IMG/VR virus record: IMGVR_UViG_3300033571_020726
Span: 16,739-80,738 of that record
DNA from: a virus
Reading direction: 5' to 3' (one strand)
Length of the DNA: 64,000 nucleotides
Part shown: positions 1 through 64,000 of the stretch, one piece after another
Position numbering within the stretch: position 1 is the first letter of the stretch
How the letters are laid out: the number at the start of each line of letters is the position of its first letter
Notes under the pieces: generated by a model
What the model was told of the DNA's origin: nothing
Databases searched by the model: none
What the model saw: only the letters and a program-made list of their open reading frames with translations
Made by a program: the position numbers and the translations under genes

Positions 1-1
1 T

Positions 2-2401
2 AATAATTATAATACACCTGTTAATTTATATTTTAATACAGATTTATTTTCTGATGTTAAAATACCTTATAATACTGTTTTAGCAGGTGACGCAGATAGT
101 CAACGTGTTCAAAAATTTGGAAATTCAAATATTATGCAACAACGAATAGGCGATGGATTATTAGGATATGCTAGGACTGATTCTAGGGTAGGAATTAATT
201 ATATGGGTTATTTAGGGCAGGATAATTTAGATCAACATTACTATTTAAATGTTTCAAATTCATGTCTTAAATCAGGAACACCTACGACAGATATTAAAAA
301 ATATTTTTCAACAAATATTATTAGAGATTTTAATAAATCTTTAAATTTTAAATCTATATATCCTGTTAATCCCACGACAACGATAGTGAATAAAACGATA
401 ACAACTACATCAGACAATTACGTAATGACAATAAGTTCATCTAATATTACAGAATATAATATTACAAATGCAGGGTCAACAAATTTTATGTGGGTTGCAA
501 TTGAACAAAACTTTGCATCATCTGATATTGGTAAAATCATTAGAATTAATTTAACAAAAACTGTAGGTAATCATAATAGTTTTGGAATAATGTTTAATCC
601 TGATTTAAATATTAGATTTGATAATTTTGTAATGTCAATGACATCAAGTGGATATGATTTCTATAATACTTCAGGCGACAATAAACAAATATATCCATAT
701 CAACATGTAACAATTGATACTATTCAAAATTATCATGGTATATTATTAGGTTTAGGTACTTATTCATTCGAGTTGATTGTTACAGGTGTAAATCAAGCTG
801 ATATATATAATATGAATAATGTTAGTAATTGCATTAATTTAAATTATAATTGTTTACAAACATATGATGATCCTAATATTATAGGCACAACAACAACATT
901 AACAGCAACATCGCAATTATCATCTGTTTGGAAAAATTATACATATTCATTAAGTAATGCAGGATTTATATATTATCCACCTCTAAGCCCAAAAATTGGT
1001 GATAAATTTAAAGTATCTCATATATCAGGCACAGGATCTTTTAAAGTTCAATATAGAAATATTACAAATACAACACAAACATTTGATTTAACGCCGCTAA
1101 TTAATTCATCTTCTGCACAAAAAAGTTATGTTTTTGAGTGGAGAGGAAGTCGTTGGAGAGAAGTAATAGATATAAATGATATTCCAGGCAATAATTGGGC
1201 AAATTCTGATTTTAAAACAATTAAAAATTGGACAAATTCGACATGTGGTAATAGTATGGTATATTTTAATGTGCCAAGTAAAGTTGAGCTTAATCCAATT
1301 GTTACAAATTTATATCATTTTTATGTTCCAGCATATTCGACAGGAAATACCACACATGACTTTTTAAAAACAACAAATTATTTTTCACCGATTGTATATA
1401 ATTGGAATAAATCTATTTACGATACAAATCAATTTGAATTATTGGATTGCAATATTACATATCCTATAGGAACTGATTGGTTTACATACGGGTGTTTACA
1501 TGATGAAATTTATAGTTCAAAAACAAATATAACTGGCACAAATTTCGTTTTATCAACAACACCTGAACATGATAATGGCCAATTATATAAATACATGAAT
1601 CATAATTTTATTACAAAAATCGAAAATAGATATTTTTTAAATCATTGCATTTTTTATGGTACAAATCGTAATGCAGATTTATTAGTAGATAATTCTTCAT
1701 TAACATCTACACAAAAAACAAAATGTCGTAGAATCGTAACATATGAAATAGATATATCTAATTGGCGTAATTTAACATATCAAAGTTATTATGAGTTTAA
1801 TGAAACACAAATTGGATTTTTATCATTAGACGAAGATAATTTCACAAAAATATTAGTAAACCTAAAAAATTCAATTCAAATTTTAAATGGAAGAATAAAT
1901 AGTTCAAATAATTTTGAATGGATTTTAAAGCAAAAAGATGCTGGAAACTTTGTTCAAATAGCACTTGATAATCAAAAAAATATTTGGGCATGTACATGTA
2001 ATATTGATCTTGATAAATCATTTATAAATGATTGGACAACATCTTCTTTTAATAATTGGACGCAGCCTATAGTATTTTCTTTATATAGAATAATAGATAA
2101 TTCGATGCATATAAAAAAATATAGAATGGTTGTTAATTCTTCATTAAATTTTCAATATTCATATAATGGAACAGAATTAATTGATACAATTACAGTTGAT
2201 ATTTTTGATGAAGAAAATGAAAAAGTTAATAATATCAATTACTCTTTATATTTAAATGAAGGCGTTGATAATATAACATTTGAAAACGATTTAAGATATA
2301 TTGATAGTGAAAATTATTTAGGTTCAACAAATACACATTATTTAAAAATAAATTCGAGTGGTTATATAAAATTAATTGGAAAAATTTTAATAGCTGAGTG
2401 A
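2..2401 (+). CDS. Tail fibre / receptor-binding-like structural protein, 5'-truncated by window edge
   Basis: The frame is open from base 2 to the stop at 2401, so the gene begins outside the window. The first internal ATG (134) is not a credible start, because 44 sense codons precede it without a stop and no ribosome binding site lies near it. The visible part is about 800 residues, rich in Asn, Thr, Ser, Tyr and Ile with short beta-like stretches. It has no transmembrane segment and no recognisable enzyme motif. Around bases 1000-1160 a segment of the form G-x-K-F-K-V...FKVQY...YVFEWRGSRW resembles modules in long phage fibre and baseplate proteins; a looser copy lies in the 1182-residue protein at 21953. 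It heads a run of six fibre-like genes, so host contact or a fibre shaft is the likely role. The assignment is by context and composition only. Confidence 0.55.
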   Translation, partial: NNYNTPVNLYFNTDLFSDVKIPYNTVLAGDADSQRVQKFGNSNIMQQRIGDGLLGYARTDSRVGINYMGYLGQDNLDQHYYLNVSNSCLKSGTPTTDIKKYFSTNIIRDFNKSLNFKSIYPVNPTTTIVNKTITTTSDNYVMTISSSNITEYNITNAGSTNFMWVAIEQNFASSDIGKIIRINLTKTVGNHNSFGIMFNPDLNIRFDNFVMSMTSSGYDFYNTSGDNKQIYPYQHVTIDTIQNYHGILLGLGTYSFELIVTGVNQADIYNMNNVSNCINLNYNCLQTYDDPNIIGTTTTLTATSQLSSVWKNYTYSLSNAGFIYYPPLSPKIGDKFKVSHISGTGSFKVQYRNITNTTQTFDLTPLINSSSAQKSYVFEWRGSRWREVIDINDIPGNNWANSDFKTIKNWTNSTCGNSMVYFNVPSKVELNPIVTNLYHFYVPAYSTGNTTHDFLKTTNYFSPIVYNWNKSIYDTNQFELLDCNITYPIGTDWFTYGCLHDEIYSSKTNITGTNFVLSTTPEHDNGQLYKYMNHNFITKIENRYFLNHCIFYGTNRNADLLVDNSSLTSTQKTKCRRIVTYEIDISNWRNLTYQSYYEFNETQIGFLSLDEDNFTKILVNLKNSIQILNGRINSSNNFEWILKQKDAGNFVQIALDNQKNIWACTCNIDLDKSFINDWTTSSFNNWTQPIVFSLYRIIDNSMHIKKYRMVVNSSLNFQYSYNGTELIDTITVDIFDEENEKVNNINYSLYLNEGVDNITFENDLRYIDSENYLGSTNTHYLKINSSGYIKLIGKILIAE

Positions 2402-2447
2402 TAAAATAAATATATTTAAATATTATAAAACAGGATTAACATATTAA

Positions 2448-4100
2448 ATGACAATTAGAAAAAGAATAACGCCGAGTATGTATAATATTCAGGATTTAGG
2501 GGCGCCTAATGATAAATTTGAAAATATTTATACACAAAATATATTTGTTGATAATATTGAAGTAAATAATCAAATAGTCGATGGATTAACAGTTAATACC
2601 TTAACAATTAATCAGATAATTGATGGTAATCAAACGCCTACTATATTTGATATTATTTCAAATAAAACGCATAAATTCGATGTAGATAAAAACATAGTAT
2701 TACAAGGCGCAATTTCTGGTAATATTACAACAGATTTTGAAGATAATCAAATTGTTATCGATACATTTATGAATTTACAAACATTAAGTGCATCAATAGG
2801 TCAAGTTTTAGGTCAAGCTTTAAATCAAGATTTAATAAATTTAAATAAATTTAATTCATTAATCACAAATTTAGGTTTTCAACAATTACAAAATTTAAAT
2901 GACAATTTAATTTTAGATCTTTCAAATTCTGTAAATAATACATTAGGTAAAATAATTTACGACAATCAACAATCTATATTAAATAAAGTTGATAATACTA
3001 ATATCGGCGTTGCAGGAGGCGTTGCGTCGCTTGATGAGTCAGGCAAAATACCTGAATCGCAATTACCTGCGATTGCTGTTACAGATACATTTGTCGTTGC
3101 AGATAATATTGAACGTGATGCACTTGAAATACAACAAGGAGATTTTGTAATTGTTACTGACGATAATAAAACATATGTCTGGAGTGGTGTTGATTGGGTT
3201 GAAATTAAAACAGGTCTAAATCAAAATTTAAATGTTTCTGCAAATCAAATATTATATACAACAACAGGTCAAGATTTTGCAGGTAATAATTCTTTTTTAT
3301 TTAAAAATTATGATGAAACAGGATTGCCTGATAAAACATTAGTTATAGGTGGCGACCCAAATTATAATACAACAGTTAAAACAAGTATTGTAACTGCTGA
3401 TTCATATAATGGAACTTATAGTGGTTTAACAATGCAAAATAAATCAACAGGTTCTTTAGCATCTGTTAATTTATATTTAAAAAACGAAGGAAATAGCGAA
3501 ACGTCTGATTATTCAGTATTAGGATTAGGTGGTAAATCTTATCAGTCAGGTTCAGATTATTTAAGTGAAAAATCTAAGACATTATATCTTGGCAATTCTA
3601 ATGGAGATATTACCATTATGCCTAATTTTCTTGCAGATACTGATGGCGGTTCAGTTCATCTGACATATGAAAATGGTATAAAAGCAATATCTGTAACAAA
3701 TTCAGGCGCACTATCAACACAAACAACTTTCGATATTAATACACAGGAATATCAATATCAAACAGGCAATGAAGGTGATATTTTGGTATCAGGAGGCGCA
3801 AACGTAAATGTTTCGTGGTTATCAAAAGATACATTATTAAATCAAATTAACTGGTTAAATGAAACATTTACATTTAATAATATTCAATTAGAAAATGGAT
3901 CTCAATATATTACTGTAATAAATTCAATTAAAAAATTAAATAATATTCCTCAAGTAAAAATATTATTGAATGGTATAGAATTAAATGACGCAGAATATTC
4001 CGTCGCACTTCTCCCAGCAAATAGAATTAATTTTAATCTAATAGAAGGTATTATAGAAAATGGTGATATTATTAAAGTCTGGTATATAAAAAATTCTTAA
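2448..4100 (+). CDS. Tail fibre protein with GVASLDESGKIPESQLPA-type segment
   Basis: 550 residues. The N-terminal part (about 1-80) is an alternating polar/hydrophobic repeat (NIFVDNIEVNN, LTVNTLTIN) of the kind that forms beta-helical fibre shafts. Around residues 185-265 lies a hallmark of phage fibre proteins: GGVASLDESGKIPESQLPA, then TDTFVVADN and a GDFVIVTDDNKTYVW-x-G-x-DWVEI stretch. The C-terminal end resembles a receptor-contact or small capping domain. The start at 2448 is the first ATG after the upstream stop; AGGA lies about 12 bases upstream. It sits between other fibre genes in one transcription direction. Family membership (phage tail fibre/adhesin) is well supported; the receptor is unknown. 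Confidence 0.75.
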   Translation: MTIRKRITPSMYNIQDLGAPNDKFENIYTQNIFVDNIEVNNQIVDGLTVNTLTINQIIDGNQTPTIFDIISNKTHKFDVDKNIVLQGAISGNITTDFEDNQIVIDTFMNLQTLSASIGQVLGQALNQDLINLNKFNSLITNLGFQQLQNLNDNLILDLSNSVNNTLGKIIYDNQQSILNKVDNTNIGVAGGVASLDESGKIPESQLPAIAVTDTFVVADNIERDALEIQQGDFVIVTDDNKTYVWSGVDWVEIKTGLNQNLNVSANQILYTTTGQDFAGNNSFLFKNYDETGLPDKTLVIGGDPNYNTTVKTSIVTADSYNGTYSGLTMQNKSTGSLASVNLYLKNEGNSETSDYSVLGLGGKSYQSGSDYLSEKSKTLYLGNSNGDITIMPNFLADTDGGSVHLTYENGIKAISVTNSGALSTQTTFDINTQEYQYQTGNEGDILVSGGANVNVSWLSKDTLLNQINWLNETFTFNNIQLENGSQYITVINSIKKLNNIPQVKILLNGIELNDAEYSVALLPANRINFNLIEGIIENGDIIKVWYIKNS

Positions 4101-4146
4101 TAACATATATATAATAATTAAAATAATATTATAAGGAAATGAAATT

Positions 4147-5400
4147 ATGTCTCAAATTAAAGGTAAGCAAATCTCTACAGGTACAGTTGCTTTAACAAAA
4201 CTCGAATCATCCTCCACGGATAATGGCAAGTTAATTGTCACAACAAATGGCGTTCCAGCTTATGTTGCATTATCATCAGATGCAACTCTTGCAGCTAATG
4301 GTGCACTTACTATTGCTAATAATGCTATCACAAGCGTCAAAATTAATGATACAGCTGTAACACTTGCAAAATTAAATTCAGATGTCTATAGCACTGATAC
4401 TACATTACCTTCTGGCGATAATTCAAAGTTACCTACTGTTCAAGCTGTTAGAACTTATGTTGATAGTGTTGCAACAGGTCTTGATGTTAAAAAGAGTGTA
4501 AGGGTTGCTACAACAGCTGATGTTGGTACACTTGCTACGCCTACATTAAATGGTTCAAATGCTCTTGAAATTGATGGTATAACAGTTGTTGAAGGAAATA
4601 GAGTTCTTGTTAAAAATCAAGGTACTGGTTCACAAAATGGTATTTATGTCGTAGGTGCTTCACCTGATTTTGCATTAACTCGAGCTGCTGATTCTGATAA
4701 TTCACCTGCTGGTGAAGTAACATCTGGTATGTTTACATTTGTTGAACAAGGTAGCGCAAATGCTGCAACAGGTTGGGTATTGTCAACAACGGGTACAATT
4801 ACTTTAGGAACTACAGCTTTAAGTTTTACACAATTCTCTGGCGGAACAGCTTATACAGCAGGCGATGGTTTATTATTAACAGGTCAATCATTTAGTCTTG
4901 AATTAAGTGAATTATCTGCACCAACAGGAGGTGTTAGCGTTGCAAATGATTCAGTTCCTATTATTGATGCATCAGATTCAAACGGTTCTAGAAAAATAAC
5001 AATTGTAAGTCTTATTTCAGCTGTTGCAGGTTCTGGTTTAAGTGCAACAAATGGACAATTATCTGTATCAGCTGGCGCTGGATCATTTGTTAATTTTGAA
5101 ACAACATCTTCTTCACTTACAGCATCTGGCGGTGGAGGTAATGGTACAGATACTACATTAACAATTGGTCAAACTCCAGCTGCTGGAGCAACAGTACAAG
5201 TATTTGTGAATGGCATTAAGCAAATAGTATCATTTGCTGATAAGTCTGGTGATTGTTGGTTTACAGCAGATGGCGCTGCAAATGCTGATCAACAAGCATA
5301 TTCTTCTTTAACCTCTACATCACGTTTAAGATGGTGTGAAACAAATGCTGGTTTTGCAATTGAATCAGGCGATGTTGTAACAATTGTTGGAATGAAATAA
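4147..5400 (+). CDS. Tail fibre protein with conserved attachment N-terminus
   Basis: 417 residues. The N-terminus MSQIKGKQIS is nearly repeated in the next gene (MTQIKVKQIS), suggesting a common docking peptide. Residues about 80-240 carry widespread phage-fibre signatures: LPTVQAVRTYVDS, VLVKNQGTGSQNGIYVV, LTRAADSDNSPAGEV and a TGWVLST segment followed by LGTTALSFTQF. The C-terminal half is Gly/Ser/Ala-rich. Base composition and codon use are visibly less AT-biased than in the giant genes downstream (GCT, GGT, CTT and CAA are common), which fits high expression or a separate history. A clear Shine-Dalgarno (ATAAGGAAATG) lies about 10 bases upstream. Role: exposed fibre, probably host recognition. 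Confidence 0.8.
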   Translation: MSQIKGKQISTGTVALTKLESSSTDNGKLIVTTNGVPAYVALSSDATLAANGALTIANNAITSVKINDTAVTLAKLNSDVYSTDTTLPSGDNSKLPTVQAVRTYVDSVATGLDVKKSVRVATTADVGTLATPTLNGSNALEIDGITVVEGNRVLVKNQGTGSQNGIYVVGASPDFALTRAADSDNSPAGEVTSGMFTFVEQGSANAATGWVLSTTGTITLGTTALSFTQFSGGTAYTAGDGLLLTGQSFSLELSELSAPTGGVSVANDSVPIIDASDSNGSRKITIVSLISAVAGSGLSATNGQLSVSAGAGSFVNFETTSSSLTASGGGGNGTDTTLTIGQTPAAGATVQVFVNGIKQIVSFADKSGDCWFTADGAANADQQAYSSLTSTSRLRWCETNAGFAIESGDVVTIVGMK

Positions 5401-5428
5401 TATTATAATTTAATTTTTTTAAAAATTT

Positions 5429-5477
5429 AAAACTTTATTTATGATATTTATTATCAAGTAATATAAATAAAGGTTTT
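5429..5477 (+). promoter_or_regulatory. Leader hairpin sequestering the ribosome binding site of the 5482 gene
   Basis: The arms AAAACTTTATTTAT (5429-5442) and ATAAATAAAGGTTTT (5463-5477) pair completely apart from one bulged G, with a 20-base loop. The right arm contains the AAAGG ribosome binding site for the ATG at 5482. Folding would hide the site, so translational control or coupling is plausible (inference). It could also act as a processing site or weak terminator, but there is no T-run directly after the stem. Confidence 0.5.
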
Positions 5478-5481
5478 TTAA

Positions 5482-6024
5482 ATGACACAAATAAAAGTCA
5501 AGCAAATATCAGATAAAAGTACTAATTTAGTTGAAATTGCAGGCATACAAACTATTACAGGTAATAAAACTTTAAGTGGTACAACAACAATATCTGGTAG
5601 TATAGCGTTAGGTTCTTCTGCAACAGCTACTACACAAGCATCGAATGATAATTCAACAAAAGTTGCAACAACTGCATATGTAACAACAGCAGTTGCAGGA
5701 GCGGGTGGAAGTAGTTCAACAACTAATATTCAAACAGTTTCAACAACATCAAGTATTACACTGTCATCTCCACTTACTTTAATTAGATGTACAAATACAT
5801 CAACTATTACAATTACATTACCAAATGGTTCAGCATCTGCTGGTTATAGAGTAGATATTAAACGATGTTCAACAGGAACTGTTAATATTGCAACACCTAC
5901 AAATCAAATTTTTTTAGATTCATCGACATTAATAGGCATTTCAAGTGGAACAATGTTAACATTAAATGCAATAGGACAATCTTGGACACTAATAGGACAC
6001 GCATCAGGATGGGATGTAGTATAA
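5482..6024 (+). CDS. Short tail fibre / fibre-tip protein
   Basis: 180 residues. It begins MTQIKVKQIS, matching the N-terminus of the preceding fibre protein. It then runs through a Thr/Ser/Gly shaft-like stretch (TITGNKTLSGTTTISG) and the typical fibre motif STKVATTAYV around residues 55-70. The C-terminal about 90 residues are a compact beta-like domain of the form ITITLPNGSASAGYR-V-x-IKR...GTVNIATP...WTLIGHASGWDVV. It resembles, at lower similarity, the repeated module in the next two genes (TLPxG, KxTGTGT, xTP). It has its own ribosome binding site, inside a hairpin. Likely a small fibre or adhesin subunit; the target is unknown. Confidence 0.65.
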   Translation: MTQIKVKQISDKSTNLVEIAGIQTITGNKTLSGTTTISGSIALGSSATATTQASNDNSTKVATTAYVTTAVAGAGGSSSTTNIQTVSTTSSITLSSPLTLIRCTNTSTITITLPNGSASAGYRVDIKRCSTGTVNIATPTNQIFLDSSTLIGISSGTMLTLNAIGQSWTLIGHASGWDVV

Positions 6025-6051
6025 AATATATATTTTAAAAAGGAGAAATAA

Positions 6052-6570
6052 ATGACATATTATTCAAATTTAGTTATGCCAAAAGATATAACATCACCAA
6101 CAGCAAGATATGGGCAAAGACCTAGCTTTTATTGGGCAGCTGGTCCTACATATAATGGACTTGATTTATTAGTATCTACATCTTTAACAACTACATATGT
6201 TAATTCAAACAATACTGTTTTAGGTAATACAATAACTAATTATACAGCAGATTATGCTAATTATATTATTGTAAATAATAACTCTAGTAATTGGGTTTTA
6301 ACATTACCATTAGGATATTTTACTGATACAGGTACTTGGCCAGGTGCATGTACTTTTCATCTAAATATTAAAAAAACAGGTACTGGTACATTAACAATTC
6401 AAACGCCAGCAGATACAATAGGTACAAGGATTAGAGGCATTAATTCAACAACAAATAAAAGTTATACATTGTCAGCTTCAACTGAACAGACAATTACATT
6501 AATTTATTCGTATGGGTACAATAGTTCTGGGAGCGTTGATTCAACAGCAGAAATTTGGTATACATTTTAA
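6052..6570 (+). CDS. Fibre-associated beta-module protein, paralogue of the next gene
   Basis: 172 residues, preceded by a strong AAGGAG site. Residues about 55-172 are clearly homologous to residues 60-185 of the following gene product. Both have N-Y/F-x-A-x-Y-x-NY, VNN, TLPxG, KKTGTGT, a TPAD or VPAD step, RGINSTTNK, and a YGYN...STAE-(I/V)-W ending. The duplicated module is the whole of this protein, whereas the next gene adds a LamG-like domain. No catalytic motif or signal peptide is visible. It sits in the fibre cluster, so it is most likely a virion surface or fibre-tip component that arose by tandem duplication. Specific binding function unknown. Confidence 0.6.
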   Translation: MTYYSNLVMPKDITSPTARYGQRPSFYWAAGPTYNGLDLLVSTSLTTTYVNSNNTVLGNTITNYTADYANYIIVNNNSSNWVLTLPLGYFTDTGTWPGACTFHLNIKKTGTGTLTIQTPADTIGTRIRGINSTTNKSYTLSASTEQTITLIYSYGYNSSGSVDSTAEIWYTF

Positions 6571-6588
6571 AATGTTTAGGAGATATTT

Positions 6589-7800
6589 ATGACTTACACA
6601 GGTAATATAACATCAAGCGGACTATGGCTAACAAGTGGTAGTACTTTACAGGCTTTATTAAGTAATAGTACAAAACGAAGTAATAGAATACCATTTTATA
6701 TTGTATCAAGTAGCACTGTTCAATCATTTTATTCGCTAGGCAATAGTGGCGGTTCAATAAGACAACCTAATATTATTACAACAACAACAGCCTTAGGATC
6801 GACAGTCACTAATTTTTATGCAGGATATAATAATTATTATCTTGTAAATAATTCAACAAATAATATTACAATCACATTACCTTCAGGAAATGGTTCTTCT
6901 TCAACACCGTTTTCTAACAATGCAATTGAATTAATGTTTAAAAAGACAGGTACAGGTACTGTAACATTAACAGTGCCAGCCGATTCTGCGAATCAAGTAA
7001 GAGGCATTAATTCAACAACAAATAAAAACTATGTTTTATCTTCAACAAATCAACAATGCGTTAGATTAATGTATACATACGGTTATAATGTTGATGGTAC
7101 AGCTAATTCAACAGCTGAAGTTTGGCATGTTATAAAAGCTGTTACACAAAATATAGTACCTGTAAATGGTAGCATTTTATTTGCTGGCACAACTTCTACT
7201 TATTTAACATTACCTGTAGATGATAATCAATTATCATTTAGGACAGGTGATTTTACAGTAGAATGGTGGCAATATCAAACAGATTCAAATGGTGCGCCTA
7301 GAGTTTTTTCATATGGTACATATCCTACTGCAACGTTTGGAGTTTCGATAGAAGGTGGCACTTTTTACTTATGGATTAATGGTGCTGCGAATAGTTTTGG
7401 CAGTGTAGGAACTTATAAAAATGTATTTACACATTTTGCTGTAACACGTTCTGGGACTACAATAAGGGTTTTTAAAAATGGTACGCAATTAGGTTCTAAT
7501 TTAACATCATCTTATGATTTTAATGATACAACTAATAATTTAAGAATTGGTAATGAACAATCATTGACTACTAATGCAGCATTTGGCGGAAATTTAAAAG
7601 GCTTTCATTGGGTAAAAGGTACGGCATTATATACATCAACTTTTACTCCTAACTATAATTCTATTTCGCCAGTTGCTGATACACATTTATTATTAAATGT
7701 CAGTGATTCTTCAAATTTAGTTACTGATAGTAGTGGATTAGGAAAAACAGTAACAAATACTGGCTGCACTTTTTCATCTATTACTCACCCTTTTTATTAA
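6589..7800 (+). CDS. Adhesin-like structural protein with C-terminal LamG/concanavalin-like domain
   Basis: 403 residues; TTTAGGAG lies about 8 bases before the ATG. Residues about 60-185 repeat the module that forms the previous gene product. Residues about 195-403 form a LamG/Laminin_G_3-like jelly roll: SILFAGTTSTYLTLP, FTVEWWQYQ, a FGVSIEGGTFYLWING strand pair, FTHFAVTRSGTTIRVFKNG, NLRIGNE, and a terminal strand with FTPNY. LamG-like folds in phage fibres usually bind glycans or act as particle-surface adhesins. It ends the fibre cluster. I am confident of the LamG-like call and infer surface glycan binding. Confidence 0.7.
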   Translation: MTYTGNITSSGLWLTSGSTLQALLSNSTKRSNRIPFYIVSSSTVQSFYSLGNSGGSIRQPNIITTTTALGSTVTNFYAGYNNYYLVNNSTNNITITLPSGNGSSSTPFSNNAIELMFKKTGTGTVTLTVPADSANQVRGINSTTNKNYVLSSTNQQCVRLMYTYGYNVDGTANSTAEVWHVIKAVTQNIVPVNGSILFAGTTSTYLTLPVDDNQLSFRTGDFTVEWWQYQTDSNGAPRVFSYGTYPTATFGVSIEGGTFYLWINGAANSFGSVGTYKNVFTHFAVTRSGTTIRVFKNGTQLGSNLTSSYDFNDTTNNLRIGNEQSLTTNAAFGGNLKGFHWVKGTALYTSTFTPNYNSISPVADTHLLLNVSDSSNLVTDSSGLGKTVTNTGCTFSSITHPFY

Positions 7801-7806
7801 TTTTTG

Positions 7807-7814
7807 TATAAATA
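7807..7814 (+). promoter_or_regulatory. Candidate T4-type late promoter (TATAAATA)
   Basis: An exact match to the T4 late -10 element TATAAATA, in a 74-base AT-rich gap 60 bases before the start of the nuclease gene at 7875. A gp55-like sigma factor is encoded 1.2 kb downstream, so such promoters are expected. At this base composition the octamer also occurs by chance, so the call rests on its intergenic placement. Confidence 0.4.
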
Positions 7815-7874
7815 TTTAATTTTTATTATAATTTATTTATATTTTACTAAATTTTATTTAAGGTTGATTATGAA

Positions 7875-8717
7875 ATGTCTATTTCTGTTAATTTATTAAA
7901 AGAACATGTTTCTTATTCTGAGGTTAAGGTGTGGAAAGAATGTTCTTGGAGGCATAAATTATTGTATTTAGATAAAATTGAGGTATTTGAGGAGAGTCCT
8001 CATTTATATTATGGATCTATTGTACATGATGCTGTTGAACATTTTTTAAATACAAAAGAATTGAAATTACAAGAAATGGAAGAAAATTTAAAAAAAGAGT
8101 GGGATAGAGTTGGTTTTGATGGTATATGGCGTGAAGAGCAGGAGAAGAAAAATAAGAATTATAAGCATATTGCATTTGAAAAATGGTTATTGTGGGCAAA
8201 AAATAGTATAAATGCTTTACCTAAATGGATGGATGAAAATTTTCCTTTATGGGAAACAGTATCTGCTGAAGAGTTATTATATGAAGAGATGAATGAATTA
8301 CCATTAAAATTTAAAGGATATATTGATTGTATTATTAAGATTCCTCAAAAGACAGAAGGAAAATGGAAATATTACATTTTAGATTGGAAAACAGCGTCAG
8401 CACGTGGTTGGGACTGGGAAAAGCAACAGGATTTTTTAACGCATATGCAATTGTTATTGTATAAAAATTTTTGGATGTTTAAAAATAATTTAACGTCACG
8501 TGATGTACAATGCGCATTTGTGTTATTGAAGAAAGTAGATAAAATAGAAAAAGTATGTCAGATGATATCGATAAGTTCAGGACCAAAAAGTATGGAAGAG
8601 GCTATGAAAGTTGTTAGATCTATGATTAAAAGTATTACCAAGGTTAATCCGACATATTTAAAAAATAAAACTTCGTGTCAATGGTGTCCTTTTTTTAATA
8701 CAGAGCATTGTAAATAA
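7875..8717 (+). CDS. PD-(D/E)XK nuclease, Cas4/AddB-like with probable iron-sulfur staple
   Basis: 280 residues. It reads as a RecB-family nuclease domain: GSIVHDAVEHFL with His51, GYIDCII with Asp151, LDWKTA with Asp170-x-Lys172, and a QLLLYKNF motif for the conserved Gln/Tyr helix. Cys23 near the N-terminus plus Cys268, Cys271 and Cys279 at the C-terminus reproduce the one-plus-three cysteine arrangement of 4Fe-4S-stapled exonucleases (Cas4, AddB, Cas4-like phage nucleases). Probable role: DNA end processing in recombination, repair or packaging; whether 5' or 3' exonuclease cannot be told. It opens the sigma-factor operon. The ATG at 7870 gives only a short frame, so 7875 is preferred; AAGG lies about 13 bases upstream. 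No CRISPR array is nearby. Confidence 0.8.
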   Translation: MSISVNLLKEHVSYSEVKVWKECSWRHKLLYLDKIEVFEESPHLYYGSIVHDAVEHFLNTKELKLQEMEENLKKEWDRVGFDGIWREEQEKKNKNYKHIAFEKWLLWAKNSINALPKWMDENFPLWETVSAEELLYEEMNELPLKFKGYIDCIIKIPQKTEGKWKYYILDWKTASARGWDWEKQQDFLTHMQLLLYKNFWMFKNNLTSRDVQCAFVLLKKVDKIEKVCQMISISSGPKSMEEAMKVVRSMIKSITKVNPTYLKNKTSCQWCPFFNTEHCK

Positions 8718-8780
8718 TATTTATTTTTTTAATTTAACATATTTTTTAATTTTATTAAATTTTAATAATGTTTTTATAAT

Positions 8781-9077
8781 ATGGATGATGATGTGATATA
8801 TTTTGTAGTTTTTTTATTGATATTATTATCAATTTTTGTTTACTTTTGTGTTAAATTTGCGATGATTATAATCAAAATGCAAGATGTGATTGAAGATAGT
8901 TTAGATGTATTAGATGAGAAATATTCAAAAATTTCAGAGATTTTAAGTATTCCTATTTTTTATGATTCTAAAGAGGTTCGTGATGTATTGTATGAAATAA
9001 ATGGCGTTAGGAATTCAATTTTAGAGATTGCTCAAAAACTTACGAATGAAGAAGAAATAAAAGATGAGGAAACATGA
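8781..9077 (+). CDS. Small single-pass membrane protein upstream of the late sigma gene
   Basis: 98 residues. Residues about 5-30 are a continuous hydrophobic segment (VIYFVVFLLILLSIFVYFCV), probably one transmembrane helix. It is followed by a soluble helical part (DVLDEKYSKISEILSIPIF, then DSKEVRDVLYEI) and an acidic tail. The stop overlaps the start of the sigma-like gene (ATGA, 9074-9077), implying translational coupling. No strong ribosome binding site is seen, and the ATG at 8768 terminates after three codons. My impression is that proteins with this layout and the IP-(I/V)-F-x-DS-x-EVR stretch occur beside sigma genes in other T4-like marine phages, but this is from memory and untested. 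Function unknown. Confidence 0.6.
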   Translation: MDDDVIYFVVFLLILLSIFVYFCVKFAMIIIKMQDVIEDSLDVLDEKYSKISEILSIPIFYDSKEVRDVLYEINGVRNSILEIAQKLTNEEEIKDEET

Positions 9078-9892
9078 TAAAAAGAAAAAGTGTTAAAGTT
9101 GAAAATATAACTGAAGAAGATTTAAAAATCAGAAAAAGTAAAAAAGAAAAAGAAGAACAGTATTTTTCAAATGATACACAACAGAAGATTGAAGAATATA
9201 AAAATGTGCAGACAAATGAAGAAAAATGGGAAATCTATTTAAATGATATTATGCCTGCATTTGAAATGTTGGTGGATAAACTTGTATCAGTATATAATTT
9301 TAAATCTTTTGATGATGATCTTGACACTATGAAGCGTGATTGCGTGTTTTTTTTATGGGAGACTATTCAAAAATGGGACGGGGGTAAAGGTAAAAAAGCT
9401 TTTTCTTATTTTAATGTTGTCGCAAAAAATTGGTTGATTGCAAGATCTAGAAAAAATTATATTCAACATAAAAGAACTGTTGTAATTGATGATGGAAATC
9501 AAACATATACACCAAATACACAACCAAAAGAAGAAAAAAGTAGTCAAAAGAAATATCCTAAAATAAATTTATCGACATATATGGTTGATGAAACAGGTAA
9601 TCCTGAGGAAATGATGATATATCAAGAGAAAATGCAAACTGTATATGCAATTATTGATCATTTATGTGAAAAATTAACAGACGTTAAAGAAAAAAAATGT
9701 ATAGATGCTATTCGCGTTGTATTTGAAAATATTGATAATTTGGAGTTATTAAATAAAAGAGCAGTTTTAGTATATTTAAGAGAAATATCAGGATTAAATA
9801 ATACAGAATTAAGTTCTGCATTATCTTCTATAAGAAAATTATATAAACAAATAAATAAAGATATGCAAGACGATTTATTTAGTCTGTTTTAA
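9074..9892 (+). CDS. gp55: T4 gp55-like late-transcription sigma factor
   Basis: 272 residues. The central part (about 75-135) matches sigma-70 region 2 as found in T4 gp55: DCVFFLWETIQKWDGG, then KAFSYFNVVAKNWLIARSRK, comparable to the T4 helix with HAYITQACFNAFVQRIKKE. A charged Lys/Glu stretch and a linker precede a C-terminal helical region. The last residues, Gln-Asp-Asp-Leu-Phe-Ser-Leu-Phe (265-272), look like a sliding-clamp binding peptide. T4 gp55 and gp33 also bind the gp45 clamp through C-terminal hydrophobic/acidic tails. Expected role: directing host RNA polymerase to late promoters such as TATAAATA, coupled to replication through the clamp. The start overlaps the upstream stop (ATGA). 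It is longer than T4 gp55 (185 residues). Confidence 0.75.
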   Translation: MIKRKSVKVENITEEDLKIRKSKKEKEEQYFSNDTQQKIEEYKNVQTNEEKWEIYLNDIMPAFEMLVDKLVSVYNFKSFDDDLDTMKRDCVFFLWETIQKWDGGKGKKAFSYFNVVAKNWLIARSRKNYIQHKRTVVIDDGNQTYTPNTQPKEEKSSQKKYPKINLSTYMVDETGNPEEMMIYQEKMQTVYAIIDHLCEKLTDVKEKKCIDAIRVVFENIDNLELLNKRAVLVYLREISGLNNTELSSALSSIRKLYKQINKDMQDDLFSLF

Positions 9893-9901
9893 AGGTAAAA
9901 A

Positions 9902-10288
9902 ATGAGTAAAGATATTGATATTTTAACAAAAAAGCTTGATGATCAATCAAAAAAAGAAAACAAATTATCTAATTTTATTGAAATACTTGACGGTTTAACA
10001 AGTACAGAAGAAAAAAAGAAACTATTGTGGAAAGAAATATATGAAAACGCTATAGATGATAGAGAAAAAGCAAAAATATTATTTAATGATTGTTATCAAG
10101 TTATGGGTAATATCGATGTATCTGATCATATTAGCGTTGGACAAGTTATGTCAAAATATATTGAAAGAATGTCAAAATCGAATGATCAAATTTTAAAATT
10201 AGCTGAATTAATTGCACATGAGCAAGAAAAAGCTGAAGAAATTTCAGAGGATGAGTTGTTTTTAAAGATACAAAGCAGCGGTAGATAA
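9902..10288 (+). CDS. Small helical protein after the late sigma factor; gp33-like co-activator or small terminase candidate
   Basis: 128 residues, all-helical in appearance and highly charged, with the segments KKLLWKEIYENAIDDREKA, VGQVMSKYIERMSKSNDQIL and KLAELIAHEQEKAEE. The C-terminus, EISEDELFLKIQSSGR, has an acidic-plus-LF pattern reminiscent of clamp-binding tails. It follows the gp55-like gene by 9 bases and precedes the gp5-like hub gene by 1 base, so it is in the late operon. Two hypotheses: a gp33-like late transcription co-activator (supported by place and tail), or a gp16-like small terminase subunit (supported by size and helical content, with no other candidate seen). Neither is proven by sequence motifs. 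Confidence 0.5.
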   Translation: MSKDIDILTKKLDDQSKKENKLSNFIEILDGLTSTEEKKKLLWKEIYENAIDDREKAKILFNDCYQVMGNIDVSDHISVGQVMSKYIERMSKSNDQILKLAELIAHEQEKAEEISEDELFLKIQSSGR

Positions 10289-10289
10289 T

Positions 10290-12002
10290 ATGTTTAGAAG
10301 AGCTATTATATTAGATGTTATTACACACCCTAATAGTATTAATCAAATTATTGATAAATTAATAACACCCAATAAAGATATATCATTCCGAAATAAAAAA
10401 AAGGAATTAATAAAAGATTTACCTAGAAATTCAATAATAGCTATATTTTCAGGTACTAATGAAGCATTTGTAGCACTCCCGTTTTTTTCTTCTCATATGG
10501 GTTTACCTATTAAACCAAATGAAGAAGTGTGGATATATGAAGATTCTGCTTCTTCTAATGACAGAAGTGTAGAATTTTTTTGGATATCTAGAATTCATAA
10601 TGTAAATTTTATAGAAGACGTAAATTATACTCATCCTGATCGTAAATTTTTAAAAAATTATAATCAAGAATCAGGTCAAAATATTGGATTAAATGTTGTA
10701 GCACCTCCATTTAATAATGGGCCAATCAGAAGTATATATAATATTCAAAATGACATTACTTTATCTAAAATAGATAAAAAAAGTAAAATAAAATTTGATA
10801 TTACAGGAAATTGGTTAAAAGAAAGTATTCCTAGATTTACAAAAAATCCTGGCGATTATGTTATACAAGGTTCTAATAATACATTAATAAAATTAGGAAC
10901 AAATAATATTAGAAAATCATCAAATAATTTATTAGAAAAGTATGGTTCAACAAATGCTTTTTCTGGTATTGAATCTAATAGTGGAACAATTGATATAGTC
11001 GCAGGTAGATGCGGAATAACACATTCTTTACTAACTAATAAAGAATTGAAAAATTATATAAATTCAAACCAAAAAGAATATACAGGCTTATTATCAGTTG
11101 ATGTATTTAAAAATGCAATGTTTTCTATTTATAATGAAAATGGATATTTAGAAAATACAAAAGATAATCTATTTTATTTTGGATCAAATAACCAAAATTT
11201 AGCTGAAGGTGATGCTGATTTTTTTACTGATATTAGTCGTTTATATATTTCAGAAAAATGTAATGGTGATGAATTATTAAATTATTCTCAAATTTATTCT
11301 ATTGATATAGATGGAAAACAAAAAGTTGTAGATAAATCAAAAAAGAGAGGGTTTATCATTGGTAAATCTGATGAAATTAGACTTGTTGCAAGGAATCCAG
11401 TATTTAATAGGAATTATGAAAACACGTTAAGTAATGTTTTTTTAGAACCTGAGATTGCTGGTTCTATTAAATTAATTAAAGAAGGTAATGATGATTTAGC
11501 GTATATTACACTTGAACATGATGGCGTTATTTCAATTGATGGTCCTAAAATTGTAATTGGTGATAAAAAGCGTGAGCAAAATAACGGTTTAGGTAATAAT
11601 ATTTATTTAGGCAATGATGCAATTGAACCTGTGATATTAGGATTTCAATTAAAGGAACGTTTAGAAGCATTTATGGATCAAGTATCATTAGGGTTTTATA
11701 ATATAGGTAAAGCATTAGATGAATTAAGCAAACATCAACATCAATATGCAGGCCCAGCAGGTATTACATTATCACCACAACCTTCAGATATACGAGGCCC
11801 TTTGTTAAATATAACAATAAAGTCAACAATAGGGACAGCTGCAGGTCCTGAAGAAAATTTACTTGAAAGAACAAACGTAGATGGTGAACAAGAAAATAAT
11901 CGTAATTTTGAAGTAAATAATTTAGGTGAAATTTTGAATAATATTCAAACTTTAAAAACAGAATTAAATAAAATCTTAAGTACTCTTGTTAAAACAAATT
12001 AA
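10290..12002 (+). CDS. gp5: Baseplate hub subunit, gp5-like OB-fold protein
   Basis: 570 residues. The N-terminal half resembles the gp5/VgrG-type hub OB domain of T4-like phages: IIAIFSGTNEAFVALPFFSS, KPNEEVWIYEDS, FFWISRIHNVNFIEDVNYTH. A Gly/Asn-rich middle follows. The C-terminal part has VISIDGPKIVIGD, IYLGNDAIEPVILGFQLKE and the LSKHQHQYAGPAGI end typical of phage hub/needle carriers. Unlike T4 gp5 there is no lysozyme domain (no T4-lysozyme-like Glu motif), so a separate cell-wall enzyme would be needed. It starts two bases after the previous stop and is followed by wedge genes. Location in the virion: central baseplate hub/spike. Good confidence in the hub assignment, less in the fine domain limits. 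Confidence 0.75.
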   Translation: MFRRAIILDVITHPNSINQIIDKLITPNKDISFRNKKKELIKDLPRNSIIAIFSGTNEAFVALPFFSSHMGLPIKPNEEVWIYEDSASSNDRSVEFFWISRIHNVNFIEDVNYTHPDRKFLKNYNQESGQNIGLNVVAPPFNNGPIRSIYNIQNDITLSKIDKKSKIKFDITGNWLKESIPRFTKNPGDYVIQGSNNTLIKLGTNNIRKSSNNLLEKYGSTNAFSGIESNSGTIDIVAGRCGITHSLLTNKELKNYINSNQKEYTGLLSVDVFKNAMFSIYNENGYLENTKDNLFYFGSNNQNLAEGDADFFTDISRLYISEKCNGDELLNYSQIYSIDIDGKQKVVDKSKKRGFIIGKSDEIRLVARNPVFNRNYENTLSNVFLEPEIAGSIKLIKEGNDDLAYITLEHDGVISIDGPKIVIGDKKREQNNGLGNNIYLGNDAIEPVILGFQLKERLEAFMDQVSLGFYNIGKALDELSKHQHQYAGPAGITLSPQPSDIRGPLLNITIKSTIGTAAGPEENLLERTNVDGEQENNRNFEVNNLGEILNNIQTLKTELNKILSTLVKTN

Positions 12003-12016
12003 ATAGGTTATAAAAA

Positions 12017-12715
12017 ATGTCAAATCAAGAATATTCATTTAATGATAAAAACAAAATAATTGATGAAATAATAAAACCTTTTTTTTCTGATCAAAATTTC
12101 GCTACAAAAAACGAAAATGATTATTTGTTTATTGCTACTGACTGTATTAAACGTGTCGAAATTATTAAAAATCCTATTTTTCAAACATTTAATATTTCTT
12201 TTTCATTTTCTGCAGACGATCCATATGTTCAATCTAAAATAACATCATTTGAAAATAATGAACAGTCATTTTGTGATGTATTTAAGGCTGTAATATCAAA
12301 CTTTGATGAAACCCAAGGTTATTTTTCAAAAATATTAAGCATCGCAAGTTTAACTACAATAAATCAAAGTTTTTTCGATTTACAATCATTGAATAATGGT
12401 TTTTTAAATGATAATTTTTATAATAAAATAAAAGAAAAGTTATTAGAACAAAATAAAAAATTTGTGAAAAGTGACTTTGATTATTTGAATTCTTTATGCT
12501 TTTACTATATTTTAAAATTATTGACAGATTCTTTAAATATTCAAGTTACTCCACCTACAGGTACTCCTGTAATTTTGAATATTAATAAAAATGTGCCAAT
12601 TTTAGCGCCGATTCCTTTAGATATTGTTAAAGATGTTAAAGAATCTATTTTAATTGATTTTAATAATGACTTAAATGATTTTAAAACTGAAAATGAAAAA
12701 TTTAATAATTTTTAA
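12017..12715 (+). CDS. Unrecognised protein between baseplate hub and gp25 genes
   Basis: 232 residues, no family recognised. It is rich in Phe, Asn, Asp, Lys and Ile with an acidic C-terminus (FNNDLNDFKTENEKFNNF). There is no transmembrane segment, signal peptide or metal-binding cluster. A Pro-rich turn (TPPTGTPV) near residue 180 separates a helical body from a short C-terminal part. Position between hub (gp5-like) and wedge (gp25-like) genes in the same tight operon makes a baseplate component or assembly factor likely, but this is inference from neighbours only. The GGTT before the ATG is a weak ribosome binding site. Confidence 0.5.
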   Translation: MSNQEYSFNDKNKIIDEIIKPFFSDQNFATKNENDYLFIATDCIKRVEIIKNPIFQTFNISFSFSADDPYVQSKITSFENNEQSFCDVFKAVISNFDETQGYFSKILSIASLTTINQSFFDLQSLNNGFLNDNFYNKIKEKLLEQNKKFVKSDFDYLNSLCFYYILKLLTDSLNIQVTPPTGTPVILNINKNVPILAPIPLDIVKDVKESILIDFNNDLNDFKTENEKFNNF

Positions 12716-12751
12716 TGCTATAATTAAAATTATAAGAATAGGTAAATATAA

Positions 12752-13255
12752 ATGTCTAATGAAACAAAAAACATTTTATATAAAAAAAATGGAAATAGCT
12801 TAAATAATTTATTTAAAAAAGCTGAATATGATAAAACTTTTATTAAACTTAAGCCTCTAGGAATTAAAACACCTTTAGAAATTTCTCCTGGCGATGATTT
12901 ATTTAAAATGCATTATGATTTTGATAAAGTAATAGAAGATAATTTAAAAAATTTAATAATGACTGAACCTGGTGAAAGATTGTGTTTTCCATCATTTGGT
13001 ACTGTTTTAAAAAATATATTATCTAGAACTGATATTGAAAATGTAGATGATTTATTAATGGAAGAAATCAAACGTGTTATTAATATATATTATCCTCCTC
13101 CTCTTATAAATTTAATATCTTTTGTTTCTTATAAAGATGAAGTAGAAAGTGATAAAAATAATATACCGATAATTGTATTAAAAATAAATTATTCTATGCC
13201 AATAGTTTCAAATGATATTAAAGAGATAATAATTAAATTAGGAATGAATAATTAA
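12752..13255 (+). CDS. gp25: Baseplate wedge subunit gp25 (GPW/gp25 family)
   Basis: 167 residues. The diagnostic gp25 motif is present at about residues 60-90: IEDNLKNLIMTEPGERLCFP followed by SFGTVLKNIL. It corresponds to the (N/E)-P-G-E-R-x-x-x-P-x-F-G signature of the gp25-like lysozyme-fold family (T4 gp25, P2 gpW, T6SS TssE). The C-terminal strands (INLISFVSYKDEVE, IIVLKINYSMPI) also fit. It is slightly longer than T4 gp25 (132 residues), with an N-terminal extension of about 35 residues. Role: sheath-proximal baseplate wedge component that helps start sheath polymerisation. It lies directly upstream of the gp6-like gene, the usual neighbour. Confidence 0.9.
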   Translation: MSNETKNILYKKNGNSLNNLFKKAEYDKTFIKLKPLGIKTPLEISPGDDLFKMHYDFDKVIEDNLKNLIMTEPGERLCFPSFGTVLKNILSRTDIENVDDLLMEEIKRVINIYYPPPLINLISFVSYKDEVESDKNNIPIIVLKINYSMPIVSNDIKEIIIKLGMNN

Positions 13256-13266
13256 AGGAAAATATT

Positions 13267-15105
13267 ATGGCAGTAGATATACAAAACATTAATAAAAGTA
13301 TAAATGATGAAAAAAAATTAAATCGAAGTTATTTAACAAAAGGTTTTGAACAATTTCGAAATGAATTATTAAATTATGCAAAAAATTATTTTCCAGATAA
13401 AATAAATGATTTTTCAGAAGCTTCAGTCGGTGGTATGTTATTAGATTTTGCAGCAATAGTAGGTGATTCTTTGTCTTTTTATATGGATCATCAATATAAT
13501 GAATTAAATTATGATACTGCTGTTGAAAATGATAATATAATAAGGCATATGAAAAACGCAGGTATTAAATCAACACCTGCATCACCAGCAGTTGTTAAAA
13601 TATTATTTAAAGTTAGAGTTGATTATATAGACGGGCAAATAGATACGACGCAATTACCAAAAATATTAAAAAATTTAAAAATATCATCAATCAATAATAT
13701 TCCTTTTTATTTATTAGAAGATGTTGATTTTAATAAGGATTATATAATAGATAGAGTAAATGAAACGCAAGGATTTATAGTATTAAAAAAGTATGGATTA
13801 GCATTATCAGGTAGCAAAATTACTGAACGTTTTTCATTTGATAATACATATATACAATTTCCAAGAATATTTTTATCTAATAAAAATGTAACAATGATTG
13901 AAACTGTTATTGATTCAAATGATAATAAATATTATGAAGTTGAATTCTTGTCGCAAGATACAGTTTATAAATCAACGCATTTGGAAAAAAATAATAACAA
14001 ATATTATGAAGTGATACCTGCTCCATATAGATTTATAAAAGAAGATAATTTTGAAACAGGAGATGTTTCACTAAGATTTGGTTCAGGCGATGCGAATTCA
14101 ATCATGATGAAATCATTAATTCAGGATCCTACAAAAAGTGCATTATCTTTATATGGAAGGGATTATTTCCCTAAATTTAGTTTTGATCCTAGCGATTTAT
14201 TAAAAACAAATAGTCTAGGTATTGCCCCTAGAAATACTACTATATATGTCACATATATATATGGAGGTGGTATTGATCATAATATTCCTGCATATAATAT
14301 AAATAGAATCGATGATACATCGAATATATTATTTGCACAAGGCCTTGACGAGATTACAAGAGAAAATGTTATAAATTCAATTTTTGTAACTAATGATGAA
14401 CCTGCAATTGGTGGTAGAAATACATTAACATTTGATGAATTAAAATCACAAATACAAAATACAATTAAAATGCAAAATAGAATTGTTAATTATCAAGATT
14501 TATTGGCAAAAATACATTCAATGCCTGTTGCATTTGGTAAGGTTTCTAAAATAGCATTGCATGATGACAACAATAATATTTATTCAAAAAATATACATAT
14601 TTTATGTAAGGATAATAATTTAAAATTAGCATTGGCATCAGATAGTTTAAAATTAAATTTAATGAATTATTTAAATGAGTATAGATTAATTGGCGATAGT
14701 TTTAATATATTAGATGCAAAAATTTTTAATATAAGAATTAATGTAGATGTTAGAATCAATGCACAATTAAATATATCACCAGCGCAAGTAGAAAGAAATA
14801 TTAAAAACAATATTTCTTATTATTTAAATGATTTTGAAATAAATCAACCTATATCTTTAGATAACGTCTTTAATATTATATTAAACACATATGGAGTTGC
14901 TAATATAGTAACAGATAAAAGAAATTTAATTGTGCAAAAGACTGATATTGATTATGATCAATCGACAGGCACAACATACAAGTATTCAAACGAAATTATA
15001 AAAATACAAGATCAAATATATAAAGATTCATTATATCCGATTGAAGGAGGTATTTTTGAAATAAAATATCCTGAAATTGATATTATTGCTAGAGTTGTGA
15101 TTTAA
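13267..15105 (+). CDS. gp6: Baseplate wedge subunit gp6-like (baseplate J family)
   Basis: 612 residues. The N-terminal part carries EASVGGMLLDFAAIVGDSLS, then FYMDHQYNELNYDTA, the conserved opening of gp6/baseplate J proteins (a membrane-like but soluble helix ending in a Tyr-x-D pair). The middle contains GDVSLRFGSGDA and the long linker before the GRNTLTFDELKSQIQNTIKM and RIVNYQDLLAKIHSMP motifs characteristic of gp6-like C-terminal domains. AAAGGA lies 8-10 bases upstream of the ATG. Role: the inner wedge ring that closes round the hub and controls contraction. It is close to T4 gp6 in length (660 residues). The order gp5, x, gp25, gp6 supports the call. Confidence 0.85.
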   Translation: MAVDIQNINKSINDEKKLNRSYLTKGFEQFRNELLNYAKNYFPDKINDFSEASVGGMLLDFAAIVGDSLSFYMDHQYNELNYDTAVENDNIIRHMKNAGIKSTPASPAVVKILFKVRVDYIDGQIDTTQLPKILKNLKISSINNIPFYLLEDVDFNKDYIIDRVNETQGFIVLKKYGLALSGSKITERFSFDNTYIQFPRIFLSNKNVTMIETVIDSNDNKYYEVEFLSQDTVYKSTHLEKNNNKYYEVIPAPYRFIKEDNFETGDVSLRFGSGDANSIMMKSLIQDPTKSALSLYGRDYFPKFSFDPSDLLKTNSLGIAPRNTTIYVTYIYGGGIDHNIPAYNINRIDDTSNILFAQGLDEITRENVINSIFVTNDEPAIGGRNTLTFDELKSQIQNTIKMQNRIVNYQDLLAKIHSMPVAFGKVSKIALHDDNNNIYSKNIHILCKDNNLKLALASDSLKLNLMNYLNEYRLIGDSFNILDAKIFNIRINVDVRINAQLNISPAQVERNIKNNISYYLNDFEINQPISLDNVFNIILNTYGVANIVTDKRNLIVQKTDIDYDQSTGTTYKYSNEIIKIQDQIYKDSLYPIEGGIFEIKYPEIDIIARVVI

Positions 15106-15149
15106 TTCAGCCTAATTTATAATTAAATAAAAAAAGGCAAATTAATTTT

Positions 15150-17054
15150 ATGTACATTATTTATCCTATTGAAAAAGACACTTATATTACAAATAAATTA
15201 TTAAATGATACTGATGGTAGACATGCTAATTTTGGAAAAGCTTCAACATTAGATTTATTTAAAACATATAATGAAAATATTAATTTAAAATCGAAGTGTA
15301 TCTTGAGATTAAATGATAGTATTTTTCAAAGTTCAGAAGATATTATATTTGAAAATTATTCAAATTCTATAATTAATTTGTATATTGATATAGACACTCT
15401 ATTTACAGATAATATTAATGGAACATTACAAAACAATAAATGGGTAATATGTATAAATAGTTTAATTACAATTGATGAAATAAATGAACATATTAAAAAT
15501 ACAATTACAGATATTTCTTCAGTTATTGGTATAAATGCATATTTTTGTCATGATTTATTGATGTTTGAGCAAAAAGAAAAAGGTGAAAAAGGCGATAAAA
15601 TATTGGAATTACAAAACAATAGTAATTTTAGCATTGTAAGAAATTTTTCACGTGTAGAAGAATCTGTTTTATTATTAAAATCAGATTTAGAAAAAAATAA
15701 TGACTTTTTTTCATATGATATTGTAAAAGATAATATAAAAATTTATTTAGATTTACATGATATTACAACTTCATTAAGTAAACCTAAGGATTATAATATT
15801 GAAGTATTACCATTATCAAAAGATTTTAATGAAGGTTTAGGTAGAGATGTATATTCTTTAACTGATATTGATGCAGCAAATTGGATATATGCGAATTATA
15901 ATGGTAATACAAATGAAAAAATATCTTGGGAATCAGCAGGTGAAATAGGTTTAGTAGAAGGAATGGTTGCTGATTCATGTGATTTAATTTGGACTTATAA
16001 TGATTATGATTTTAAAGATTTATGTAATTTTTATGTAAAAAATGGTAATGAAAATATATTGGTTGATATTACAAGTATATATGAAAAATATTGGGAAGAT
16101 AATAGTACTTTAGAAAACAAAGGATTATGTGTAAAATTTGCTAATATTAATTTAAACGATGATGAAACATATTTCGCAAAAAGACTTGGATCAAAAAATG
16201 TTAGAAATAGACATTTAAAACCATCATTAAAAATTTTAATTGATGATAATACATACAATATCCCAATAAATAAACTTTTTTATTTTAATGAACAAAACAA
16301 AATATTTTTATATAATAAAAAAGGTGGAACATTAAAAAATATTCAAAAAATACAAAACGGTAATATTGTTGATATTAATCCAACGTCAGATTTATCATTA
16401 AATATAACTAGTATTGATAAAATTAATAATATCCCAATTTATTTTAATGAAGATATTCAATGTGATCAAATGACAGATATTAAAGGACAAAATTTAAAAG
16501 GTACATATTTTACAAATTGGAATATTTCATCATTAAACCAAAGTAATATATTAAATTTATTATTACAAAAAGAATATCTTGAATTTAAATTTGATTGGTA
16601 TAATAATGGTACATTAATATATTCAGATATACAAAAAGTATATAAAGATACGCTAAGTACAATAAATTCTTTTAAAAGATTAAGAGCTTCTGTTAAATTA
16701 TATTCTCCAGATTTAGGTGTTATGAATGATATACATAAAATTGCTGTTACTTTTTTTGATTTAGATGCACAATATGATTTTGTTAAGGTTAAAAGATCGT
16801 TACAAGGATTAGATATCGGAGATGTTTTTTATGAAGTAATTGATTATGATACAAATGAAGTATTAATACCTATGACTGAGGAAATGAATGCAACAAAATG
16901 TCTAAAAGAAAATGATTATTATTGGTTTCCATTTTTTAATTCAGATGTATTTTATGGTAGAAGAATTCAATTTATATTTAAATTGAAGCAACAAGAACAA
17001 AACAATTTGATTGTAAATGCTAATGAAGTATTTAGGGTAGGTAATAATGGGTAA
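15150..17054 (+). CDS. Virion structural protein with DNRLRE-like repeats
   Basis: 634 residues. The start, YPIEKDTYITNKLLNDTDGR followed by a NFGKASTLDLF step, is the pattern of DNRLRE-type beta domains (D-T-Y-I...N-x-G-x-x-x-x-L). A second part (about residues 230-370) has NWIYANYNG, VDITSIYEKYWED, GLCVKFANINLND and YFAKRLGSKNVRNRHLKPSL, matching the remainder of such domains (V-D-V-T, W, F-x-S/K-R, P-x-L). It follows the gp6-like gene at the place where T4 has wedge genes 7 and 8, so an outer-baseplate or fibre-attachment role is inferred. The ribosome binding site AAAAAAAGG is about 13 bases upstream. A partly paired GCCT...AGGC surrounds the spacer. Confidence 0.55.
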   Translation: MYIIYPIEKDTYITNKLLNDTDGRHANFGKASTLDLFKTYNENINLKSKCILRLNDSIFQSSEDIIFENYSNSIINLYIDIDTLFTDNINGTLQNNKWVICINSLITIDEINEHIKNTITDISSVIGINAYFCHDLLMFEQKEKGEKGDKILELQNNSNFSIVRNFSRVEESVLLLKSDLEKNNDFFSYDIVKDNIKIYLDLHDITTSLSKPKDYNIEVLPLSKDFNEGLGRDVYSLTDIDAANWIYANYNGNTNEKISWESAGEIGLVEGMVADSCDLIWTYNDYDFKDLCNFYVKNGNENILVDITSIYEKYWEDNSTLENKGLCVKFANINLNDDETYFAKRLGSKNVRNRHLKPSLKILIDDNTYNIPINKLFYFNEQNKIFLYNKKGGTLKNIQKIQNGNIVDINPTSDLSLNITSIDKINNIPIYFNEDIQCDQMTDIKGQNLKGTYFTNWNISSLNQSNILNLLLQKEYLEFKFDWYNNGTLIYSDIQKVYKDTLSTINSFKRLRASVKLYSPDLGVMNDIHKIAVTFFDLDAQYDFVKVKRSLQGLDIGDVFYEVIDYDTNEVLIPMTEEMNATKCLKENDYYWFPFFNSDVFYGRRIQFIFKLKQQEQNNLIVNANEVFRVGNNG

Positions 17055-20000
17055 ATTATTTAAACAAAAAGAATTGATTAATAAATATAAAATAAATGAA
17101 AATAAAAGAGTAAATAAAAGTAATGAAAATTCTAATTTATTAGATTTCGATAATTTAATATTAGATAAAAATCAATTTGAAAGATTTGATACATATTCAG
17201 GATTATTTAATACTCAACAATTATTAGGTGCAATAGACTTTTCAGAATTTAGAAATCATTGTTTTTTTGATTCCGCTGTTTCAAAAGTAGAGTATACTTT
17301 TAATAAAATATATGATGAATTCCCACTTGATGGATCATCAATTGAAGTTGATCAATATTTTAGAAGTTTCGATGGATTTGGAAAGTTTATATACAATCAA
17401 ATTGATAAAAATATAGGTTATTTAAAATTTAATAATAATGCACATATAGAAGTAACTAATAAAGCAGGTTATTTATTTTCTTTAAATAGAAATGATGATA
17501 TTATTTCAAAATTAACAAAACCAATTTTAAATCCAAAAAATAGCGAATTTTCAATTGATTTTAGAATATATTTACAAGACAATGTACAATATAACAATCA
17601 TCCTGTTTTTCAATATTTAGATAATAAAATTATAAATGGCGTTAATACACAGAATGGCTTTACTTTTTTTGTAAAAAATAATATTGCAAATTCATTAACA
17701 GAAGTTGTATTTATTTTAACCGATGGCGTAAATAATAAAAAGTTATATTCTTCTTTTCAAATATTAAGAAATACGTGGGAGCATATTTCATTATCTATTA
17801 ATAGTTCTCAAAATAAAAAAAATATAGTCGTGTATCTGAATGGCGTTGAGATACAATCATTACAAAAAGAATCAGACATTTTATCAAATTCTAGTTTAGA
17901 TATAAGTAATGATACAAAGTTTTATATTGGAAAAGCTATATCTAATCATATTATATCTAACAACAATAATTATAATTTTCAATTAAATAATAATAATGAA
18001 AAATTTATAGGGTTTTTAGATGAATTTAGATTTTATCATAAAAATTTGACAAGTGAAGAAATTATATTAAAAAAAGAAACAAACGAATTTGCAAATGATT
18101 TATTAAAACTGTATTTTAGATTTAATGAACCAGCAGGAACATATGGAAATAATTCAATTTGTTTTGATTATAGTGGAAATTCATTACATTCAAGAATAAT
18201 AGCAGATTCAGGCACTCTTATAACAAATTTGAGATATAATTATGAAAATGACTTAATTAAACCTTCTTTACGATTTGAAAACGATGATTTTAATCCTGTT
18301 TTATTTCCTTCTTTTACTAAAAATCGTAATTTAAATGAAACATATTTAAATAAAGCAAAAGAATGGGATATTTTTAATTCAAATTTAATATTTAAGTTAT
18401 TCCCAAGACATTATTTCGATGAAGGCGCTGCATTTGAAGGTTTAAGTGAATCATTTAATAATGAAGCTGCAAAAACATATTATATTACTGATACTGATCT
18501 TCCTGGTCAACAAAAAGTAGAAGCAATTCAAACTTTTGCAAATTTATTAATTATTTGGGCAAGATTTTTTGATGAAATTAAGCTTTATTTAGATATAATG
18601 CCAAAATTAATTGATATTGATTATGAAGATATAAATACAGCTGAATCTGTAGTGAATTTCTTTTTACCACTAATGACTAAAAAAAATGGATTTATATTTA
18701 AGGAATTATTGAATAATAATACTAATAAAATATTAGACGGATATGTAATAGGTGCTGATGGTGCTGATAAAAGTCAATATAATATGAGATATATTCAAAA
18801 CCAAATATGGAAAAGAATTCTTGTCAATTCAAAAGATATGATTATGTCTAAAGGTACAAAACAAGCTATTAAATCTATTTTTAATTCTGTAGGTATTAAT
18901 TATGATGAATATTATAAATTTAGAGAATATGGCAAAAGTTTAAATTCATTCATTGAAAAAAATTATATAAAAAAAAATAAAGATTTTAAAATAATAAATT
19001 TTAATAAAACAAATAAAAATTTAATTTTAAAAAGTAAATTAAACAATTTACCAAATAGTTTATTTAGCCAAAATTCTTATACATTCGAATTTTTTTTAAA
19101 TTATTTTAACGTTTTACAACAAAAATCTTTATCAGAAAGTATTTTTAAATTAGTAAATACAACAAAAAGTAATGAATTACTATTGGAACTTATTTTTGAA
19201 AAAAATGCTGAAAGTCTTTATGGCGATTTTATTTTATTTTTAAAAAATAATGATAATTCAATTACTGATTATCTTAAAATTGAAAATTTAAATATTTTTG
19301 ATAATAACTTGCAATTTAGTATTCATGTTGAAAATAAAGTTAATGAAATTGTTTTAAGTTTAGTTTGTCAAACATGCGAAAAAGATGTTGAATATTTTAA
19401 AAGTGATTATGTTTTTGCAAAATCTAATCAAATAAAACCTAAAATTTTTGAAATAGTTAATGATATATTGGAGATTAATATAGGAAATAATATATCATTT
19501 AGAAATATTTTTGAATTTAATGGAAATATATCAAATATAAAATTGTGGAATGTAAATTTATCAAAAAATGATATAAATATGCATGCGATGAATCAATTTT
19601 CAATAGCGAATGATCAGTATAAATTAAATAAAAATTTAAACAAAAATTTGTCTGAATTTTTATTACTACATTTATCATGTCAAGATGATGTATATCATAA
19701 AGAATTAAATGGAGAAAATATTAATTTAATAGACTTCAGTGAATTAACAACAACTGATTTATATGCTATTAATTATCCTCATAAATTAATTTGTAATAAT
19801 CCTATAATATCAATTGATAGAATTATAAATAAACAAATTGTAATATATGAAAATGATATTAAATTTGATGAACCTAATTTCGAAAATAAAGTAAAAGTAA
19901 TGAGTTTTAGTGATGTTGATTTGGCAGAAGAATATAACGTTGCTATTTCACCTGTTTATAATGTAGAATATATTAATCAACAAAAAAATGACGTCAGATT

Positions 20001-20430
20001 TTCAATAGAAATGTCAAATATAAAACATTTAAATGAGGATATAGCAAAATTATTTAATGACGTTTCATTTTTAAAAAATATTATATCAGACTTTTCAGTA
20101 ATGAATGATTCATATTATAATAATATTGAAAAATTTTCAGATTTTTATTTTAAGAGAATTAAAAGTGATAAAATTCAAATCACACCTTTATATGAAATGT
20201 ATCAAATATTAGATAATATATTAACAGATATGTTGTCTGATTTTATTTCAACACGCGTTAAGTTTAATAATAATATTTATGTAATTGAATCACATGCATT
20301 AGAAAGACATAAGTTTAATTACAAATTTATGGAAAGTCATATTTTAATGAAAGGTGATTATAGTATTGTTTCAAATACAAATACAAGAAAATCAAATAAT
20401 TATTTAAATTTAAGTGGAAGAAGATTTTAA
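17047..20430 (+). CDS. Large baseplate/tail protein with two LamG-like domains
   Basis: 1127 residues; the start overlaps the upstream stop by 8 bases. Residues about 165-340 are a LamG-like jelly roll: EFSIDFRIYLQDN, WEHISLSINSSQ, IVVYLNGVEIQSL, FYIGKAIS, FIGFLDEFRFYHKNLTSEEI. A second, weaker copy covers about 675-845 (YTFEFFLNYF, then FNGNISNIKLWNVNLSKNDI). Between them lies a helical part with LLIIWARFFDEIKLYLDIMP and SKGTKQAIKSIFNSVGI, which recalls tail assemblies that bundle around the baseplate (inference). Asn, Lys and Ile dominate the composition. Likely a virion surface structure; no enzymatic motif seen. Confidence 0.55.
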   Translation: MGKLFKQKELINKYKINENKRVNKSNENSNLLDFDNLILDKNQFERFDTYSGLFNTQQLLGAIDFSEFRNHCFFDSAVSKVEYTFNKIYDEFPLDGSSIEVDQYFRSFDGFGKFIYNQIDKNIGYLKFNNNAHIEVTNKAGYLFSLNRNDDIISKLTKPILNPKNSEFSIDFRIYLQDNVQYNNHPVFQYLDNKIINGVNTQNGFTFFVKNNIANSLTEVVFILTDGVNNKKLYSSFQILRNTWEHISLSINSSQNKKNIVVYLNGVEIQSLQKESDILSNSSLDISNDTKFYIGKAISNHIISNNNNYNFQLNNNNEKFIGFLDEFRFYHKNLTSEEIILKKETNEFANDLLKLYFRFNEPAGTYGNNSICFDYSGNSLHSRIIADSGTLITNLRYNYENDLIKPSLRFENDDFNPVLFPSFTKNRNLNETYLNKAKEWDIFNSNLIFKLFPRHYFDEGAAFEGLSESFNNEAAKTYYITDTDLPGQQKVEAIQTFANLLIIWARFFDEIKLYLDIMPKLIDIDYEDINTAESVVNFFLPLMTKKNGFIFKELLNNNTNKILDGYVIGADGADKSQYNMRYIQNQIWKRILVNSKDMIMSKGTKQAIKSIFNSVGINYDEYYKFREYGKSLNSFIEKNYIKKNKDFKIINFNKTNKNLILKSKLNNLPNSLFSQNSYTFEFFLNYFNVLQQKSLSESIFKLVNTTKSNELLLELIFEKNAESLYGDFILFLKNNDNSITDYLKIENLNIFDNNLQFSIHVENKVNEIVLSLVCQTCEKDVEYFKSDYVFAKSNQIKPKIFEIVNDILEINIGNNISFRNIFEFNGNISNIKLWNVNLSKNDINMHAMNQFSIANDQYKLNKNLNKNLSEFLLLHLSCQDDVYHKELNGENINLIDFSELTTTDLYAINYPHKLICNNPIISIDRIINKQIVIYENDIKFDEPNFENKVKVMSFSDVDLAEEYNVAISPVYNVEYINQQKNDVRFSIEMSNIKHLNEDIAKLFNDVSFLKNIISDFSVMNDSYYNNIEKFSDFYFKRIKSDKIQITPLYEMYQILDNILTDMLSDFISTRVKFNNNIYVIESHALERHKFNYKFMESHILMKGDYSIVSNTNTRKSNNYLNLSGRRF

Positions 20431-20432
20431 AT

Positions 20433-20479
20433 TAAATACCTTATATTTTTTTTTTATATTTATTTAAAAAAGGTATTTA
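20433..20479 (+). promoter_or_regulatory. Leader hairpin with ribosome binding site in the stem
   Basis: Perfect 10-base arms TAAATACCTT (20433-20442) and AAGGTATTTA (20470-20479) flank 27 bases of A/T. The right arm ends one base before the ATG at 20481 and contains the AAGG ribosome binding site of that gene. Both arms contain a G/C dinucleotide step, so this is not just generic A/T self-complementarity. It would act as a translational brake if folded (inference). Confidence 0.5.
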
Positions 20480-20480
20480 C

Positions 20481-21944
20481 ATGTTAACAATTCAGATAAA
20501 AGAAGGTAATATTTCGCCTGTTGTTGAAACAACGCAAGAATATATCTTTGAAATAATTGAAAAACAGTCTAGAATAACAACCAGAACAACCAGGTTGAAC
20601 AGTTTCATAAATATAAATAATTCATATTCTTTTTCAATAAATTTATCGCCTGAATTACGTGATATCATTTCACCATTTTCAAATAAATTTTCTAATTTAG
20701 ATAATAATGTCGACAATTTTATAAATAACGAGAAGTTGTATGAAGAGGAAAAAGATATTTTAAAAACATACAAAAAAATATTTTTAGATAGAGATAAAAA
20801 TGAAAATAAAGTAATAAATTTATTGAATAGCGACTTTATTTTAAATAAAAAAACGAGTATAAGAAATGTTCAAAACAAAAGTATTAATAGCCTGAATTAC
20901 TACTTAGATAATTTTATAATTCATGAAATTTTAACATCTGATACTTTTATTCCTTTTAATGAAATTTTACGTTTTCCTGATACACATGTTTTTAATAAAC
21001 AAAATAATCGTTGGGAAACATCAGGTGCATTATATATTTTGTATAATATGTATGAAAAAATGTTTAAAGTAGGATTAAGTCAAGTTGAACAAAATAAGTT
21101 TATTTATAAATTATTATATCCTATTACACATAATTCATACATTAAATATTTTTCAGGAATGAGATTAGATCCTTTTGATTTAATACTAAAAATAGAAAAA
21201 AGAATAGATATATCTAATTTTACAGGAATTAAATTTGATAAAATAGATTTAGGAAAAAATATAAGAAATGAAGTAAATGTAATAAATGATAAAATAACGA
21301 TAAATGATACAACTACAGCTACTTTTTCTGATTCTTTTAGAGATTTTTCAAATATAAAACCTATATTTACAAAAAAAATTGAAAATATAAATGTAGTCAA
21401 AAAAGATTCATTAACTAATACCGCTTTTACAATTAATGGTAAAATAACGAAACAAACTAAAAAAGTATTTATTAATTTAGAAAATCCAATACCTTTTAAA
21501 AATAATCAAATAAATTTAGGTTGGTTAAATAATGATGATAAAAAAAATATAACGCCTTTTAATGATATGAATATAAAAAATATTAATTCTAATGTTAACT
21601 CTCTTGAATTTATAAAAAATAAAATAGCGAAAATTATTGAAAAAAATGAAAATAATGAGATAATAAATATTAAATATGAAAAATCGTTTGATGATGTGAT
21701 TATAACAAAAATAAATGATGTTATAGTCGATACACAAATAATAAAATCAGGATTTTTTAATTCATTAACAATTTCATTACAAGAAAAACAAAAAATTGTT
21801 AAAATACAAAAAGAAAGTTTAATTCAAACAAAAAATAAAGTTGTTGAATCTATTACACTTGATGAAAAATATCCTGCAAGTGGATTTGATACAGAAAACT
21901 TTATTAAAAAAGATTCAATAGCATATCTAGGAATAAAGGAATAA
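20481..21944 (+). CDS. Unrecognised structural-region protein
   Basis: 487 residues, no family recognised. The N-terminal part (TIQIKEGNISPVVETTQEYI) looks beta-rich. The rest is Asn/Lys/Ile-rich with repeated KIxxND and FKN patterns. No transmembrane segment, cysteine cluster or nucleotide-binding motif. The C-terminus (LDEKYPASGFDTENF, YLGIKE) is compact. It lies in an uninterrupted run of structural genes between baseplate wedge and later tail genes, 8 bases before the next ATG. Probably a minor tail or baseplate-associated protein; that rests on place and composition only. A long minus-strand frame at 20492-20773 is a low-complexity shadow of it. Confidence 0.45.
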   Translation: MLTIQIKEGNISPVVETTQEYIFEIIEKQSRITTRTTRLNSFININNSYSFSINLSPELRDIISPFSNKFSNLDNNVDNFINNEKLYEEEKDILKTYKKIFLDRDKNENKVINLLNSDFILNKKTSIRNVQNKSINSLNYYLDNFIIHEILTSDTFIPFNEILRFPDTHVFNKQNNRWETSGALYILYNMYEKMFKVGLSQVEQNKFIYKLLYPITHNSYIKYFSGMRLDPFDLILKIEKRIDISNFTGIKFDKIDLGKNIRNEVNVINDKITINDTTTATFSDSFRDFSNIKPIFTKKIENINVVKKDSLTNTAFTINGKITKQTKKVFINLENPIPFKNNQINLGWLNNDDKKNITPFNDMNIKNINSNVNSLEFIKNKIAKIIEKNENNEIINIKYEKSFDDVIITKINDVIVDTQIIKSGFFNSLTISLQEKQKIVKIQKESLIQTKNKVVESITLDEKYPASGFDTENFIKKDSIAYLGIKE

Positions 21945-21952
21945 TTAAAAAT

Positions 21953-24900
21953 ATGGCCAGAAAATATAAAAAAATATCAATATCAAATGATTTATTACAA
22001 CCTAAATCTGGTAATTCATTAATAAATATTAAAAATCAAATATGTAAGCAAAATATAATACAAAATAAAAATTCTTATGTACCTATTAATGGTGAAATTT
22101 TTGAAAATAGTCATGAAATTAAAGAAAATATTTTTAATGTAAATGTAATAAATGATTTCGAAACAACACACAATATACAAATATCATTATTAAACAAAAC
22201 GCTATTAAATAGAAAATATATATTTAATTTTCAACAAGAAAATACTGATTTAACTATCAATTTATCTTTAACTAATTCATCTATACCTTTTTTAGATATT
22301 GGGTCATATATTAAAATAGTTGCATCAAAAAATATTAAAAGTCAAAAATTTAAGATTTTTTATAATGGAAATAGATATACTGAATATTTTTCTTTTGAAA
22401 ATGGAAATATTTTTAATGATATAATTTTTTATTGGACAGGAAATGAATGGAAATTAACATATGATCAGAATCAGTCGAATTTAAATAATACTTTTAAAAC
22501 AGTATGGAATGATTCAGATATTATTAAAAATGAAATAAATGACATGAATCAATTTGTTAATTATTCGACTGGTTTAACAAATAATTTAATCGGAAATAGT
22601 CACGTTAATCTATCAAGTAATATTGCTTTTCCATCAAATATTGGAACATTAAATATTGAAAATATAAAATCTAATTTTAATAATCTAAAAAAATTTATTA
22701 AAAAAGAAAATATACAAAATAATAAATTTATATCTTTTATCGATAAAAAATATCCTAAAAATTCAAGTATAATACATGATGAAAATTTTATAAAAGGATT
22801 AGGCAAATTTAATTTAGATAGCAATTTATATGAAGAAACATCAATAGAAATAGAATTAGATAATCCTACTGACGTATTTTTACAACATACAGCTGTAATA
22901 CAGGAAACGCAAATTTCAGATAATAATGATACATGGTCTACTGATGTTTATCCTGAAACTTTTCATAAAGCAAATACACCTTTTGTAATGTATAATTTCT
23001 CAGATCAATGTTGGCAATATAGAGGTATTCATAAACCATATATTCAATTTAATGATATAAATGCATTAGATATTGATTATTTAACATCAAGTTTTAATAA
23101 TGATGTAGTTAACTATTTTAATACAATAGACGTTAATGTAGATGATTCTCAATTAATTACAACTAAAAAAAGATGGCGTATTTTTTATCAAAAATATATT
23201 ATGAATCATGATCCTTTAACATCTACACATACACAGTCTTTAAGATTAAATAATAAACCAAATTCTCAAAATGAAGATGTATATAAATATCAAAATTTTT
23301 TATCAATTCCTACTCAACAATTTGGTTTTCCACATTCATCAAAATTTCATGGTTTTGATTATAATGTTTTAAAAATAAATAAATATATTAATAAACCTTT
23401 TATCATTGATCGTGTTGAATTTAATGCAAATGTAGAAGTTAAAGGTGAAATATCATATATTGATTCTAAAAAATTAGAAACCCCATTTAATATTTCTTTA
23501 AACTTTTTTATTTTAAATCAAAGAAAAAAATCTAAGTTTTCTATAAATACTTTTAAAGGCGTCGAAACAAAATATTTTTCAAATTTTTCTAATGGTATTC
23601 ATTCATTAACAAATTTTAATACATCTAAATTTATAATGACAAATTCTTCTATTAATCAAGGCGTTTTAACTACACCTTCATCTTGGGATTTATATATTGA
23701 TAATAAAAAAGTATATCAAGAATTTATGTTTCAAGATGAATATTCACCATATATACCTACAATTGATAATAATACTGGTTTATATCTATCACAGGGCATT
23801 GACGATAATCTGTTTGACATAAATCATACAAAGACTTTTAAAATATTTATATCAAATGCAAATGTTGATAATTATTCATTTGATGAATTTAAAACAACAA
23901 CATTAAATATAAATACACATGATGGAGAATATACAAGAGAAATAATAACATATGGAAATGCTTTATTTTATTCACATTTTAATAAAAGATGGAATGGAAG
24001 TTCTTTTGTAAATATATCATCAAATATAAAGGACATGATTAGTAAAACTATACAAAATAATAATGATTTATATATTGATACTACACCAAGTCAAAATGCA
24101 TTAGATAATATTTATCAGGATAATGAAATAAATACAGGCTTTAATTATGCAAATAATATAAGCATAAAGGCTGTTGTAAAGTCTCCAAAAGAATGTAATA
24201 TAAATATTAATAATCATTTAATAAATAATCAAATTTTAATACCTACATCAAATCCATCAAATATAAAATTAAGTACAAGTGTAGTCTATAGTGGTAATCA
24301 ATATGAATCAATTAATAATAGTGTAGATGAAAATGCATATTCAGGTACTAGATATTTAGAAAGAAAAATATCAGGTAGAAATCAAAATGATTCATACAAT
24401 AATTTAAACGTTGATTTACCTTTATCTGATATAGAATTACGAAATGATACTGTTTTAACAGATTTAAATGTTGATTATTTAGATAAAATGTCAATAAAAA
24501 TAGATTCAGGCGTTAAATTAACAAATCAAAGTTCGCCATATGTATTAATGCCATCAGATAATTTATTATTTTGTTTATCAACATCTAATTTAATTTCTTC
24601 TAATTTAATAAAGCAAGTAGTTAAAATTAAAAAAGGTAAAGTTAAGTTTGTTTTACATGGATATATTCCTAAAAATAATAGAATGATAGTTGATTATAAA
24701 AATTTAAAGGATTTAAATACTGACAATTTTTCATCAAATATTATAGGTAATACATTTGTAAATGATAATTTTTCTGAATTATTTGAAAAATCAGAATTAT
24801 TTAATTGTTATTTAGATAGAATATTTAAAGGTGACTTTTTTCTTAATACAAGGAAATTAAATGACGATAATATAGTATCTTCTTCAAAAATAAAATCAGG

Positions 24901-25501
24901 GAGCGCATTTATACCTTATGTTATATTAGAAAATTTAAATTTTAAAAAAGATAGTTGGATATATGATGATTTTGATCTTATTTTAAAAATTAAAGAAATT
25001 TTTTACGATCAAAATGGCGTTGGTTTATTATCAAATCAAACAAAATTAATAAATATTATTAGAAATATGAAATTTTATAAATCAAATAATACAAATGATA
25101 ATTTAACACTATATTTTGGAACATATCGTAATAATATAGAACCTTCAAAATCAAATATAAAAAAGAAATGTAGTTATAAATCATATGGTCAATATTGTTT
25201 AAACTTTGGGCAAAGATTATTTACAACATATTCTGAATCTTATGGTGAGAAAAATTTTCAAAAGAAGACAACATATGTAATTGAACAAAAATTTATCGAT
25301 AATTTAACAGGTGAAGAAATAACGAATATGAGTAATATTAAAAATAGAAATAAATCAAAAACTCTAGAATTATATGATTCAGGATATAAATCAATTAATG
25401 AAAACGGAGATATAACAAAATGGAATTATGAAGATTTTTTATCTTTAAAACACGTTGCATTTAATGATACATCTTTTAATGTTATTTATAACAATAATTA
25501 A
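21953..25501 (+). CDS. Giant structural protein with fibre-like module
   Basis: 1182 residues, starting 8 bases after the previous stop. Residues about 105-175 carry a module DIGSYIKI...FKIFYNGNRY...IIFYWTGNEWKL. It matches in layout the segment in the truncated first gene of the window (G-D-K-F-K-V...FKVQY...FEWRGSRW). Other parts show DVYPETFHKANTPFVMYNF and WRIFYQKYIMNHDPLTS, with many DNN and NIN patches. It is long, soluble and Asn-rich, with no visible catalytic motif. Tail-fibre or baseplate periphery is the likely location, by shared module and by neighbours. Family not recognised; confidence concerns the coding call and general structural role. Confidence 0.5.
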   Translation: MARKYKKISISNDLLQPKSGNSLINIKNQICKQNIIQNKNSYVPINGEIFENSHEIKENIFNVNVINDFETTHNIQISLLNKTLLNRKYIFNFQQENTDLTINLSLTNSSIPFLDIGSYIKIVASKNIKSQKFKIFYNGNRYTEYFSFENGNIFNDIIFYWTGNEWKLTYDQNQSNLNNTFKTVWNDSDIIKNEINDMNQFVNYSTGLTNNLIGNSHVNLSSNIAFPSNIGTLNIENIKSNFNNLKKFIKKENIQNNKFISFIDKKYPKNSSIIHDENFIKGLGKFNLDSNLYEETSIEIELDNPTDVFLQHTAVIQETQISDNNDTWSTDVYPETFHKANTPFVMYNFSDQCWQYRGIHKPYIQFNDINALDIDYLTSSFNNDVVNYFNTIDVNVDDSQLITTKKRWRIFYQKYIMNHDPLTSTHTQSLRLNNKPNSQNEDVYKYQNFLSIPTQQFGFPHSSKFHGFDYNVLKINKYINKPFIIDRVEFNANVEVKGEISYIDSKKLETPFNISLNFFILNQRKKSKFSINTFKGVETKYFSNFSNGIHSLTNFNTSKFIMTNSSINQGVLTTPSSWDLYIDNKKVYQEFMFQDEYSPYIPTIDNNTGLYLSQGIDDNLFDINHTKTFKIFISNANVDNYSFDEFKTTTLNINTHDGEYTREIITYGNALFYSHFNKRWNGSSFVNISSNIKDMISKTIQNNNDLYIDTTPSQNALDNIYQDNEINTGFNYANNISIKAVVKSPKECNININNHLINNQILIPTSNPSNIKLSTSVVYSGNQYESINNSVDENAYSGTRYLERKISGRNQNDSYNNLNVDLPLSDIELRNDTVLTDLNVDYLDKMSIKIDSGVKLTNQSSPYVLMPSDNLLFCLSTSNLISSNLIKQVVKIKKGKVKFVLHGYIPKNNRMIVDYKNLKDLNTDNFSSNIIGNTFVNDNFSELFEKSELFNCYLDRIFKGDFFLNTRKLNDDNIVSSSKIKSGSAFIPYVILENLNFKKDSWIYDDFDLILKIKEIFYDQNGVGLLSNQTKLINIIRNMKFYKSNNTNDNLTLYFGTYRNNIEPSKSNIKKKCSYKSYGQYCLNFGQRLFTTYSESYGEKNFQKKTTYVIEQKFIDNLTGEEITNMSNIKNRNKSKTLELYDSGYKSINENGDITKWNYEDFLSLKHVAFNDTSFNVIYNNN

Positions 25502-25521
25502 TATATAATTTACAATATAAA

Positions 25522-25550
25522 TTTTATATTTTAATAAATAAAATATAAAA
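25522..25550 (+). promoter_or_regulatory. Perfect A/T hairpin in the leader of the 25561 gene
   Basis: 12-base perfect arms TTTTATATTTTA (25522-25533) and TAAAATATAAAA (25539-25550) with a 5-base loop, 10 bases before the ATG at 25561. The GAAGAAGA ribosome-binding stretch follows immediately, outside the stem. All pairs are A-T, so the fold is weak and could be chance in AT-rich DNA. I list it because several gaps in this window share such a layout. Confidence 0.35.
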
Positions 25551-25560
25551 GAAGAAGAAA

Positions 25561-26694
25561 ATGTCTGGGATATTAAATAAAAAACAAAGATTAGTAGATT
25601 TTAGTTTAACAAAAAATGGGTATAAACAAATAGAAAATGGAGATTTAAGATTTGTTTATGCCTCTTTAACAGATAAAGATATGATATATTCTAAAAAGCA
25701 AGGTGAATATAATATAGCAGATATTGAAGCATCACCTTTTTTTTTCGAAGTTTATTCAAAGTATACAGACAATATTAATACTGAAATTGATATTAAAAAT
25801 ATCAGTAATTTTGCTTTAAAAACAGAATTAAATAATTCATTTATTAATTTAGTTAATAATACAAATAGCAATATAGAATCAGGAATATTGCAAGAAGTAT
25901 TTAATAAAGTGTCAAATGATGTAATGTCAAGTTTAAAAAACGAATGTATAATATTATCAGACGATTATATTTCAAATACAAATAATGATATATCATTATT
26001 CCTATATAAAAAAAACGATGATGAAATAAATATATCATTAAACGATTTAAATATTACAAATTATATGAATGCAGATAATTTATTTGAGATTAATATTGAT
26101 AATAATTATTATACAATTCAAAATCCAATTATTAATTTTGACAGATATTCTTTATTTGAAGATGATAGATTTATAAATAAATTAAATTATTTGTTTTTAC
26201 CACCAACTAATATAAATACTAATATTGTATCTAAAAATAATAATCTATCAAATATGTATAATACTTTTGAAGATAAAAGAAAACCTGAAAAATTATTATA
26301 TAAAAAGTTAAATAATAATCTCTTAACAAATATAAATACGACAGATATATTACAGCAATTAAAAAATTTAGAATTAGCAGCATCAAATAAAATAAATGAT
26401 ACATTAAATACGCAAAAAATAAGTAAAATAGAATTTAAATTTGAAAATAAACAATTCGAAACAGAGTTTTTAATATCACTTTTCGAGCTAAATCAAAATG
26501 AATCGACATTAAATAAATTATTATTCATAAATCAAGGTGAAATATTTGATACGGGTGATAATAAAAATAAACAAATATATTCAGTTGGTAAATTATTTAA
26601 AACTAAAATTGATTTACAAAATCTTTTAAACGATAATATTGATGATGAAATCAACTATATTTTTATAAATTTATTTACTATAGTTATAGAATAA
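25561..26694 (+). CDS. Structural protein with LT-x-x-G N-terminal domain shared with the 36816 gene
   Basis: 377 residues. The N-terminal about 45 residues, QRLVDFSLTKNGYKQIENGD followed by FVYASLTDKDMIY, align with the start of the 36816 gene product (SIIIDAVLTERGRELLARND...SFAFGDDEIDY). The shared pattern is D-x-x-LT-x-x-G, a turn, F/Y and D-x-(M/I)-x-Y. I recall this opening in tail-associated proteins of large myoviruses, but have no name for it. The remaining residues are Asn/Lys-rich without known motifs; the C-terminus (LLNDNIDDEINYIFINLFTI) is hydrophobic and beta-like. Expected role: virion component, possibly mounting neighbouring giant proteins on the tail. Confidence 0.5.
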   Translation: MSGILNKKQRLVDFSLTKNGYKQIENGDLRFVYASLTDKDMIYSKKQGEYNIADIEASPFFFEVYSKYTDNINTEIDIKNISNFALKTELNNSFINLVNNTNSNIESGILQEVFNKVSNDVMSSLKNECIILSDDYISNTNNDISLFLYKKNDDEINISLNDLNITNYMNADNLFEINIDNNYYTIQNPIINFDRYSLFEDDRFINKLNYLFLPPTNINTNIVSKNNNLSNMYNTFEDKRKPEKLLYKKLNNNLLTNINTTDILQQLKNLELAASNKINDTLNTQKISKIEFKFENKQFETEFLISLFELNQNESTLNKLLFINQGEIFDTGDNKNKQIYSVGKLFKTKIDLQNLLNDNIDDEINYIFINLFTIVIE

Positions 26695-26705
26695 AAGGAT
26701 TTGAT

Positions 26706-29351
26706 ATGATAAACAATAATTTAGGATCTTTATTTAAAGGTAATTTAGGAAGAACATACCAAGGAAGGCAATTTGTTTTTTATAAAAATAAACCTACAAT
26801 ATTTAAAACTTATATAGAAATAGATAATAATCAGGCTAAAAGATTAAATTTAAGTTATTTCAAAACAGCTACAATTTATAAAAAAAATAATAGTTATTTA
26901 AATAGCAATGATAAAAGATTCTTGATAAATGAAAATCAAATATTTGATATAAAAAATTATTTATCAGGTAATTATGTAAATGAGAAATATAATTTATTAG
27001 ATAAATCAAATAATTTTTTAGGCAGAAGTTTAAAAATATCAGAATCTTTTTCAAAAAATCAAATCGAAAATTATACGATTAGAGATGTAAAAAATTATTT
27101 TTTTGGCGTTAATATGTATATTGATACTAAATTAGGCTTTACAATAAATAATTTACAAGAAATTTTTTTTGAAACAAATTTTAATGTGCAAAGTAGTATT
27201 GGAGGAAATGAAGAATATAATACTATTTTAATTGTTTATGCTTTTGATAAAAATGACAATATTATAGATATAAAAAAAATAGAAAATTTTATTCCTAAAA
27301 ATGTCACATGGTTTGAAGATAAAACAACAACTACATTAAATAATTTTGATACAATTGATTTTGATACATTATTAAATTTTTCTTTTGATAATAACATTTA
27401 TAATAATATAATAAGGAAAATGATTATATCTAGAACATCAATATATAATTCATTATTAAATAGTGATTTAAACCCTATAGAAAATATTACGATACAAGAA
27501 AACAATAATGATATAGAAAATCAAAATATACAATTAATAAATGATAATACTGACGTTTTTTTTAATAGCAATTTACAAAACTTACAAATTGGTGAAGAAA
27601 TAAAATATAAAATTTATTTAAAAATAACAGGAAGTAATAAATTTTATATTTTAAATACATCACATAAAATAATTAATACTGAAAATGTAGGTTTAGTATC
27701 AAATCAAAATAATTTAAATCAATATTTAAACATTGATGCTACGCATTTACATGTTCAGAATTTAATACAAATAAAGTTAAGTATGACAAATGAAGTATTG
27801 AATATACCTACATTTAATCCAACTTTTTCAGGAATATATCTTAATAATATTATAGATTCTCAAAATTTAATAAATAATATTTTATTAATAGCAACAGGAA
27901 ATAATTCGAATAATTTTATTTCATTTAATGGAGAATTATTAAAAAACATTTTAATAAATTCTTCTAGAAATGTTTCAGACAATATTGAATTAATTTTTTA
28001 TTTGAAAAGTAATTATAATATTATAAATAAGATTTATTTTACGTTTGAAGAAAATTTTAAAAAATATAATATCAGTGCTGATATTACTGATGTATTTGAA
28101 GATATTAAATTAAATCAATCTTTATCAATTCAAAATATAACGAAGAATACTATAAATTATTCAAACTTATATATAAACTATAATATAAAAATAAGCGATT
28201 ATAAAAATTCTAATACTAATTTAAACAAATTATTATTTTTAAATTATGATTCTATTTATATCGATCAATTAAAACAAAATGCAAATGCATATAAAGAAAC
28301 TTTTAATAATAATATTTTTGTAATTATAAGAAAAAAAATAAAACAATCATTAAATAATAATAATAAAGAAAGATATTATATTTTTAATAAAGACATAATC
28401 GATAATTTAAATTTGAATTTAAATATAGAATATACAGATGATATATCATTAGATTTAAAATATAATGATGATGAAGAATTAAATAAAATATTCGATATAA
28501 AAGATAATATTGATGAAAATTCAATAACTAATTATGAAATTTCAGCAAAAATAATGATAATACCTTTAGATTTTTTTTCAACAACTGTTAATAAATTTCA
28601 AATAAAAGAAAAAATTAAAGAAATAATTTTATTAAATAGTCAAAGTAAATTAATACCAAGTATGAATGATATAGAAAATATTTACAATATATTATTTAAT
28701 ATAAACAAAGATGTTTTTCAATCATTAAAGCAATTAGATTTATATAAGTTATTTAACAGTTTTTGTATTAAAGATAGTTTTGCAATAAATACAATTAGTT
28801 TACCAAAAATTATTACAACTGTTGTCGATAAATCTAATTTAGTATTAGAATATTCGTCTTTTTCTTTTAATTTAGACGATTTTAATTTAGATAATTCAAA
28901 AAAAGAATCTCAAATATTATTTACTGCAAATTTTAATTTAAATAGTAATTTAGATAATTTAAAAAATGTATTAAATTATTTAGGAAATATTGTAACTGAT
29001 TTTTTTGAATCTTTTTATTATAAGCGTAATAATCAATATATTGATATTTTTTCATTACAAAATATCGGTTTTACAAAAAGAGAAATAATTGAAAAAATAA
29101 ATAATTCTTTTATTAAAAAATATAAATTCTCAAATACGACAATTGATATTGAGTTTTCTTTAATATTAAAAAACGAAATAGCTACATTTTTTAGAGACTT
29201 AATTTCATTATCAATCAATGATAAAAAAAATAAAAACTTTTTAAAAAATAATTTTTATATAAAACTAAATTTTCAAAGATTTAGTATCAATAAAATAGAT
29301 ATATCAATCAAAAATGTAGATGATATATTTGTCAAATTTCCTTTATATTAA
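26706..29351 (+). CDS. Large unrecognised structural-region protein
   Basis: 881 residues, starting 11 bases after the previous stop with AAAGGATTTG as ribosome binding site. No recognised family. The N-terminus (NNNLGSLFKGNLGRTYQGR) looks like a short linker. The body is extremely rich in Asn, Asp, Lys, Ile and Leu, with alternating beta-like patterns (DIFSLQNIGF, NKIDISIKNVDDIFV). No cysteine clusters, membrane helices or nucleotide-binding loops. Followed by a 66-base gap with a TATAAATA element. Role probably structural, inferred from its place in the tail gene run. A frame at 29033-29218 on the other strand is a shadow. Confidence 0.45.
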   Translation: MINNNLGSLFKGNLGRTYQGRQFVFYKNKPTIFKTYIEIDNNQAKRLNLSYFKTATIYKKNNSYLNSNDKRFLINENQIFDIKNYLSGNYVNEKYNLLDKSNNFLGRSLKISESFSKNQIENYTIRDVKNYFFGVNMYIDTKLGFTINNLQEIFFETNFNVQSSIGGNEEYNTILIVYAFDKNDNIIDIKKIENFIPKNVTWFEDKTTTTLNNFDTIDFDTLLNFSFDNNIYNNIIRKMIISRTSIYNSLLNSDLNPIENITIQENNNDIENQNIQLINDNTDVFFNSNLQNLQIGEEIKYKIYLKITGSNKFYILNTSHKIINTENVGLVSNQNNLNQYLNIDATHLHVQNLIQIKLSMTNEVLNIPTFNPTFSGIYLNNIIDSQNLINNILLIATGNNSNNFISFNGELLKNILINSSRNVSDNIELIFYLKSNYNIINKIYFTFEENFKKYNISADITDVFEDIKLNQSLSIQNITKNTINYSNLYINYNIKISDYKNSNTNLNKLLFLNYDSIYIDQLKQNANAYKETFNNNIFVIIRKKIKQSLNNNNKERYYIFNKDIIDNLNLNLNIEYTDDISLDLKYNDDEELNKIFDIKDNIDENSITNYEISAKIMIIPLDFFSTTVNKFQIKEKIKEIILLNSQSKLIPSMNDIENIYNILFNINKDVFQSLKQLDLYKLFNSFCIKDSFAINTISLPKIITTVVDKSNLVLEYSSFSFNLDDFNLDNSKKESQILFTANFNLNSNLDNLKNVLNYLGNIVTDFFESFYYKRNNQYIDIFSLQNIGFTKREIIEKINNSFIKKYKFSNTTIDIEFSLILKNEIATFFRDLISLSINDKKNKNFLKNNFYIKLNFQRFSINKIDISIKNVDDIFVKFPLY

Positions 29352-29363
29352 ATTTTTTTTAGC

Positions 29364-29371
29364 TATAAATA
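29364..29371 (+). promoter_or_regulatory. Candidate T4-type late promoter (TATAAATA)
   Basis: Exact TATAAATA in the context AGCTATAAATAATAATATAG, 46 bases before the ATG at 29418. The placement in a 66-base gap, in front of the longest gene of the window, fits a late promoter for gp55-type sigma. A chance match cannot be excluded at this AT content. Confidence 0.4.
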
Positions 29372-29417
29372 ATAATATAGAATTTATAAACATTAAGTTT
29401 GTAAAATAGGATTAAAT

Positions 29418-32400
29418 ATGGCTATTTTTGAATCAAGTTTAGAAAAAATAAGATTTATTAATAAATTAAATAATAAAGATATAAAAACAAATTTAATACA
29501 AATTACAAATTATCAAAATAATATAGGTGATGAAACTTTTTTAGATATAAAATTTGAATTAGATGTTATACATAAAGGACAATTTTCATATACAAAAAAG
29601 TTTTTAAATCAAAATACAAGCTCTCCAGCATTTACTAATATTAATAGTATAAGAAGTATCGTTAATCTTTTTAAAACGCAAAACAGTAAACATGAAAAAA
29701 TATTTAATAATATAGAAAGAATAGTTTCTCAAGTATATGCAGATGACAAACTATTTTCAATCTCAACTGCAAGATTAAATAATATTTATACAGATTTTAA
29801 TCAGGAATCTAAAAAATATACATTTGATTTATTGGCAAATTTTATATTATCTTACAATAATACAACAACAATATCAACAACTAAAAGTTTTGCTAAAGAT
29901 CTATTTAAAGATAATGTAAATAATGATAATGAAAATTTATTTGCATTGAAAACAAAATTTATTGAAAATAATTTAAATTTAAATAGTCAAAACACAAATA
30001 ATCAAATATTGTTTTTTTTAAAAAATTTTTTAGGTTTTAATTTTTTAAATTTAGATAATAATCTTAAAATTTCAAATGGTAATAAACCTTTATCTTTCAT
30101 GTCAATTAATACAATTAAAAATAATATTAAAAACAATGCATTTGATGATATGTCAATAAATTCATTATTATACGGGTTTATTTCAAATGAAGAATTGTCA
30201 ACAAATAAATATAATTATTCTAATTTAACAAATTTTCCTTTAATTGAAGACGATATAACAAAAGAATTTATACCATTTAAATATACAAAAAATTTCAATT
30301 TATTTAATGGATCAAATATACTAGATTTTACAAAAAAATATATAACAATTTTATCAAATTCTTCTTTAAAAAATGAAAATGAAAACGAATTTATTTCAAA
30401 CAGTATAGAAAGTTTTAAAAATATAAAAAATTGTATTTATTCTAATAATATAAAAGAAGATTATAATTTTATATATACAACTAAAATTAATGAAAATTTA
30501 AAATTTGAATCAAAAGCAAATCAAAATATTTTAGCACATACATCATTATATAAAATATTTAATCCAAATACATATGGTATAACATCATTATTGCAAAAAG
30601 ATAGATCTGACATGTTACAATGTTTAAATTTAATTGCAAATAATATTAATAGTAAAAGAATTATTTTATTAAAAAACGCAATATCTACTTCTCCTAATTT
30701 TAATAATAATTTATTTTCAAATTTAGAAGAACCTACAACTAATTTTAAGGATAAATTAACGAATGCCTTATTATTTCATAACTCAATTAATAGTGAAGAA
30801 ACAGGTATTTTAAATAATACTTTATCTATTTTTAATTATAAAAAAAATAATTTTTTTGCTAATATATTAAAAAATAGAAATATATGTAACTATATTGTTA
30901 AAAATTTTAAAAAAATATATTTCAAAAACACTAATATTTTTAATACATTCAAAAGAATATTCTTATACAATAAAAACAAAATTAATGAATTAAATAATTT
31001 TGAATCATATTTTGTTTCAAACCTTGAAAATAATTCTATTATATCAAATATACCTGATGCTATGAATCGATTTAAAATCAAATCAACAATTGATGTTGCT
31101 GAAATTAGAGAATATAATAACTATATTATTGGTGATCAAAATTTCGAATCAAGCAAAAATTTAAATGAAAAATTAGTAAATGAATATAATGAAAATATAA
31201 ATTTTGAAAATATAAAAGATTCAATGAGACGTGAAAAAGAAGATATATCGAATATTATAAATGAATATTATTCAGATAATTTTGAAATATTTAAGAATAC
31301 TTCTACGTTTTTTTCATCTATCAAAGATATTTGTTCTCAAAATATATCTTTTTTGACAAGTAATGATGCAAATGCAGATATATTAGATACAGCATCAATA
31401 TTATGGGTATTTAATGAAAACAATACAATATATGCGCAAGATGAAAAAAATGATTTTTTAAATAAATTAACTAAAAGTTTAATAAAATTTAATATTATTA
31501 AAAGAACAAATAATAATAACTTAAAAAATGCATTTAAAACAGAAATAAATAATATAATAACATCAAAAAATACTAATAATAATATAATGGAATTATTTCC
31601 TTTCTTTATATTTACAACTGAACATTATAACAATAATGAGCAAAAAAATTATTTTAAAACTGAATCAGGTTTTAATTCAATTAATAATTCAGATGAACAT
31701 GAAACAAGAGGTTTATTTTCACATTTTATATATAATGAAAATACTCCATTTAATATAACAAAATTAAATAGTATAAATGATTTTAGAAAAAGCAAATTAA
31801 ATTTTAATGATAGTATATTAAAAAAAATTAATATTGCAGGATGTAATTTGATTAATAATGAAAAGGTAATGTTTATTCCTGAACTTTATATTAATCAAAA
31901 TAAGAATTATGAAATAAAAAATAATATTTTTATAATACTTAACACATTACCTACTGTTTATAGTTTCACAGATTATTCTTATTCAATTGTTTTAAAAGAA
32001 TTAATTACAAAATATTCTTTATCAAAAACTTTTAATTTTGTTAATAATGATGTTGAAAATAATTTGTTTTTTAATATTATATCAAAGTTTAATATTTTAA
32101 TTGAAGACTTTTTACTTACACGTTTAAATATAAATACGATTAATAGTATATCTGAGTTAGATAGTATAATAGATTCAGACAATGAAATATTAAGTATTGT
32201 CGAAAATACATTAAAAATAGCGTCAGATATTTATTGCGATATGTCTAATTCTTTACAATCTTATGTAAATATATCGAATAGGGTTTTTCAAAGCAATGAA
32301 TTAAATGCAAGAATAAATGCAGCAATAAATATAAATAATCGTAATGATCTTTCAATAGAAAATAATATTTATATGCAAAAAGTAAATAGTTTTATATCAA

Positions 32401-34958
32401 ATCAAAGATTTGATGACATAAGAGATGATGATTCTTTTTGCTTTTCAACAGCTAGGTTTTATTATTTATTAACAAAAATTTTTGACATTGACATTAAAAC
32501 ATCGCAATTAATTATAAAACATGCAGGTTCTCAAAATATTAAAATAGACGAAAATACATTTATATATGATACATTAAAAAGTATAAGAGAAAATAATAAT
32601 TTTAGCGGAAATTTAAATATTATTAATAATTTTCCTGGATATAACACTTTTTTAGATTCTAATTTTAGTTCGACACAATTCACAACATTTGCAACAATAT
32701 ATAATATATTTGATATATTTAATATATATAACAAAAAAATATCCGAATTAATTTCAGGAATGTCTACATTCTCAAATAAAAGAGAATATGAATTTTTATT
32801 AACATCGCCTACAATAATAAATTATATAAAAAATTTAAATGCAGCGCAAGATAGATTTCCTGCTGATTATGCTAAAAATATTAAAAAGAAAATTATACCA
32901 GATTCATCATACACTTATTTAAAAATTAGAGATAAAAAAACATTGTCTAATGAATCTAATGAAAATTTTTATCAAAATTTAGAAAACGACAATAATTATA
33001 TTGATGATAAAATAGATGTTGTTATTACACCTGATATAAATAATTCTATTATTTTCGAAAATTTGGTTAATAGTTCATTTAAATTAAATGATAAATATAA
33101 AATATATGCAGATATAACTGATATTAATCAAATTAAAAAATCAACAGGATTAAATGAATATGATTCACATACTTATCCTAATAAATATTTAAATATACAA
33201 TTACTTCAGATCGCTAATCAAAATCATCCTTTACTATATAAAAAATATATTGATATTTCACAAAATTGGTATAATCACATATATCACGGTTTAATTATAA
33301 ATGACGTATCATTATCTTTAAGTTTTGATTTTTTAAATTTTTATTATAATCAATACCTAGATTCTATAAAAATATCATACGATATTTTAGTAAATAGTCG
33401 TAAAAGATTAATTAATAATTTAAATATTGAGTCTGTTAATAATTTTTTAAAAAACAAAATAGGAAATGAACATACAAAAAAAATATTAAATTTTAATAAA
33501 AATAATCAACTATTGCAAGATTCTTATGAAAAAGCTATAATAAAATATAAATCTTCAAAAAATATTATCGATTCAATATCAAATATTGGTTTAATTGATT
33601 CTTTTATGATTAATGAAAATGGCTTTTTAATAAGTAATTTATTTAAAAAAATAAATGATACAAATGATAATAAAGGAGATATTATTTATTCTTATTTAAA
33701 TGATTTTTATATTGATGCAAAACAAAAGAAAATACAAAATAATCCTTCACTTTTTAATCAAGAAATAAATCAATTATACAATACAATATCTAAGGATTAT
33801 ACTGTAAATAATCAAGCAAAAGAATTATTAGGTTCTCATATACTTAGTGTAGGTATTGATCATGATATAAAATTAAATAAAAACGATATTATTGTTATAC
33901 AAGTTGAATTAATTGATCATGATTTTCCTGAAATTGTTTGGGAACCTAAGATTTTTGAATATCATGCCTCATTTGATGATATAAGTAATGGATTCATTCA
34001 AAACTTAAATATTGATGATACTAATTTACCAATTAAAATAAAAAATAGATGGTCTATTAATAATACTTTGAAAGATAATTTAATTAAAAATATAAATTAT
34101 CAATATGATGATACTTTAAATTTAACTAACAATATATTTTCAAAAACTTATAATAATCAATCATTTTTAAATCCAATTGAGTATATCTCTAGAGACGAAA
34201 TTACAGATATAAACATATTGAAAGATAAAGTTTTTGATGATTTTATGAAAGTATTAGATACAGTAGAACTTAATAAAATTAATATTGAAATGTTAAACAG
34301 ATGTAAGCATAATCAAATTACTAATTTTAAATTAAAAAAAGTTTTAAAATTAATATCAGGTATTGATACTGATTTATTTACTAAAAATATAGATTTTAAT
34401 AAAAAGTTAATATTAAAAGATGTATACGATATTTTTGTGACAAATGCATTACTAAATAATACATTTGAAGATTATGAAATAAAATATACAGATTTTATTA
34501 AAGCGATAGATATTACGGAAAAAATTATAGATAATTATACTTTTTATACAGGCTCATTATCAAGTGAAAACAAAATAAATATTTTTATAAAATTTTTATC
34601 TGATTTTTCAAAAGCTGTAATTGAAGATTTTTGTTTTATGACAAATGGCGATGATTTATTTCAAAAAACGTATAATATAGCAATAAATCCAAAAGATTTT
34701 ATAATTTCAGGTTTTGAAGGTGAAATAAATATTACTCCTTCAAATCAAGATTTAGATTTTGAAAAAATACAGAAAGATAGATTAAATATTTTTTTAGATG
34801 AAATAGATACTGAACCTAATTTTGTTTTAAGAATGTTATCTAAATATACTATAAATCGTGATGATATAACTTATTTTAAGGTTAAATATAAAGACACTAA
34901 TAATGATTATATACCTAAAAATATATCTTATAGAATTACAACAAAAATTCTCAAATAG
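29418..34958 (+). CDS. Longest protein of the window, Asn/Lys-rich, function unknown
   Basis: 1846 residues in one uninterrupted frame. ATAGGATT lies about 8 bases before the ATG. There is no recognised domain. Composition is dominated by Asn, Lys, Ile, Ser, Phe and Asp, and there are only scattered Cys and Trp. No hydrophobic helices and no coiled-coil heptads over long spans, so it does not look like a tape measure despite its size. The C-terminal about 200 residues are somewhat more structured (FEGEINITPSNQDLDF, LNIFLDEIDTEPNFVLRML, YFKVKYKDTNND). It has its own candidate late promoter. Position among tail/baseplate genes suggests a large peripheral tail or fibre protein. Only the coding call is certain. 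Confidence 0.45.
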   Translation: MAIFESSLEKIRFINKLNNKDIKTNLIQITNYQNNIGDETFLDIKFELDVIHKGQFSYTKKFLNQNTSSPAFTNINSIRSIVNLFKTQNSKHEKIFNNIERIVSQVYADDKLFSISTARLNNIYTDFNQESKKYTFDLLANFILSYNNTTTISTTKSFAKDLFKDNVNNDNENLFALKTKFIENNLNLNSQNTNNQILFFLKNFLGFNFLNLDNNLKISNGNKPLSFMSINTIKNNIKNNAFDDMSINSLLYGFISNEELSTNKYNYSNLTNFPLIEDDITKEFIPFKYTKNFNLFNGSNILDFTKKYITILSNSSLKNENENEFISNSIESFKNIKNCIYSNNIKEDYNFIYTTKINENLKFESKANQNILAHTSLYKIFNPNTYGITSLLQKDRSDMLQCLNLIANNINSKRIILLKNAISTSPNFNNNLFSNLEEPTTNFKDKLTNALLFHNSINSEETGILNNTLSIFNYKKNNFFANILKNRNICNYIVKNFKKIYFKNTNIFNTFKRIFLYNKNKINELNNFESYFVSNLENNSIISNIPDAMNRFKIKSTIDVAEIREYNNYIIGDQNFESSKNLNEKLVNEYNENINFENIKDSMRREKEDISNIINEYYSDNFEIFKNTSTFFSSIKDICSQNISFLTSNDANADILDTASILWVFNENNTIYAQDEKNDFLNKLTKSLIKFNIIKRTNNNNLKNAFKTEINNIITSKNTNNNIMELFPFFIFTTEHYNNNEQKNYFKTESGFNSINNSDEHETRGLFSHFIYNENTPFNITKLNSINDFRKSKLNFNDSILKKINIAGCNLINNEKVMFIPELYINQNKNYEIKNNIFIILNTLPTVYSFTDYSYSIVLKELITKYSLSKTFNFVNNDVENNLFFNIISKFNILIEDFLLTRLNINTINSISELDSIIDSDNEILSIVENTLKIASDIYCDMSNSLQSYVNISNRVFQSNELNARINAAININNRNDLSIENNIYMQKVNSFISNQRFDDIRDDDSFCFSTARFYYLLTKIFDIDIKTSQLIIKHAGSQNIKIDENTFIYDTLKSIRENNNFSGNLNIINNFPGYNTFLDSNFSSTQFTTFATIYNIFDIFNIYNKKISELISGMSTFSNKREYEFLLTSPTIINYIKNLNAAQDRFPADYAKNIKKKIIPDSSYTYLKIRDKKTLSNESNENFYQNLENDNNYIDDKIDVVITPDINNSIIFENLVNSSFKLNDKYKIYADITDINQIKKSTGLNEYDSHTYPNKYLNIQLLQIANQNHPLLYKKYIDISQNWYNHIYHGLIINDVSLSLSFDFLNFYYNQYLDSIKISYDILVNSRKRLINNLNIESVNNFLKNKIGNEHTKKILNFNKNNQLLQDSYEKAIIKYKSSKNIIDSISNIGLIDSFMINENGFLISNLFKKINDTNDNKGDIIYSYLNDFYIDAKQKKIQNNPSLFNQEINQLYNTISKDYTVNNQAKELLGSHILSVGIDHDIKLNKNDIIVIQVELIDHDFPEIVWEPKIFEYHASFDDISNGFIQNLNIDDTNLPIKIKNRWSINNTLKDNLIKNINYQYDDTLNLTNNIFSKTYNNQSFLNPIEYISRDEITDINILKDKVFDDFMKVLDTVELNKINIEMLNRCKHNQITNFKLKKVLKLISGIDTDLFTKNIDFNKKLILKDVYDIFVTNALLNNTFEDYEIKYTDFIKAIDITEKIIDNYTFYTGSLSSENKINIFIKFLSDFSKAVIEDFCFMTNGDDLFQKTYNIAINPKDFIISGFEGEINITPSNQDLDFEKIQKDRLNIFLDEIDTEPNFVLRMLSKYTINRDDITYFKVKYKDTNNDYIPKNISYRITTKILK

Positions 34959-34969
34959 AAAGAAAAAAA

Positions 34970-36763
34970 ATGAGTAATAATGCAATTGATATTATAAATT
35001 ATGATATACCTAAATTTAATGTTGATGTAACTTTTAATTATTTAAAATATACAGATGCAGAAGATGATGGCGAAATATTTGATGAAAAATTAAATTTAAA
35101 ATATAATAATAAAGATATGAATTTATATAATGAGCTAAAAATAGATATATCGGAATTTATATCTAGATATGATTTTGATTCAAATATTACTTTTTTGAAA
35201 AAAATAGATCAAAATATTATTGATGATATTAAATATTTTGAAAATAAAAATTTAAATACATACAGTCAGAATACAGAAGGTATTACTGAGATTGATTATT
35301 TTAATTATAGCAATTCAAAAATTGACGATAAATTTGTATCAATTATCAATTATTTGTCAAAAAAAGATTTAAAAAATATATTAAACACATTTGATATTGA
35401 TAATCAACAATACAATTTAAATAAATCTAACTATAGAAATATAGTTGTTGGTAAAGATTATTTATATAGATTTTTTTTAAATAAAAATAATACTTTACAT
35501 AATATTGACTTTATTAATAATAACGTTTTATCAACATATAATAATATAACAGATCATATTTCATCTAGCGGTTATTCTGCTAAAGTTTTTAATATTAATA
35601 ATGATATAATTGAAAATAATATTATTGAGCAATTTAGTAATACTGTTATAACAGACACTAATAATATTGACATGCTTGATAAAATGAGTTTATTTGATAA
35701 ATTAAACTATTTTAAATTAACTAATATTACACAGTTTGAAGAATTAAAAGATAAAACTGGCGTTGCATTTGTTGGATTTTTAATAAAAAAAAATAAAAAA
35801 TCAAAATTAGGTGAAAGTAAATTAAACATTGCAAGTCAATTTATTTATTTAGATATTAATAATGATTTATATCAAAATGGAACTTTAAAAAATATTGTTT
35901 TATTTGATTGCGATTTAGAATATGCTAATACGTATTCTTATGAAATAAGTCCTGTTTTTTATTTAAGTTATTACAAACATAATATTTTAATAAATGATAT
36001 AAATATACCCAGTATAGTAAATAATTTAATATATTCAAATACTTTTAGAACTATAGAATCTGTTGCAATTGATTATTTTGCGCCTGAACCTCCTAATGCT
36101 TTACGTGTTAAGTTACATAAAGGTTCTATGTTTCCTTTATTATTTTGGGATCACCCTACAAATCCGCAAAACGATGTAATTGGATTTCAAATTTATAGAA
36201 GAGAAAATTTAAATCAGCCATTTCAACTAATAAAAGTTTATTTAAAAAGGCAAAAATCAGATTTCAAAAACTTTGATATGTTTTCAGATATTATTGATGA
36301 AAATTTAATTGAAACATCAAATTCAAATATAATGTCATCTGATTTATATCAATTTGTAGACAAAAATGTTGATATTATCAAAAACAATTATATTTATGCA
36401 ATTTGTTCGATTGATGCTCATGGAATTATATCAAATTATTCAACGCAGATAGGTGTTAGATACTCTAATATATATAACAATTTAATAATTGATCATGTAA
36501 GTATATCTAATGCCCCAAGAAGTTATCCTAATTTGTATATAGCAAGAAAAACTCAATTATTTAATAATGACGATTCTTTATTTGATTTTACACCTAATTT
36601 TGTTAATAAAGAAAAAATATCTATATACTTTACACCAGACTCTTATAGATTTAAAAACGGTAGTATTGTAGAAGAATCATTCAATATAAACAATCATTAT
36701 CAATTAAATATAATAAGATTAAATGATTTATCATCAAAAAATATTAAATTTAAACTAAAATAA
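34970..36763 (+). CDS. Structural protein with fibronectin type III-like domain
   Basis: 597 residues. Residues about 370-495 form an FN3-like domain: PEPPNALRVKLHKGS, LLFWDHPTNPQNDVIGFQIY, RRENLNQPFQLIKVY, YQFVDKNVDIIKNNYIYAI, CSIDAHGIISNYS. This is the classic P-x-x-L...W-x-P...I-x-G-(Y/F)-x-(I/V)-Y-R...Y-x-V-x-(A/S)-x-D-x-x-G-x-x-S layout. The rest is Asn/Asp-rich with no known motif. FN3-like domains are common in phage tail and fibre proteins as spacers or weak surface binders. It begins 11 bases after the 1846-residue gene and closes the giant-gene run. Structural role by domain and context. Confidence 0.6.
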   Translation: MSNNAIDIINYDIPKFNVDVTFNYLKYTDAEDDGEIFDEKLNLKYNNKDMNLYNELKIDISEFISRYDFDSNITFLKKIDQNIIDDIKYFENKNLNTYSQNTEGITEIDYFNYSNSKIDDKFVSIINYLSKKDLKNILNTFDIDNQQYNLNKSNYRNIVVGKDYLYRFFLNKNNTLHNIDFINNNVLSTYNNITDHISSSGYSAKVFNINNDIIENNIIEQFSNTVITDTNNIDMLDKMSLFDKLNYFKLTNITQFEELKDKTGVAFVGFLIKKNKKSKLGESKLNIASQFIYLDINNDLYQNGTLKNIVLFDCDLEYANTYSYEISPVFYLSYYKHNILINDINIPSIVNNLIYSNTFRTIESVAIDYFAPEPPNALRVKLHKGSMFPLLFWDHPTNPQNDVIGFQIYRRENLNQPFQLIKVYLKRQKSDFKNFDMFSDIIDENLIETSNSNIMSSDLYQFVDKNVDIIKNNYIYAICSIDAHGIISNYSTQIGVRYSNIYNNLIIDHVSISNAPRSYPNLYIARKTQLFNNDDSLFDFTPNFVNKEKISIYFTPDSYRFKNGSIVEESFNINNHYQLNIIRLNDLSSKNIKFKLK

Positions 36764-36815
36764 TATTAAAAATATAATACAATATAATTAAAATAAAACA
36801 AAGGATTTGTTGAAT

Positions 36816-37631
36816 ATGGGATTTTTAGATCATACAACTAATAGCATTATTATAGATGCAGTATTAACTGAGCGTGGTCGTGAATTATTGGCTCGAAATG
36901 ATGGATCATTTAAAATTGATTCTTTTGCATTTGGTGATGACGAAATAGACTATACAAATATTTTAAAATATGGTACAGATATGGGTAAAGAAAAAATAGA
37001 AAAAAATACACCTATTTTTGAAGCTCAAACAAATGAAAATATTGCAATAAAATATAATAATATAACTTTATCAAGTTCTGTGACTAGACTATTATATATT
37101 CCAGTATTATATGTTGATACAAATACAATGTCTGTTTTGGAAAGTAACCCAACTAAACCTGCAAATATACAACTTGATTCATCATCAACAACGACAAACA
37201 AAAAAACAATTACACTTTTTTCAACATTACCAGCAGTATCAGGACAAACATCAATCGATAATAATTTAATAGATACTATATTTGAAGTGAGATTCAATTC
37301 TTTATTATTAGGATTATATAATTCAAATGGAGATGAAAATATAACTGATTTTATCGACAAAGACGAAAATTTAATATCAACATATTCTTTAAGTAGAAAT
37401 GCAGTTGTTGCAGATGCAATAAGCGATTCATGGCAATCATTTGCATTAAAAGGCAGAAGAAAAATTAGTTTTGATATAGGTATTAGTAAGCAATTTGAAA
37501 GTAGTTTTTTTGAAAAATTTGGAGTAATTAATTCTTCAGGTAATTCAACAGGGTCAATTAATACATTTCTTGAAATTGTAGGGACAGCATCAGGTTCAAG
37601 AATGATTATTCCATTTACAATTATATTATAA
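36816..37631 (+). CDS. Conserved tail-associated structural protein with LT-x-x-GR-x-LL N-terminus
   Basis: 271 residues from the ATG at 36816. AAGGA (36801-36805) is spaced 10 bases from this ATG, so it is preferred over the in-frame TTG at 36807. The N-terminus, MGFLDHTTNSIIIDAVLTER, then GRELLARNDGSFKIDSFAFG and DDEIDY, is shared in pattern with the 25561 gene. I recall this opening in structural proteins of large marine myoviruses. The C-terminal half is beta-like (RRKISFDIGISKQFES, MIIPFTIIL). It precedes a gene with a conserved C-terminal domain by 10 bases, so the two probably work together in the tail. No enzyme motif. Confidence 0.6.
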   Translation: MGFLDHTTNSIIIDAVLTERGRELLARNDGSFKIDSFAFGDDEIDYTNILKYGTDMGKEKIEKNTPIFEAQTNENIAIKYNNITLSSSVTRLLYIPVLYVDTNTMSVLESNPTKPANIQLDSSSTTTNKKTITLFSTLPAVSGQTSIDNNLIDTIFEVRFNSLLLGLYNSNGDENITDFIDKDENLISTYSLSRNAVVADAISDSWQSFALKGRRKISFDIGISKQFESSFFEKFGVINSSGNSTGSINTFLEIVGTASGSRMIIPFTIIL

Positions 37632-37641
37632 GAGAGAAAAT

Positions 37642-39048
37642 ATGCCAGCATCAAGATTAAAAAGTTTAGGAATAAATGATAGATTAACTGAAAACAAATC
37701 ACGATTAAATCAATTAATTGATATTATTTCAGCAGATGTATCACAATCAGCTAATAGAAGAACATATCCTGCATTTGTTACAGGTAATACATATCCTATA
37801 ACAAGTTCATTATTTAATACAATTTATGATCAGGATCACACTTTACAAAGTTCAAATGCATTATTTGATATGACATTTGGATTATACGCTAAAACAGTAA
37901 CAGCAACAGTAAATAATGTCACAACAAAAACGATTGATGGTTCATCTATTATTACATCATTAAATGATAGATCTGTCGATTCTTCTGGTTTTTATTATTT
38001 TAATCCATTAACATCAACAATGATTCGTGAAAAAATAAATGTTTATAAACAATATGCACAATCTTTATTAGGAAATGCAAATGAAGTATTTAAATCTTCA
38101 TATCAAGCGCCTTCAAATGAAGTGACAGAAATAAAAGAAGCTTTATTTTTAAACTTCAAACGTTTATTTAAAAGAGACAATATTGCAAGAGGAACATTTG
38201 GTTTAACATTATATAATAGATTAGGTAATTTTTCAACAATAACAACATCAGAATATACAGCAGTTGATAGTTTAAAGAAAAAACAAACATTATTTACTTC
38301 ACCAAATCAAGTATTTAATTCAACAACATATACAGGCAAATCAGCATTACAACAAGGTGATGCATCGTCAGATGGATTTGTAACAATAATTGATACAAAT
38401 GCTTCAAATGTTTATTCAGTTTTACCTACATCTGGAGAGGTTGCAACATTAAAAATGTTTAAAGATGATCCTTCTACTAGCATTGATGTAGGTTTAATTT
38501 TTTATGATGCAGGCATTGTAGTATTAGATGTTGCCAAAATATTTAAACTGTCTGAACAAGTAAAAGGCGTTATTTCTTTTGCTGATGCACTTGCAACATC
38601 AACATCATTTTCAGGATTTTCAGGTGATACATCATTATCAGGTGTTGCTATACTTAATGGAGAAAAAGCTTTAAATAATGATGATACACTTTTGAAATTT
38701 TTACAATTAGCTACTATAGATGATATTGTAAAACATTTTTGTGAAGCAAGATTTGCAGATAGTAGCAATACTTGTTTAACATTTCAAAATGAAACAATTA
38801 TTAATTCAACTATTTTTTTCTGTAATGCAGCACCAAGTGAATTTAATTATAGCACAAATCCAACATATATTGATGAATATGGTAAAATAAATGTTGTTAA
38901 AGATGAAACATCACAACCATTTTCATATATCACAACTGTCGGTTTGTATGATGCTGCAGGTAATTTATTGGCTGTCGCAAAATTAAGTCGTCCAATTGAA
39001 AAAAATCCTAATAATAATTTAACAATTAGGGTAAGATTAGATTATTAA
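37642..39048 (+). CDS. Structural protein with conserved C-terminal domain shared with the next gene
   Basis: 468 residues, Ser/Thr-rich and less Asn-rich than the giant genes. GAGAGAAA precedes the ATG. The N-terminal half contains MIREKINVYKQYAQSLLGNA and ALFLNFKRLFKRDNIARGTF, which read as amphipathic helices. The C-terminal 45 residues (from about 425) read FSYITTVGLYDAAGNLLAVA, then KLSRPIEKN and IRVRLDY. They are repeated in altered form at the end of the next gene. I recall this ending in tail proteins of large phages but cannot name it. Together with the 36816 gene it looks like a conserved tail module. Structural role inferred. Confidence 0.6.
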   Translation: MPASRLKSLGINDRLTENKSRLNQLIDIISADVSQSANRRTYPAFVTGNTYPITSSLFNTIYDQDHTLQSSNALFDMTFGLYAKTVTATVNNVTTKTIDGSSIITSLNDRSVDSSGFYYFNPLTSTMIREKINVYKQYAQSLLGNANEVFKSSYQAPSNEVTEIKEALFLNFKRLFKRDNIARGTFGLTLYNRLGNFSTITTSEYTAVDSLKKKQTLFTSPNQVFNSTTYTGKSALQQGDASSDGFVTIIDTNASNVYSVLPTSGEVATLKMFKDDPSTSIDVGLIFYDAGIVVLDVAKIFKLSEQVKGVISFADALATSTSFSGFSGDTSLSGVAILNGEKALNNDDTLLKFLQLATIDDIVKHFCEARFADSSNTCLTFQNETIINSTIFFCNAAPSEFNYSTNPTYIDEYGKINVVKDETSQPFSYITTVGLYDAAGNLLAVAKLSRPIEKNPNNNLTIRVRLDY

Positions 39049-39108
39049 AATATTTAAATTAATTGTTTTTTTTTATATGATAAATAATATAATAAAAAAG
39101 GTTTATTA

Positions 39109-42096
39109 ATGAGTATTATCAATTTATTGGATCAAAATAAAAATTTTGAAGAAACAAAGATATTATCAAATAGAATATTTAAAAAAAAAGAAATATATAC
39201 AACAGATTTAAATAATAACTATAATAATGAAAATATTGAAGGTTTTATTCTAAATAATTATCCTGATACTTATTCAACATCTTATGGATTATTATCACTT
39301 TTTTCATATAATACTAACGTTTTAAAAGAAATCAATGGTAATACTAGACAAAGAAAAAGCGATATTACAACAAAAAATTTTTATGTAGATCAAATACGTA
39401 ATACATCAGTTTTTAATAATCAAAATGTAAGTATAAGAAATTATTTACAAAAAGTCAGACCTGATAAAATTGAATCTATCACTAATGATGTTGAAATGTT
39501 GGAAATTGAATCTAACTATTTTTCAATTAAAAGATTATCGCAGGAATTAAATCCATTTAGTAATATAGTAACAAAAAAAAATATTATAAAAAATTTATAT
39601 AAATCAAATAATAATATGAAAGATTCTAAATTTAATCAAAAATTTAATTATTCTTTTTATAATTATAACTGTTTGAATTTTTTTAATATTTTACCTAGTG
39701 AACAAATGTCGCAAGTTGTAAAAGATGAATTTATAAACAACTCTCATAAAAATATATTGCTTTATTCAAATTCTTTATTAGATAATCAAGAAAGTGGAAT
39801 AACTTCTAAAAATATAGGTTTATCGGATCATAAATTAAGCATTAATTTTTGGATTAATCCTAAAAGAACGTCATTAGTTAATAAAAAATATAATCCTGGT
39901 TGCATATTACATATACCAAATATCATATCTGTATATTTAGTTTCTGATAATGTTAGTTATGATTCTTTAGATAGACCTACTGCTTTTAAAATATTATGTC
40001 ATTTAGGTGAAAAATCAAATATATTACCATTAAGTAATGAAATTACAACTCAGTATAAAATAATTACTGATAATGTTTTAAATTTAAACACATGGTATAA
40101 TATTTCTATTATTATTTCAAGACAAGATGTACTTTTATATATTGATTCAATTAATAATATGACATCATGGAAAAAAAACAATCAAACAATTGATTTGACT
40201 TCTTTAAATTTTGAAAATACAAATTCAATATTTACTATTGGAAATAGATTATCAAATCAAAGTGAAATATGGCAAAAAGCAAATGAAAATAAATTAAAAA
40301 ATTCTTTTTTTAATGATAATACATACCTTGAAAACAATTTGAATATTGACGAAATAAATGAAATAAATAATGTAAGATTTGTTGATTCAATGTTGGATAT
40401 GAATACAAAAATATTGAGTAATAATGAAAATAATATTGATATTCAGTCACAAGCATTAAATGCAGAGTTAAATAATATAATGATATTTAATGATGATATA
40501 TCATTTCAGGATTTATTTGATTATGCATCTGGTAATAAAAATCTAGATTTAAGTAATAGATCATTATCTTTTTGGTTACCATGTATATATTTACCTGAAC
40601 TTGTTAGAAGAAAAGGATATATTACATTAGGTATGAAGGATAATATATCTTATCGTTCATGCGTGAATCCTTATTTTTCACATAAAATTTATGGACATGA
40701 ATTATCAATTGAACACTTTGTAAGAGATCTTGCATTTTTTAGATTACCTTTAATAAAAGGAATGAATGGAAAAGAATACGAAGATTGTTTAACAAATAAT
40801 TTTTATAATTCTTCAAATAACAGTATTATAGCAGAAAAGAAGAAATTAATAACTGATTTTTATAGAAATCATAAAACACCTACACAAATATTAAATAAAA
40901 TAATGACAACAGATATTTGTAAAGTAGATAGTTGCTTTACAGATTATCAATTTGATAATTTAATTTATCGTAATAATTTTATTTTTCCTTGTGATAATGG
41001 AAAATCAAAAATAGATTATAATAATATTCAAAAATATGATAAAATAAAAAATGTTTTATTATCAGAATCTTCTATCTCACATTACTTTTTAAATAAAAAT
41101 TTTAATTATATAAATTTACAGAATAGTCTTTATTTAAACAAAAATGAATATTCATATGATAATCCTACAGATTTTTTTAATAAAGATTACGTTTATAATA
41201 AATTAATAAATAATACAAATAATTTATTTACAAACAAACCAAATAAAAATGAATACTTATCAAAAGTTTTTATTGACAAATTATCAAGTAATAATATACA
41301 AACGAAAGTATATAATAATTTGTCAGGTATTAAATTACTTACACAAACGAATATAAATAATTTTTGGGGTCCTATAAAAAATAGTTTTAATAGTGAAAAA
41401 TATTTAAGTATAAATCATATTTTCAAAAATATTGATGGAAAATATACACCGTCTAATCCTGAAATTATTATTTCAAATAAAAGTATTAATAATCAATCAG
41501 TAGTATATAGAAAATTTTTTAATTCATATTATTCAATAGAAGGTGAAGTAGGTGAGACATATTCAACTATTTTTGATATTTCAAATTTATTTTATTCTTC
41601 AAAAATTCATCCTAAAAGTATTGAGATAAATGATTTTGATTTAAATGGTACAGGTGCTGCATTATCAATGAAGATAAAAGATAATGGTATGGGTTTATTA
41701 TATAGGGCAGATTGTAATGGAGAACATGCAAAATGGGCGTATGTAGGACATGCGTTTTATTCTGATGGGTTATGTAATATTTTATATCCTGGAATTGCTA
41801 ATTTTGGTGAAAATAATTTTTCATTTTCATTAAAAGGGCAACATTCAATGTATACAATGGAATTAAATATACCAGTAGAAAAAGGTGGTTTTAATATCTC
41901 ATCAAACAACACATATATTAAAGATTTAAAACCATCAAATAATTTATCAGATTTGGAAGAAGATCAATTTGTATATATTTCAGGAGTCAATTTACATGAT
42001 GAAAATTTAAATATAGTGGCAAAAGCTAATTTTGCGCAACCTATAGTTAAAAGATTAAATGATAGATATAATATCAGATTAAAGATGGATTTTTAA
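39109..42096 (+). CDS. Large tail protein with LamG-like domain and shared C-terminal domain
   Basis: 995 residues. AAAAAAGG lies about 8 bases before the ATG. Residues about 240-470 look LamG-like: HKLSINFWINPKR, a strand with VSDNVSYDSLDRP, LNLNTWYNISIIISRQDVLL, FTIGNRLSNQS, and a closing NNIMIFNDDISFQDLF. The last 45 residues (YISGVNLHDENLNIVAKANF, AQPIVKR, YNIRLKMDF) match the end of the previous gene, so the two share a C-terminal domain although their bodies differ. A Trp/Gly-rich stretch (HAKWAYVGHAFYSDGLCNIL) precedes it. Last structural gene before the DNA-metabolism block. Probably a virion surface or tail component. Confidence 0.6.
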   Translation: MSIINLLDQNKNFEETKILSNRIFKKKEIYTTDLNNNYNNENIEGFILNNYPDTYSTSYGLLSLFSYNTNVLKEINGNTRQRKSDITTKNFYVDQIRNTSVFNNQNVSIRNYLQKVRPDKIESITNDVEMLEIESNYFSIKRLSQELNPFSNIVTKKNIIKNLYKSNNNMKDSKFNQKFNYSFYNYNCLNFFNILPSEQMSQVVKDEFINNSHKNILLYSNSLLDNQESGITSKNIGLSDHKLSINFWINPKRTSLVNKKYNPGCILHIPNIISVYLVSDNVSYDSLDRPTAFKILCHLGEKSNILPLSNEITTQYKIITDNVLNLNTWYNISIIISRQDVLLYIDSINNMTSWKKNNQTIDLTSLNFENTNSIFTIGNRLSNQSEIWQKANENKLKNSFFNDNTYLENNLNIDEINEINNVRFVDSMLDMNTKILSNNENNIDIQSQALNAELNNIMIFNDDISFQDLFDYASGNKNLDLSNRSLSFWLPCIYLPELVRRKGYITLGMKDNISYRSCVNPYFSHKIYGHELSIEHFVRDLAFFRLPLIKGMNGKEYEDCLTNNFYNSSNNSIIAEKKKLITDFYRNHKTPTQILNKIMTTDICKVDSCFTDYQFDNLIYRNNFIFPCDNGKSKIDYNNIQKYDKIKNVLLSESSISHYFLNKNFNYINLQNSLYLNKNEYSYDNPTDFFNKDYVYNKLINNTNNLFTNKPNKNEYLSKVFIDKLSSNNIQTKVYNNLSGIKLLTQTNINNFWGPIKNSFNSEKYLSINHIFKNIDGKYTPSNPEIIISNKSINNQSVVYRKFFNSYYSIEGEVGETYSTIFDISNLFYSSKIHPKSIEINDFDLNGTGAALSMKIKDNGMGLLYRADCNGEHAKWAYVGHAFYSDGLCNILYPGIANFGENNFSFSLKGQHSMYTMELNIPVEKGGFNISSNNTYIKDLKPSNNLSDLEEDQFVYISGVNLHDENLNIVAKANFAQPIVKRLNDRYNIRLKMDF

Positions 42097-42130
42097 TAAA
42101 AAATAAATGTAAAATTATAGTTTATAAATT

Positions 42131-42160
42131 ATAATTTAATTAAAAATGGTTTTAAATTAT
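42131..42160 (+). promoter_or_regulatory. Hairpin overlapping the start codon of the RuvC-like gene
   Basis: The arms ATAATTTAA (42131-42139) and TTAAATTAT (42152-42160) are perfect inverted repeats around a 12-base loop. The right arm takes in the first two bases of the ATG at 42159. No good ribosome binding site is visible. All pairs are A-T, so it is weak; control of a replication gene embedded in late genes is a possible reason (inference). TATAAATT just upstream (42123-42130) resembles, but does not match, the late -10 octamer. Confidence 0.3.
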
Positions 42161-42734
42161 GATTCTAGGATTAGATATATCATCAAGTATAATAGGGATT
42201 TCTTTATTTGAAGACAACGGTATTTTGTATAAATTAGATTATATAGATTTACGTAAAATCGATAGCTTTTTTAAAAAAGCAGATTATGTTAGAGATAAAT
42301 TTAAAAAAATATTTGAATCTTTAGATGATAAAATTAATTTAATTTCCATTGAAGAGTGTGCTCAATCATTTCGAAAAGGTTTTTCTTCTGCACAAACATT
42401 ATCTACTTTAGCAAGATTTAATGGAGTTGTATCTCAGATCGCTTATGAGACATTCAAAGTCGAACCGTTATATTACAATGTCGTTTCATCACGCAAATCA
42501 TTGGGTATAAAACTGGATAAGTCTGGTGATATTGATACTAAGGAACAAATTGTTGCCTGGGTTTCTTTAAATGAAGTTGATTTTAAATGGCCAAAAAGAA
42601 GATTAACAAAAGGTAAAAATGTTGGAACAGAAATTTATGAACAATATTGTTATGACATGGCAGATGCCTATGTTATTGGAAAAATAGCAGTAAAACAACA
42701 TGCAAAAAACAATATCACTCAATCAAAAAATTGA
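42159..42734 (+). CDS. RuvC-like Holliday junction resolvase
   Basis: 191 residues with an RNase H-like fold pattern. The N-terminal strand ILGLDISSSIIGISLF carries Asp6; the second acid is in LISIEECAQSF (Glu65/Glu66); the C-terminal helix QYCYDMADAYVIGK supplies Asp166 and Asp169. This D...E...DxxD set is the RuvC metal-binding quartet. The FRKGFSSAQTLSTLARFNGV segment also fits RuvC-family resolvases of large phages. Likely role: cutting branched recombination intermediates before packaging, a job done in T4 by the unrelated gp49. It overlaps the primase gene by 35 bases and precedes the SbcD-SbcC fusion, forming a recombination/replication group. Confidence 0.8.
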   Translation: MILGLDISSSIIGISLFEDNGILYKLDYIDLRKIDSFFKKADYVRDKFKKIFESLDDKINLISIEECAQSFRKGFSSAQTLSTLARFNGVVSQIAYETFKVEPLYYNVVSSRKSLGIKLDKSGDIDTKEQIVAWVSLNEVDFKWPKRRLTKGKNVGTEIYEQYCYDMADAYVIGKIAVKQHAKNNITQSKN

Positions 42735-43710
42735 TTTTATAAAAAGTGTAGTCGAAAATTATAGACATTCAAATGGTAAAGAAGATATTGCTATTTGGTG
42801 CCCTTTTTGTCAAAATTCAAATAAAAATAAGTTGAAGATGGTTTTACAAATTGATAAAGGTATTTATCACTGTTGGGTTTGTAATGCAAAAGGAAACAAC
42901 ATACCTTTTTTAATTAGAAAAATAAATCCTTCAAAATATGAAGAAAGTCAAAAATTTTTTAATTCTTTTAAAAAAAAGGTAAATGAAGAATGGAATTTTA
43001 TTTTAAATGGATTAAATGATTTTAATAATGAAGAAGAAGTAAATGAAAAAGTAGTATTACCTTCTGAATTTGAATTATGTGCATCATTATTTACAAATGA
43101 AAATATTAGAAATCCTGATGTTCGTGATGTTATGAATTATCTTCGAAAAAGAGGGTGTTCTGAACATAAAATGTGGATGTTACGATTTGGAGTATCTAAA
43201 AATGATTCATGGCGTAGAATGTTGATAATCCCTTCTTTTTGTAAAAATGGTGAATTAAATTATTTTACTTGCAGAAAAATAGATGAATCAACTTTTTCAT
43301 CTATAAAATATAAAAACTGTGAAATAGAGAAGAAAAAAATAGTATTTAATGAGATTTTAATTGATTGGAATTTACCTTTAACATTAGTAGAAGGTCCATT
43401 AGATTTGTTAAAAACAAATGATAATGCGACATGTTTATTAGGTAGTACTCTGCCAAAAGACAGTTTGTTATTTAAAAGAATCGTTGAAAATAAAACGCCT
43501 GTTATATTAGCATTAGATAATGATGCATATAAAAAGGCTTTAAAAATAGCTGAGGATCTGATGGAATATGATGTATCAGTCAGTTTAATGGATACATCAT
43601 CTGCAAAAGATGTAGGTGATATGACAGAAAAAATGTTCGAAGAGCATTACAAAAGAGCTTGTAAAATAGATCAAGATGATTTATTATTAAACAAAATACA
43701 AATAATTTAA
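42700..43710 (+). CDS. gp61: DnaG-type DNA primase (gp61-like)
   Basis: 336 residues. The zinc-binding domain has Cys34-x2-Cys37 and Cys58-x2-Cys61 (WCPFCQ...YHCWVCNAKG), as in CHC2-type primases. The TOPRIM part has TLVEGPLDLLK (Glu231), GSTLPKDSL and VILALDNDAY (Asp273, Asp275), then a SVSLMDTSSAKDVGDM stretch that is the D-x-K/D-x-G-D end of primase TOPRIM domains. It overlaps the RuvC-like gene by 35 bases, and no other in-frame ATG precedes the zinc motif. Role: RNA primer synthesis for lagging-strand replication, expected with a DnaB-type helicase encoded elsewhere. Length is close to T4 gp61 (342 residues). Confidence 0.85.
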   Translation: MQKTISLNQKIDFIKSVVENYRHSNGKEDIAIWCPFCQNSNKNKLKMVLQIDKGIYHCWVCNAKGNNIPFLIRKINPSKYEESQKFFNSFKKKVNEEWNFILNGLNDFNNEEEVNEKVVLPSEFELCASLFTNENIRNPDVRDVMNYLRKRGCSEHKMWMLRFGVSKNDSWRRMLIIPSFCKNGELNYFTCRKIDESTFSSIKYKNCEIEKKKIVFNEILIDWNLPLTLVEGPLDLLKTNDNATCLLGSTLPKDSLLFKRIVENKTPVILALDNDAYKKALKIAEDLMEYDVSVSLMDTSSAKDVGDMTEKMFEEHYKRACKIDQDDLLLNKIQII

Positions 43711-43731
43711 AATATATTATGTGAGAAAAAC

Positions 43732-46700
43732 ATGACATTTAAATGCATTCATATTGCAGATATTCATTTTAGAGGTCTACAAAGACACGAAGAATATAAA
43801 AATGTTTTTTCGAAATTTTTTGAAAAAGCAAAAGAATTAAAGCCTGATGTTATTTTTGTAGGTGGTGATATTGTTCATTCAAAAACGTCAGGCATTTCGC
43901 CTGAATTGATTGATACATTGAATTGGTGGTTTACAGGATTAGCATCAATTGCTCCTACGCATATTATTCTTGGAAATCATGATGGATTGATTCAAAATTT
44001 AAATAGATTAGATGCGATTACGCCTATTGTTGAAGCGTTAAATAACCCAGCATTATATTTGTATAAAAAAAGTGGTGTATATCAAACAGGTGTACAAGGA
44101 TTTAATTGGTGTGTATTTAGTTGCTTTGATCATGAAAATTGGTGTAATGTTTCACCTATAAATGGTGATATAAACATCGCTACATTTCATGGAGCAGTTA
44201 AAGGATGTACAACAGATGTAAATTGGGAATTAGAGGGTGAAGTAGATTTAAATTTTTTCGAAAAATTTGATTTTGCATTTCTAGGTGATATTCATAAAAT
44301 GCAATATTTAGATTTTGAACAAAAAATAGCATATTCAGGATCAACTATTCAACAAAATTTTGGTGAATCTGTTGATAAAGGATTTTTATTTTGGGAAATT
44401 GAATCAAAAAATAATTATAAATCAACTTTTTATACATTAGAAAATGAAAACAAATTTATTACAGTAAATTGGAATCAAGATTTTAATAAAACAATTGAAG
44501 AAATTAATAAATTACCTAATTTTTCAAGATTTCGTATTAAATCAGAACAACAATTAGATAAAAATGATGTTAAATTATTACAAAATTTTCTTAAAGAAAA
44601 TAAAAAAGCGTTAGAGGTTGTGTTTAAATATGAACATAACAAAAAAAATAATGATTGTATAGAAGATAAAAAAAAAAATTTTAATATATTAGATGATAAT
44701 ATTAGATTTAATATATTAAAATCATATTTTGATGAATCTGTAACAAATGAGCAAATTAATAATATAAATAATATTTTTAAAAATGCGATTGACAGATTAC
44801 AAGTTGATCAATATAGAAAATCAATATCATGGGAATTAAAAAATATTTCTTTCAATAATTTATTTTGTTATGGCGAAAATAATTTCTTAAATTTTGAAAA
44901 TATGAATGGAATAATTGGCGTTTTTGGTAAAAATGCATCAGGTAAATCATCAATACCTGGTTCTTTAATGTATTCATTATTTAATACAACTGACCGTGGT
45001 TCTATGAAAAATCTACATATTATGAATACACGAAAAGAAGATTGTAGTTCAAAGGTTGAAATTTTGGTTAACAATCAAAAATATTTAATTGAAAGAAATA
45101 CCAAAAAATCTTATACAAAAAAGAAAAATGAAGTAAATACATCAACAAATTTAAGTATTTTTAAAGTAAATGATAATGGTGTTTTAATAAATGAAACTGA
45201 TGAACAGCGTCGTGAAACAGAAAAAATATTAAAAGATTTAATAGGTACATCAGAAGATTTTTTAATGACATCTTTTGCTTCTCAAGGCAATATTAATGCT
45301 TTTATTGGTGAAAAAAGTGCAAATAGAAAATATTTTTTATCTAAATTTATGAATCTAGATATTTTTGAAGAGATTGGTAAATTAATTAAAGATGATTCAG
45401 CTGATTTAAAAGCAGAGTTAAAAGTTTTTAATCAAAAAAATTGGGTTGATTTAATTAATAAATCAAATCATGAAATAAATGAAAATTTGATTAAAATATC
45501 TGAACTTGAAGCAAATTTACAAACTTTTAAACAAAAGCAATTGGATTTATCAATTGATTTAGAAAATATTAAAAGTAAGAATCATGATTTAAATAAAATA
45601 AAAGTGATTGAAGATGAAATTAAATTATTATCTATCAATATTGATAAAGAAAATAAAAATTTAGTAAAAATTGATACAGATTGTGAACAAATTCAACAAA
45701 AAATAGAAAAATTTGATGTATTAAAATCACAAATAGATTTGAATCAATTGAAAAAAGACAAAGAAAGATTAATAAATTTAAAATCACAACTGACGATAAA
45801 TATTTCGCAAATAGATAATTTAAAATCTGATATTGAAAAAAGAAAAAATGCTCATAAATTATTATCAAGTGTACCATGTGGTGACAGTTTTCCTTCATGC
45901 AGATTTATAAAAAATGCATATGAAGATTTTAAAAATATTTCTGACAATGAGGATTCATTAAAAAATCTTGAGAAATCTATTATTGAATTGAAAAATATTG
46001 TAACAGAACTTGAACGTGAACAAATTCAACAAAAAATAGAAAAATTTGAAGAATTTTCAATTAAAAATGAACAAAATGTCTTTCAATTATCAGTATTATT
46101 AGAAAATAAAGATTCAATAACACAAAAAATATCTGAGCTGCTGAATCGGTTTAATGATCTAAATAATAAGTTACAACATATGACGCAGTTAATTGACAAA
46201 AATGATGCTAACATTATAAAAGAATATCAAACAGAGTTAGAATCTATTAAAAATAAAATACAAATGACTGATATCTCTATTGTAAAATATATGGGTAATA
46301 ATCAGTATTTATCACAAATGATTGAAAAATATAGGGTTGAAGAGATTCAATATAACGATTTATTAAGTCAATGGAGATTATATGAATTATTGTTAAATGC
46401 TGTTTCAAAAAAGGGTTTACCATCAAAATTACTTAAAGAAATGTTACCTTCATTAAATAATGAAATCAAAGAAATCCTAACAGATGTTGTTGAATTTTCT
46501 GTTGATATAGAAATAGATGATGATGATCTTGAAATTTATATCAATTATAATGGAGATAAAAGAATCATAGAAACAGCGTCTGGAATGGAAAAAATGATTA
46601 CATCAATGGCAATTCGAGTTGCTTTAACAAATATTAGCAATTTACCTAAATCTAATATTTTTATAATAGATGAAGGTTTTGGAGCATTGGATGATACAAA

Positions 46701-46851
46701 TATTATATCTTGTATAAAATTATTAAATAACTTTAAAAAGTTTTTTAAAACAATATTAATCATATCACATATTGATATTATTAAAGATGTTGTAGATAAT
46801 AACTTATGTATTGAAAATGAGGGTTTAGATTCTTATGTTAGATTTGAATAA
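43732..46851 (+). CDS. gp47-gp46: Single-chain SbcD-SbcC (Mre11-Rad50; gp47-gp46) nuclease-ATPase fusion
   Basis: 1039 residues in one frame. Residues 1-250 are an Mre11/SbcD phosphoesterase with all metal motifs: ADIHFRG (Asp10, His12), GGDIVHS (Asp46), LGNHDG (Asn82-His83), TFHGAVKG (His153), LGDIHKM (Asp186, His188). From about residue 365 a Rad50/SbcC ATPase begins: Walker A GKNASGKS (399-406), coiled coil with an apex CGDSFPSC (Cys716, Cys723), signature TASGMEKM, Walker B IFIIDEGFGALDD (Asp980, Glu981), and a switch His in ISHIDI. T4 and bacteria use two genes (47/46; sbcD/sbcC). The fusion may fix the 1:1 ratio. Role: processing of double-strand ends for recombination-dependent replication. 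Its 3' end overlaps the next gene by 17 bases. Confidence 0.9.
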   Translation: MTFKCIHIADIHFRGLQRHEEYKNVFSKFFEKAKELKPDVIFVGGDIVHSKTSGISPELIDTLNWWFTGLASIAPTHIILGNHDGLIQNLNRLDAITPIVEALNNPALYLYKKSGVYQTGVQGFNWCVFSCFDHENWCNVSPINGDINIATFHGAVKGCTTDVNWELEGEVDLNFFEKFDFAFLGDIHKMQYLDFEQKIAYSGSTIQQNFGESVDKGFLFWEIESKNNYKSTFYTLENENKFITVNWNQDFNKTIEEINKLPNFSRFRIKSEQQLDKNDVKLLQNFLKENKKALEVVFKYEHNKKNNDCIEDKKKNFNILDDNIRFNILKSYFDESVTNEQINNINNIFKNAIDRLQVDQYRKSISWELKNISFNNLFCYGENNFLNFENMNGIIGVFGKNASGKSSIPGSLMYSLFNTTDRGSMKNLHIMNTRKEDCSSKVEILVNNQKYLIERNTKKSYTKKKNEVNTSTNLSIFKVNDNGVLINETDEQRRETEKILKDLIGTSEDFLMTSFASQGNINAFIGEKSANRKYFLSKFMNLDIFEEIGKLIKDDSADLKAELKVFNQKNWVDLINKSNHEINENLIKISELEANLQTFKQKQLDLSIDLENIKSKNHDLNKIKVIEDEIKLLSINIDKENKNLVKIDTDCEQIQQKIEKFDVLKSQIDLNQLKKDKERLINLKSQLTINISQIDNLKSDIEKRKNAHKLLSSVPCGDSFPSCRFIKNAYEDFKNISDNEDSLKNLEKSIIELKNIVTELEREQIQQKIEKFEEFSIKNEQNVFQLSVLLENKDSITQKISELLNRFNDLNNKLQHMTQLIDKNDANIIKEYQTELESIKNKIQMTDISIVKYMGNNQYLSQMIEKYRVEEIQYNDLLSQWRLYELLLNAVSKKGLPSKLLKEMLPSLNNEIKEILTDVVEFSVDIEIDDDDLEIYINYNGDKRIIETASGMEKMITSMAIRVALTNISNLPKSNIFIIDEGFGALDDTNIISCIKLLNNFKKFFKTILIISHIDIIKDVVDNNLCIENEGLDSYVRFE

Positions 46852-47059
46852 AAAATGGAATAAAATAGATAATAATTTTGAATCATTTGAAAATGATGAG
46901 ATAAAAATAATTAAACCAATAAATGATGAAAAAATACCTATTGATTGTCCAAAGTGTAGTAATTTATTTTCAGGATTAGAAGATGTACAAGCATTTAAAA
47001 GAAATGGTGTTTGCGAAAATTGTGAATTAATATATTGGGTTGAATTACACAATAAATAA
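46835..47059 (+). CDS. Small zinc-ribbon protein
   Basis: 74 residues. Four cysteines form a ribbon: Cys38-x2-Cys41 (CPKC) and Cys60-x2-Cys63 (CENC), 18 residues apart. An acidic N-terminal half precedes them. The ATG overlaps the end of the SbcD-SbcC fusion gene by 17 bases, so its translation is probably coupled to it. Small Zn-ribbons beside recombination genes may act as adaptor or DNA-binding subunits, but no specific family is recognised. A minus-strand frame across the same bases (46825-47052) is a shadow. Confidence 0.6.
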   Translation: MLDLNKKWNKIDNNFESFENDEIKIIKPINDEKIPIDCPKCSNLFSGLEDVQAFKRNGVCENCELIYWVELHNK

Positions 47060-47098
47060 TATTTAATATATAATAATAAAATATAAACAGGAACAAAA

Positions 47099-47473
47099 AT
47101 GAAAAGTATCTCAAATTCTCATGCTTTAGGACAATCACTTGACAATGTATTCCATAATACATCTGATGGTTCTCGTAAGATTACACAAAAATTATCAGGA
47201 AATAATTTGACAATTACATTTCAAACAATTGCACAATTTGGTAGAGAAGTAGGATTACATCTACAAACAAATAAAGTAAAAGAAGAAGGTATTCAATTGA
47301 TAAATGACAGATTAGCTTTATTAAAATCTTCATTTAAAGAATTAACAGGCCATACATTAAAATCAAAACAATGTGGAATAAATGATTCATTTGAAACTAT
47401 ATCTGTATCAAATTTATCACCTAGAAGAGTTATAAAATATTCTTTACAGGTTTTATTCGAAATAGAAGATTAA
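47099..47473 (+). CDS. Small conserved-looking protein immediately upstream of the large terminase
   Basis: 124 residues, preceded by AACAGGAACAAAA. Segments: SISNSHALGQSLDNVFHNTS, KLSGNNLTITFQTIAQFG, then a helical IQLINDRLALLKSSFKELTG and a final RRVIKYSLQVLFEIED strand. It looks like a small alpha/beta protein with no Cys cluster or membrane helix. It lies 9 bases before the terminase, so a packaging, neck or head-completion role is possible. The small terminase subunit is not otherwise identified in the window, but this protein lacks the coiled-coil look expected of gp16. Function unknown. Confidence 0.45.
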   Translation: MKSISNSHALGQSLDNVFHNTSDGSRKITQKLSGNNLTITFQTIAQFGREVGLHLQTNKVKEEGIQLINDRLALLKSSFKELTGHTLKSKQCGINDSFETISVSNLSPRRVIKYSLQVLFEIED

Positions 47474-47482
47474 CAGGTATAT

Positions 47483-49108
47483 ATGTCAATTAAACAGCAA
47501 CAGATAGATGAAATAGTAAAATGTGGTAAAGATCCAGCTTATTTTATCAATAAATATTTAAAAATAGAACACCCATTACAAGGTTTAATACCTTTTAAAA
47601 CATATGATTTTCAAAATGATTGTTTAGATGATTTTAATAAAAATCGTTTTAATATTATTTTAAAAAGTCGTCAATTAGGTATTTCTACTATCGTTGCTGC
47701 TTATGCAATTTGGAATGCTTTATTTTATAAAAATAAAAATATTTTAATTATTGCTACTAAATTAGCTGTAGCACAAAACTTTGTTAAAAAAGTAAAAGTT
47801 GCTATTCAAGCATTACCTCCATGGTTAATTCAATTTGCACCAATAACATCAAATAATAAACAACAAGTTGTATTTAAAAACGGTTCTTCAATTAAAGCGA
47901 TACCTACTTCTGAAGACGCTGGTCGTTCAGAAGCTTTGTCTCTTTTAATTATTGATGAAGCTGCATTTGTAAGAAATTTTGATGAATTATGGACTGGTCT
48001 TTATCCTACACTATCTACTGGTGGTAGAGCTATTATTCTTTCAACACCGAATGGCGTTGGTGGACAATATTACGATTTATGGATAGGTGCAGAACAAAAA
48101 ACAAACGAATTTAATCCTATAAAATTAAAATGGGATGTACATCCAGATCGCGATGAATCTTGGTTTGAAAATGAAACAAGAAATATGTCATCAAAACAAA
48201 TTGCACAAGAATTATTATGCGATTTTGCAGCATCAGGTGATACATTTTTCCAATCAGAAGAAATTGACTGGTTAAGATCAAGAACTAAATCTCCTATTGA
48301 AATGACAGGACCAAATCAAGATGTATGGATATGGAAATATCCTAGAGAAGGACATAAATACGTTTTATCTGCAGATGTTGCACGTGGTGATGGTGCAGAT
48401 TCAAGTGTGTTTCATATTATAAACATCGATACGAAATCAGTTGATGTTGAATACAAAGGAAAATTAACGCCTGATAATTTTTCTCAATTAATTTATGATT
48501 GGGCTAGAAGATATAATAAAGCATTGGTATGCCCTGAAAATAATACTTATGGTTATATGATTTTATCTAAATTAAATGATTTAGGTTATTTAAATTTTTA
48601 TTTTGAAAATGAGAGAATGAAATACGAGTATTTGTATTCAGTTGAAAAATCAGAATATATTTCTAAAGCAGGATTCAGCACTCAAAAAGATAGTCGTGCA
48701 AAAATTTTATCAAATTTAGAAGAAATTGTCAGAAATAAAAGATATGAAATGAATTCTATACGTTTATTTGATGAATTTAAAACTTTTGTATGGTTAAATA
48801 ATAAACCAGTCGCAATGAAAGATCATCATGATGATGCAATTATGTCTTGCGCAATTGGTTTATGGATTGCTGAAAAATATGGTTCAAAAATTACATCTAC
48901 AGAGACTTCTACTGCACATGAAATTTTAAAAGGCATGAAAATAAATCAAACATCAACAGAACAAACTATTATTAGCCCTTATTATAATAATCACTTGTCA
49001 AAACAAGTGAATCCATTTTTACCAGTGCCAATGTCTGATAGTATAATTGATATAGGTCAAAGTAAAAAAATATCAGCTTTAGGCGATTTTTCTTGGTTAG
49101 TTAAATAA
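47483..49108 (+). CDS. gp17: Large terminase subunit (gp17-like packaging ATPase-nuclease)
   Basis: 541 residues. ATPase domain: NIILKSRQLGISTIVAAYAI at the Walker A position (SRQLGIST, 62-69; T4 has SRQLGKTT), Walker B LLIIDEAAF (Asp158, Glu159), and a following ILSTPNG coupling motif. RNase H-like nuclease domain: LSADVARGDGADSS (Asp298) and KDHHDDAIMS (Asp450/Asp451). The order and spacing fit gp17-type terminases. The lysine in the usual P-loop position is replaced by Ile, leaving Arg63 as the nearest basic residue; deviant P-loops are known among terminases. Role: translocates concatemeric DNA into proheads and cuts it. Followed by portal, as in T4-like packaging clusters. Confidence 0.9.
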   Translation: MSIKQQQIDEIVKCGKDPAYFINKYLKIEHPLQGLIPFKTYDFQNDCLDDFNKNRFNIILKSRQLGISTIVAAYAIWNALFYKNKNILIIATKLAVAQNFVKKVKVAIQALPPWLIQFAPITSNNKQQVVFKNGSSIKAIPTSEDAGRSEALSLLIIDEAAFVRNFDELWTGLYPTLSTGGRAIILSTPNGVGGQYYDLWIGAEQKTNEFNPIKLKWDVHPDRDESWFENETRNMSSKQIAQELLCDFAASGDTFFQSEEIDWLRSRTKSPIEMTGPNQDVWIWKYPREGHKYVLSADVARGDGADSSVFHIINIDTKSVDVEYKGKLTPDNFSQLIYDWARRYNKALVCPENNTYGYMILSKLNDLGYLNFYFENERMKYEYLYSVEKSEYISKAGFSTQKDSRAKILSNLEEIVRNKRYEMNSIRLFDEFKTFVWLNNKPVAMKDHHDDAIMSCAIGLWIAEKYGSKITSTETSTAHEILKGMKINQTSTEQTIISPYYNNHLSKQVNPFLPVPMSDSIIDIGQSKKISALGDFSWLVK

Positions 49109-49172
49109 AAAACTATTAAATATTTTATATTTTGTTATATAATAGATATAAAATAATATTTATGGTGTTTTT

Positions 49173-51155
49173 ATGGCAAAAGAAGATAGTTTATTTAAAA
49201 AATTAACAGATTTATTTAGATCAGGACCAACTGTAAGGAAAAAAGTTAAAGCAGCTGCACATAAAAAGACGGGAAGTCCTAGTAGTCTTGATTTATTTAA
49301 AAAAAATCACAGTGATGTATATAATTCAACGATTTCAGCATATGGTTCATATGATCGTATGGCACGTTATTCAGATTTCAGTGAAATGGAATCTACACCT
49401 GAATTATCAAGTGCATTAGACATATATGCTGAAGAAACAGTATCTGCTGACAGTTATGGTAAAGTATTACATATTTATTCTGAAAATCGTAAAATTAAAC
49501 AATTATTAGAAAATTTATTTTATGATGTATTAAATGTTGAATTTAATTTGGTAATGTGGGTAAGAAATTTATGTAAATATGGCGATTTTTTCTTATTTAA
49601 TGATGTATCACCTGACTTTGGTGTAATAAATGTATTTCCTATTCCTATTGCTGAAATTGAAAGAGAAGAAGGATTTGATCCTAATGATCCTTCAGCTGTA
49701 CGTTTTCGTTGGATTACACAAGGAAATAGAATTCTAGAAAATTGGCAAATCAGTCATTTCAGATTATTAGGAAATGACGCATTTCTCCCGTATGGATCAT
49801 CAGTATTAGAAGGCGCACGTCGTATTTGGCGTCAATTAATTTTAATAGAAGATGCAATGTTGGTTTATCGCGTTATTCGTGCGCCTGAACGACGTGTTTT
49901 TTATATTGATGTTGGTAATATTCCACCTGAAAATATTGGCGATTATTTACAACAAGCACAAACGTCTTTGAAAAGAAATACTGTTGTAGATAAAACATCA
50001 GGCAAAGTAGATTTAAGATATAATCCACTATCTGTTGATGAAGATTATTTCTTGCCAGTTAGAGGTGGAGATACAGGCACAAAAATTGATACATTGGCAG
50101 GTGGTCAAAATACATCTGCTATTGAAGATGTAGAATATATTCAAAAAAAGTTATTTGCAGCATTAAAAATACCTAAGTCTTATTTAGGTTATGATGAAGA
50201 AATAGGTAGCAAGTCTACATTGGCGCAAGAAGATATCAGATTCAGTCGAACGATTCAAAGAGTTCAAAAAACAGTGTTGTCTGAATTAAATAAATTAGCG
50301 ATGATTCATTTATATTCACATGGTTATAATGAAGATGATTTGCTAGATTTTGAAATCAAATTATCAAATCCTTCAAGTATTGCGCAACAGCAAAAATTAG
50401 AGTTAATAAAAACAAAATTTGATATTGCATCATCTGTTCCAGAAGGTTTAGTTGATCAGGAATGGATTGCAAAAAATATCATGGAATTTAATAATGATGA
50501 AATAGCGCGTATTAAAAAAGGTAAAGTACAAGATAAAATTGATAATCTTAAACTTGAAGCTGTTGCATTACCTTCAGGCGATAATACAGTTGAAGGTGGT
50601 GAAGCAGGTGGTGAAGCAGGCGGCGCTGGCGGTGAAGCAGGTGGAGCTCCACCACCTGGAGGTGATGCAGGCGGCGGATTAGCTGATTTATTCGCTGGTG
50701 ATGTTAAATTAGGTTCTTTATTAGCCGAAGATGATTTAGAGGAGCAAGATGATTTATTATTTGGTGACGAAGTTATGAATTATGGAAAAATTAAGCCAAA
50801 AGGATCTAAAGATTATAAAAAACATAGCATAGGTAGAGATGTATCTGGTAAAAAAGATGTTGATAGTGCAATTAGATATGATTCAACATCAGATTTATAT
50901 GGATCATTAGGAGATAATAATAGAGGTATTACTGGGGGTTTAACTGTAACTAGTAATGATTTCAAATTAAGTAAAAGTGATATAAATCCTTTAAATTCAT
51001 CATATAATAGATCAACAGATAATCAAATGAAAAAAATATTTGATTCGATGAATAGAAATTTTGGTGATAAATTAACAATTAGCAAAAATAAATCATCTAA
51101 TTTATTAAATGAAGATAGTGAATTAATAATTATTGATAATGAAAACGAGGAATAA
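49173..51155 (+). CDS. gp20: Portal protein (gp20-like) with Gly/Glu/Ala-rich tail
   Basis: 660 residues. The N-terminal part has YGSYDRMARYSDFSEMESTP and ELSSALDIYAEETVSADSYG, an opening typical of gp20 portals. The stem and clip regions show FRLLGNDAFLPYGSSVLEGA, RRIWRQLILIEDAMLVYRVI, RAPERRVFYIDVGN, and LKIPKSYLGYDEEIGSK. These motifs are strongly conserved in T4-like portals. Residues about 474-505 are low-complexity GGEAGG/APPPGG repeats, followed by an acidic tail with LLAEDDLEEQDDLL. Role: 12-fold ring at the head vertex, DNA channel and docking for the terminase. The C-terminal extension beyond the portal core is unusual and may be disordered. Confidence 0.9.
   Translation: MAKEDSLFKKLTDLFRSGPTVRKKVKAAAHKKTGSPSSLDLFKKNHSDVYNSTISAYGSYDRMARYSDFSEMESTPELSSALDIYAEETVSADSYGKVLHIYSENRKIKQLLENLFYDVLNVEFNLVMWVRNLCKYGDFFLFNDVSPDFGVINVFPIPIAEIEREEGFDPNDPSAVRFRWITQGNRILENWQISHFRLLGNDAFLPYGSSVLEGARRIWRQLILIEDAMLVYRVIRAPERRVFYIDVGNIPPENIGDYLQQAQTSLKRNTVVDKTSGKVDLRYNPLSVDEDYFLPVRGGDTGTKIDTLAGGQNTSAIEDVEYIQKKLFAALKIPKSYLGYDEEIGSKSTLAQEDIRFSRTIQRVQKTVLSELNKLAMIHLYSHGYNEDDLLDFEIKLSNPSSIAQQQKLELIKTKFDIASSVPEGLVDQEWIAKNIMEFNNDEIARIKKGKVQDKIDNLKLEAVALPSGDNTVEGGEAGGEAGGAGGEAGGAPPPGGDAGGGLADLFAGDVKLGSLLAEDDLEEQDDLLFGDEVMNYGKIKPKGSKDYKKHSIGRDVSGKKDVDSAIRYDSTSDLYGSLGDNNRGITGGLTVTSNDFKLSKSDINPLNSSYNRSTDNQMKKIFDSMNRNFGDKLTISKNKSSNLLNEDSELIIIDNENEE
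50592..50690 (+). repeat. GC-rich low-complexity coding repeat in the portal gene
   Basis: About 100 bases of GGT/GGC-GAA-GCA units encode GGEAGG and APPPGG repeats, far more G/C-rich than anything around. A perfect 14-base palindrome GGTGGAGCTCCACC lies at 50640-50653. It could form a stable mRNA hairpin within the portal coding sequence. Most likely a slippage-grown linker. Confidence 0.7.
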
Positions 51156-51163
51156 AACTAATA

Positions 51164-52021
51164 ATGAAAAATAGAAGCCACAATAAAAAAAGAAATGTCG
51201 GCATCATATATGAACAGTTGATTAATTATATGTGTAAATGTATAATTGATAATAATGAAAATGGTGTTTCGAAAATAAGCAATGTCATAAAGGAAAATTT
51301 TAAAAAAGAAACTCAATTACATAGAGAACTAAAATTTTTTAATGCATTAATCCAAACAAAAGGTATTGATCCTAGTTTAGCGACAAATATTATTCAAGAA
51401 GCAAAAAAATCTTGTCAAAAACATTTTTCTGAAGATGATTTAGAAAAAGAAAAATCTGTTTTAATAAAAGAATTAAATTATTCTTTTGGTAAAGGAAATA
51501 TATTTGAAGCAAAGGTTAAAAACTATAAAATGTTAGCAACTGTACAGACATTATTAAATGAATGGCGAAAAGGTTCAAATTCAGACTTTCAAATTACAAC
51601 GCAATATGAAAAACAATTACATGAATGGATGACAGAAAAAGCAGATGAATCAACCCAATTAAATGAAACATATGTACCTAAAAATGTTGATGAATTAACT
51701 TTTAGAATCATGAATCAAAAATTTAATAAAAAATATGATAAAATATTGAACGATGATCAAAAAAAATTAATAAAGCTATTCGTAGAAAATAAATCAGATA
51801 CAAACATAGAACTAACTAATTTATTTGATGAAATAAAAATAAAATCAATTAAGCTATTGGAATCTTTTAATTGCAATAATAAAATTTTAAATGAAAGATA
51901 TGATATAGTTAAAAATAATGTAAAAGCTATTAGCATAAAAGATATTTCTGAAGAAAATCTTAAAAAGTTTTTAACTTTATGCAAATTAAACGACGAATTA
52001 AAAGGTGATATAAATGAGTAG
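51164..52021 (+). CDS. Unrecognised head-region protein between portal and protease
   Basis: 285 residues, mainly helical and Lys/Glu/Asn-rich. Segments: NVGIIYEQLINYMCKCIIDN, HRELKFFNALIQTKGIDPSL and YKMLATVQTLLNEWRKGSNS. No known motif. The 3' end overlaps the protease start by 8 bases. T4 has small prohead core genes (67, 68) between genes 20 and 21; this protein is larger and not recognisably related, but the place is the same, so a prohead core or portal-associated role is a reasonable inference. GAGGA at the end of the portal gene serves as ribosome binding site. Confidence 0.5.
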   Translation: MKNRSHNKKRNVGIIYEQLINYMCKCIIDNNENGVSKISNVIKENFKKETQLHRELKFFNALIQTKGIDPSLATNIIQEAKKSCQKHFSEDDLEKEKSVLIKELNYSFGKGNIFEAKVKNYKMLATVQTLLNEWRKGSNSDFQITTQYEKQLHEWMTEKADESTQLNETYVPKNVDELTFRIMNQKFNKKYDKILNDDQKKLIKLFVENKSDTNIELTNLFDEIKIKSIKLLESFNCNNKILNERYDIVKNNVKAISIKDISEENLKKFLTLCKLNDELKGDINE

Positions 52022-52622
52022 ATTATTAACTGAATGGCTTTCTTTTGATTATGATAAAAAATTGATTCAAGAGGCTAAAATTGGTGGTGGGCCACTAATA
52101 ATGAAAGGTATTTTACAAAAGGCAGATACACTTAATCAAAATGGTCGTGTATATCCAAGAATTATTCTTGAACGTGAAGTTAGAAACTATCAAAAATTTA
52201 TTAAAGAAAATAGAGCATTAGGCGAATTAGATCATCCCGATAGTTCTGTCGTTGAATTAAAAAATGCATCTCATATTATTAGAGAAGCGCATATGGAAGG
52301 TAATATTTGTTATGGTACTGTTGAAATATTAAATACACCATCAGGTAAAATATTACAATCTTTAGTAGAAAGTGGCGTTACACTAGGTATTTCATCAAGA
52401 GGTGTGGGTTCTACAAAACCACAAGGTGAATTACAAATAGTACAAGATGATTTTCAATTAATTTGTTGGGATTTTGTATCAGAACCATCAACACCTGGTG
52501 CCTTTATGATGAAAGAAGGAAAAGAAATTTCATCGAAACAATTACAAGAAATTAATTCATCATTTTTTAACAAAAGTGATAGAATTTATAGAATATTTAA
52601 TGAAATAGGAGATTGGAAATAA
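52014..52622 (+). CDS. gp21: Prohead core protease (gp21-like)
   Basis: 202 residues. It carries the gp21/S78 serine protease pattern: GILQKADTLNQNGRVYPRII, RALGELDHPDSS with His74, and VTLGISSRGVGS with Ser126 or Ser127 as nucleophile, then a VSEPSTPGAF segment. T4 gp21 has ALGELNHP and IPGVSSRGLGS at the same places. Role: after prohead assembly it degrades the scaffold and trims capsid and internal proteins at (L/I)-x-E sites. Candidate sites are seen in neighbouring products. The gene overlaps the previous one by 8 bases and abuts the next (TAA then ATG). Slightly shorter than T4 gp21 (212). Confidence 0.9.
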   Translation: MSRLLTEWLSFDYDKKLIQEAKIGGGPLIMKGILQKADTLNQNGRVYPRIILEREVRNYQKFIKENRALGELDHPDSSVVELKNASHIIREAHMEGNICYGTVEILNTPSGKILQSLVESGVTLGISSRGVGSTKPQGELQIVQDDFQLICWDFVSEPSTPGAFMMKEGKEISSKQLQEINSSFFNKSDRIYRIFNEIGDWK

Positions 52623-53003
52623 ATGTCAGATCACAGATGGCCTTCGCCAAATCATAATTACGTACCTGAATTTCAATTAAGTGGAATTCCTTATGCTGAA
52701 ACAAAAACTGTTAATAGCAGTGCAACTGTTACTTTTACATTTAATTCTGTTACAAGATGGATAGCAATTTCATCTGATAAGGATGTACAACTTGGTTTTC
52801 ATGATGATGGCTCAATACATGATTTATATTATTTTACTTGTAAAGCAGGTATGACACAAAGATTTGAATTAAAATGTAAAAAAATAGTTATAAAAAATGC
52901 AACATTAGAGAATGCAAGTGTATCTGTTTTGGCTGGCTTAACAAATGTTGCTGCAACTTCATTTCCTGATCAAAAAAACACTAATGGTTTTATAGTTCAA
53001 TAA
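52623..53003 (+). CDS. Small beta-rich protein directly after the prohead protease; possible capsid decoration protein
   Basis: 126 residues. It starts on the base after the protease stop, so translation is coupled. It opens with WPSPNHNYVPEFQLSGIPYA, followed by alternating beta strands (KTVNSSATVTFTFNSVTRWI, RFELKCKKIVIKN, ASVSVLAGLT). It looks like a single small jelly-roll or sandwich domain without catalytic residues. No T4 gene of this kind lies between 21 and 22. I infer a head-surface or vertex component, perhaps a decoration protein. I have a vague memory of this opening in other marine myoviruses, but cannot check it. Confidence 0.5.
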   Translation: MSDHRWPSPNHNYVPEFQLSGIPYAETKTVNSSATVTFTFNSVTRWIAISSDKDVQLGFHDDGSIHDLYYFTCKAGMTQRFELKCKKIVIKNATLENASVSVLAGLTNVAATSFPDQKNTNGFIVQ

Positions 53004-53024
53004 TTATTAAAGAAAGAAATTTAA

Positions 53025-53591
53025 ATGAAATTAGCATATGATGATTTAAAAGAATTAGTAAAAGAAGCATTAGTAGAAATTTTGCAAGAAGGTTTAGGTA
53101 ATATATTATCAAAAAGTAATCAACATTTAAAATATGATGATGAATTTGAAGAAGAAGTGCCTAAACAAAAAATTAAGCAGCAGCAACCACAAAAAAATAG
53201 TCAAAATATGAAATCAGTATCTGCACCATTTAATAAACAGGTACATGAAAATGTTAAAAAACAACCTACATTAACTAGTATGTATGAATCAAAAACATTA
53301 CAAAAAATGGGAAATCATTTTGAAAAACAAAAAAGTAATGAAAATGTTAAAGTTGGGCAAAAAACAATTAAAGCAATGACAGATGATCCGTTAATGGCAT
53401 CTATATTTGCTGATACAGCTCAAACTACTTTACAAGAACAATTGGTTGCTGAATCTAAGGGTGGTGTAAAAACATTTGATAATGCATCTAGAATAATAGC
53501 GAATAATGATCCTTCTGATATTTTTGGTGATGATATTGCAGGTAATTGGGAATCTTTAGCATTTTCAGCAAATGATTTAAAAAACAAATAA
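53025..53591 (+). CDS. Head-region protein with N-terminal LKELVKEAL helix tag; candidate core/internal protein
   Basis: 188 residues. The N-terminus MKLAYDDLKELVKEALVEIL is a short amphipathic helix followed by QEG, giving an I-L-Q-E step that fits an (L/I)-x-E protease site at about residue 22. The middle is Gln/Lys-rich and probably disordered (PKQKIKQQQPQKNSQN). The C-terminal part (MASIFADTAQTTLQEQ, DIFGDDIAGNWESLAFSAND) is more ordered. Location between protease and scaffold genes fits a prohead core or internal protein. T4 counterparts would be gp67/68 or IPs, but there is no direct sequence match. Confidence 0.5.
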   Translation: MKLAYDDLKELVKEALVEILQEGLGNILSKSNQHLKYDDEFEEEVPKQKIKQQQPQKNSQNMKSVSAPFNKQVHENVKKQPTLTSMYESKTLQKMGNHFEKQKSNENVKVGQKTIKAMTDDPLMASIFADTAQTTLQEQLVAESKGGVKTFDNASRIIANNDPSDIFGDDIAGNWESLAFSANDLKNK

Positions 53592-53656
53592 TTTTTATAA
53601 TTTAAAATATATATAATTATAAATTATTATTAAAAATACAATAATAGGAGAATAAA

Positions 53657-53932
53657 ATGGCTAGAAGATTAACAGATGATATTTTACGTAAAATGATTGC
53701 AGAAGAAAAGCGTCGTTTAGTAGAAACTTTAGAATTACAATTAAAACATCCTAGTGATGCTCATAAAAGAGCTAGAGAAGTGAAAGCTGATGGATTCGCT
53801 GATACAATTACATCTAAAATTGATCATTATAAGGCGATGAAATTGCAAGAATCAGAATTATTGAAACAATACATGAAATTACGTGAAGCTAGAGCTAGAT
53901 TAAAAGCTCAATTATTAAAAGATCTCAAATAA
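53657..53932 (+). CDS. Small basic helical protein in the prohead cluster
   Basis: 91 residues, continuously helical: DDILRKMIAEEKRRLVETLE, ASKIDHYKAMKL-type middle, ESELLKQYMKLREARARLKA. Highly charged, likely a coiled coil. ATAGGAG lies at the correct distance from the ATG. MIAE and LVE steps near the N-terminus are possible protease sites. Its base composition is less AT-biased, typical of the highly expressed head genes around it. Similar in size to T4 gp67/gp68 core proteins, to which no direct match is claimed. Confidence 0.5.
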   Translation: MARRLTDDILRKMIAEEKRRLVETLELQLKHPSDAHKRAREVKADGFADTITSKIDHYKAMKLQESELLKQYMKLREARARLKAQLLKDLK

Positions 53933-54000
53933 AATATTTATTTATTTATATTGCCTACATATTTATATTTAAAAACAATTTAAATTGGAGTTAAATTATT

Positions 54001-54825
54001 ATGAAAAAAGGCACATTTGCTATTACACAAAATCAGCAGGCACAAGCTTTTCATGAAATTTTTAAAAATAATGATGGCGGTGTAAGAGGAAGAATAAAAG
54101 GGATTAATAATACACCAAGTTTAGTATCTTTATTTCCTAAATCACCAATGTATGATACAAATCAGTCTTTAGAAAAAGATCGAGGCAAGTTATTTAATGC
54201 AATTGAAGAATATCAAATTGGTTCTGATAAAAAAAATGATGTTGGCAATTTAAAAGGTATTTTGGATGATGATACAGTATATCTTATGTATAAAAACGTA
54301 ATTGATGGTTATGATGCTATTAGTCCTCATGTTACAGAACAAAGTAATACATCAAATAATTATAATTGGTTATATAGAGAACAACCAATGGATATGAATT
54401 TTAATTATTTAAAGCCAAATGGTGCTGGAAGTTTTAGTCCTTCTTCTCCAACTGCAGCTGCTGCACCTGTAGGATCTAATGCACCTATTCCAAATGCGCC
54501 TGACGATAAACCTTTTTGGGGACATGCTAATTTACAAGTTCCATCAGTTAATCCATTAGAAGTTCGTGATGATCATGAAAATAAACCACAATTACAACGA
54601 GGGTCAGGCGGTTTTGGTACATCTAAGGCTGTATCAAATCGAGCATTTGCATCACAAGAAAAAATTGGATCTTATTTTACAAATGCTTATGTAAATAATG
54701 TAAATAATACAGATAGATTTAATATTTGGGCAGGAAAATCAATTGATGATGAAGCAAATGTCACAACAGGTGATAATGCTCCTTATATTGGTGATGTTGA
54801 TAACGATGGTAATCCAAAACAATAA
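54001..54825 (+). CDS. Head-cluster protein, Asn/Pro/Ala-containing, function unknown
   Basis: 274 residues. GGAG lies 10 bases before the ATG. Opening: KKGTFAITQNQQAQAFHEIF, a G/R patch (GGVRGRIKGINNTP), then SLVSLFPKSP. The middle carries a PTAAAAPVGSNAPIPNAPDD linker and the end a GDVDNDGNPKQ tail. It appears partly disordered. The next gene begins 12 bases downstream and has similar Gly/Asn/Pro character, so the two may be partners. No known family. Role inferred from location in the capsid assembly cluster. Confidence 0.45.
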   Translation: MKKGTFAITQNQQAQAFHEIFKNNDGGVRGRIKGINNTPSLVSLFPKSPMYDTNQSLEKDRGKLFNAIEEYQIGSDKKNDVGNLKGILDDDTVYLMYKNVIDGYDAISPHVTEQSNTSNNYNWLYREQPMDMNFNYLKPNGAGSFSPSSPTAAAAPVGSNAPIPNAPDDKPFWGHANLQVPSVNPLEVRDDHENKPQLQRGSGGFGTSKAVSNRAFASQEKIGSYFTNAYVNNVNNTDRFNIWAGKSIDDEANVTTGDNAPYIGDVDNDGNPKQ

Positions 54826-54837
54826 TAAGGTGAAAAA

Positions 54838-55578
54838 ATGATTTCAAGTCCTGGTAATAATGCGTCATTATATTTAGGTCATCCTGAACAACCTGTCAAA
54901 AAGCCTGGTATTGGAAAAACATTAAATATGGGTGATATTTATTCTAGCGCTGATGTTGGTGAATTTGATGATAGAGATAATCGTGAGCAAGATGATGTTG
55001 AACATTTAGATGATATTCCTTTTAATTATAAAACGAATTATTCATTAAATCCTAGATTATCGACAGCAAATCAATATGGTTCAGCTACTGCAGGTGGTTT
55101 AGGTTCATATGCAGGTGCAATAGGACAGATTGGTAATAGTGTAAGTGAAAGTATATTGAGAGAATATATTTCAGAAATGATTCTGATTGAAAATTCTATA
55201 GGTAGAATACCTGGTTATAATTACTTAGGTATTGGTAATAGTCAGGTTAAAAATAATTTAGGTTCTAAAAATGTGAAAAGTATAAATATTGTTGGTGGTA
55301 GTATGACTGGTGCTGATAATAATTTTCAAGGGTATAGAAAAACTAAAAGGCGTGGCGACGGTAAAACATTTACTGGTGGTAAAGCTATTGAATTACAAAA
55401 AAATCAAAATGATCCTGAAGGTAGAAATGTTATATCTGATCAGGAAAAATTTGAATCTGGAATCGGTATGTCTACATACGACTTATTTACTAATTGGGCA
55501 GAAGATCAAGACAATATTAATTTAAAAGATAGAAAAAAAGAAGAGAAAAAAATAAAAAATAATTCTTCTAATATTTAA
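54838..55578 (+). CDS. Head-cluster protein with internal SESILREYISEMILIE helix
   Basis: 246 residues, mostly polar and Gly/Asn/Asp-rich (PGNNASLYLGHPEQPVKKPG, LGSYAGAIGQIGNSVS). One amphipathic helix, SESILREYISEMILIENS, lies near residues 100-118. It resembles the basic helix tags at the N-termini of neighbouring proteins and contains I-S-E and I-L-I-E steps that could be protease sites. The C-terminus is strongly basic/acidic (DRKKEEKKIKNNSS). An overlapping frame at 55310-55525 is not supported. Likely an assembly or core protein; unknown family. Confidence 0.45.
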   Translation: MISSPGNNASLYLGHPEQPVKKPGIGKTLNMGDIYSSADVGEFDDRDNREQDDVEHLDDIPFNYKTNYSLNPRLSTANQYGSATAGGLGSYAGAIGQIGNSVSESILREYISEMILIENSIGRIPGYNYLGIGNSQVKNNLGSKNVKSINIVGGSMTGADNNFQGYRKTKRRGDGKTFTGGKAIELQKNQNDPEGRNVISDQEKFESGIGMSTYDLFTNWAEDQDNINLKDRKKEEKKIKNNSSNI

Positions 55579-55599
55579 TATAATAAAAAGGTTGAATTT

Positions 55600-56013
55600 A
55601 TGACTGTAATTAAACAAAATTCAATAAAAAAATTAATTAAAGAATCTGTTATTAAAAATTTATTAACAGAAATTAAAAATGATATTGAAAAAGAAGAAAA
55701 AGAAGAAAAAGAAGAATCAAAAAAACAAAATAAATCAAAAAAAGGTTCATGGCGTAAAAACAAGCCAGATCCTTTACATCATTTGAGTGGAAGTAAAAAA
55801 TCTTTTAATTCAACATCTTCTAAAAAAGAAAAATCTATTAAAAAAGATAATGAAAAAAATTTTGAAGAAGATAAAAACGAAGAAATGAAAAAGTATGGTG
55901 AAACATTTGATGATGAAGATTATGAATGTGAAGAAGATTGCGAAGATTGTGATGATTGTAATAAACAAAGATTAAAAGAGCATCAGAAAATATTGGATGA
56001 AATATTTAATTAA
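55600..56013 (+). CDS. Highly charged small protein with N-terminal helix tag
   Basis: 137 residues. The N-terminus, MTVIKQNSIKKLIKESVIKN, continues as LLTEIKND, a helical tag with an L-L-T-E step fitting a gp21-type (L/I)-x-E site near residue 24. After that the sequence is extremely charged (KEEKEEKEESKKQNKSKKGS) and ends with a Cys/Asp/Glu cluster (CEEDCEDCDDC) that could bind metal. AAAAGG is the ribosome binding site. Such a layout (tag, then a disordered charged body) is what a packaged or core protein would look like. The coding call is good; the role is inferred. Confidence 0.5.
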   Translation: MTVIKQNSIKKLIKESVIKNLLTEIKNDIEKEEKEEKEESKKQNKSKKGSWRKNKPDPLHHLSGSKKSFNSTSSKKEKSIKKDNEKNFEEDKNEEMKKYGETFDDEDYECEEDCEDCDDCNKQRLKEHQKILDEIFN

Positions 56014-56101
56014 TCTATTTTTAAATAAATAATAAATTTACAAATATATTTAATATTTAATTTATAAATTATATTATTATAATGAGACGAAAGAAGATAA
56101 T

Positions 56102-57952
56102 ATGACAAGTAGTTTATTTAATGAAGCGTTAGATGATGCAAAAGCAATAAAAGCTGCTGCTGAAGAACGTGCAAAACAACAGTTGTTAGAAACAATGTCT
56201 CCTAAGTTAAAGAAAATCGTTGAAAATACAATCAATCAACAAATGGGATTATCAGAAGATGAAAACGAAGCATTTTCTGATGAATATGCTAATGATGAGC
56301 TTAATAAACTATCATTAAATGATTCTGACCATTTTGATGAAGATGAATCTGACATGTATCAAGAATCTGATGATATTGAAGAATGTGGATCAGGAATGTA
56401 TCAAGAATCAGAATTTTCTAATAAAGGTAAAAACTCTAAACAACAAAATGAGGCAAAGGAAGTATTAAGTATTCTTTTAAATAAAGATGTTTTAAAAAGA
56501 AATCTTAAAAACGAAGTAAATAATTTTGAAAAAGATGTAAATAGTCTAAAAAGAATGTTTAATTTACTTGAAAATCATAAGGTAAATGCTCAAACAGTTC
56601 AAAAAGTTGACAAAACATTATTAAAATTAGTTGAAAATTCAAAAAATATCGCAAGTAACGATATAATTAAAAATCAAACAGAAATAAAAAAACAATTTAG
56701 TATATCATTACAGGAGTTAAACCAAATGACAAAACGTAGAAATAATATTTTAGCAGAAAACTATTCATCACTATCTAGAAGATCTAGACGCCTTTTTGAG
56801 GCTGAAGATGAACAAGAAGATGAAGATATGGGTGGTATGGAAGATATGGAAGGTATGGAAGGTATGGGTGGTGATGAAGATGAAGATATGGGCGGTATGG
56901 AAGATATGGGTGGTATGGAAGATATGGGCGATGATTTATCTGGCACAGATGCACAAACATTAAAGGATATTGCTGAAAAAATTGAAAAAATGGTTGGTGG
57001 CGGAATGGGCAGCGATGAAGATATGGAAGGCATGGACGATATGGATGATGAAGATATGGAAGATATGGGCGATATGGGTGATGAAGAAGATGAAGATGAA
57101 GATGAACCTAAAACTGAATGGTCTCGTAGACGTGGTCGTTTGTTTGCAGAATCTGATGATGATTTAGAAGAAAGTGATGATGAAAAATTTGAATATGATC
57201 AAATGTCTGAATCGGATTTCTTTTATGAAGCAGATAAAAAAGGCAAAAAAGGTAAGATCCCTCCTCAATTCTTAAAAGGTAAAAAAGGTAAATCATCTAA
57301 AGAAGAAGAAGATGTAAAGGAATCCCAAAGACGTCGTGGTGATGTTTTCTTAGAAATTGATGAAAACATGCTTAAACGTGAAATTGCCAGAATGAAGAGA
57401 TTACGCGAAGGTGATGCTGAAGATATGGCTTCTCACTTTGGCGGTGGCAAAATTGAAAGAGAAATGTTTGTAGATTCAGATGATGGAGATTTGAATGGTA
57501 ATGTAGGAAATCTTGGAAGTTTCCCTTCAAAGGGTCGATTAAAAGAAGGTCGTTCTTATAATAGTAACAGTGAAACTCGTTTACTCGAAGGAAAAGTTCA
57601 AAAGTACGAAAGAGCATTAACCGGCATGAAAGGTCAATTATCAGAAATGACACTATTCAATGCTAAACTCCTTTATGCGAATAAATTAATGCAAAACAGA
57701 GATCTTACAAATTCTCAACAACGTCATATTGTTGAAAGTTTAGATCAAGCTAAGACACTCAGAGAAGCAAAATTACTTTTTGAAGGTTTAAGTAAGAGCT
57801 TACTCAAGGGAACAGGTCGTTCTGGTTCTCTTAATGAAAGCGCAAATCGCAGAATTACTGGCGGTTCAAGCAGATCAACTTCTAGTGCACAATCATCACA
57901 AAATAGAATTGAAACTGACCGTTGGGCATTATTAGCAGGTATCAAGAAGTAA
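56102..57952 (+). CDS. gp22: Prohead core scaffold (gp22-like) with acidic Gly/Met repeats
   Basis: 616 residues, directly upstream of the capsid gene as in T4. The N-terminal helix has LDDAKAIKAAAEERAKQQLL. A coiled-coil part (about 125-220) follows, then a long acidic Met/Gly/Asp repeat (237-337). The C-terminal part contains ALTGMKGQLSEMTLFNAKLL, then YANKLMQNRDLTNSQQRHIV, LREAKLLFEGL: the conserved scaffold ending next to gp23 in T4-like phages. Boxes of Arg-rich residues followed by F/L-x-E recur: RRSRRLFEAEDE, RRRGRLFAESDD, RRRGDVFLEIDE, plus RLKEG, RLLEG and SLNES. These fit gp21 cleavage for scaffold removal. Longer than T4 gp22 (269) because of the inserted repeats. Confidence 0.8.
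   Translation: MTSSLFNEALDDAKAIKAAAEERAKQQLLETMSPKLKKIVENTINQQMGLSEDENEAFSDEYANDELNKLSLNDSDHFDEDESDMYQESDDIEECGSGMYQESEFSNKGKNSKQQNEAKEVLSILLNKDVLKRNLKNEVNNFEKDVNSLKRMFNLLENHKVNAQTVQKVDKTLLKLVENSKNIASNDIIKNQTEIKKQFSISLQELNQMTKRRNNILAENYSSLSRRSRRLFEAEDEQEDEDMGGMEDMEGMEGMGGDEDEDMGGMEDMGGMEDMGDDLSGTDAQTLKDIAEKIEKMVGGGMGSDEDMEGMDDMDDEDMEDMGDMGDEEDEDEDEPKTEWSRRRGRLFAESDDDLEESDDEKFEYDQMSESDFFYEADKKGKKGKIPPQFLKGKKGKSSKEEEDVKESQRRRGDVFLEIDENMLKREIARMKRLREGDAEDMASHFGGGKIEREMFVDSDDGDLNGNVGNLGSFPSKGRLKEGRSYNSNSETRLLEGKVQKYERALTGMKGQLSEMTLFNAKLLYANKLMQNRDLTNSQQRHIVESLDQAKTLREAKLLFEGLSKSLLKGTGRSGSLNESANRRITGGSSRSTSSAQSSQNRIETDRWALLAGIKK
56811..57110 (+). repeat. Acidic Met/Gly coding repeat in the scaffold gene
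   Basis: Degenerate units around GAT-ATG-GGT-GGT-ATG-GAA encode DMGGME, DMEGME and EDMEDMGD repeats over about 100 codons. Unit order varies and there are no spacers, so this is an in-frame, slippage-prone coding repeat and not a CRISPR or origin iteron. The resulting segment is strongly acidic, suggesting a flexible core filler or basic-partner binding. Confidence 0.75.
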
Positions 57953-57979
57953 AAAATAATTAGTGAACGAAAAAAAAGA

Positions 57980-58016
57980 TTTAAAACTGATATTAAACAG
58001 TATATTTAGTTTTAAA
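57980..58016 (+). promoter_or_regulatory. Leader hairpin of the major capsid gene
   Basis: Perfect 9-base arms TTTAAAACT (57980-57988) and AGTTTTAAA (58008-58016). The inner ATAT/ATAT steps may extend the stem after a small internal loop. It lies in the 98-base gap before the capsid gene; AGGAG (58032-58036) follows, unusually far (14 bases) from the ATG at 58051. Possible transcript-stability or processing element for a very highly expressed gene (inference). Confidence 0.4.
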
Positions 58017-58050
58017 AAGAAAAATCAAATCAGGAGAAATAAAAAAAATT

Positions 58051-59901
58051 ATGTCAAGTTATACATTACAATCATTAACTGAAGGTATCAGACAACGTCA
58101 CGTTGGTACACAAAATAAAAGATTAGTCGAAAAGTGGTCACGTACAGGTCTTCTTAGAGGTCTTGACGATGTAAATCGTGAAAATATGTCTCAACTTTTA
58201 GAAAATCAAGCATCACAACTTCTTCGTGAATCAAATACACTCGGAAGTGATGCTGTTAAAGGTTTCACAAGCATTGCATTCCCAATCGTTCGTCGCGTAT
58301 TCGGTGGTCTAGTAGCTAATGAATTAGTTTCAATTCAACCAATGAGCCTTCCTTCCGGTCTTCTATTTTATCTAGATTATACATACGGTTCAAATGTTGG
58401 TGGTGATCAAAGCAGCACTGCTAATGCAGATGCTACAGCAACATATAAATCTGGTGAATCTATTTATAATAATCCTACTGGAAAAGATATTCAAAAAGGT
58501 TCTTTTGCAAATGGTGGTCAATATGATTTATTAGGTTCAGGTTTTTCAAAAGTGCATAGTTCTGCACCAAATGTTGCAACTACTGTTATTGTTACATCAG
58601 CTGGCGCAAAAGATGCAGCAGGCGCTTTACAAACATTAGATTTAACAAATGCAACAGTACAAAAGTTATTACAATTTGATCAACAAGTGTTAGATTCAGG
58701 AACTGATTGGTCTGGTATATTAATTCCTACTAGTGCTTTAACTGATTTAGATAAAAGTCATGTGAAAGAAATTAATTTACATGGCTTCGCAACTGGAACT
58801 GCTCCTGCTGATTTAACAACAGCGTATCAATCAGGAAAAGCTAAAAATTTACGTAGATTAAATCAATTAGTAAAAGTAGACGGTACTACAATTACACCTG
58901 ATTTCTTTAATCCTAATCACGTTTTATGCATTGTAAAAAAAGCAGCTTGGGATTCATCAGCAGTGGGAGCTAATGTTGATGTTTCTTATGTAAAAGAAGA
59001 ATCAATTAGTATAACAGGTAGTGGTAATCCAGAAACTGTTATCAAACCTGATTTTGAATCAAATTTTGATGGCGATGATGCTGGTAAAATGGGTGGAGCT
59101 GGTATTACACCTGTAATTCCTGAAATTGATATTAAGATTGAGTCAATTCCAGTGACTACCACAACACGTAAGTTAAGAGCTCGTTGGTCACCCGAACTTG
59201 CGCAAGATCTTAATGCATATCATTCATTGGATGCTGAAGTTGAATTAACTCAAATTCTTTCTGAACAAATTGCATTGGAAATTGATCGTGAGATTTTGAA
59301 TGATCTTTTGACACAAGCTCAAGGTGCAAACTTCTTCTGGTCACGTGCTCCTGGTAAGTTTGTGAATAAGAGAACTGGTGCTGAAATTGCTCGTGTATCA
59401 ACATTGACACCTGGACCTGCATTTACTGGTACAGTTCGTGAATGGTATGAAACATTGACTGAAACCATTATTGACGTTGCAAATGAAATTCATAGAAAGA
59501 CATTACGTGGTTCAGCAAACTTTATCGTTGTATCACCTGATGTTGCTACAGTATTGGAAGCATCTGTATTGTATCGTCCTTCATATTCAATTGATGGTGA
59601 TGGTCAAGTTGCAACACCATTTACAATGGGTGCAGAGAAGATTGGTACATTGAGTAATCGTTTTACTGTATATAAGGATCCATATTTCCCAAGAAATAAG
59701 ATTCTTGTTGGTTACAAGGGTGGTAGCTATCTTGAAACTGGGTTTGTATATGCTCCTTATGTTCCATTGATCGTTACTCCTACCATTTTTGCTCCAGAAG
59801 ATTTTACACCTCGTAAGGGCGTAATGACACGTTATGGTAAGAAGATGGTACGTGCAGATTTTTATGGTACAGTAACATGTATGGATATGAATATTATTTA
59901 A
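58051..59901 (+). CDS. gp23: Major capsid protein (gp23-like)
   Basis: 616 residues. The N-terminal propeptide ends at QLLRE-SN: an (L/I)-x-E site with Glu60, closely matching T4 gp23, which is cut after residue 65. The mature start, VKGFTSIAFPIVRRVFGGLV, then ANELVSIQPMSLPSGLLFYL, is typical of gp23. The C-terminal half has IPVTTTTRKLRARWSPELAQ, DLNAYHSLDAEVELTQILSE and FIVVSPDVATVLEASV. T4 gp23 has 521 residues; the extra lies mainly between about 115 and 340, a variable Ser/Gly/Asp insertion that may be surface-exposed. Codon use is the least AT-biased in the window, fitting very high expression. HK97-fold hexamer-forming shell protein; followed by a strong terminator. Confidence 0.93.
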   Translation: MSSYTLQSLTEGIRQRHVGTQNKRLVEKWSRTGLLRGLDDVNRENMSQLLENQASQLLRESNTLGSDAVKGFTSIAFPIVRRVFGGLVANELVSIQPMSLPSGLLFYLDYTYGSNVGGDQSSTANADATATYKSGESIYNNPTGKDIQKGSFANGGQYDLLGSGFSKVHSSAPNVATTVIVTSAGAKDAAGALQTLDLTNATVQKLLQFDQQVLDSGTDWSGILIPTSALTDLDKSHVKEINLHGFATGTAPADLTTAYQSGKAKNLRRLNQLVKVDGTTITPDFFNPNHVLCIVKKAAWDSSAVGANVDVSYVKEESISITGSGNPETVIKPDFESNFDGDDAGKMGGAGITPVIPEIDIKIESIPVTTTTRKLRARWSPELAQDLNAYHSLDAEVELTQILSEQIALEIDREILNDLLTQAQGANFFWSRAPGKFVNKRTGAEIARVSTLTPGPAFTGTVREWYETLTETIIDVANEIHRKTLRGSANFIVVSPDVATVLEASVLYRPSYSIDGDGQVATPFTMGAEKIGTLSNRFTVYKDPYFPRNKILVGYKGGSYLETGFVYAPYVPLIVTPTIFAPEDFTPRKGVMTRYGKKMVRADFYGTVTCMDMNII

Positions 59902-59938
59902 TATAATAATTTAATTTTTGTATTAAATAGTTAATTAT

Positions 59939-59962
59939 AAAGTCGCGAAAGCGACTTTTTTT
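59939..59962 (+). terminator. Strong intrinsic terminator after the major capsid gene
   Basis: 8-base stem AAAGTCGC / GCGACTTT with a GAAA tetraloop (59947-59950), followed by a T-run. G/C-rich against a very AT-rich background. It is the only strong terminator seen and separates the head operon from the three paralogues that follow. Confidence 0.9.
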
Positions 59963-59975
59963 ATTTTATTTTTGG

Positions 59976-60008
59976 TTTTGTTTAATATTTAATTAATATT
60001 AAACAAAA
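59976..60008 (+). promoter_or_regulatory. 14-base perfect hairpin before the first paralogue
   Basis: The arms TTTTGTTTAATATT (59976-59989) and AATATTAAACAAAA (59995-60008) pair perfectly around a 5-base loop. The right arm abuts and partly contains the AAAAAGG ribosome binding site of the 60018 gene. It lies only 13 bases after the terminator. It may sequester the site or be an RNase processing site (inference). Confidence 0.5.
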
Positions 60009-60017
60009 AGGTTTTAA

Positions 60018-61502
60018 ATGATAATACAAAGAAAATATTTAAAAAAAATAATCAATAAAAGTTTAAAAGAGACTAGATTTTTTTTATCACACCCTTATGA
60101 AAAATTAAAAGACGAATCAAAGATTGCATTATCAAGATATTGGGTTAACTTTTTTAATTTCTATTTAAGAGATCTTAAAAAAAGAAATGAAGGTAAGCTT
60201 CCACAGCAAAGAAAGGAAGATGAAAATGTTATTGGTATTAAAAGTAATGAAGACTTATATGCTTTTGATATTAGAAATTTTAAATTGTTTAATTTAAATA
60301 TACAATCAGAACTTGATGAATTAACAGATAATCGTGTTGAAGAATATTGTGAAAAAAATAATATTGATTTATCACAAGCTGATTTAAATTTAATTGATAG
60401 AAAAATGAGTGTAATATCTTTTATAAAATTACCAATTAGTATATCTTTGTATTTTTCTGATGTTATGATTGATAAGATGAATAAGGTTTTAAAGGATTCT
60501 TCTATTACTACAATTAGGACTATAGATGAATTAAAATATATATTATCAATTTCAGAATTAGTGAGTAGTGATTCTACTTTATCTGCAGCTAGAATGTCTG
60601 CTGCTGTAGGTTATCCAAGTCAATCATTTGATGATGAAGATTATTTAAATGCAAAACAAAATTCAGATGAAAATATTGTAAAATTTTTAAGAGAGATAGC
60701 TAGTCCAAGTACGTTTATTTCATTTATAGATGCTTATGAATTTAATTTGGATTGGAATGAAGATAGTGAGGATCGTGAAAATGAATATTTACCTCCTAAA
60801 CTTAGTTTAAATCCAAATGCTACATTTGGTACTCCACATGCTATATATGGTTATCCTTTTGATAAGGAAAATTGCGAACTTTTTTTAAGGACAGGTAAAC
60901 CAACATATTCTAAGTTTGCTACAAATAGAAATTATTTCCATTTAATTAAAATAGATTTAAATAATCCACGTGTTATTCTTTTTAAAGCAGATGGTACATG
61001 TAATCATGATATTAATAAAAAAGAGTATTTTAGCAGAATAAAAGAATTACATCGTTTATATAAACTTTTTTATAGGGATATGAGTAAAGATAATGAATAT
61101 ATCGATAAAAGAGATGAAGAACGTGAAATTTTACAAGATAATCTTAATGTTGTATATAGTGAATTTATAGATTTTATGAGAGATGGTATGTTTATTGATG
61201 AATATGCACGTTTAAAAAATAATCCTTTTTATTTATTATATAGATTTGCAGGATATTTATCAAGATTACAAGGTTTAGATGCGTTTGATGAAGCAGCATT
61301 AGAAAGTAATAAAAAAAATAAAGGACATTCAGAATTTTCTGCTTTATTACTACACTCAATTGGTATTGATTGTATTGTTGATAGAGGTTTAGGTATTGTA
61401 CATCGTAATGAACCTTCACAAGCACATATTTTAACATTTAATAATAGCAGTTCAACTATTTATAAATATTTAGGCACATATAAAAATTTTAAGAATAAAT
61501 AA
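60018..61502 (+). CDS. First of three tandem paralogues: candidate packaged internal protein with propeptide
   Basis: 494 residues. The N-terminus MIIQRKYLKKIINKSLKETR is a basic amphipathic helix with an L-K-E step at residues 16-18, a likely prohead protease site. The core (about 230-345) contains REIASPSTFISFIDAYEF, LNPNATFGTPHAIYGYPFDK (from 264), FATNRNYFHLIKIDLN and LFKADGTCNHDI. The C-terminal part has SIGIDCIVDRGLGIVHRNEP (His462, Glu465) and QAHILTF, ending in YLGTYKNF. The next two genes share the same motifs in the same order. No family is recognised. The H...Y-x-Y...E arrangement faintly recalls ADP-ribosyltransferases (T4 packages one, Alt), but this is speculative. AAAAAGG is the ribosome binding site. 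Confidence 0.6.
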   Translation: MIIQRKYLKKIINKSLKETRFFLSHPYEKLKDESKIALSRYWVNFFNFYLRDLKKRNEGKLPQQRKEDENVIGIKSNEDLYAFDIRNFKLFNLNIQSELDELTDNRVEEYCEKNNIDLSQADLNLIDRKMSVISFIKLPISISLYFSDVMIDKMNKVLKDSSITTIRTIDELKYILSISELVSSDSTLSAARMSAAVGYPSQSFDDEDYLNAKQNSDENIVKFLREIASPSTFISFIDAYEFNLDWNEDSEDRENEYLPPKLSLNPNATFGTPHAIYGYPFDKENCELFLRTGKPTYSKFATNRNYFHLIKIDLNNPRVILFKADGTCNHDINKKEYFSRIKELHRLYKLFYRDMSKDNEYIDKRDEEREILQDNLNVVYSEFIDFMRDGMFIDEYARLKNNPFYLLYRFAGYLSRLQGLDAFDEAALESNKKNKGHSEFSALLLHSIGIDCIVDRGLGIVHRNEPSQAHILTFNNSSSTIYKYLGTYKNFKNK

Positions 61503-61510
61503 TTTTATAA

Positions 61511-61560
61511 TTTCCAATATAATTAATAAAAAAAGTGTTTTATTATGATTATATTGGAAA
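61511..61560 (+). promoter_or_regulatory. Hairpin whose loop holds the ribosome binding region and start codon of the second paralogue
   Basis: 13-base perfect arms TTTCCAATATAAT (61511-61523) and ATTATATTGGAAA (61548-61560). The 24-base loop contains AAAAAAAGTG and ends exactly with the ATG (61545-61547). The right arm is coding. Each arm contains two G-C pairs. A stem enclosing the initiation region could regulate ribosome access or protect the transcript (inference). Confidence 0.55.
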
Positions 61561-62861
61561 AAGATTTAAAAAAAATTATAAAAAATAAATTATTAGAGAC
61601 AAGATTTCTATTATCTTCAGACTATGAATATTACAATAATAAATATAAAAAATGGCAATTATATTTTACTGATATTTTACCTAGAATTATTTTAAATAAT
61701 ACTGAAGCTATATTTATCGATAATGATCAATTTTATTTAGCAGATTTTAAAAATATTGATATTAAAAAAATAACAACTGATGAATATGAATCAATTTTAA
61801 GAAGTGGTGGTCTAGTTCCAATAAGAATTTATTTACCTACAACATTATTTCAAATATATATGAATAACTTCAGAACAGTTAAAGAAAGTGAATATTTAAA
61901 AACTGGGTCTTATAGACCATCTGATAATACAAAAATACTTGAAATTGAAGATTTATATAAAATATTTGAAAAAATAAAATTAATGTCATCTGATGAGCGT
62001 ATTGATGTTAATTTAAATGCAAGTAATATGTCAAAAAATATAGGTAGTCAATATAATTTTAAAAATTTTAATTCAATAGAAGAAATGCAAGATTATTTAT
62101 ATGATATAGCAGGTCCAGATATTTTTATTACTTTCGCTGATTCTTATAGACTTGATGCAAATGGAAATCCTATAAATCCACAATTTAATTTAAACCCTAA
62201 TGCTACATTTAAAACACCACATGGATTTTATTTTTATCCTTTTGATAAAATTAATGCTAAAGCTTTTATAAATTATGGACAACCAACACGTGCAGAGTTT
62301 GCTGTAGATAGAAATTTTTTTCATTTAGTTAAAGTAGATTTAAGTAATAAAAAAACAATAATTTTTGAAGAAGATGGTACTTGTAATAAAAAAATATCAT
62401 ATGAAAATTACATTAAAAATGTAAAAGAATTAATAAGAGTACATGAAGAATTTTTTAAATTAGAAATAAATCACGAAGAAACTTTTAAAAAATTAAATCT
62501 ATTTATGGAAATGTACCATGGAGATTATGAAAATTTAAATGATGATGATTTTGAATCAGGTATTTATTTAGATAATAATAATTTTGTTTCTAATTTATAT
62601 AAATTTGCTTTTTTTCTATCTTTTAAAGATTTTACAGATATAAACAGAAAATATTTATTTGATGAAGATGATGAAGGAAATGTACCTGAATTATTTTCTT
62701 TGTTATTATATTTAATAGGTATTAGATGTGTTATAGATAGAGGTTTATGTATTATTCATGAAAACGAACCTGAACAGATGCATATTATTACTTTTGGCGA
62801 TGATACATCTTTTTATGAATATATTGGTACATTTGATAATTGGTTTAATGCTTACAATTAA
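61545..62861 (+). CDS. Second tandem paralogue: candidate packaged internal protein with propeptide
   Basis: 438 residues. The N-terminus MIILEKDLKKIIKNKLLETR aligns residue for residue with the first paralogue, with the L-L-E step again ending at residue 18. The core reads DIAGPDIFITFADSYRLD, LNPNATFKTPHGFYFYPFDK (from 216), FAVDRNFFHLVKVDLS and FEEDGTCNKKIS. The C-terminus reads LIGIRCVIDRGLCIIHENEP (His405, Glu408) with EQMHIITF and YEYIGTFDNW. It is shorter than the first because the N-terminal variable region (about 20-180) is reduced. Regulated perhaps by a start-codon hairpin. Function unknown; see the first paralogue for possibilities. Confidence 0.6.
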   Translation: MIILEKDLKKIIKNKLLETRFLLSSDYEYYNNKYKKWQLYFTDILPRIILNNTEAIFIDNDQFYLADFKNIDIKKITTDEYESILRSGGLVPIRIYLPTTLFQIYMNNFRTVKESEYLKTGSYRPSDNTKILEIEDLYKIFEKIKLMSSDERIDVNLNASNMSKNIGSQYNFKNFNSIEEMQDYLYDIAGPDIFITFADSYRLDANGNPINPQFNLNPNATFKTPHGFYFYPFDKINAKAFINYGQPTRAEFAVDRNFFHLVKVDLSNKKTIIFEEDGTCNKKISYENYIKNVKELIRVHEEFFKLEINHEETFKKLNLFMEMYHGDYENLNDDDFESGIYLDNNNFVSNLYKFAFFLSFKDFTDINRKYLFDEDDEGNVPELFSLLLYLIGIRCVIDRGLCIIHENEPEQMHIITFGDDTSFYEYIGTFDNWFNAYN

Positions 62862-62928
62862 ATTTAAATTATAATAATTAATTATTTTTAAATTCATAAT
62901 TATAATATTAAAAATAAATGGTAATAAA

Positions 62929-64000
62929 TTGATTCGTAATATAATAAAATTAAAAAACATAATTAAAAAAACTTTAAATGAAACAAAATTTATAATGTCT
63001 CAAAATAAACAAAATATTAAATGGTATGAGTTTTTTTATGAAAATTTATTTTGTAAAAATATTGACGATAATGGAAACATAACACCTTATAAATATTTAA
63101 TTATTGATGATTCATCTGATAAATTTGATTTAGATGGAAATATTTTATTAAATCAAAGATATTTTGATAAAAAATATTATTTAGTACCATACGATCAGCC
63201 TTTAAATGTTGAAGAAATAGATTTTTCAAAAAGATTAAAAATTCTAAGGGAAAATGGCTTTAATGTTAATACTTTATCATTACCATATGATGATATTATT
63301 GGTCTTGAGATAAAAAATATAAATGATTTTAACATGAAATATAAAGAATGTTATAGATTAAAAATTTCAAAAGAAGAAGAATATTTTCCTCAATATTTGG
63401 ATGCTAAAAGTATGTCTGATGTTGTTGAAAAAAAAATAAAATATATACAAATAAACGATAGATTTAAATATAAAAATACTTTATATCATCTTGCAGGTCC
63501 AGATACTTTTATTTCATTTGCTGATCCTTATGAAATTGATCCAGTTAGTTTTCACTATTTATCACCTAAGTTTAGTTTAAATCCTAATGCTACATTCAAT
63601 ACACCTCATGGTTTTTATTTTTATCATTTTGATAAAAAAAATGCACAAAGATTCTATGAATGTGGTATGCCATCACATGCTGATTTTGCTATAGATCGAC
63701 CTTATTTTCATTTGGTAAAAATTGATTTAAACAATCCAAATGTTTTAATATTTAATAAAGACGGAACATCTAATAGAAAAATGTCATCGCAAGAATTCAT
63801 TAAAAATGTAAAAGAATTAATAAGAATACATATAAACTTTTTTGATAAGGAAATTAATTATAAAAAAATATATAATAAATTATTAAATTCATATTATGCA
63901 CTTACAAAATATAATGATAATCAGATCCTTGAAGAAAATCCATTATATCAATTATATAAATTTACTTTTTTATTATCAAGTCATAATATTTCTAGAAATA
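62929..64000 (+). CDS. Third tandem paralogue, cut by the right window edge
   Basis: The frame is open from a TTG at 62929 to the last base, about 357 codons. With TTG as the initiator the start reads (M)IRNIIKLKNIIKKTLNETK, which puts the L-N-E step at residue 18 exactly as in the two genes before. No ATG occurs upstream in frame before the stop at 62875, so TTG is preferred. The core reads HLAGPDTFISFADPYEID, then LNPNATFNTPHGFYFYHFDK (from about 217), FAIDRPYFHLVKIDLN, FNKDGTSNRKMS and KNVKELIRIHINFF, closest to the second paralogue. The C-terminal NEP-x-Q part lies outside the window. Only a weak ribosome binding site (ATGGTAA) is visible. Confidence 0.6.
   Translation, partial: MIRNIIKLKNIIKKTLNETKFIMSQNKQNIKWYEFFYENLFCKNIDDNGNITPYKYLIIDDSSDKFDLDGNILLNQRYFDKKYYLVPYDQPLNVEEIDFSKRLKILRENGFNVNTLSLPYDDIIGLEIKNINDFNMKYKECYRLKISKEEEYFPQYLDAKSMSDVVEKKIKYIQINDRFKYKNTLYHLAGPDTFISFADPYEIDPVSFHYLSPKFSLNPNATFNTPHGFYFYHFDKKNAQRFYECGMPSHADFAIDRPYFHLVKIDLNNPNVLIFNKDGTSNRKMSSQEFIKNVKELIRIHINFFDKEINYKKIYNKLLNSYYALTKYNDNQILEENPLYQLYKFTFLLSSHNISRN

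Follow-up and report, generated by a model that had tools for sequence, protein, structure and literature searches.

In a tailed phage, one gene encodes both the DNA-break nuclease SbcD and the motor protein that partners it, SbcC, in a single chain. It lies in the window, the 64,000-nucleotide stretch of DNA analysed here, which corresponds to bases 16739 to 80738 of a linear virus record of 80,738 bases. The gene occupies a single open frame that starts with ATG and runs for 1039 codons without an internal stop; the preliminary description had likewise reported one frame of 1039 residues. From N- to C-terminus the protein comprises an SbcD/Mre11 phosphoesterase, a capping domain, a helix-loop-helix, a linker of about 10 residues and a full SbcC/Rad50 ATPase, its coiled coil and hook included (Table 1), an N-terminal Mre11/SbcD phosphoesterase joined to a C-terminal Rad50/SbcC ATPase in one uninterrupted chain being what defines the known fusion family (PMC3175470). 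The product is very probably a single-chain gp47/gp46-type SbcCD (Mre11-Rad50) complex acting as an end-processing nuclease in recombination or replication, a reading based on the single frame, the two complete domain sets, the conservation of both the fusion and its junction length, and the resolvase, primase and terminase genes nearby. The Mre11/Rad50 fusion itself is not new; giant viruses and a large group of environmental phages normally have the protein in this form.

Family searches divide the chain in the same way. Pfam places Metallophos at residues 4-189 (E 4e-10) and AAA_23 at residues 372-602 (E 2e-6), while in PHROGs the SbcD-like phrog_100 covers residues 1-350 (E 2e-26) and the SbcC-like phrog_77 residues 229-1036 (E 4e-47). 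Matches to the NCBIfam sbcc and sbcd subfamilies fell far under the curated cut-offs, as is to be expected since the phage protein is divergent. No second SbcC or SbcD match was found in the whole 80.7-kb record. Together with the structural matches described below, these searches bear out the earlier claim that SbcD and SbcC are present in one 1039-residue polypeptide.

Table 1. Features of the SbcD-SbcC fusion gene and of its neighbours, in window coordinates.
Feature	Coordinates	Strand	Basis or remark
RuvC-like Holliday junction resolvase	42159..42734	+	phrog_159, E 1e-9; upstream of fusion in 91 loci
DNA primase (zinc ribbon/Toprim type), directly upstream of fusion	42700..43710	+	phrog_47, E 3e-34
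SbcD-SbcC (Mre11-Rad50) fusion protein	43732..46851	+	1039 aa; ORF, Pfam, PHROGs, AlphaFold2 model, structural matches
SbcD/Mre11 phosphoesterase domain, residues ~1-240	43732..44451	+	Pfam Metallophos; SbcD/Mre11 chain matches over 1-300, Z 23-25
Metal motif I, D10-x-H12	43759..43767	+	invariant in 53 aligned relatives
Metal motif II, GD-x-x-H, residues 45-49 (D46, H49)	43864..43878	+	invariant in 53 aligned
Metal motif III, GNHD, residues 81-84	43972..43983	+	invariant in 53 aligned relatives
Metal motif IV, H153-G154	44188..44193	+	invariant in 53 aligned relatives
Metal motif V, GDIH, residues 185-188 (D186, H188)	44284..44295	+	GDIH in 53/53 aligned
Capping domain, residues ~241-300	44452..44631	+	predicted beta-alpha-beta-alpha-beta; SbcD/Mre11 structural matches reach 299-303
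Flexible linker, residues 303-319	44638..44688	+	pLDDT <50 at 303-314
Two helices, 322-332 and 339-355, presumed Rad50-binding helix-loop-helix of Mre11	44695..44796	+	AlphaFold2 model
Fusion junction, residues ~356-365, ahead of first Rad50 strand	44797..44826	+	structural alignment of model
SbcC/Rad50 N-terminal ATPase lobe, Walker A (399-407), Q518	44827..45357	+	Pfam, alignment, model, structural matches
Outgoing coiled coil, residues 543-713	45358..45870	+	AlphaFold2 model
Hook, C716-GDSFPS-C723 (C-x6-C)	45877..45900	+	C-x6-C in 46/53 aligned fusions
Returning coiled coil, residues 724-891	45901..46404	+	AlphaFold2 model
SbcC/Rad50 C-terminal ATPase lobe: SGMEK (950-954), Walker B (976-981), D-loop, H1013	46405..46848	+	alignment, model, structural matches
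Terminase large subunit, downstream neighbour	47483..49108	+	Pfam Terminase_6N; present in 100 related loci
Portal	49173-51155		head/packaging genes after module
Head maturation protease	52014-52622		head/packaging genes after module
Major head protein	58051-59901		head/packaging genes after module

An alignment of the window protein with 51 fused relatives (52 sequences in all) was the basis of the AlphaFold2 model, which has a mean pLDDT of 85 and a pTM of 0.51 and, being of a single chain, carries no information on the dimer. Residues 1 to about 303 match SbcD/Mre11 of S. aureus, E. coli and T. maritima over 270-290 residues (Z 23-25, rmsd ~3 Å) and residues 365-1039 match SbcC/Rad50 heads with Z up to 28.9, residues 365-367 falling where the chains of E. 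coli SbcC and of archaeal and Thermotoga Rad50 begin in the structural alignment. By their position in the predicted model the two helices between these halves are presumed to be the Rad50-binding helix-loop-helix of Mre11; a sequence search with the helix-loop-helix alone gave chance matches only, none of them to a solved structure. In the model the second helix and the first Rad50 strand are about 10 residues apart. From the T. maritima complex it was estimated that 9-12 residues would span the 28 Å from the Mre11 C-terminus to the Rad50 N-terminus (PMC3175470), such that the junction fits the natural complex, with capping domain, helix-loop-helix (identified by its position in the predicted model) and a linker in the 9-12-residue range all present. 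In the 53-member alignment the distance from the invariant R268 to the invariant W367 is near-constant at 99-111 residues.

The record is a metagenome-derived viral contig, and T4 and the Herelleviridae carry nearby but separate sbcD and sbcC genes, in keeping with which the fusion might have been an artefact of assembly or sequencing joining two adjacent genes; the preliminary description had named a sequencing error joining two frames, or homologues with separate genes and a conserved stop at the junction, as results that would count against it, and had proposed a comparison with related phages. A scan of viral contigs with the window protein as a single sequence found no relatives, its patterns being too specific, while an alignment-led scan of the same contigs confirmed at least 579, of which the best 80 were retained. 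These 80 come from different metagenomes and are 31-42% identical to the window protein. In 79 of the best 80 of at least 579 the match is uninterrupted in one frame, and the remaining one (L067) also has an intact fusion, of 1058 aa, so that all 80 carry the fusion. Since the ranking of the first scan favours full-length matches, viral contigs and bacterial and archaeal genome contigs were rescanned with the SbcD half alone, using query patterns that derive from fused members and thus provide no survey of all phage SbcD genes; the gene was fused at all 69 untruncated loci, among which no separate-gene relative with a conserved stop was found, and the other six loci reach the contig end. In plasmids no place covering 80% of the fusion protein was found. 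Sequencing error is rejected as the cause, since relatives conserve the fusion in one frame, and no sign of such an error was seen. With the near-constant junction length and the presence of the fusion in Microcystis phage Mel-JY01 and Tenacibaculum phage PTm1, an artefact has next to no probability and is regarded as already refuted by the independent homologues.

A genuine fusion could still be accompanied by a separate SbcC, made by an internal start or by proteolysis, with free SbcC and the fusion together forming the working complex. When in-frame ATG, GTG and TTG codons near the junction were considered, GTG 297 was found to have an upstream GAGGT, and residues 303-314, predicted to be disordered, could be cleaved. 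However, the GAGGT lies merely 1 nt from GTG 297, and ATG 391 and ATG 413 fall within the ATPase core without a Shine-Dalgarno-like sequence and as starts would delete the first strands of that core, such that a separate SbcC has no plausible internal start. This agrees with the earlier reading that the junction has no start with a good ribosome binding site, although the test is a weak one because the phage's own starts, that of the fusion gene included, often have no Shine-Dalgarno-like sequence, and with start signals generally weak in this phage the start-codon argument is not decisive. A separately made SbcC is considered improbable.

In the nuclease half the five metal motifs claimed in the preliminary description are all present but the fifth deviates, with Asp replacing the first His of the canonical Mre11 GHxH throughout the fusion family. 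D10, H12, D46, N82, H83, H153, D186 and H188 are invariant in the 53-member alignment, and GDIH was found in 115 of 115 non-identical fusions, in a selection that admitted either GDIH or GHIH. The SbcD proteins of T4, E. coli, S-SKS1, the Herelleviridae and MTATph1 have GHxH. The window protein shares its Asp with the R555-like subgroup of fusions, Mimivirus R555 having Asp242 where motif V would have its first His (PMC3175470). As a mark exclusive to fused genes GDIH was rejected, since Erwinia phage KEY, whose genes are split, has GDLH in its SbcD. With Asp instead of His in motif V, the nuclease chemistry of the fusion may differ from that of the canonical enzyme.

The replacement of GHIH by GDIH could also mean that the nuclease is silenced by the Asp, leaving an SMC-like protein that tethers or structures DNA or takes part in conflict between phages or with the host, and the PADLOC model for LmuB (Lamassu SMC-like) does match the ATPase half with an E-value of 2e-21. 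Asp is, however, a usual metal ligand, and the strict conservation of the metal-binding positions, the Asp included, points to a working site rather than decay. The LmuB match is also far exceeded by the PHROGs SbcC match at 4e-47, and the neighbours are replication and packaging genes rather than a defence island, making a silenced nuclease of this kind highly improbable. Membership of Lamassu LmuB was itself rejected, the similarity to LmuB being weak and the neighbours being resolvase, primase and terminase rather than the LmuA effector beside which LmuB lies in a defence locus.

The ATPase half of the single-chain SbcCD has the complete SbcC/Rad50 motif set (Walker A, Q-loop, signature, Walker B, D-loop and His switch) on two lobes with an antiparallel coiled coil. 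The Walker A, signature and Walker B motifs reported earlier were all located, as GKNASGKSS, SGMEK and IFIIDE respectively, together with Q518 and H1013, and G404, K405, S950, G951, E953, D980, E981, D987 and H1013 are invariant in the 53-member alignment. In nearly all fusions examined the signature is SGME or SGAE, as opposed to the textbook SGGE. In place of the CxxC zinc hook of SbcC/Rad50 the window protein has C716-x6-C723, and C-x6-C also predominates in the larger fusion set, most members of the clade having the hook motif PCGDxFPxCKF; the deeper fused branches (Mel-JY01, PTm1 and relatives) and most split phage SbcC proteins have CxxC. Two loci within the C-x6-C clade (L068 and L082) have a CxxC hook like that of the Mel-JY01 group, which suggests hook exchange.

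The GDIH motif (also in R555), the SG(M/A)E signature and the mostly C-x6-C hook are the less well described details of the fusion. It is a tentative and rather doubtful proposal that on these three features the large phage clade forms a distinct type of single-chain Mre11-Rad50, the Asp of GDIH lying in its second metal site; if true, such a type could have another metal preference or cleavage chemistry and another mode of apex dimerisation than the two-gene enzymes.

Mre11/Rad50 fusions were reported in 2011 from Mimivirus, Bacillus phage 0305phi8-36, plasmids, bacteria and eukaryotes, with abundant marine R555-like sequences attributed to phages and neighbouring primases on some of the scaffolds (Yoshida et al., 2011; PMC3175470). 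As such fusions are published and also present in the named phages Mel-JY01 and PTm1, the window protein joins a known family, and the novelty implied in the preliminary description does not hold. The best full-length structural matches in BFVD were fusion-length proteins of Tupanvirus, Yasminevirus and Harvfovirus (E 1e-56 to 5e-54), the next after these Mimivirus-like giant viruses being Tenacibaculum phages pT24 and PTm1. Mimivirus R555, known here by its published description, has the same nuclease-then-ATPase order in one chain and the motif V Asp, but at 1351 aa with a longer coiled coil it exceeds the 1039 aa found here, and the window gene has a tailed-phage context of resolvase, primase and terminase. 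The Mel-JY01 protein (WWT39521.1, 1066 aa, annotated 'AAA domain containing protein') is likewise encoded by a fused gene in a complete genome, with GDIH and a primase almost directly upstream, although it is only ~29% identical and has a CxxC rather than a C-x6-C hook. The PTm1 protein (BBI90467.1, 1318 aa, annotated 'DNA repair exonuclease') also comes from a fused gene with GDIH in a complete named genome, but is longer, very divergent and again has a CxxC hook. The statement that the subunits are separate in T4, bacteria and archaea is correct for T4 and E. coli. T4 gp47/gp46 and the SbcD/SbcC of the Herelleviridae have both domain sets and a presumed role in recombination-dependent replication and end processing, but they are encoded by two genes, with GHxH in motif V and a CxxC hook. 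The folds of E. coli SbcCD match those of the fusion (SbcC head Z 28.9, SbcD Z 24.7), while E. coli differs in having two genes, much longer coiled coils, a CPLC hook and GHIH in motif V.

A quick tree was built from 53 sequences, 46 of them fused and 7 split, with a single cellular sequence among them and R555 absent. One branch with SH-aLRT 100 divides fused from split, which fits a single origin of the sampled phage fusions, but several long branches meet in the tree, and the fused state or concatenation may bias the alignment. For the placement of the published fusion family outside the canonical cellular SbcCD/MR clades, the tree offers that one cellular sequence as reference. Over a wider set, fusions were concluded to have arisen several times (PMC3175470).

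In 117 of the 140 related loci having upstream sequence, the gene immediately before the fusion, on the same strand, encodes a primase, and the resolvase, primase, terminase and portal neighbours suit a role of the fusion in recombination, replication and packaging. The dimeric form, the enzymatic activity and this role would follow those of the SbcCD and T4 gp46/gp47 families. By analogy, two chains would dimerise via their phosphoesterase domains and ATPase heads to give the 2:2 nuclease:ATPase head of the two-gene complex, and their coiled coils would meet at the cysteine hook. Binding and hydrolysis of ATP would then gate the access of DNA ends to the phosphoesterase site, where ends would be resected or clipped for recombination, recombination-dependent replication or packaging, as with T4 gp46/gp47. 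Fusion would preserve the 1:1 ratio and hold the SbcD helix-loop-helix beside the base of the SbcC coiled coil, its required binding place. The architecture, the domain order and the idea of a covalent complex put forward earlier are supported by the single frame in 79 of the best 80 of at least 579 relatives.

Across a large group of environmental tailed phages SbcD and SbcC are regularly fused, and the fusion is no oddity of a single contig; this supports the view put forward in 2011 that Mre11/Rad50 fusions reside mainly in viruses (PMC3175470). With its ~1040 residues and fixed 1:1 ratio, a single-chain complex could also serve conveniently as a model in structural studies of Mre11-Rad50.

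Among the head genes of the window, an ORF of 616 aa at 56102-57952 equals the adjacent major head protein in length but is unrelated in sequence; it has an acidic Met/Asp/Glu-rich stretch and no family match.

The nearest sequence to the window protein is on contig L095 (55% identity). Among genome contigs the nearest is L160 (PBIO01000013.1, a 108.9-kb contig of a Halobacteriovorax MAG), with an SbcD half 61% identical and a terminase (56%) and portal (75% over 452 residues) also shared with the window phage. This is a hint at a host in the Halobacteriovorax group, possible but unproven, as a binned contig does not establish the host. On a contig labelled as a 2.8-Mb WOR-3 MAG chromosome (L166, CP070664.1) a phage module of RuvC-like, primase and SbcD-SbcC genes at 2479-8055 abuts a stretch read as X beside unrelated genes, which suggests a scaffold gap or mis-join rather than a prophage.

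Two related loci carry additional ORFs in or beside the fusion, and neither gave an Rfam match to a group I intron at the gathering score. In the 484-kb phage L003 (LR756508.1, 5935-10160) the fused gene is interrupted just past GDIHK by ~1 kb, which may be an intron, another removable element or a disruption of the gene; the 305-aa ORF within it has a TnsA-like endonuclease domain and cysteines resembling those of a zinc ribbon. In L067 the intact fusion is directly followed, at 6939-7905, by a GIY-YIG/NUMOD3 homing-endonuclease-like ORF and then by a repeat of the ~60 C-terminal residues of the fusion (LDEPATALDEENMEGF...), an arrangement that looks like insertion of the endonuclease with partial duplication of its target.

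Follow-up and report, generated by a model that had tools for sequence, protein, structure and literature searches.

The window analysed here is a 64,000-nucleotide stretch of viral DNA whose plus strand carries a head module that includes a gp21-like prohead protease of the Peptidase S77 type (52014–52622; PF03420, E 1e-27; PHROG 207, E 4e-49), the predicted processing enzyme, and a gp23-type major capsid protein (58051–59901; Pfam PF07068, E 1e-77; PHROG 138). An intrinsic terminator with a perfect 8-bp stem and a T tail (59939–59958, plus strand) follows the capsid gene. As the first-pass annotation had proposed, three tandem paralogues lie after this terminator on the same strand: gene 1 (60018–61502; 494 aa), gene 2 (61545–62861; 438 aa), whose structure was predicted, and gene 3 (62929–64000), which begins with TTG and is open at its end. 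The three are present among the open reading frame calls and are homologous in alignment, with pairwise identities of 34–39%; genes 2 and 3 pair in the tree (support 90/88), gene 1 not being placed relative to the copies of a sister phage. Gene 3 breaks off inside its core, where the 80.7-kb contig ends (the window is G000:16739–80738 of 80738). A search for more copies past position 64000 had been suggested; the entire contig holds exactly three, and the window edge is the contig end, with no assembled sequence beyond it.

The first 24 residues align without gaps in all three paralogues, and the pattern M-I-x5-L-K-x-I-I-x3-L-x-E-T-(R/K)-F given for them earlier holds throughout, with L-x-E at residues 16–18. 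We found 16 of these 24 residues to be identical between genes 1 and 2, where shuffled sequences averaged 4.0 and reached at most 10 of 24 (n = 2000); over the next 24 residues the identity is 5 of 24 or less at any offset tried. The predicted capsid-targeting propeptides, taken from the ORFs, the alignment and the comparison of N-termini, are MIIQRKYLKKIINKSLKE in gene 1 (60018–60071), with a predicted cut after E18 and before TRF, MIILEKDLKKIIKNKLLE in gene 2 (61545–61598), followed by TRF, and MIRNIIKLKNIIKKTLNE in gene 3 (62929–62982; TTG start), followed by TKF, all on the plus strand. Residues 2–23 are helical in the AF2 model of gene 2, in keeping with the propeptide predicted for gene 1. 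The paralogues of the sister phage (L145) repeat the tag as MILNEKKLNEIIKKVLKE before SRF and MILTRNKLNKIIKNNLKE before TRF, and unrelated proteins in that phage are also preceded by such an N-terminus. Elsewhere in the window, only 3 of 41 genes have similar N-termini, all of them in the head module, which has 10 genes (P 0.011, for a pattern defined post hoc): a prohead-core candidate at 53025–53591 (MKLAYDDLKELVKEALVEILQE) and two further plus-strand ORFs at 53657–53932 (MARRLTDDILRKMIAEEKRRLVE, followed by T) and 55600–56013 (MTVIKQNSIKKLIKESVIKNLLTE). The T4 late promoter TATAAATA showed no excess (43 against 40 expected).

Behind the tag, the sequences are poorly conserved to about residue 150–190, and this segment probably supplies the choice of target. 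The core that follows contains LNPNATF-x-TPH, FHL-(I/V)-K-(I/V)-DL and DGT as described in the first-pass annotation; NEP-x-Q, claimed alongside them, is found in genes 1 and 2 but not in gene 3, which ends at the contig edge before the D...NEPxQ motif would be reached. An ADP-ribosyltransferase (ART) assignment was proposed from motifs ahead of any structure prediction, and the AlphaFold and Foldseek check that had been recommended for the core returned an ART-like fold. A compact relative was modelled with AF2 at a mean pLDDT of 87. The top PDB match of this model, at E 3.7e-6 and probability 1.00, is 9k3a_B from the pre-ejectosome of cyanophage A4, and nearly all of the next 49 matches are PARP catalytic domains; in BFVD it matches a PolyVal ADP-ribosyltransferase (E 6e-5) as well as numerous proteins of the ART-PolyVal type. 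The gene 2 model likewise finds 9k3a_B at the top (E 3.9e-3), followed by PARP1. The Foldseek TM-scores are low (0.23–0.53 on the best matches) and the rmsd large, and the fold call therefore rests on the consistency of the matches. The C-terminal domain is thus predicted to fold like ADP-ribosyltransferases, the split beta-sheet with helices of that superfamily being seen in the predicted model with modest TM-scores.

Sequence searches of Pfam, PHROGs, NCBIfam, PADLOC and the PDB with the window proteins and their relatives gave no credible family. The earlier remark that the core matches no nameable family accordingly stands for sequence libraries, but not for the predicted fold, which is ART-like. 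Scanning for homologues was fruitless both with gene 1 by itself and with an alignment of the three genes, and tblastn of gene 2 against 50,697 phages gave a single match at chance level. The family was recovered solely by scanning short conserved motifs: degenerate-motif searches found about 160 related ORFs among uncultured phages, and 2 (Rm378p059 and p039) in Rhodothermus phage RM378, which provides a named cultured carrier. When 84,980 genomes of bacteria and archaea were scanned for the exact motif, no true relative appeared; the only matches, three Selenomonas chemotaxis receptors, are due to chance, and a cellular origin thus found no support in this exact-motif scan. The family is large, unnamed and apparently restricted to phages. 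Tandem copies are frequent among the relatives, the copy number per record is variable and the positions are scattered. Some relatives fuse the domain to ParB, GNAT, T7-type kinase or nucleotidyltransferase domains in polyvalent effectors; L079, L098, L103, L089 and L121 qualify as polyvalent proteins, and the window genes do not. A general meaning of the adjoining capsid gene is not supported, as proximity is not enriched across 20 phages (6 of 20 within 10 kb against 4.0 expected, with hand-rounded distances), and clustering with it was rejected as a family trait. An S77 protease accompanies the family more often than it occurs in random contigs (18 of 50 against 3 of 32), but contig size confounds the comparison, which was set aside as support.

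The N-termini of the wider family resemble those of packaged T4 proteins. T4 gp21 cleaves after L/I-x-E, and the first 10 residues of T4 IPIII are enough for packaging (PMC9026906). A [LI]xE at residues 5–25 occurs in 76% of the family against 36% of the other ORFs of the same loci (odds ratio 5.7, P 3e-16), the latter figure marking how common L-x-E near the N-terminus is anyway, and E-[AKRSL]-[RK]-[RKSN]-[NGS] occurs in 40% of family members against 0.7% of the other ORFs. Many relatives start with a T4-type capsid-targeting sequence, such as MKSFSQFLTE/AR (the slash marks the cut) next to MKTYQEFIAE/AR in T4 IPII, and several match the MKTYQEFIAE/A of IPII and IPIII. The window proteins have two attributes of T4-type capsid-targeted internal proteins, namely a short propeptide that ends in L/I-x-E and is kept across otherwise divergent or unrelated, putatively packaged proteins, and a phage that encodes a matching S77 protease of the gp21 type. 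Packaging and cleavage of the three window proteins are strongly predicted.

The putative active site departs from that of known ARTs. In 93 aligned rows the motif-1 residue is S in 59, T in 24, H in 6 and R in 3, hence S or T in 83 of 93, and all three window proteins have S or T where the canonical residue is His (Arg in Alt). The Y, the D and the E-P-x-Q near the last strand are invariant (94–95 of 94–95 rows). The ART-like core of gene 1 (60696–61499, plus strand) has S235 at the canonical-ART His position of motif 1, N265-P266, T272-P-H-A-I-Y277-G-Y279-P, D455 and E465-P-S-Q468; that of gene 2 (62103–62858, plus strand) has T196, N217-P218, T224-P-H-G-F-Y229-F-Y231-P, D398 and E408-P-E-Q411. 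Neither canonical triad, H-Y-E/D or R-S-E, is present in the window proteins. With Ser or Thr in place of the usual catalytic His, catalysis by these ART-like proteins is an inference, and their activity may be altered or lost.

We consider it reasonably likely that the products of the three genes reside inside the head and belong to an unnamed family of ART-like effectors that are tagged, cleaved by the gp21-like protease, injected and active in ART chemistry; they would probably be enzymes that travel in the phage head and enter the bacterium with the DNA to modify it as infection starts. In such a pathway, an amphipathic helix of about 18 residues at the N-terminus, with L-x-E at its end, would pull the protein into the prohead core, where the phage's S77 protease (52014–52622) would cleave after E18 to leave a mature protein starting with T-R/K-F. 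The mature proteins would stay with the packaged DNA and be injected upon infection, and the C-terminal ART-like domain, by its predicted fold, could then use NAD+ or a related nucleotide on host molecules early, like T4 Alt or the PolyVal ARTs. The first-pass proposal of a packaged, gp21-type-cleaved and injected effector family is thus well supported, by the S77 protease in the head module, the T4-type N-termini and effector-domain fusions of relatives and the pre-ejectosome structure match, and stays a prediction. Its further suggestion, that the copies diversified against host targets, stays conjectural.

The replacement of the motif-1 His by Ser/Thr would also fit a packaged and injected pseudo-enzyme, an ART-like scaffold that has lost NAD+ chemistry and acts by binding; it might, for instance, inhibit a host nuclease as IPI does or, as the cyanophage A4 match could suggest, belong to the ejection machinery. 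T4 IPI is indeed a packaged, non-enzymatic inhibitor (PMC9026906), and the nearest solved structure is a structural pre-ejectosome protein of cyanophage A4. The invariant Y, D and E-P-x-Q nevertheless resemble an active site and not a decayed one. Most of the domains that accompany it in polyvalent proteins are enzymes, and AcrIF11 is an example of an ART that is active despite non-canonical residues (PMC12421852). We regard this explanation as unlikely.

We give still less credence to unpackaged cytoplasmic ART-like enzymes made during infection, in which the N-terminal helix would be a mere domain start. T4 does encode ARTs of both kinds, Alt being packaged and ModA and ModB not (PMC5512222), and copies of the family are often distant from head genes; however, no part outside the core is as well conserved as the N-terminus, which also precedes unrelated proteins in the sister phage and in many relatives is a T4 IP-type capsid-targeting sequence. 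The similar N-termini of three head-module ORFs could instead point to a common core-targeting helix on structural or scaffolding prohead core proteins of the gp67/gp68 kind with no effector role. Such a role appears very improbable for a long, globular and confidently folded ART-like core, and the variable copy number, scattered positions and effector-domain fusions are ill-suited to an essential scaffold.

The reading as packaged, ART-like effectors gives the family a sequence signature, a predicted packaging and maturation route and a fold. To our knowledge, few of the proteins inside the heads of large phages have been assigned a function, and many hypothetical proteins of uncultured T4-like and jumbo phages now become a testable class; the N-terminal tag ending in [LI]xE is a simple signature with which to find further injected proteins. 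A broader proposal, for which we see slightly less than an even chance, is that the family is a phage-restricted ART-fold clade with a non-canonical site (S/T...NP...TPxGIYxYP...D...EPxQ) under exchangeable capsid-targeting tags, deployed as multi-copy arsenals in T4-like and jumbo phages and as polyvalent modules elsewhere, that modifies a host molecule or performs an NAD+ reaction unseen in H-Y-E or R-S-E ARTs.

Enzymes that are carried in the head and modify the host have a known example in T4 Alt, and polyvalent proteins are predicted to include others. The nearest solved structure, 9k3a_B, is A-4L ORF27L, a pre-ejectosome 'tail protein' with an ART-like region; unlike the window proteins, it is a podovirus protein of 1717 aa with a canonical HGT motif, readable as YHGTR...GTYFS, and direct alignment of the family profile to it was not significant, with one short match in the expected last-strand region. 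ART-PolyVal (PF18760), of the Tox-ART-HYD2 clade of polyvalent proteins, shares the phage, virion-associated context and the BFVD fold match (E 6e-5), and its last strand, GYDGV...VFxPxQIK, aligns profile to profile with lGYxxVxDxGxGIIHxNEPxQaVF of the family (E 0.0017). Separate PF18760 genes occur in some of the phages that carry the family, and these ARTs bear similar N-terminal tags. The PF18760 profile itself gives no match at E 1; most of the family has no motif-1 His, and the invariant EPxQ is absent as a feature of the PF18760 members examined.

T4 Alt, a head-packaged, injected ADP-ribosyltransferase of the Alt/VIP2 R-S-E clade, likewise belongs to a T4-like phage, has an L/I-x-E propeptide cut by an S77 protease and an ART-like fold, and is delivered with the DNA, the last three features being predicted for the window proteins. 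The family nevertheless lies outside the Alt/VIP2 clade: it matches no ART of Pfam, NCBIfam or PHROG, resembles none of the curated ART families detectably in sequence and has no conserved Arg in motif 1. It has the site S/T...TPxGIYxYP...D...EPxQ instead of R-S-E, and it comes in multi-copy sets and, in other phages, forms one domain within large multidomain proteins. T4 IPI–IPIII are small proteins with an unrelated mature part, and the window tag is a longer (18-residue), lysine-rich helix; what they share is an N-terminal capsid-targeting sequence, ending in I-x-E/A in the T4 proteins, and family members elsewhere carry near-identical tags.

The window covers the final 64,000 nt of a virus record 80,738 nt long. 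Among the genes of its T4-like head module are one for a gp21-like prohead protease of the S77 type (52014-52622) and one for a gp23-type capsid protein (58051-59901), the latter followed by a perfect intrinsic terminator (59939-59958). As the first-pass annotation had described, three related genes lie directly after this terminator on the plus strand: gene 1 (60018-61502; 494 aa), gene 2 (61545-62861; 438 aa), and gene 3 (62929 to the contig end; TTG start, 357 codons). Their proteins are 34-39% identical overall. When the full contig was searched with a profile, exactly these three copies were found; the contig stops within gene 3, and the array may therefore extend further.

As queries in library searches or homologue scans, the window proteins yielded nothing of use. 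We recovered the family by scanning DNA for two short motifs, G-x-x-[IV]-x-H-x-N-E-P-x-Q and T-P-x-G-I-Y-x-Y-P. An HMM built on the matches found 163-167 ORFs in the loci so recovered, some of them a single gene represented by two loci. The window proteins, which were part of the seed, scored strongly (E 2e-58 for gene 2, E 2e-34 for gene 3). Two members, Rm378p059 and p039 of Rhodothermus phage RM378, are annotated as hypothetical. Among 96 non-redundant rows, the Y of TPxGIY (94/94) and an Asp (95/95) are invariant, as are the E, P, and Q of EPxQ (95/95, partly by construction, as rows were chosen for EPxQ); an N-P pair is nearly so (N 88/94, P 86/94). The earlier impression that no known family could be named holds up: searches with the window proteins and relatives found the family in none of Pfam, PHROGs, NCBIfam, and PADLOC. 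When 84,980 bacterial and archaeal genomes were scanned for the exact motif, only chance matches came up, so at that sensitivity the family looks phage-restricted.

An ADP-ribosyltransferase (ART) fold had been hypothesised prior to any structure prediction, on the basis of GIYxY, NEPxQ ahead of a hydrophobic strand, and the H-x-S that some members have. The AlphaFold and Foldseek check proposed in the first-pass annotation predicts an ART-like core. The gene 2 model has pLDDT 83-98 in most blocks of residues 160-300 and 380-438, and its best PDB match (E 3.9e-3, probability 0.91) is 9k3a chain B, from the pre-ejectosome of cyanophage A4; PARP1 comes next. The compact relative L007 (mean pLDDT 87) matches the same chain at E 3.7e-6 and probability 1.00; its next 49 matches are nearly all PARP1/PARP2 catalytic domains (E 0.05-1.4). 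Among predicted viral structures, L007 matches a PolyVal ADP-ribosyltransferase (E 6e-5), polyvalent-associated proteins, MuF fusions, many ART-PolyVal-like proteins, and entries of 472 and 621 aa, lengths that fit the RM378 members. Profile-profile comparison with 14 ART-PolyVal (PF18760) proteins aligned the last-strand region (E 0.0017). Best-match TM-scores are modest (0.23-0.53), and the fold call therefore depends on concordant independent matches, not close superposition.

Chain 9k3a_B is the 1717-aa ORF27L of phage A-4L (cyanophage A4), which near its C-terminus reads LYHGTR...GSGTYFS...LVGVDALTD...LVINPDAVSVI, by eye an ART-like pattern. The protein (L150:20119-25269) was deposited as a pre-ejectosome 'tail protein'; it appears to contain ParB-like and ART-like regions that are absent from the annotation. 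Its C-terminal part is conserved in Pf-WMP3_26.

The gap-free N-terminus previously reported, M-I-x5-L-K-x-I-I-x3-L-x-E-T-[RK]-F, is present in all three window proteins. Over residues 1-24, genes 1 and 2 share 16/24 identities (shuffled maximum 10) and each remaining pair 12/24, against at most 5-6/24 over residues 25-48 at all offsets tried. AlphaFold models residues 2-23 as a low-confidence helix. A sister phage (IMG/VR 3300033571_024432, 116.7 kb) carries the same tag, a predicted capsid-targeting propeptide, on a tandem pair (L145:7868 and 9552; MILNEKKLNEIIKKVLKE followed by SRF and MILTRNKLNKIIKNNLKE followed by TRF) and on an unrelated gene (L006:3-608, minus strand; MIIKLADFKKIIRENILFETKY). 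Elsewhere in the window, tag-like N-termini occur only in three head-module genes, 53025, 53657, and 55600 (P 0.011, for a pattern composed once the paralogues had been seen).

These small head-module ORFs (within 53025-56013) have no database matches and look like prohead core proteins that begin with the same kind of helix. The unrelated sister-phage protein also occurs at L144:2116-2769 (minus strand), with the motif TKWCTA; the L006 copy has the propeptide MII...II...x-x-E-T-K as on family members, making it a candidate second packaged family. A 489-aa protein adjoining the tandem pair (L145:11381-12850, minus strand; N-terminus MSDIKIINESQIKKIIIEKILKELNQ) is another candidate tag bearer. 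At L145:3063-6063, a ribonucleotide reductase gene appears interrupted by an intein-like insert with a GIY-YIG-type endonuclease.

In other phages, many members begin with a recognisable T4 internal-protein tag, for example MKSFSQFLTEARKNP (L072), MKSFNQFLVEARRNP (L126), and MKTFRTFLTEARRNP (L080), comparable to T4 IPII (MKTYQEFIAEARV) and IPIII (MKTYQEFIAEASV). T4 gp21 cleaves after L/I-x-E, and the first 10 residues of IPIII are enough for packaging (PMC9026906). An [LI]xE ending at residue 5-25 is found in 91/120 members versus 211/594 of the remaining ORFs in those loci (odds ratio 5.7; P 3e-16, which overstates independence because members are related), and E-[AKRSL]-[RK]-[RKSN]-[NGS] in 40% versus 0.7%. 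The window tag is a longer, lysine-rich variant, so the capsid-targeting argument there is made by analogy and from the local protease.

Fifty records, often fragmentary, contain the family. A 561-kb genome has the maximum of 11 matched pieces, about nine copies as some genes were matched in two pieces; the sister phage has six pieces, and tandem pairs recur (L007, L028, L031, L037, L045, L059, L100, L106, and L135). A gp23-type capsid gene is present in 21/50 records and S77 in 18/50, versus S77 in 3/32 randomly drawn contigs, a comparison confounded by their smaller size. Closeness to the capsid gene was not significantly above chance (6/20 records within 10 kb; 4.0 expected).

In other phages the family domain also occurs as a module within polyvalent-type proteins, which are thought to be packaged, injected, early effectors (PMC5512222). 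The 1841-aa L079 protein combines a ParB domain (922-981), a T7-type kinase (about 993-1196), and the family domain (1196-1439); L098 joins GNAT, family domain, and ParB, L103 a nucleotidyltransferase and family domain, and L089 and L121 are further polyvalent-type cases. In L079:3385-8907 and L098:3315-5903, repeated linkers between domains ('QGVAEG' or 'xEARxNPxQN'; hydrophobic-x-E then G or A) look like those of a polyprotein cut by a prohead-type protease. PF18760 ARTs occur in 11/36 tested records, in several (G013, G015, G023, G033, and G035) as separate genes within a few kb of family members. Those ARTs (L276-L295) have similar N-terminal tags, such as MRFIELLE, MREWINLFE, and MREFIEIVE, and at least five in the 578-kb phage G031 score above the cut-off.

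The main caveat on an enzymatic role is the catalytic-His position, which is S235 in gene 1, T196 in gene 2, and S or T in 83/93 family rows. The proteins may be pseudo-enzymes that act by binding, although AcrIF11 provides a precedent for ARTs active with non-canonical residues (PMC12421852). The analysis demonstrates an S77 protease gene, a shared N-terminal tag, a family of related proteins, effector fusions of that family in other phages and, as a prediction, the ART-like fold. The most likely course, which is inferred, is that the tag would direct the window proteins into the prohead and the S77 protease would remove it after E18. The mature proteins would then stay with the DNA and be injected, and the ART-like core, presumably using NAD+, would modify a host molecule early in infection.

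Packaged ARTs are an established theme to which T4 Alt belongs. One survey concludes that the context of about 44% of phage ARTs suggests packaging; its main text does not name RM378 (PMC9503650). Packaged ARTs themselves being known, what is new is a large clade, distinct in sequence, whose signature is non-canonical and whose delivery tag is clear.
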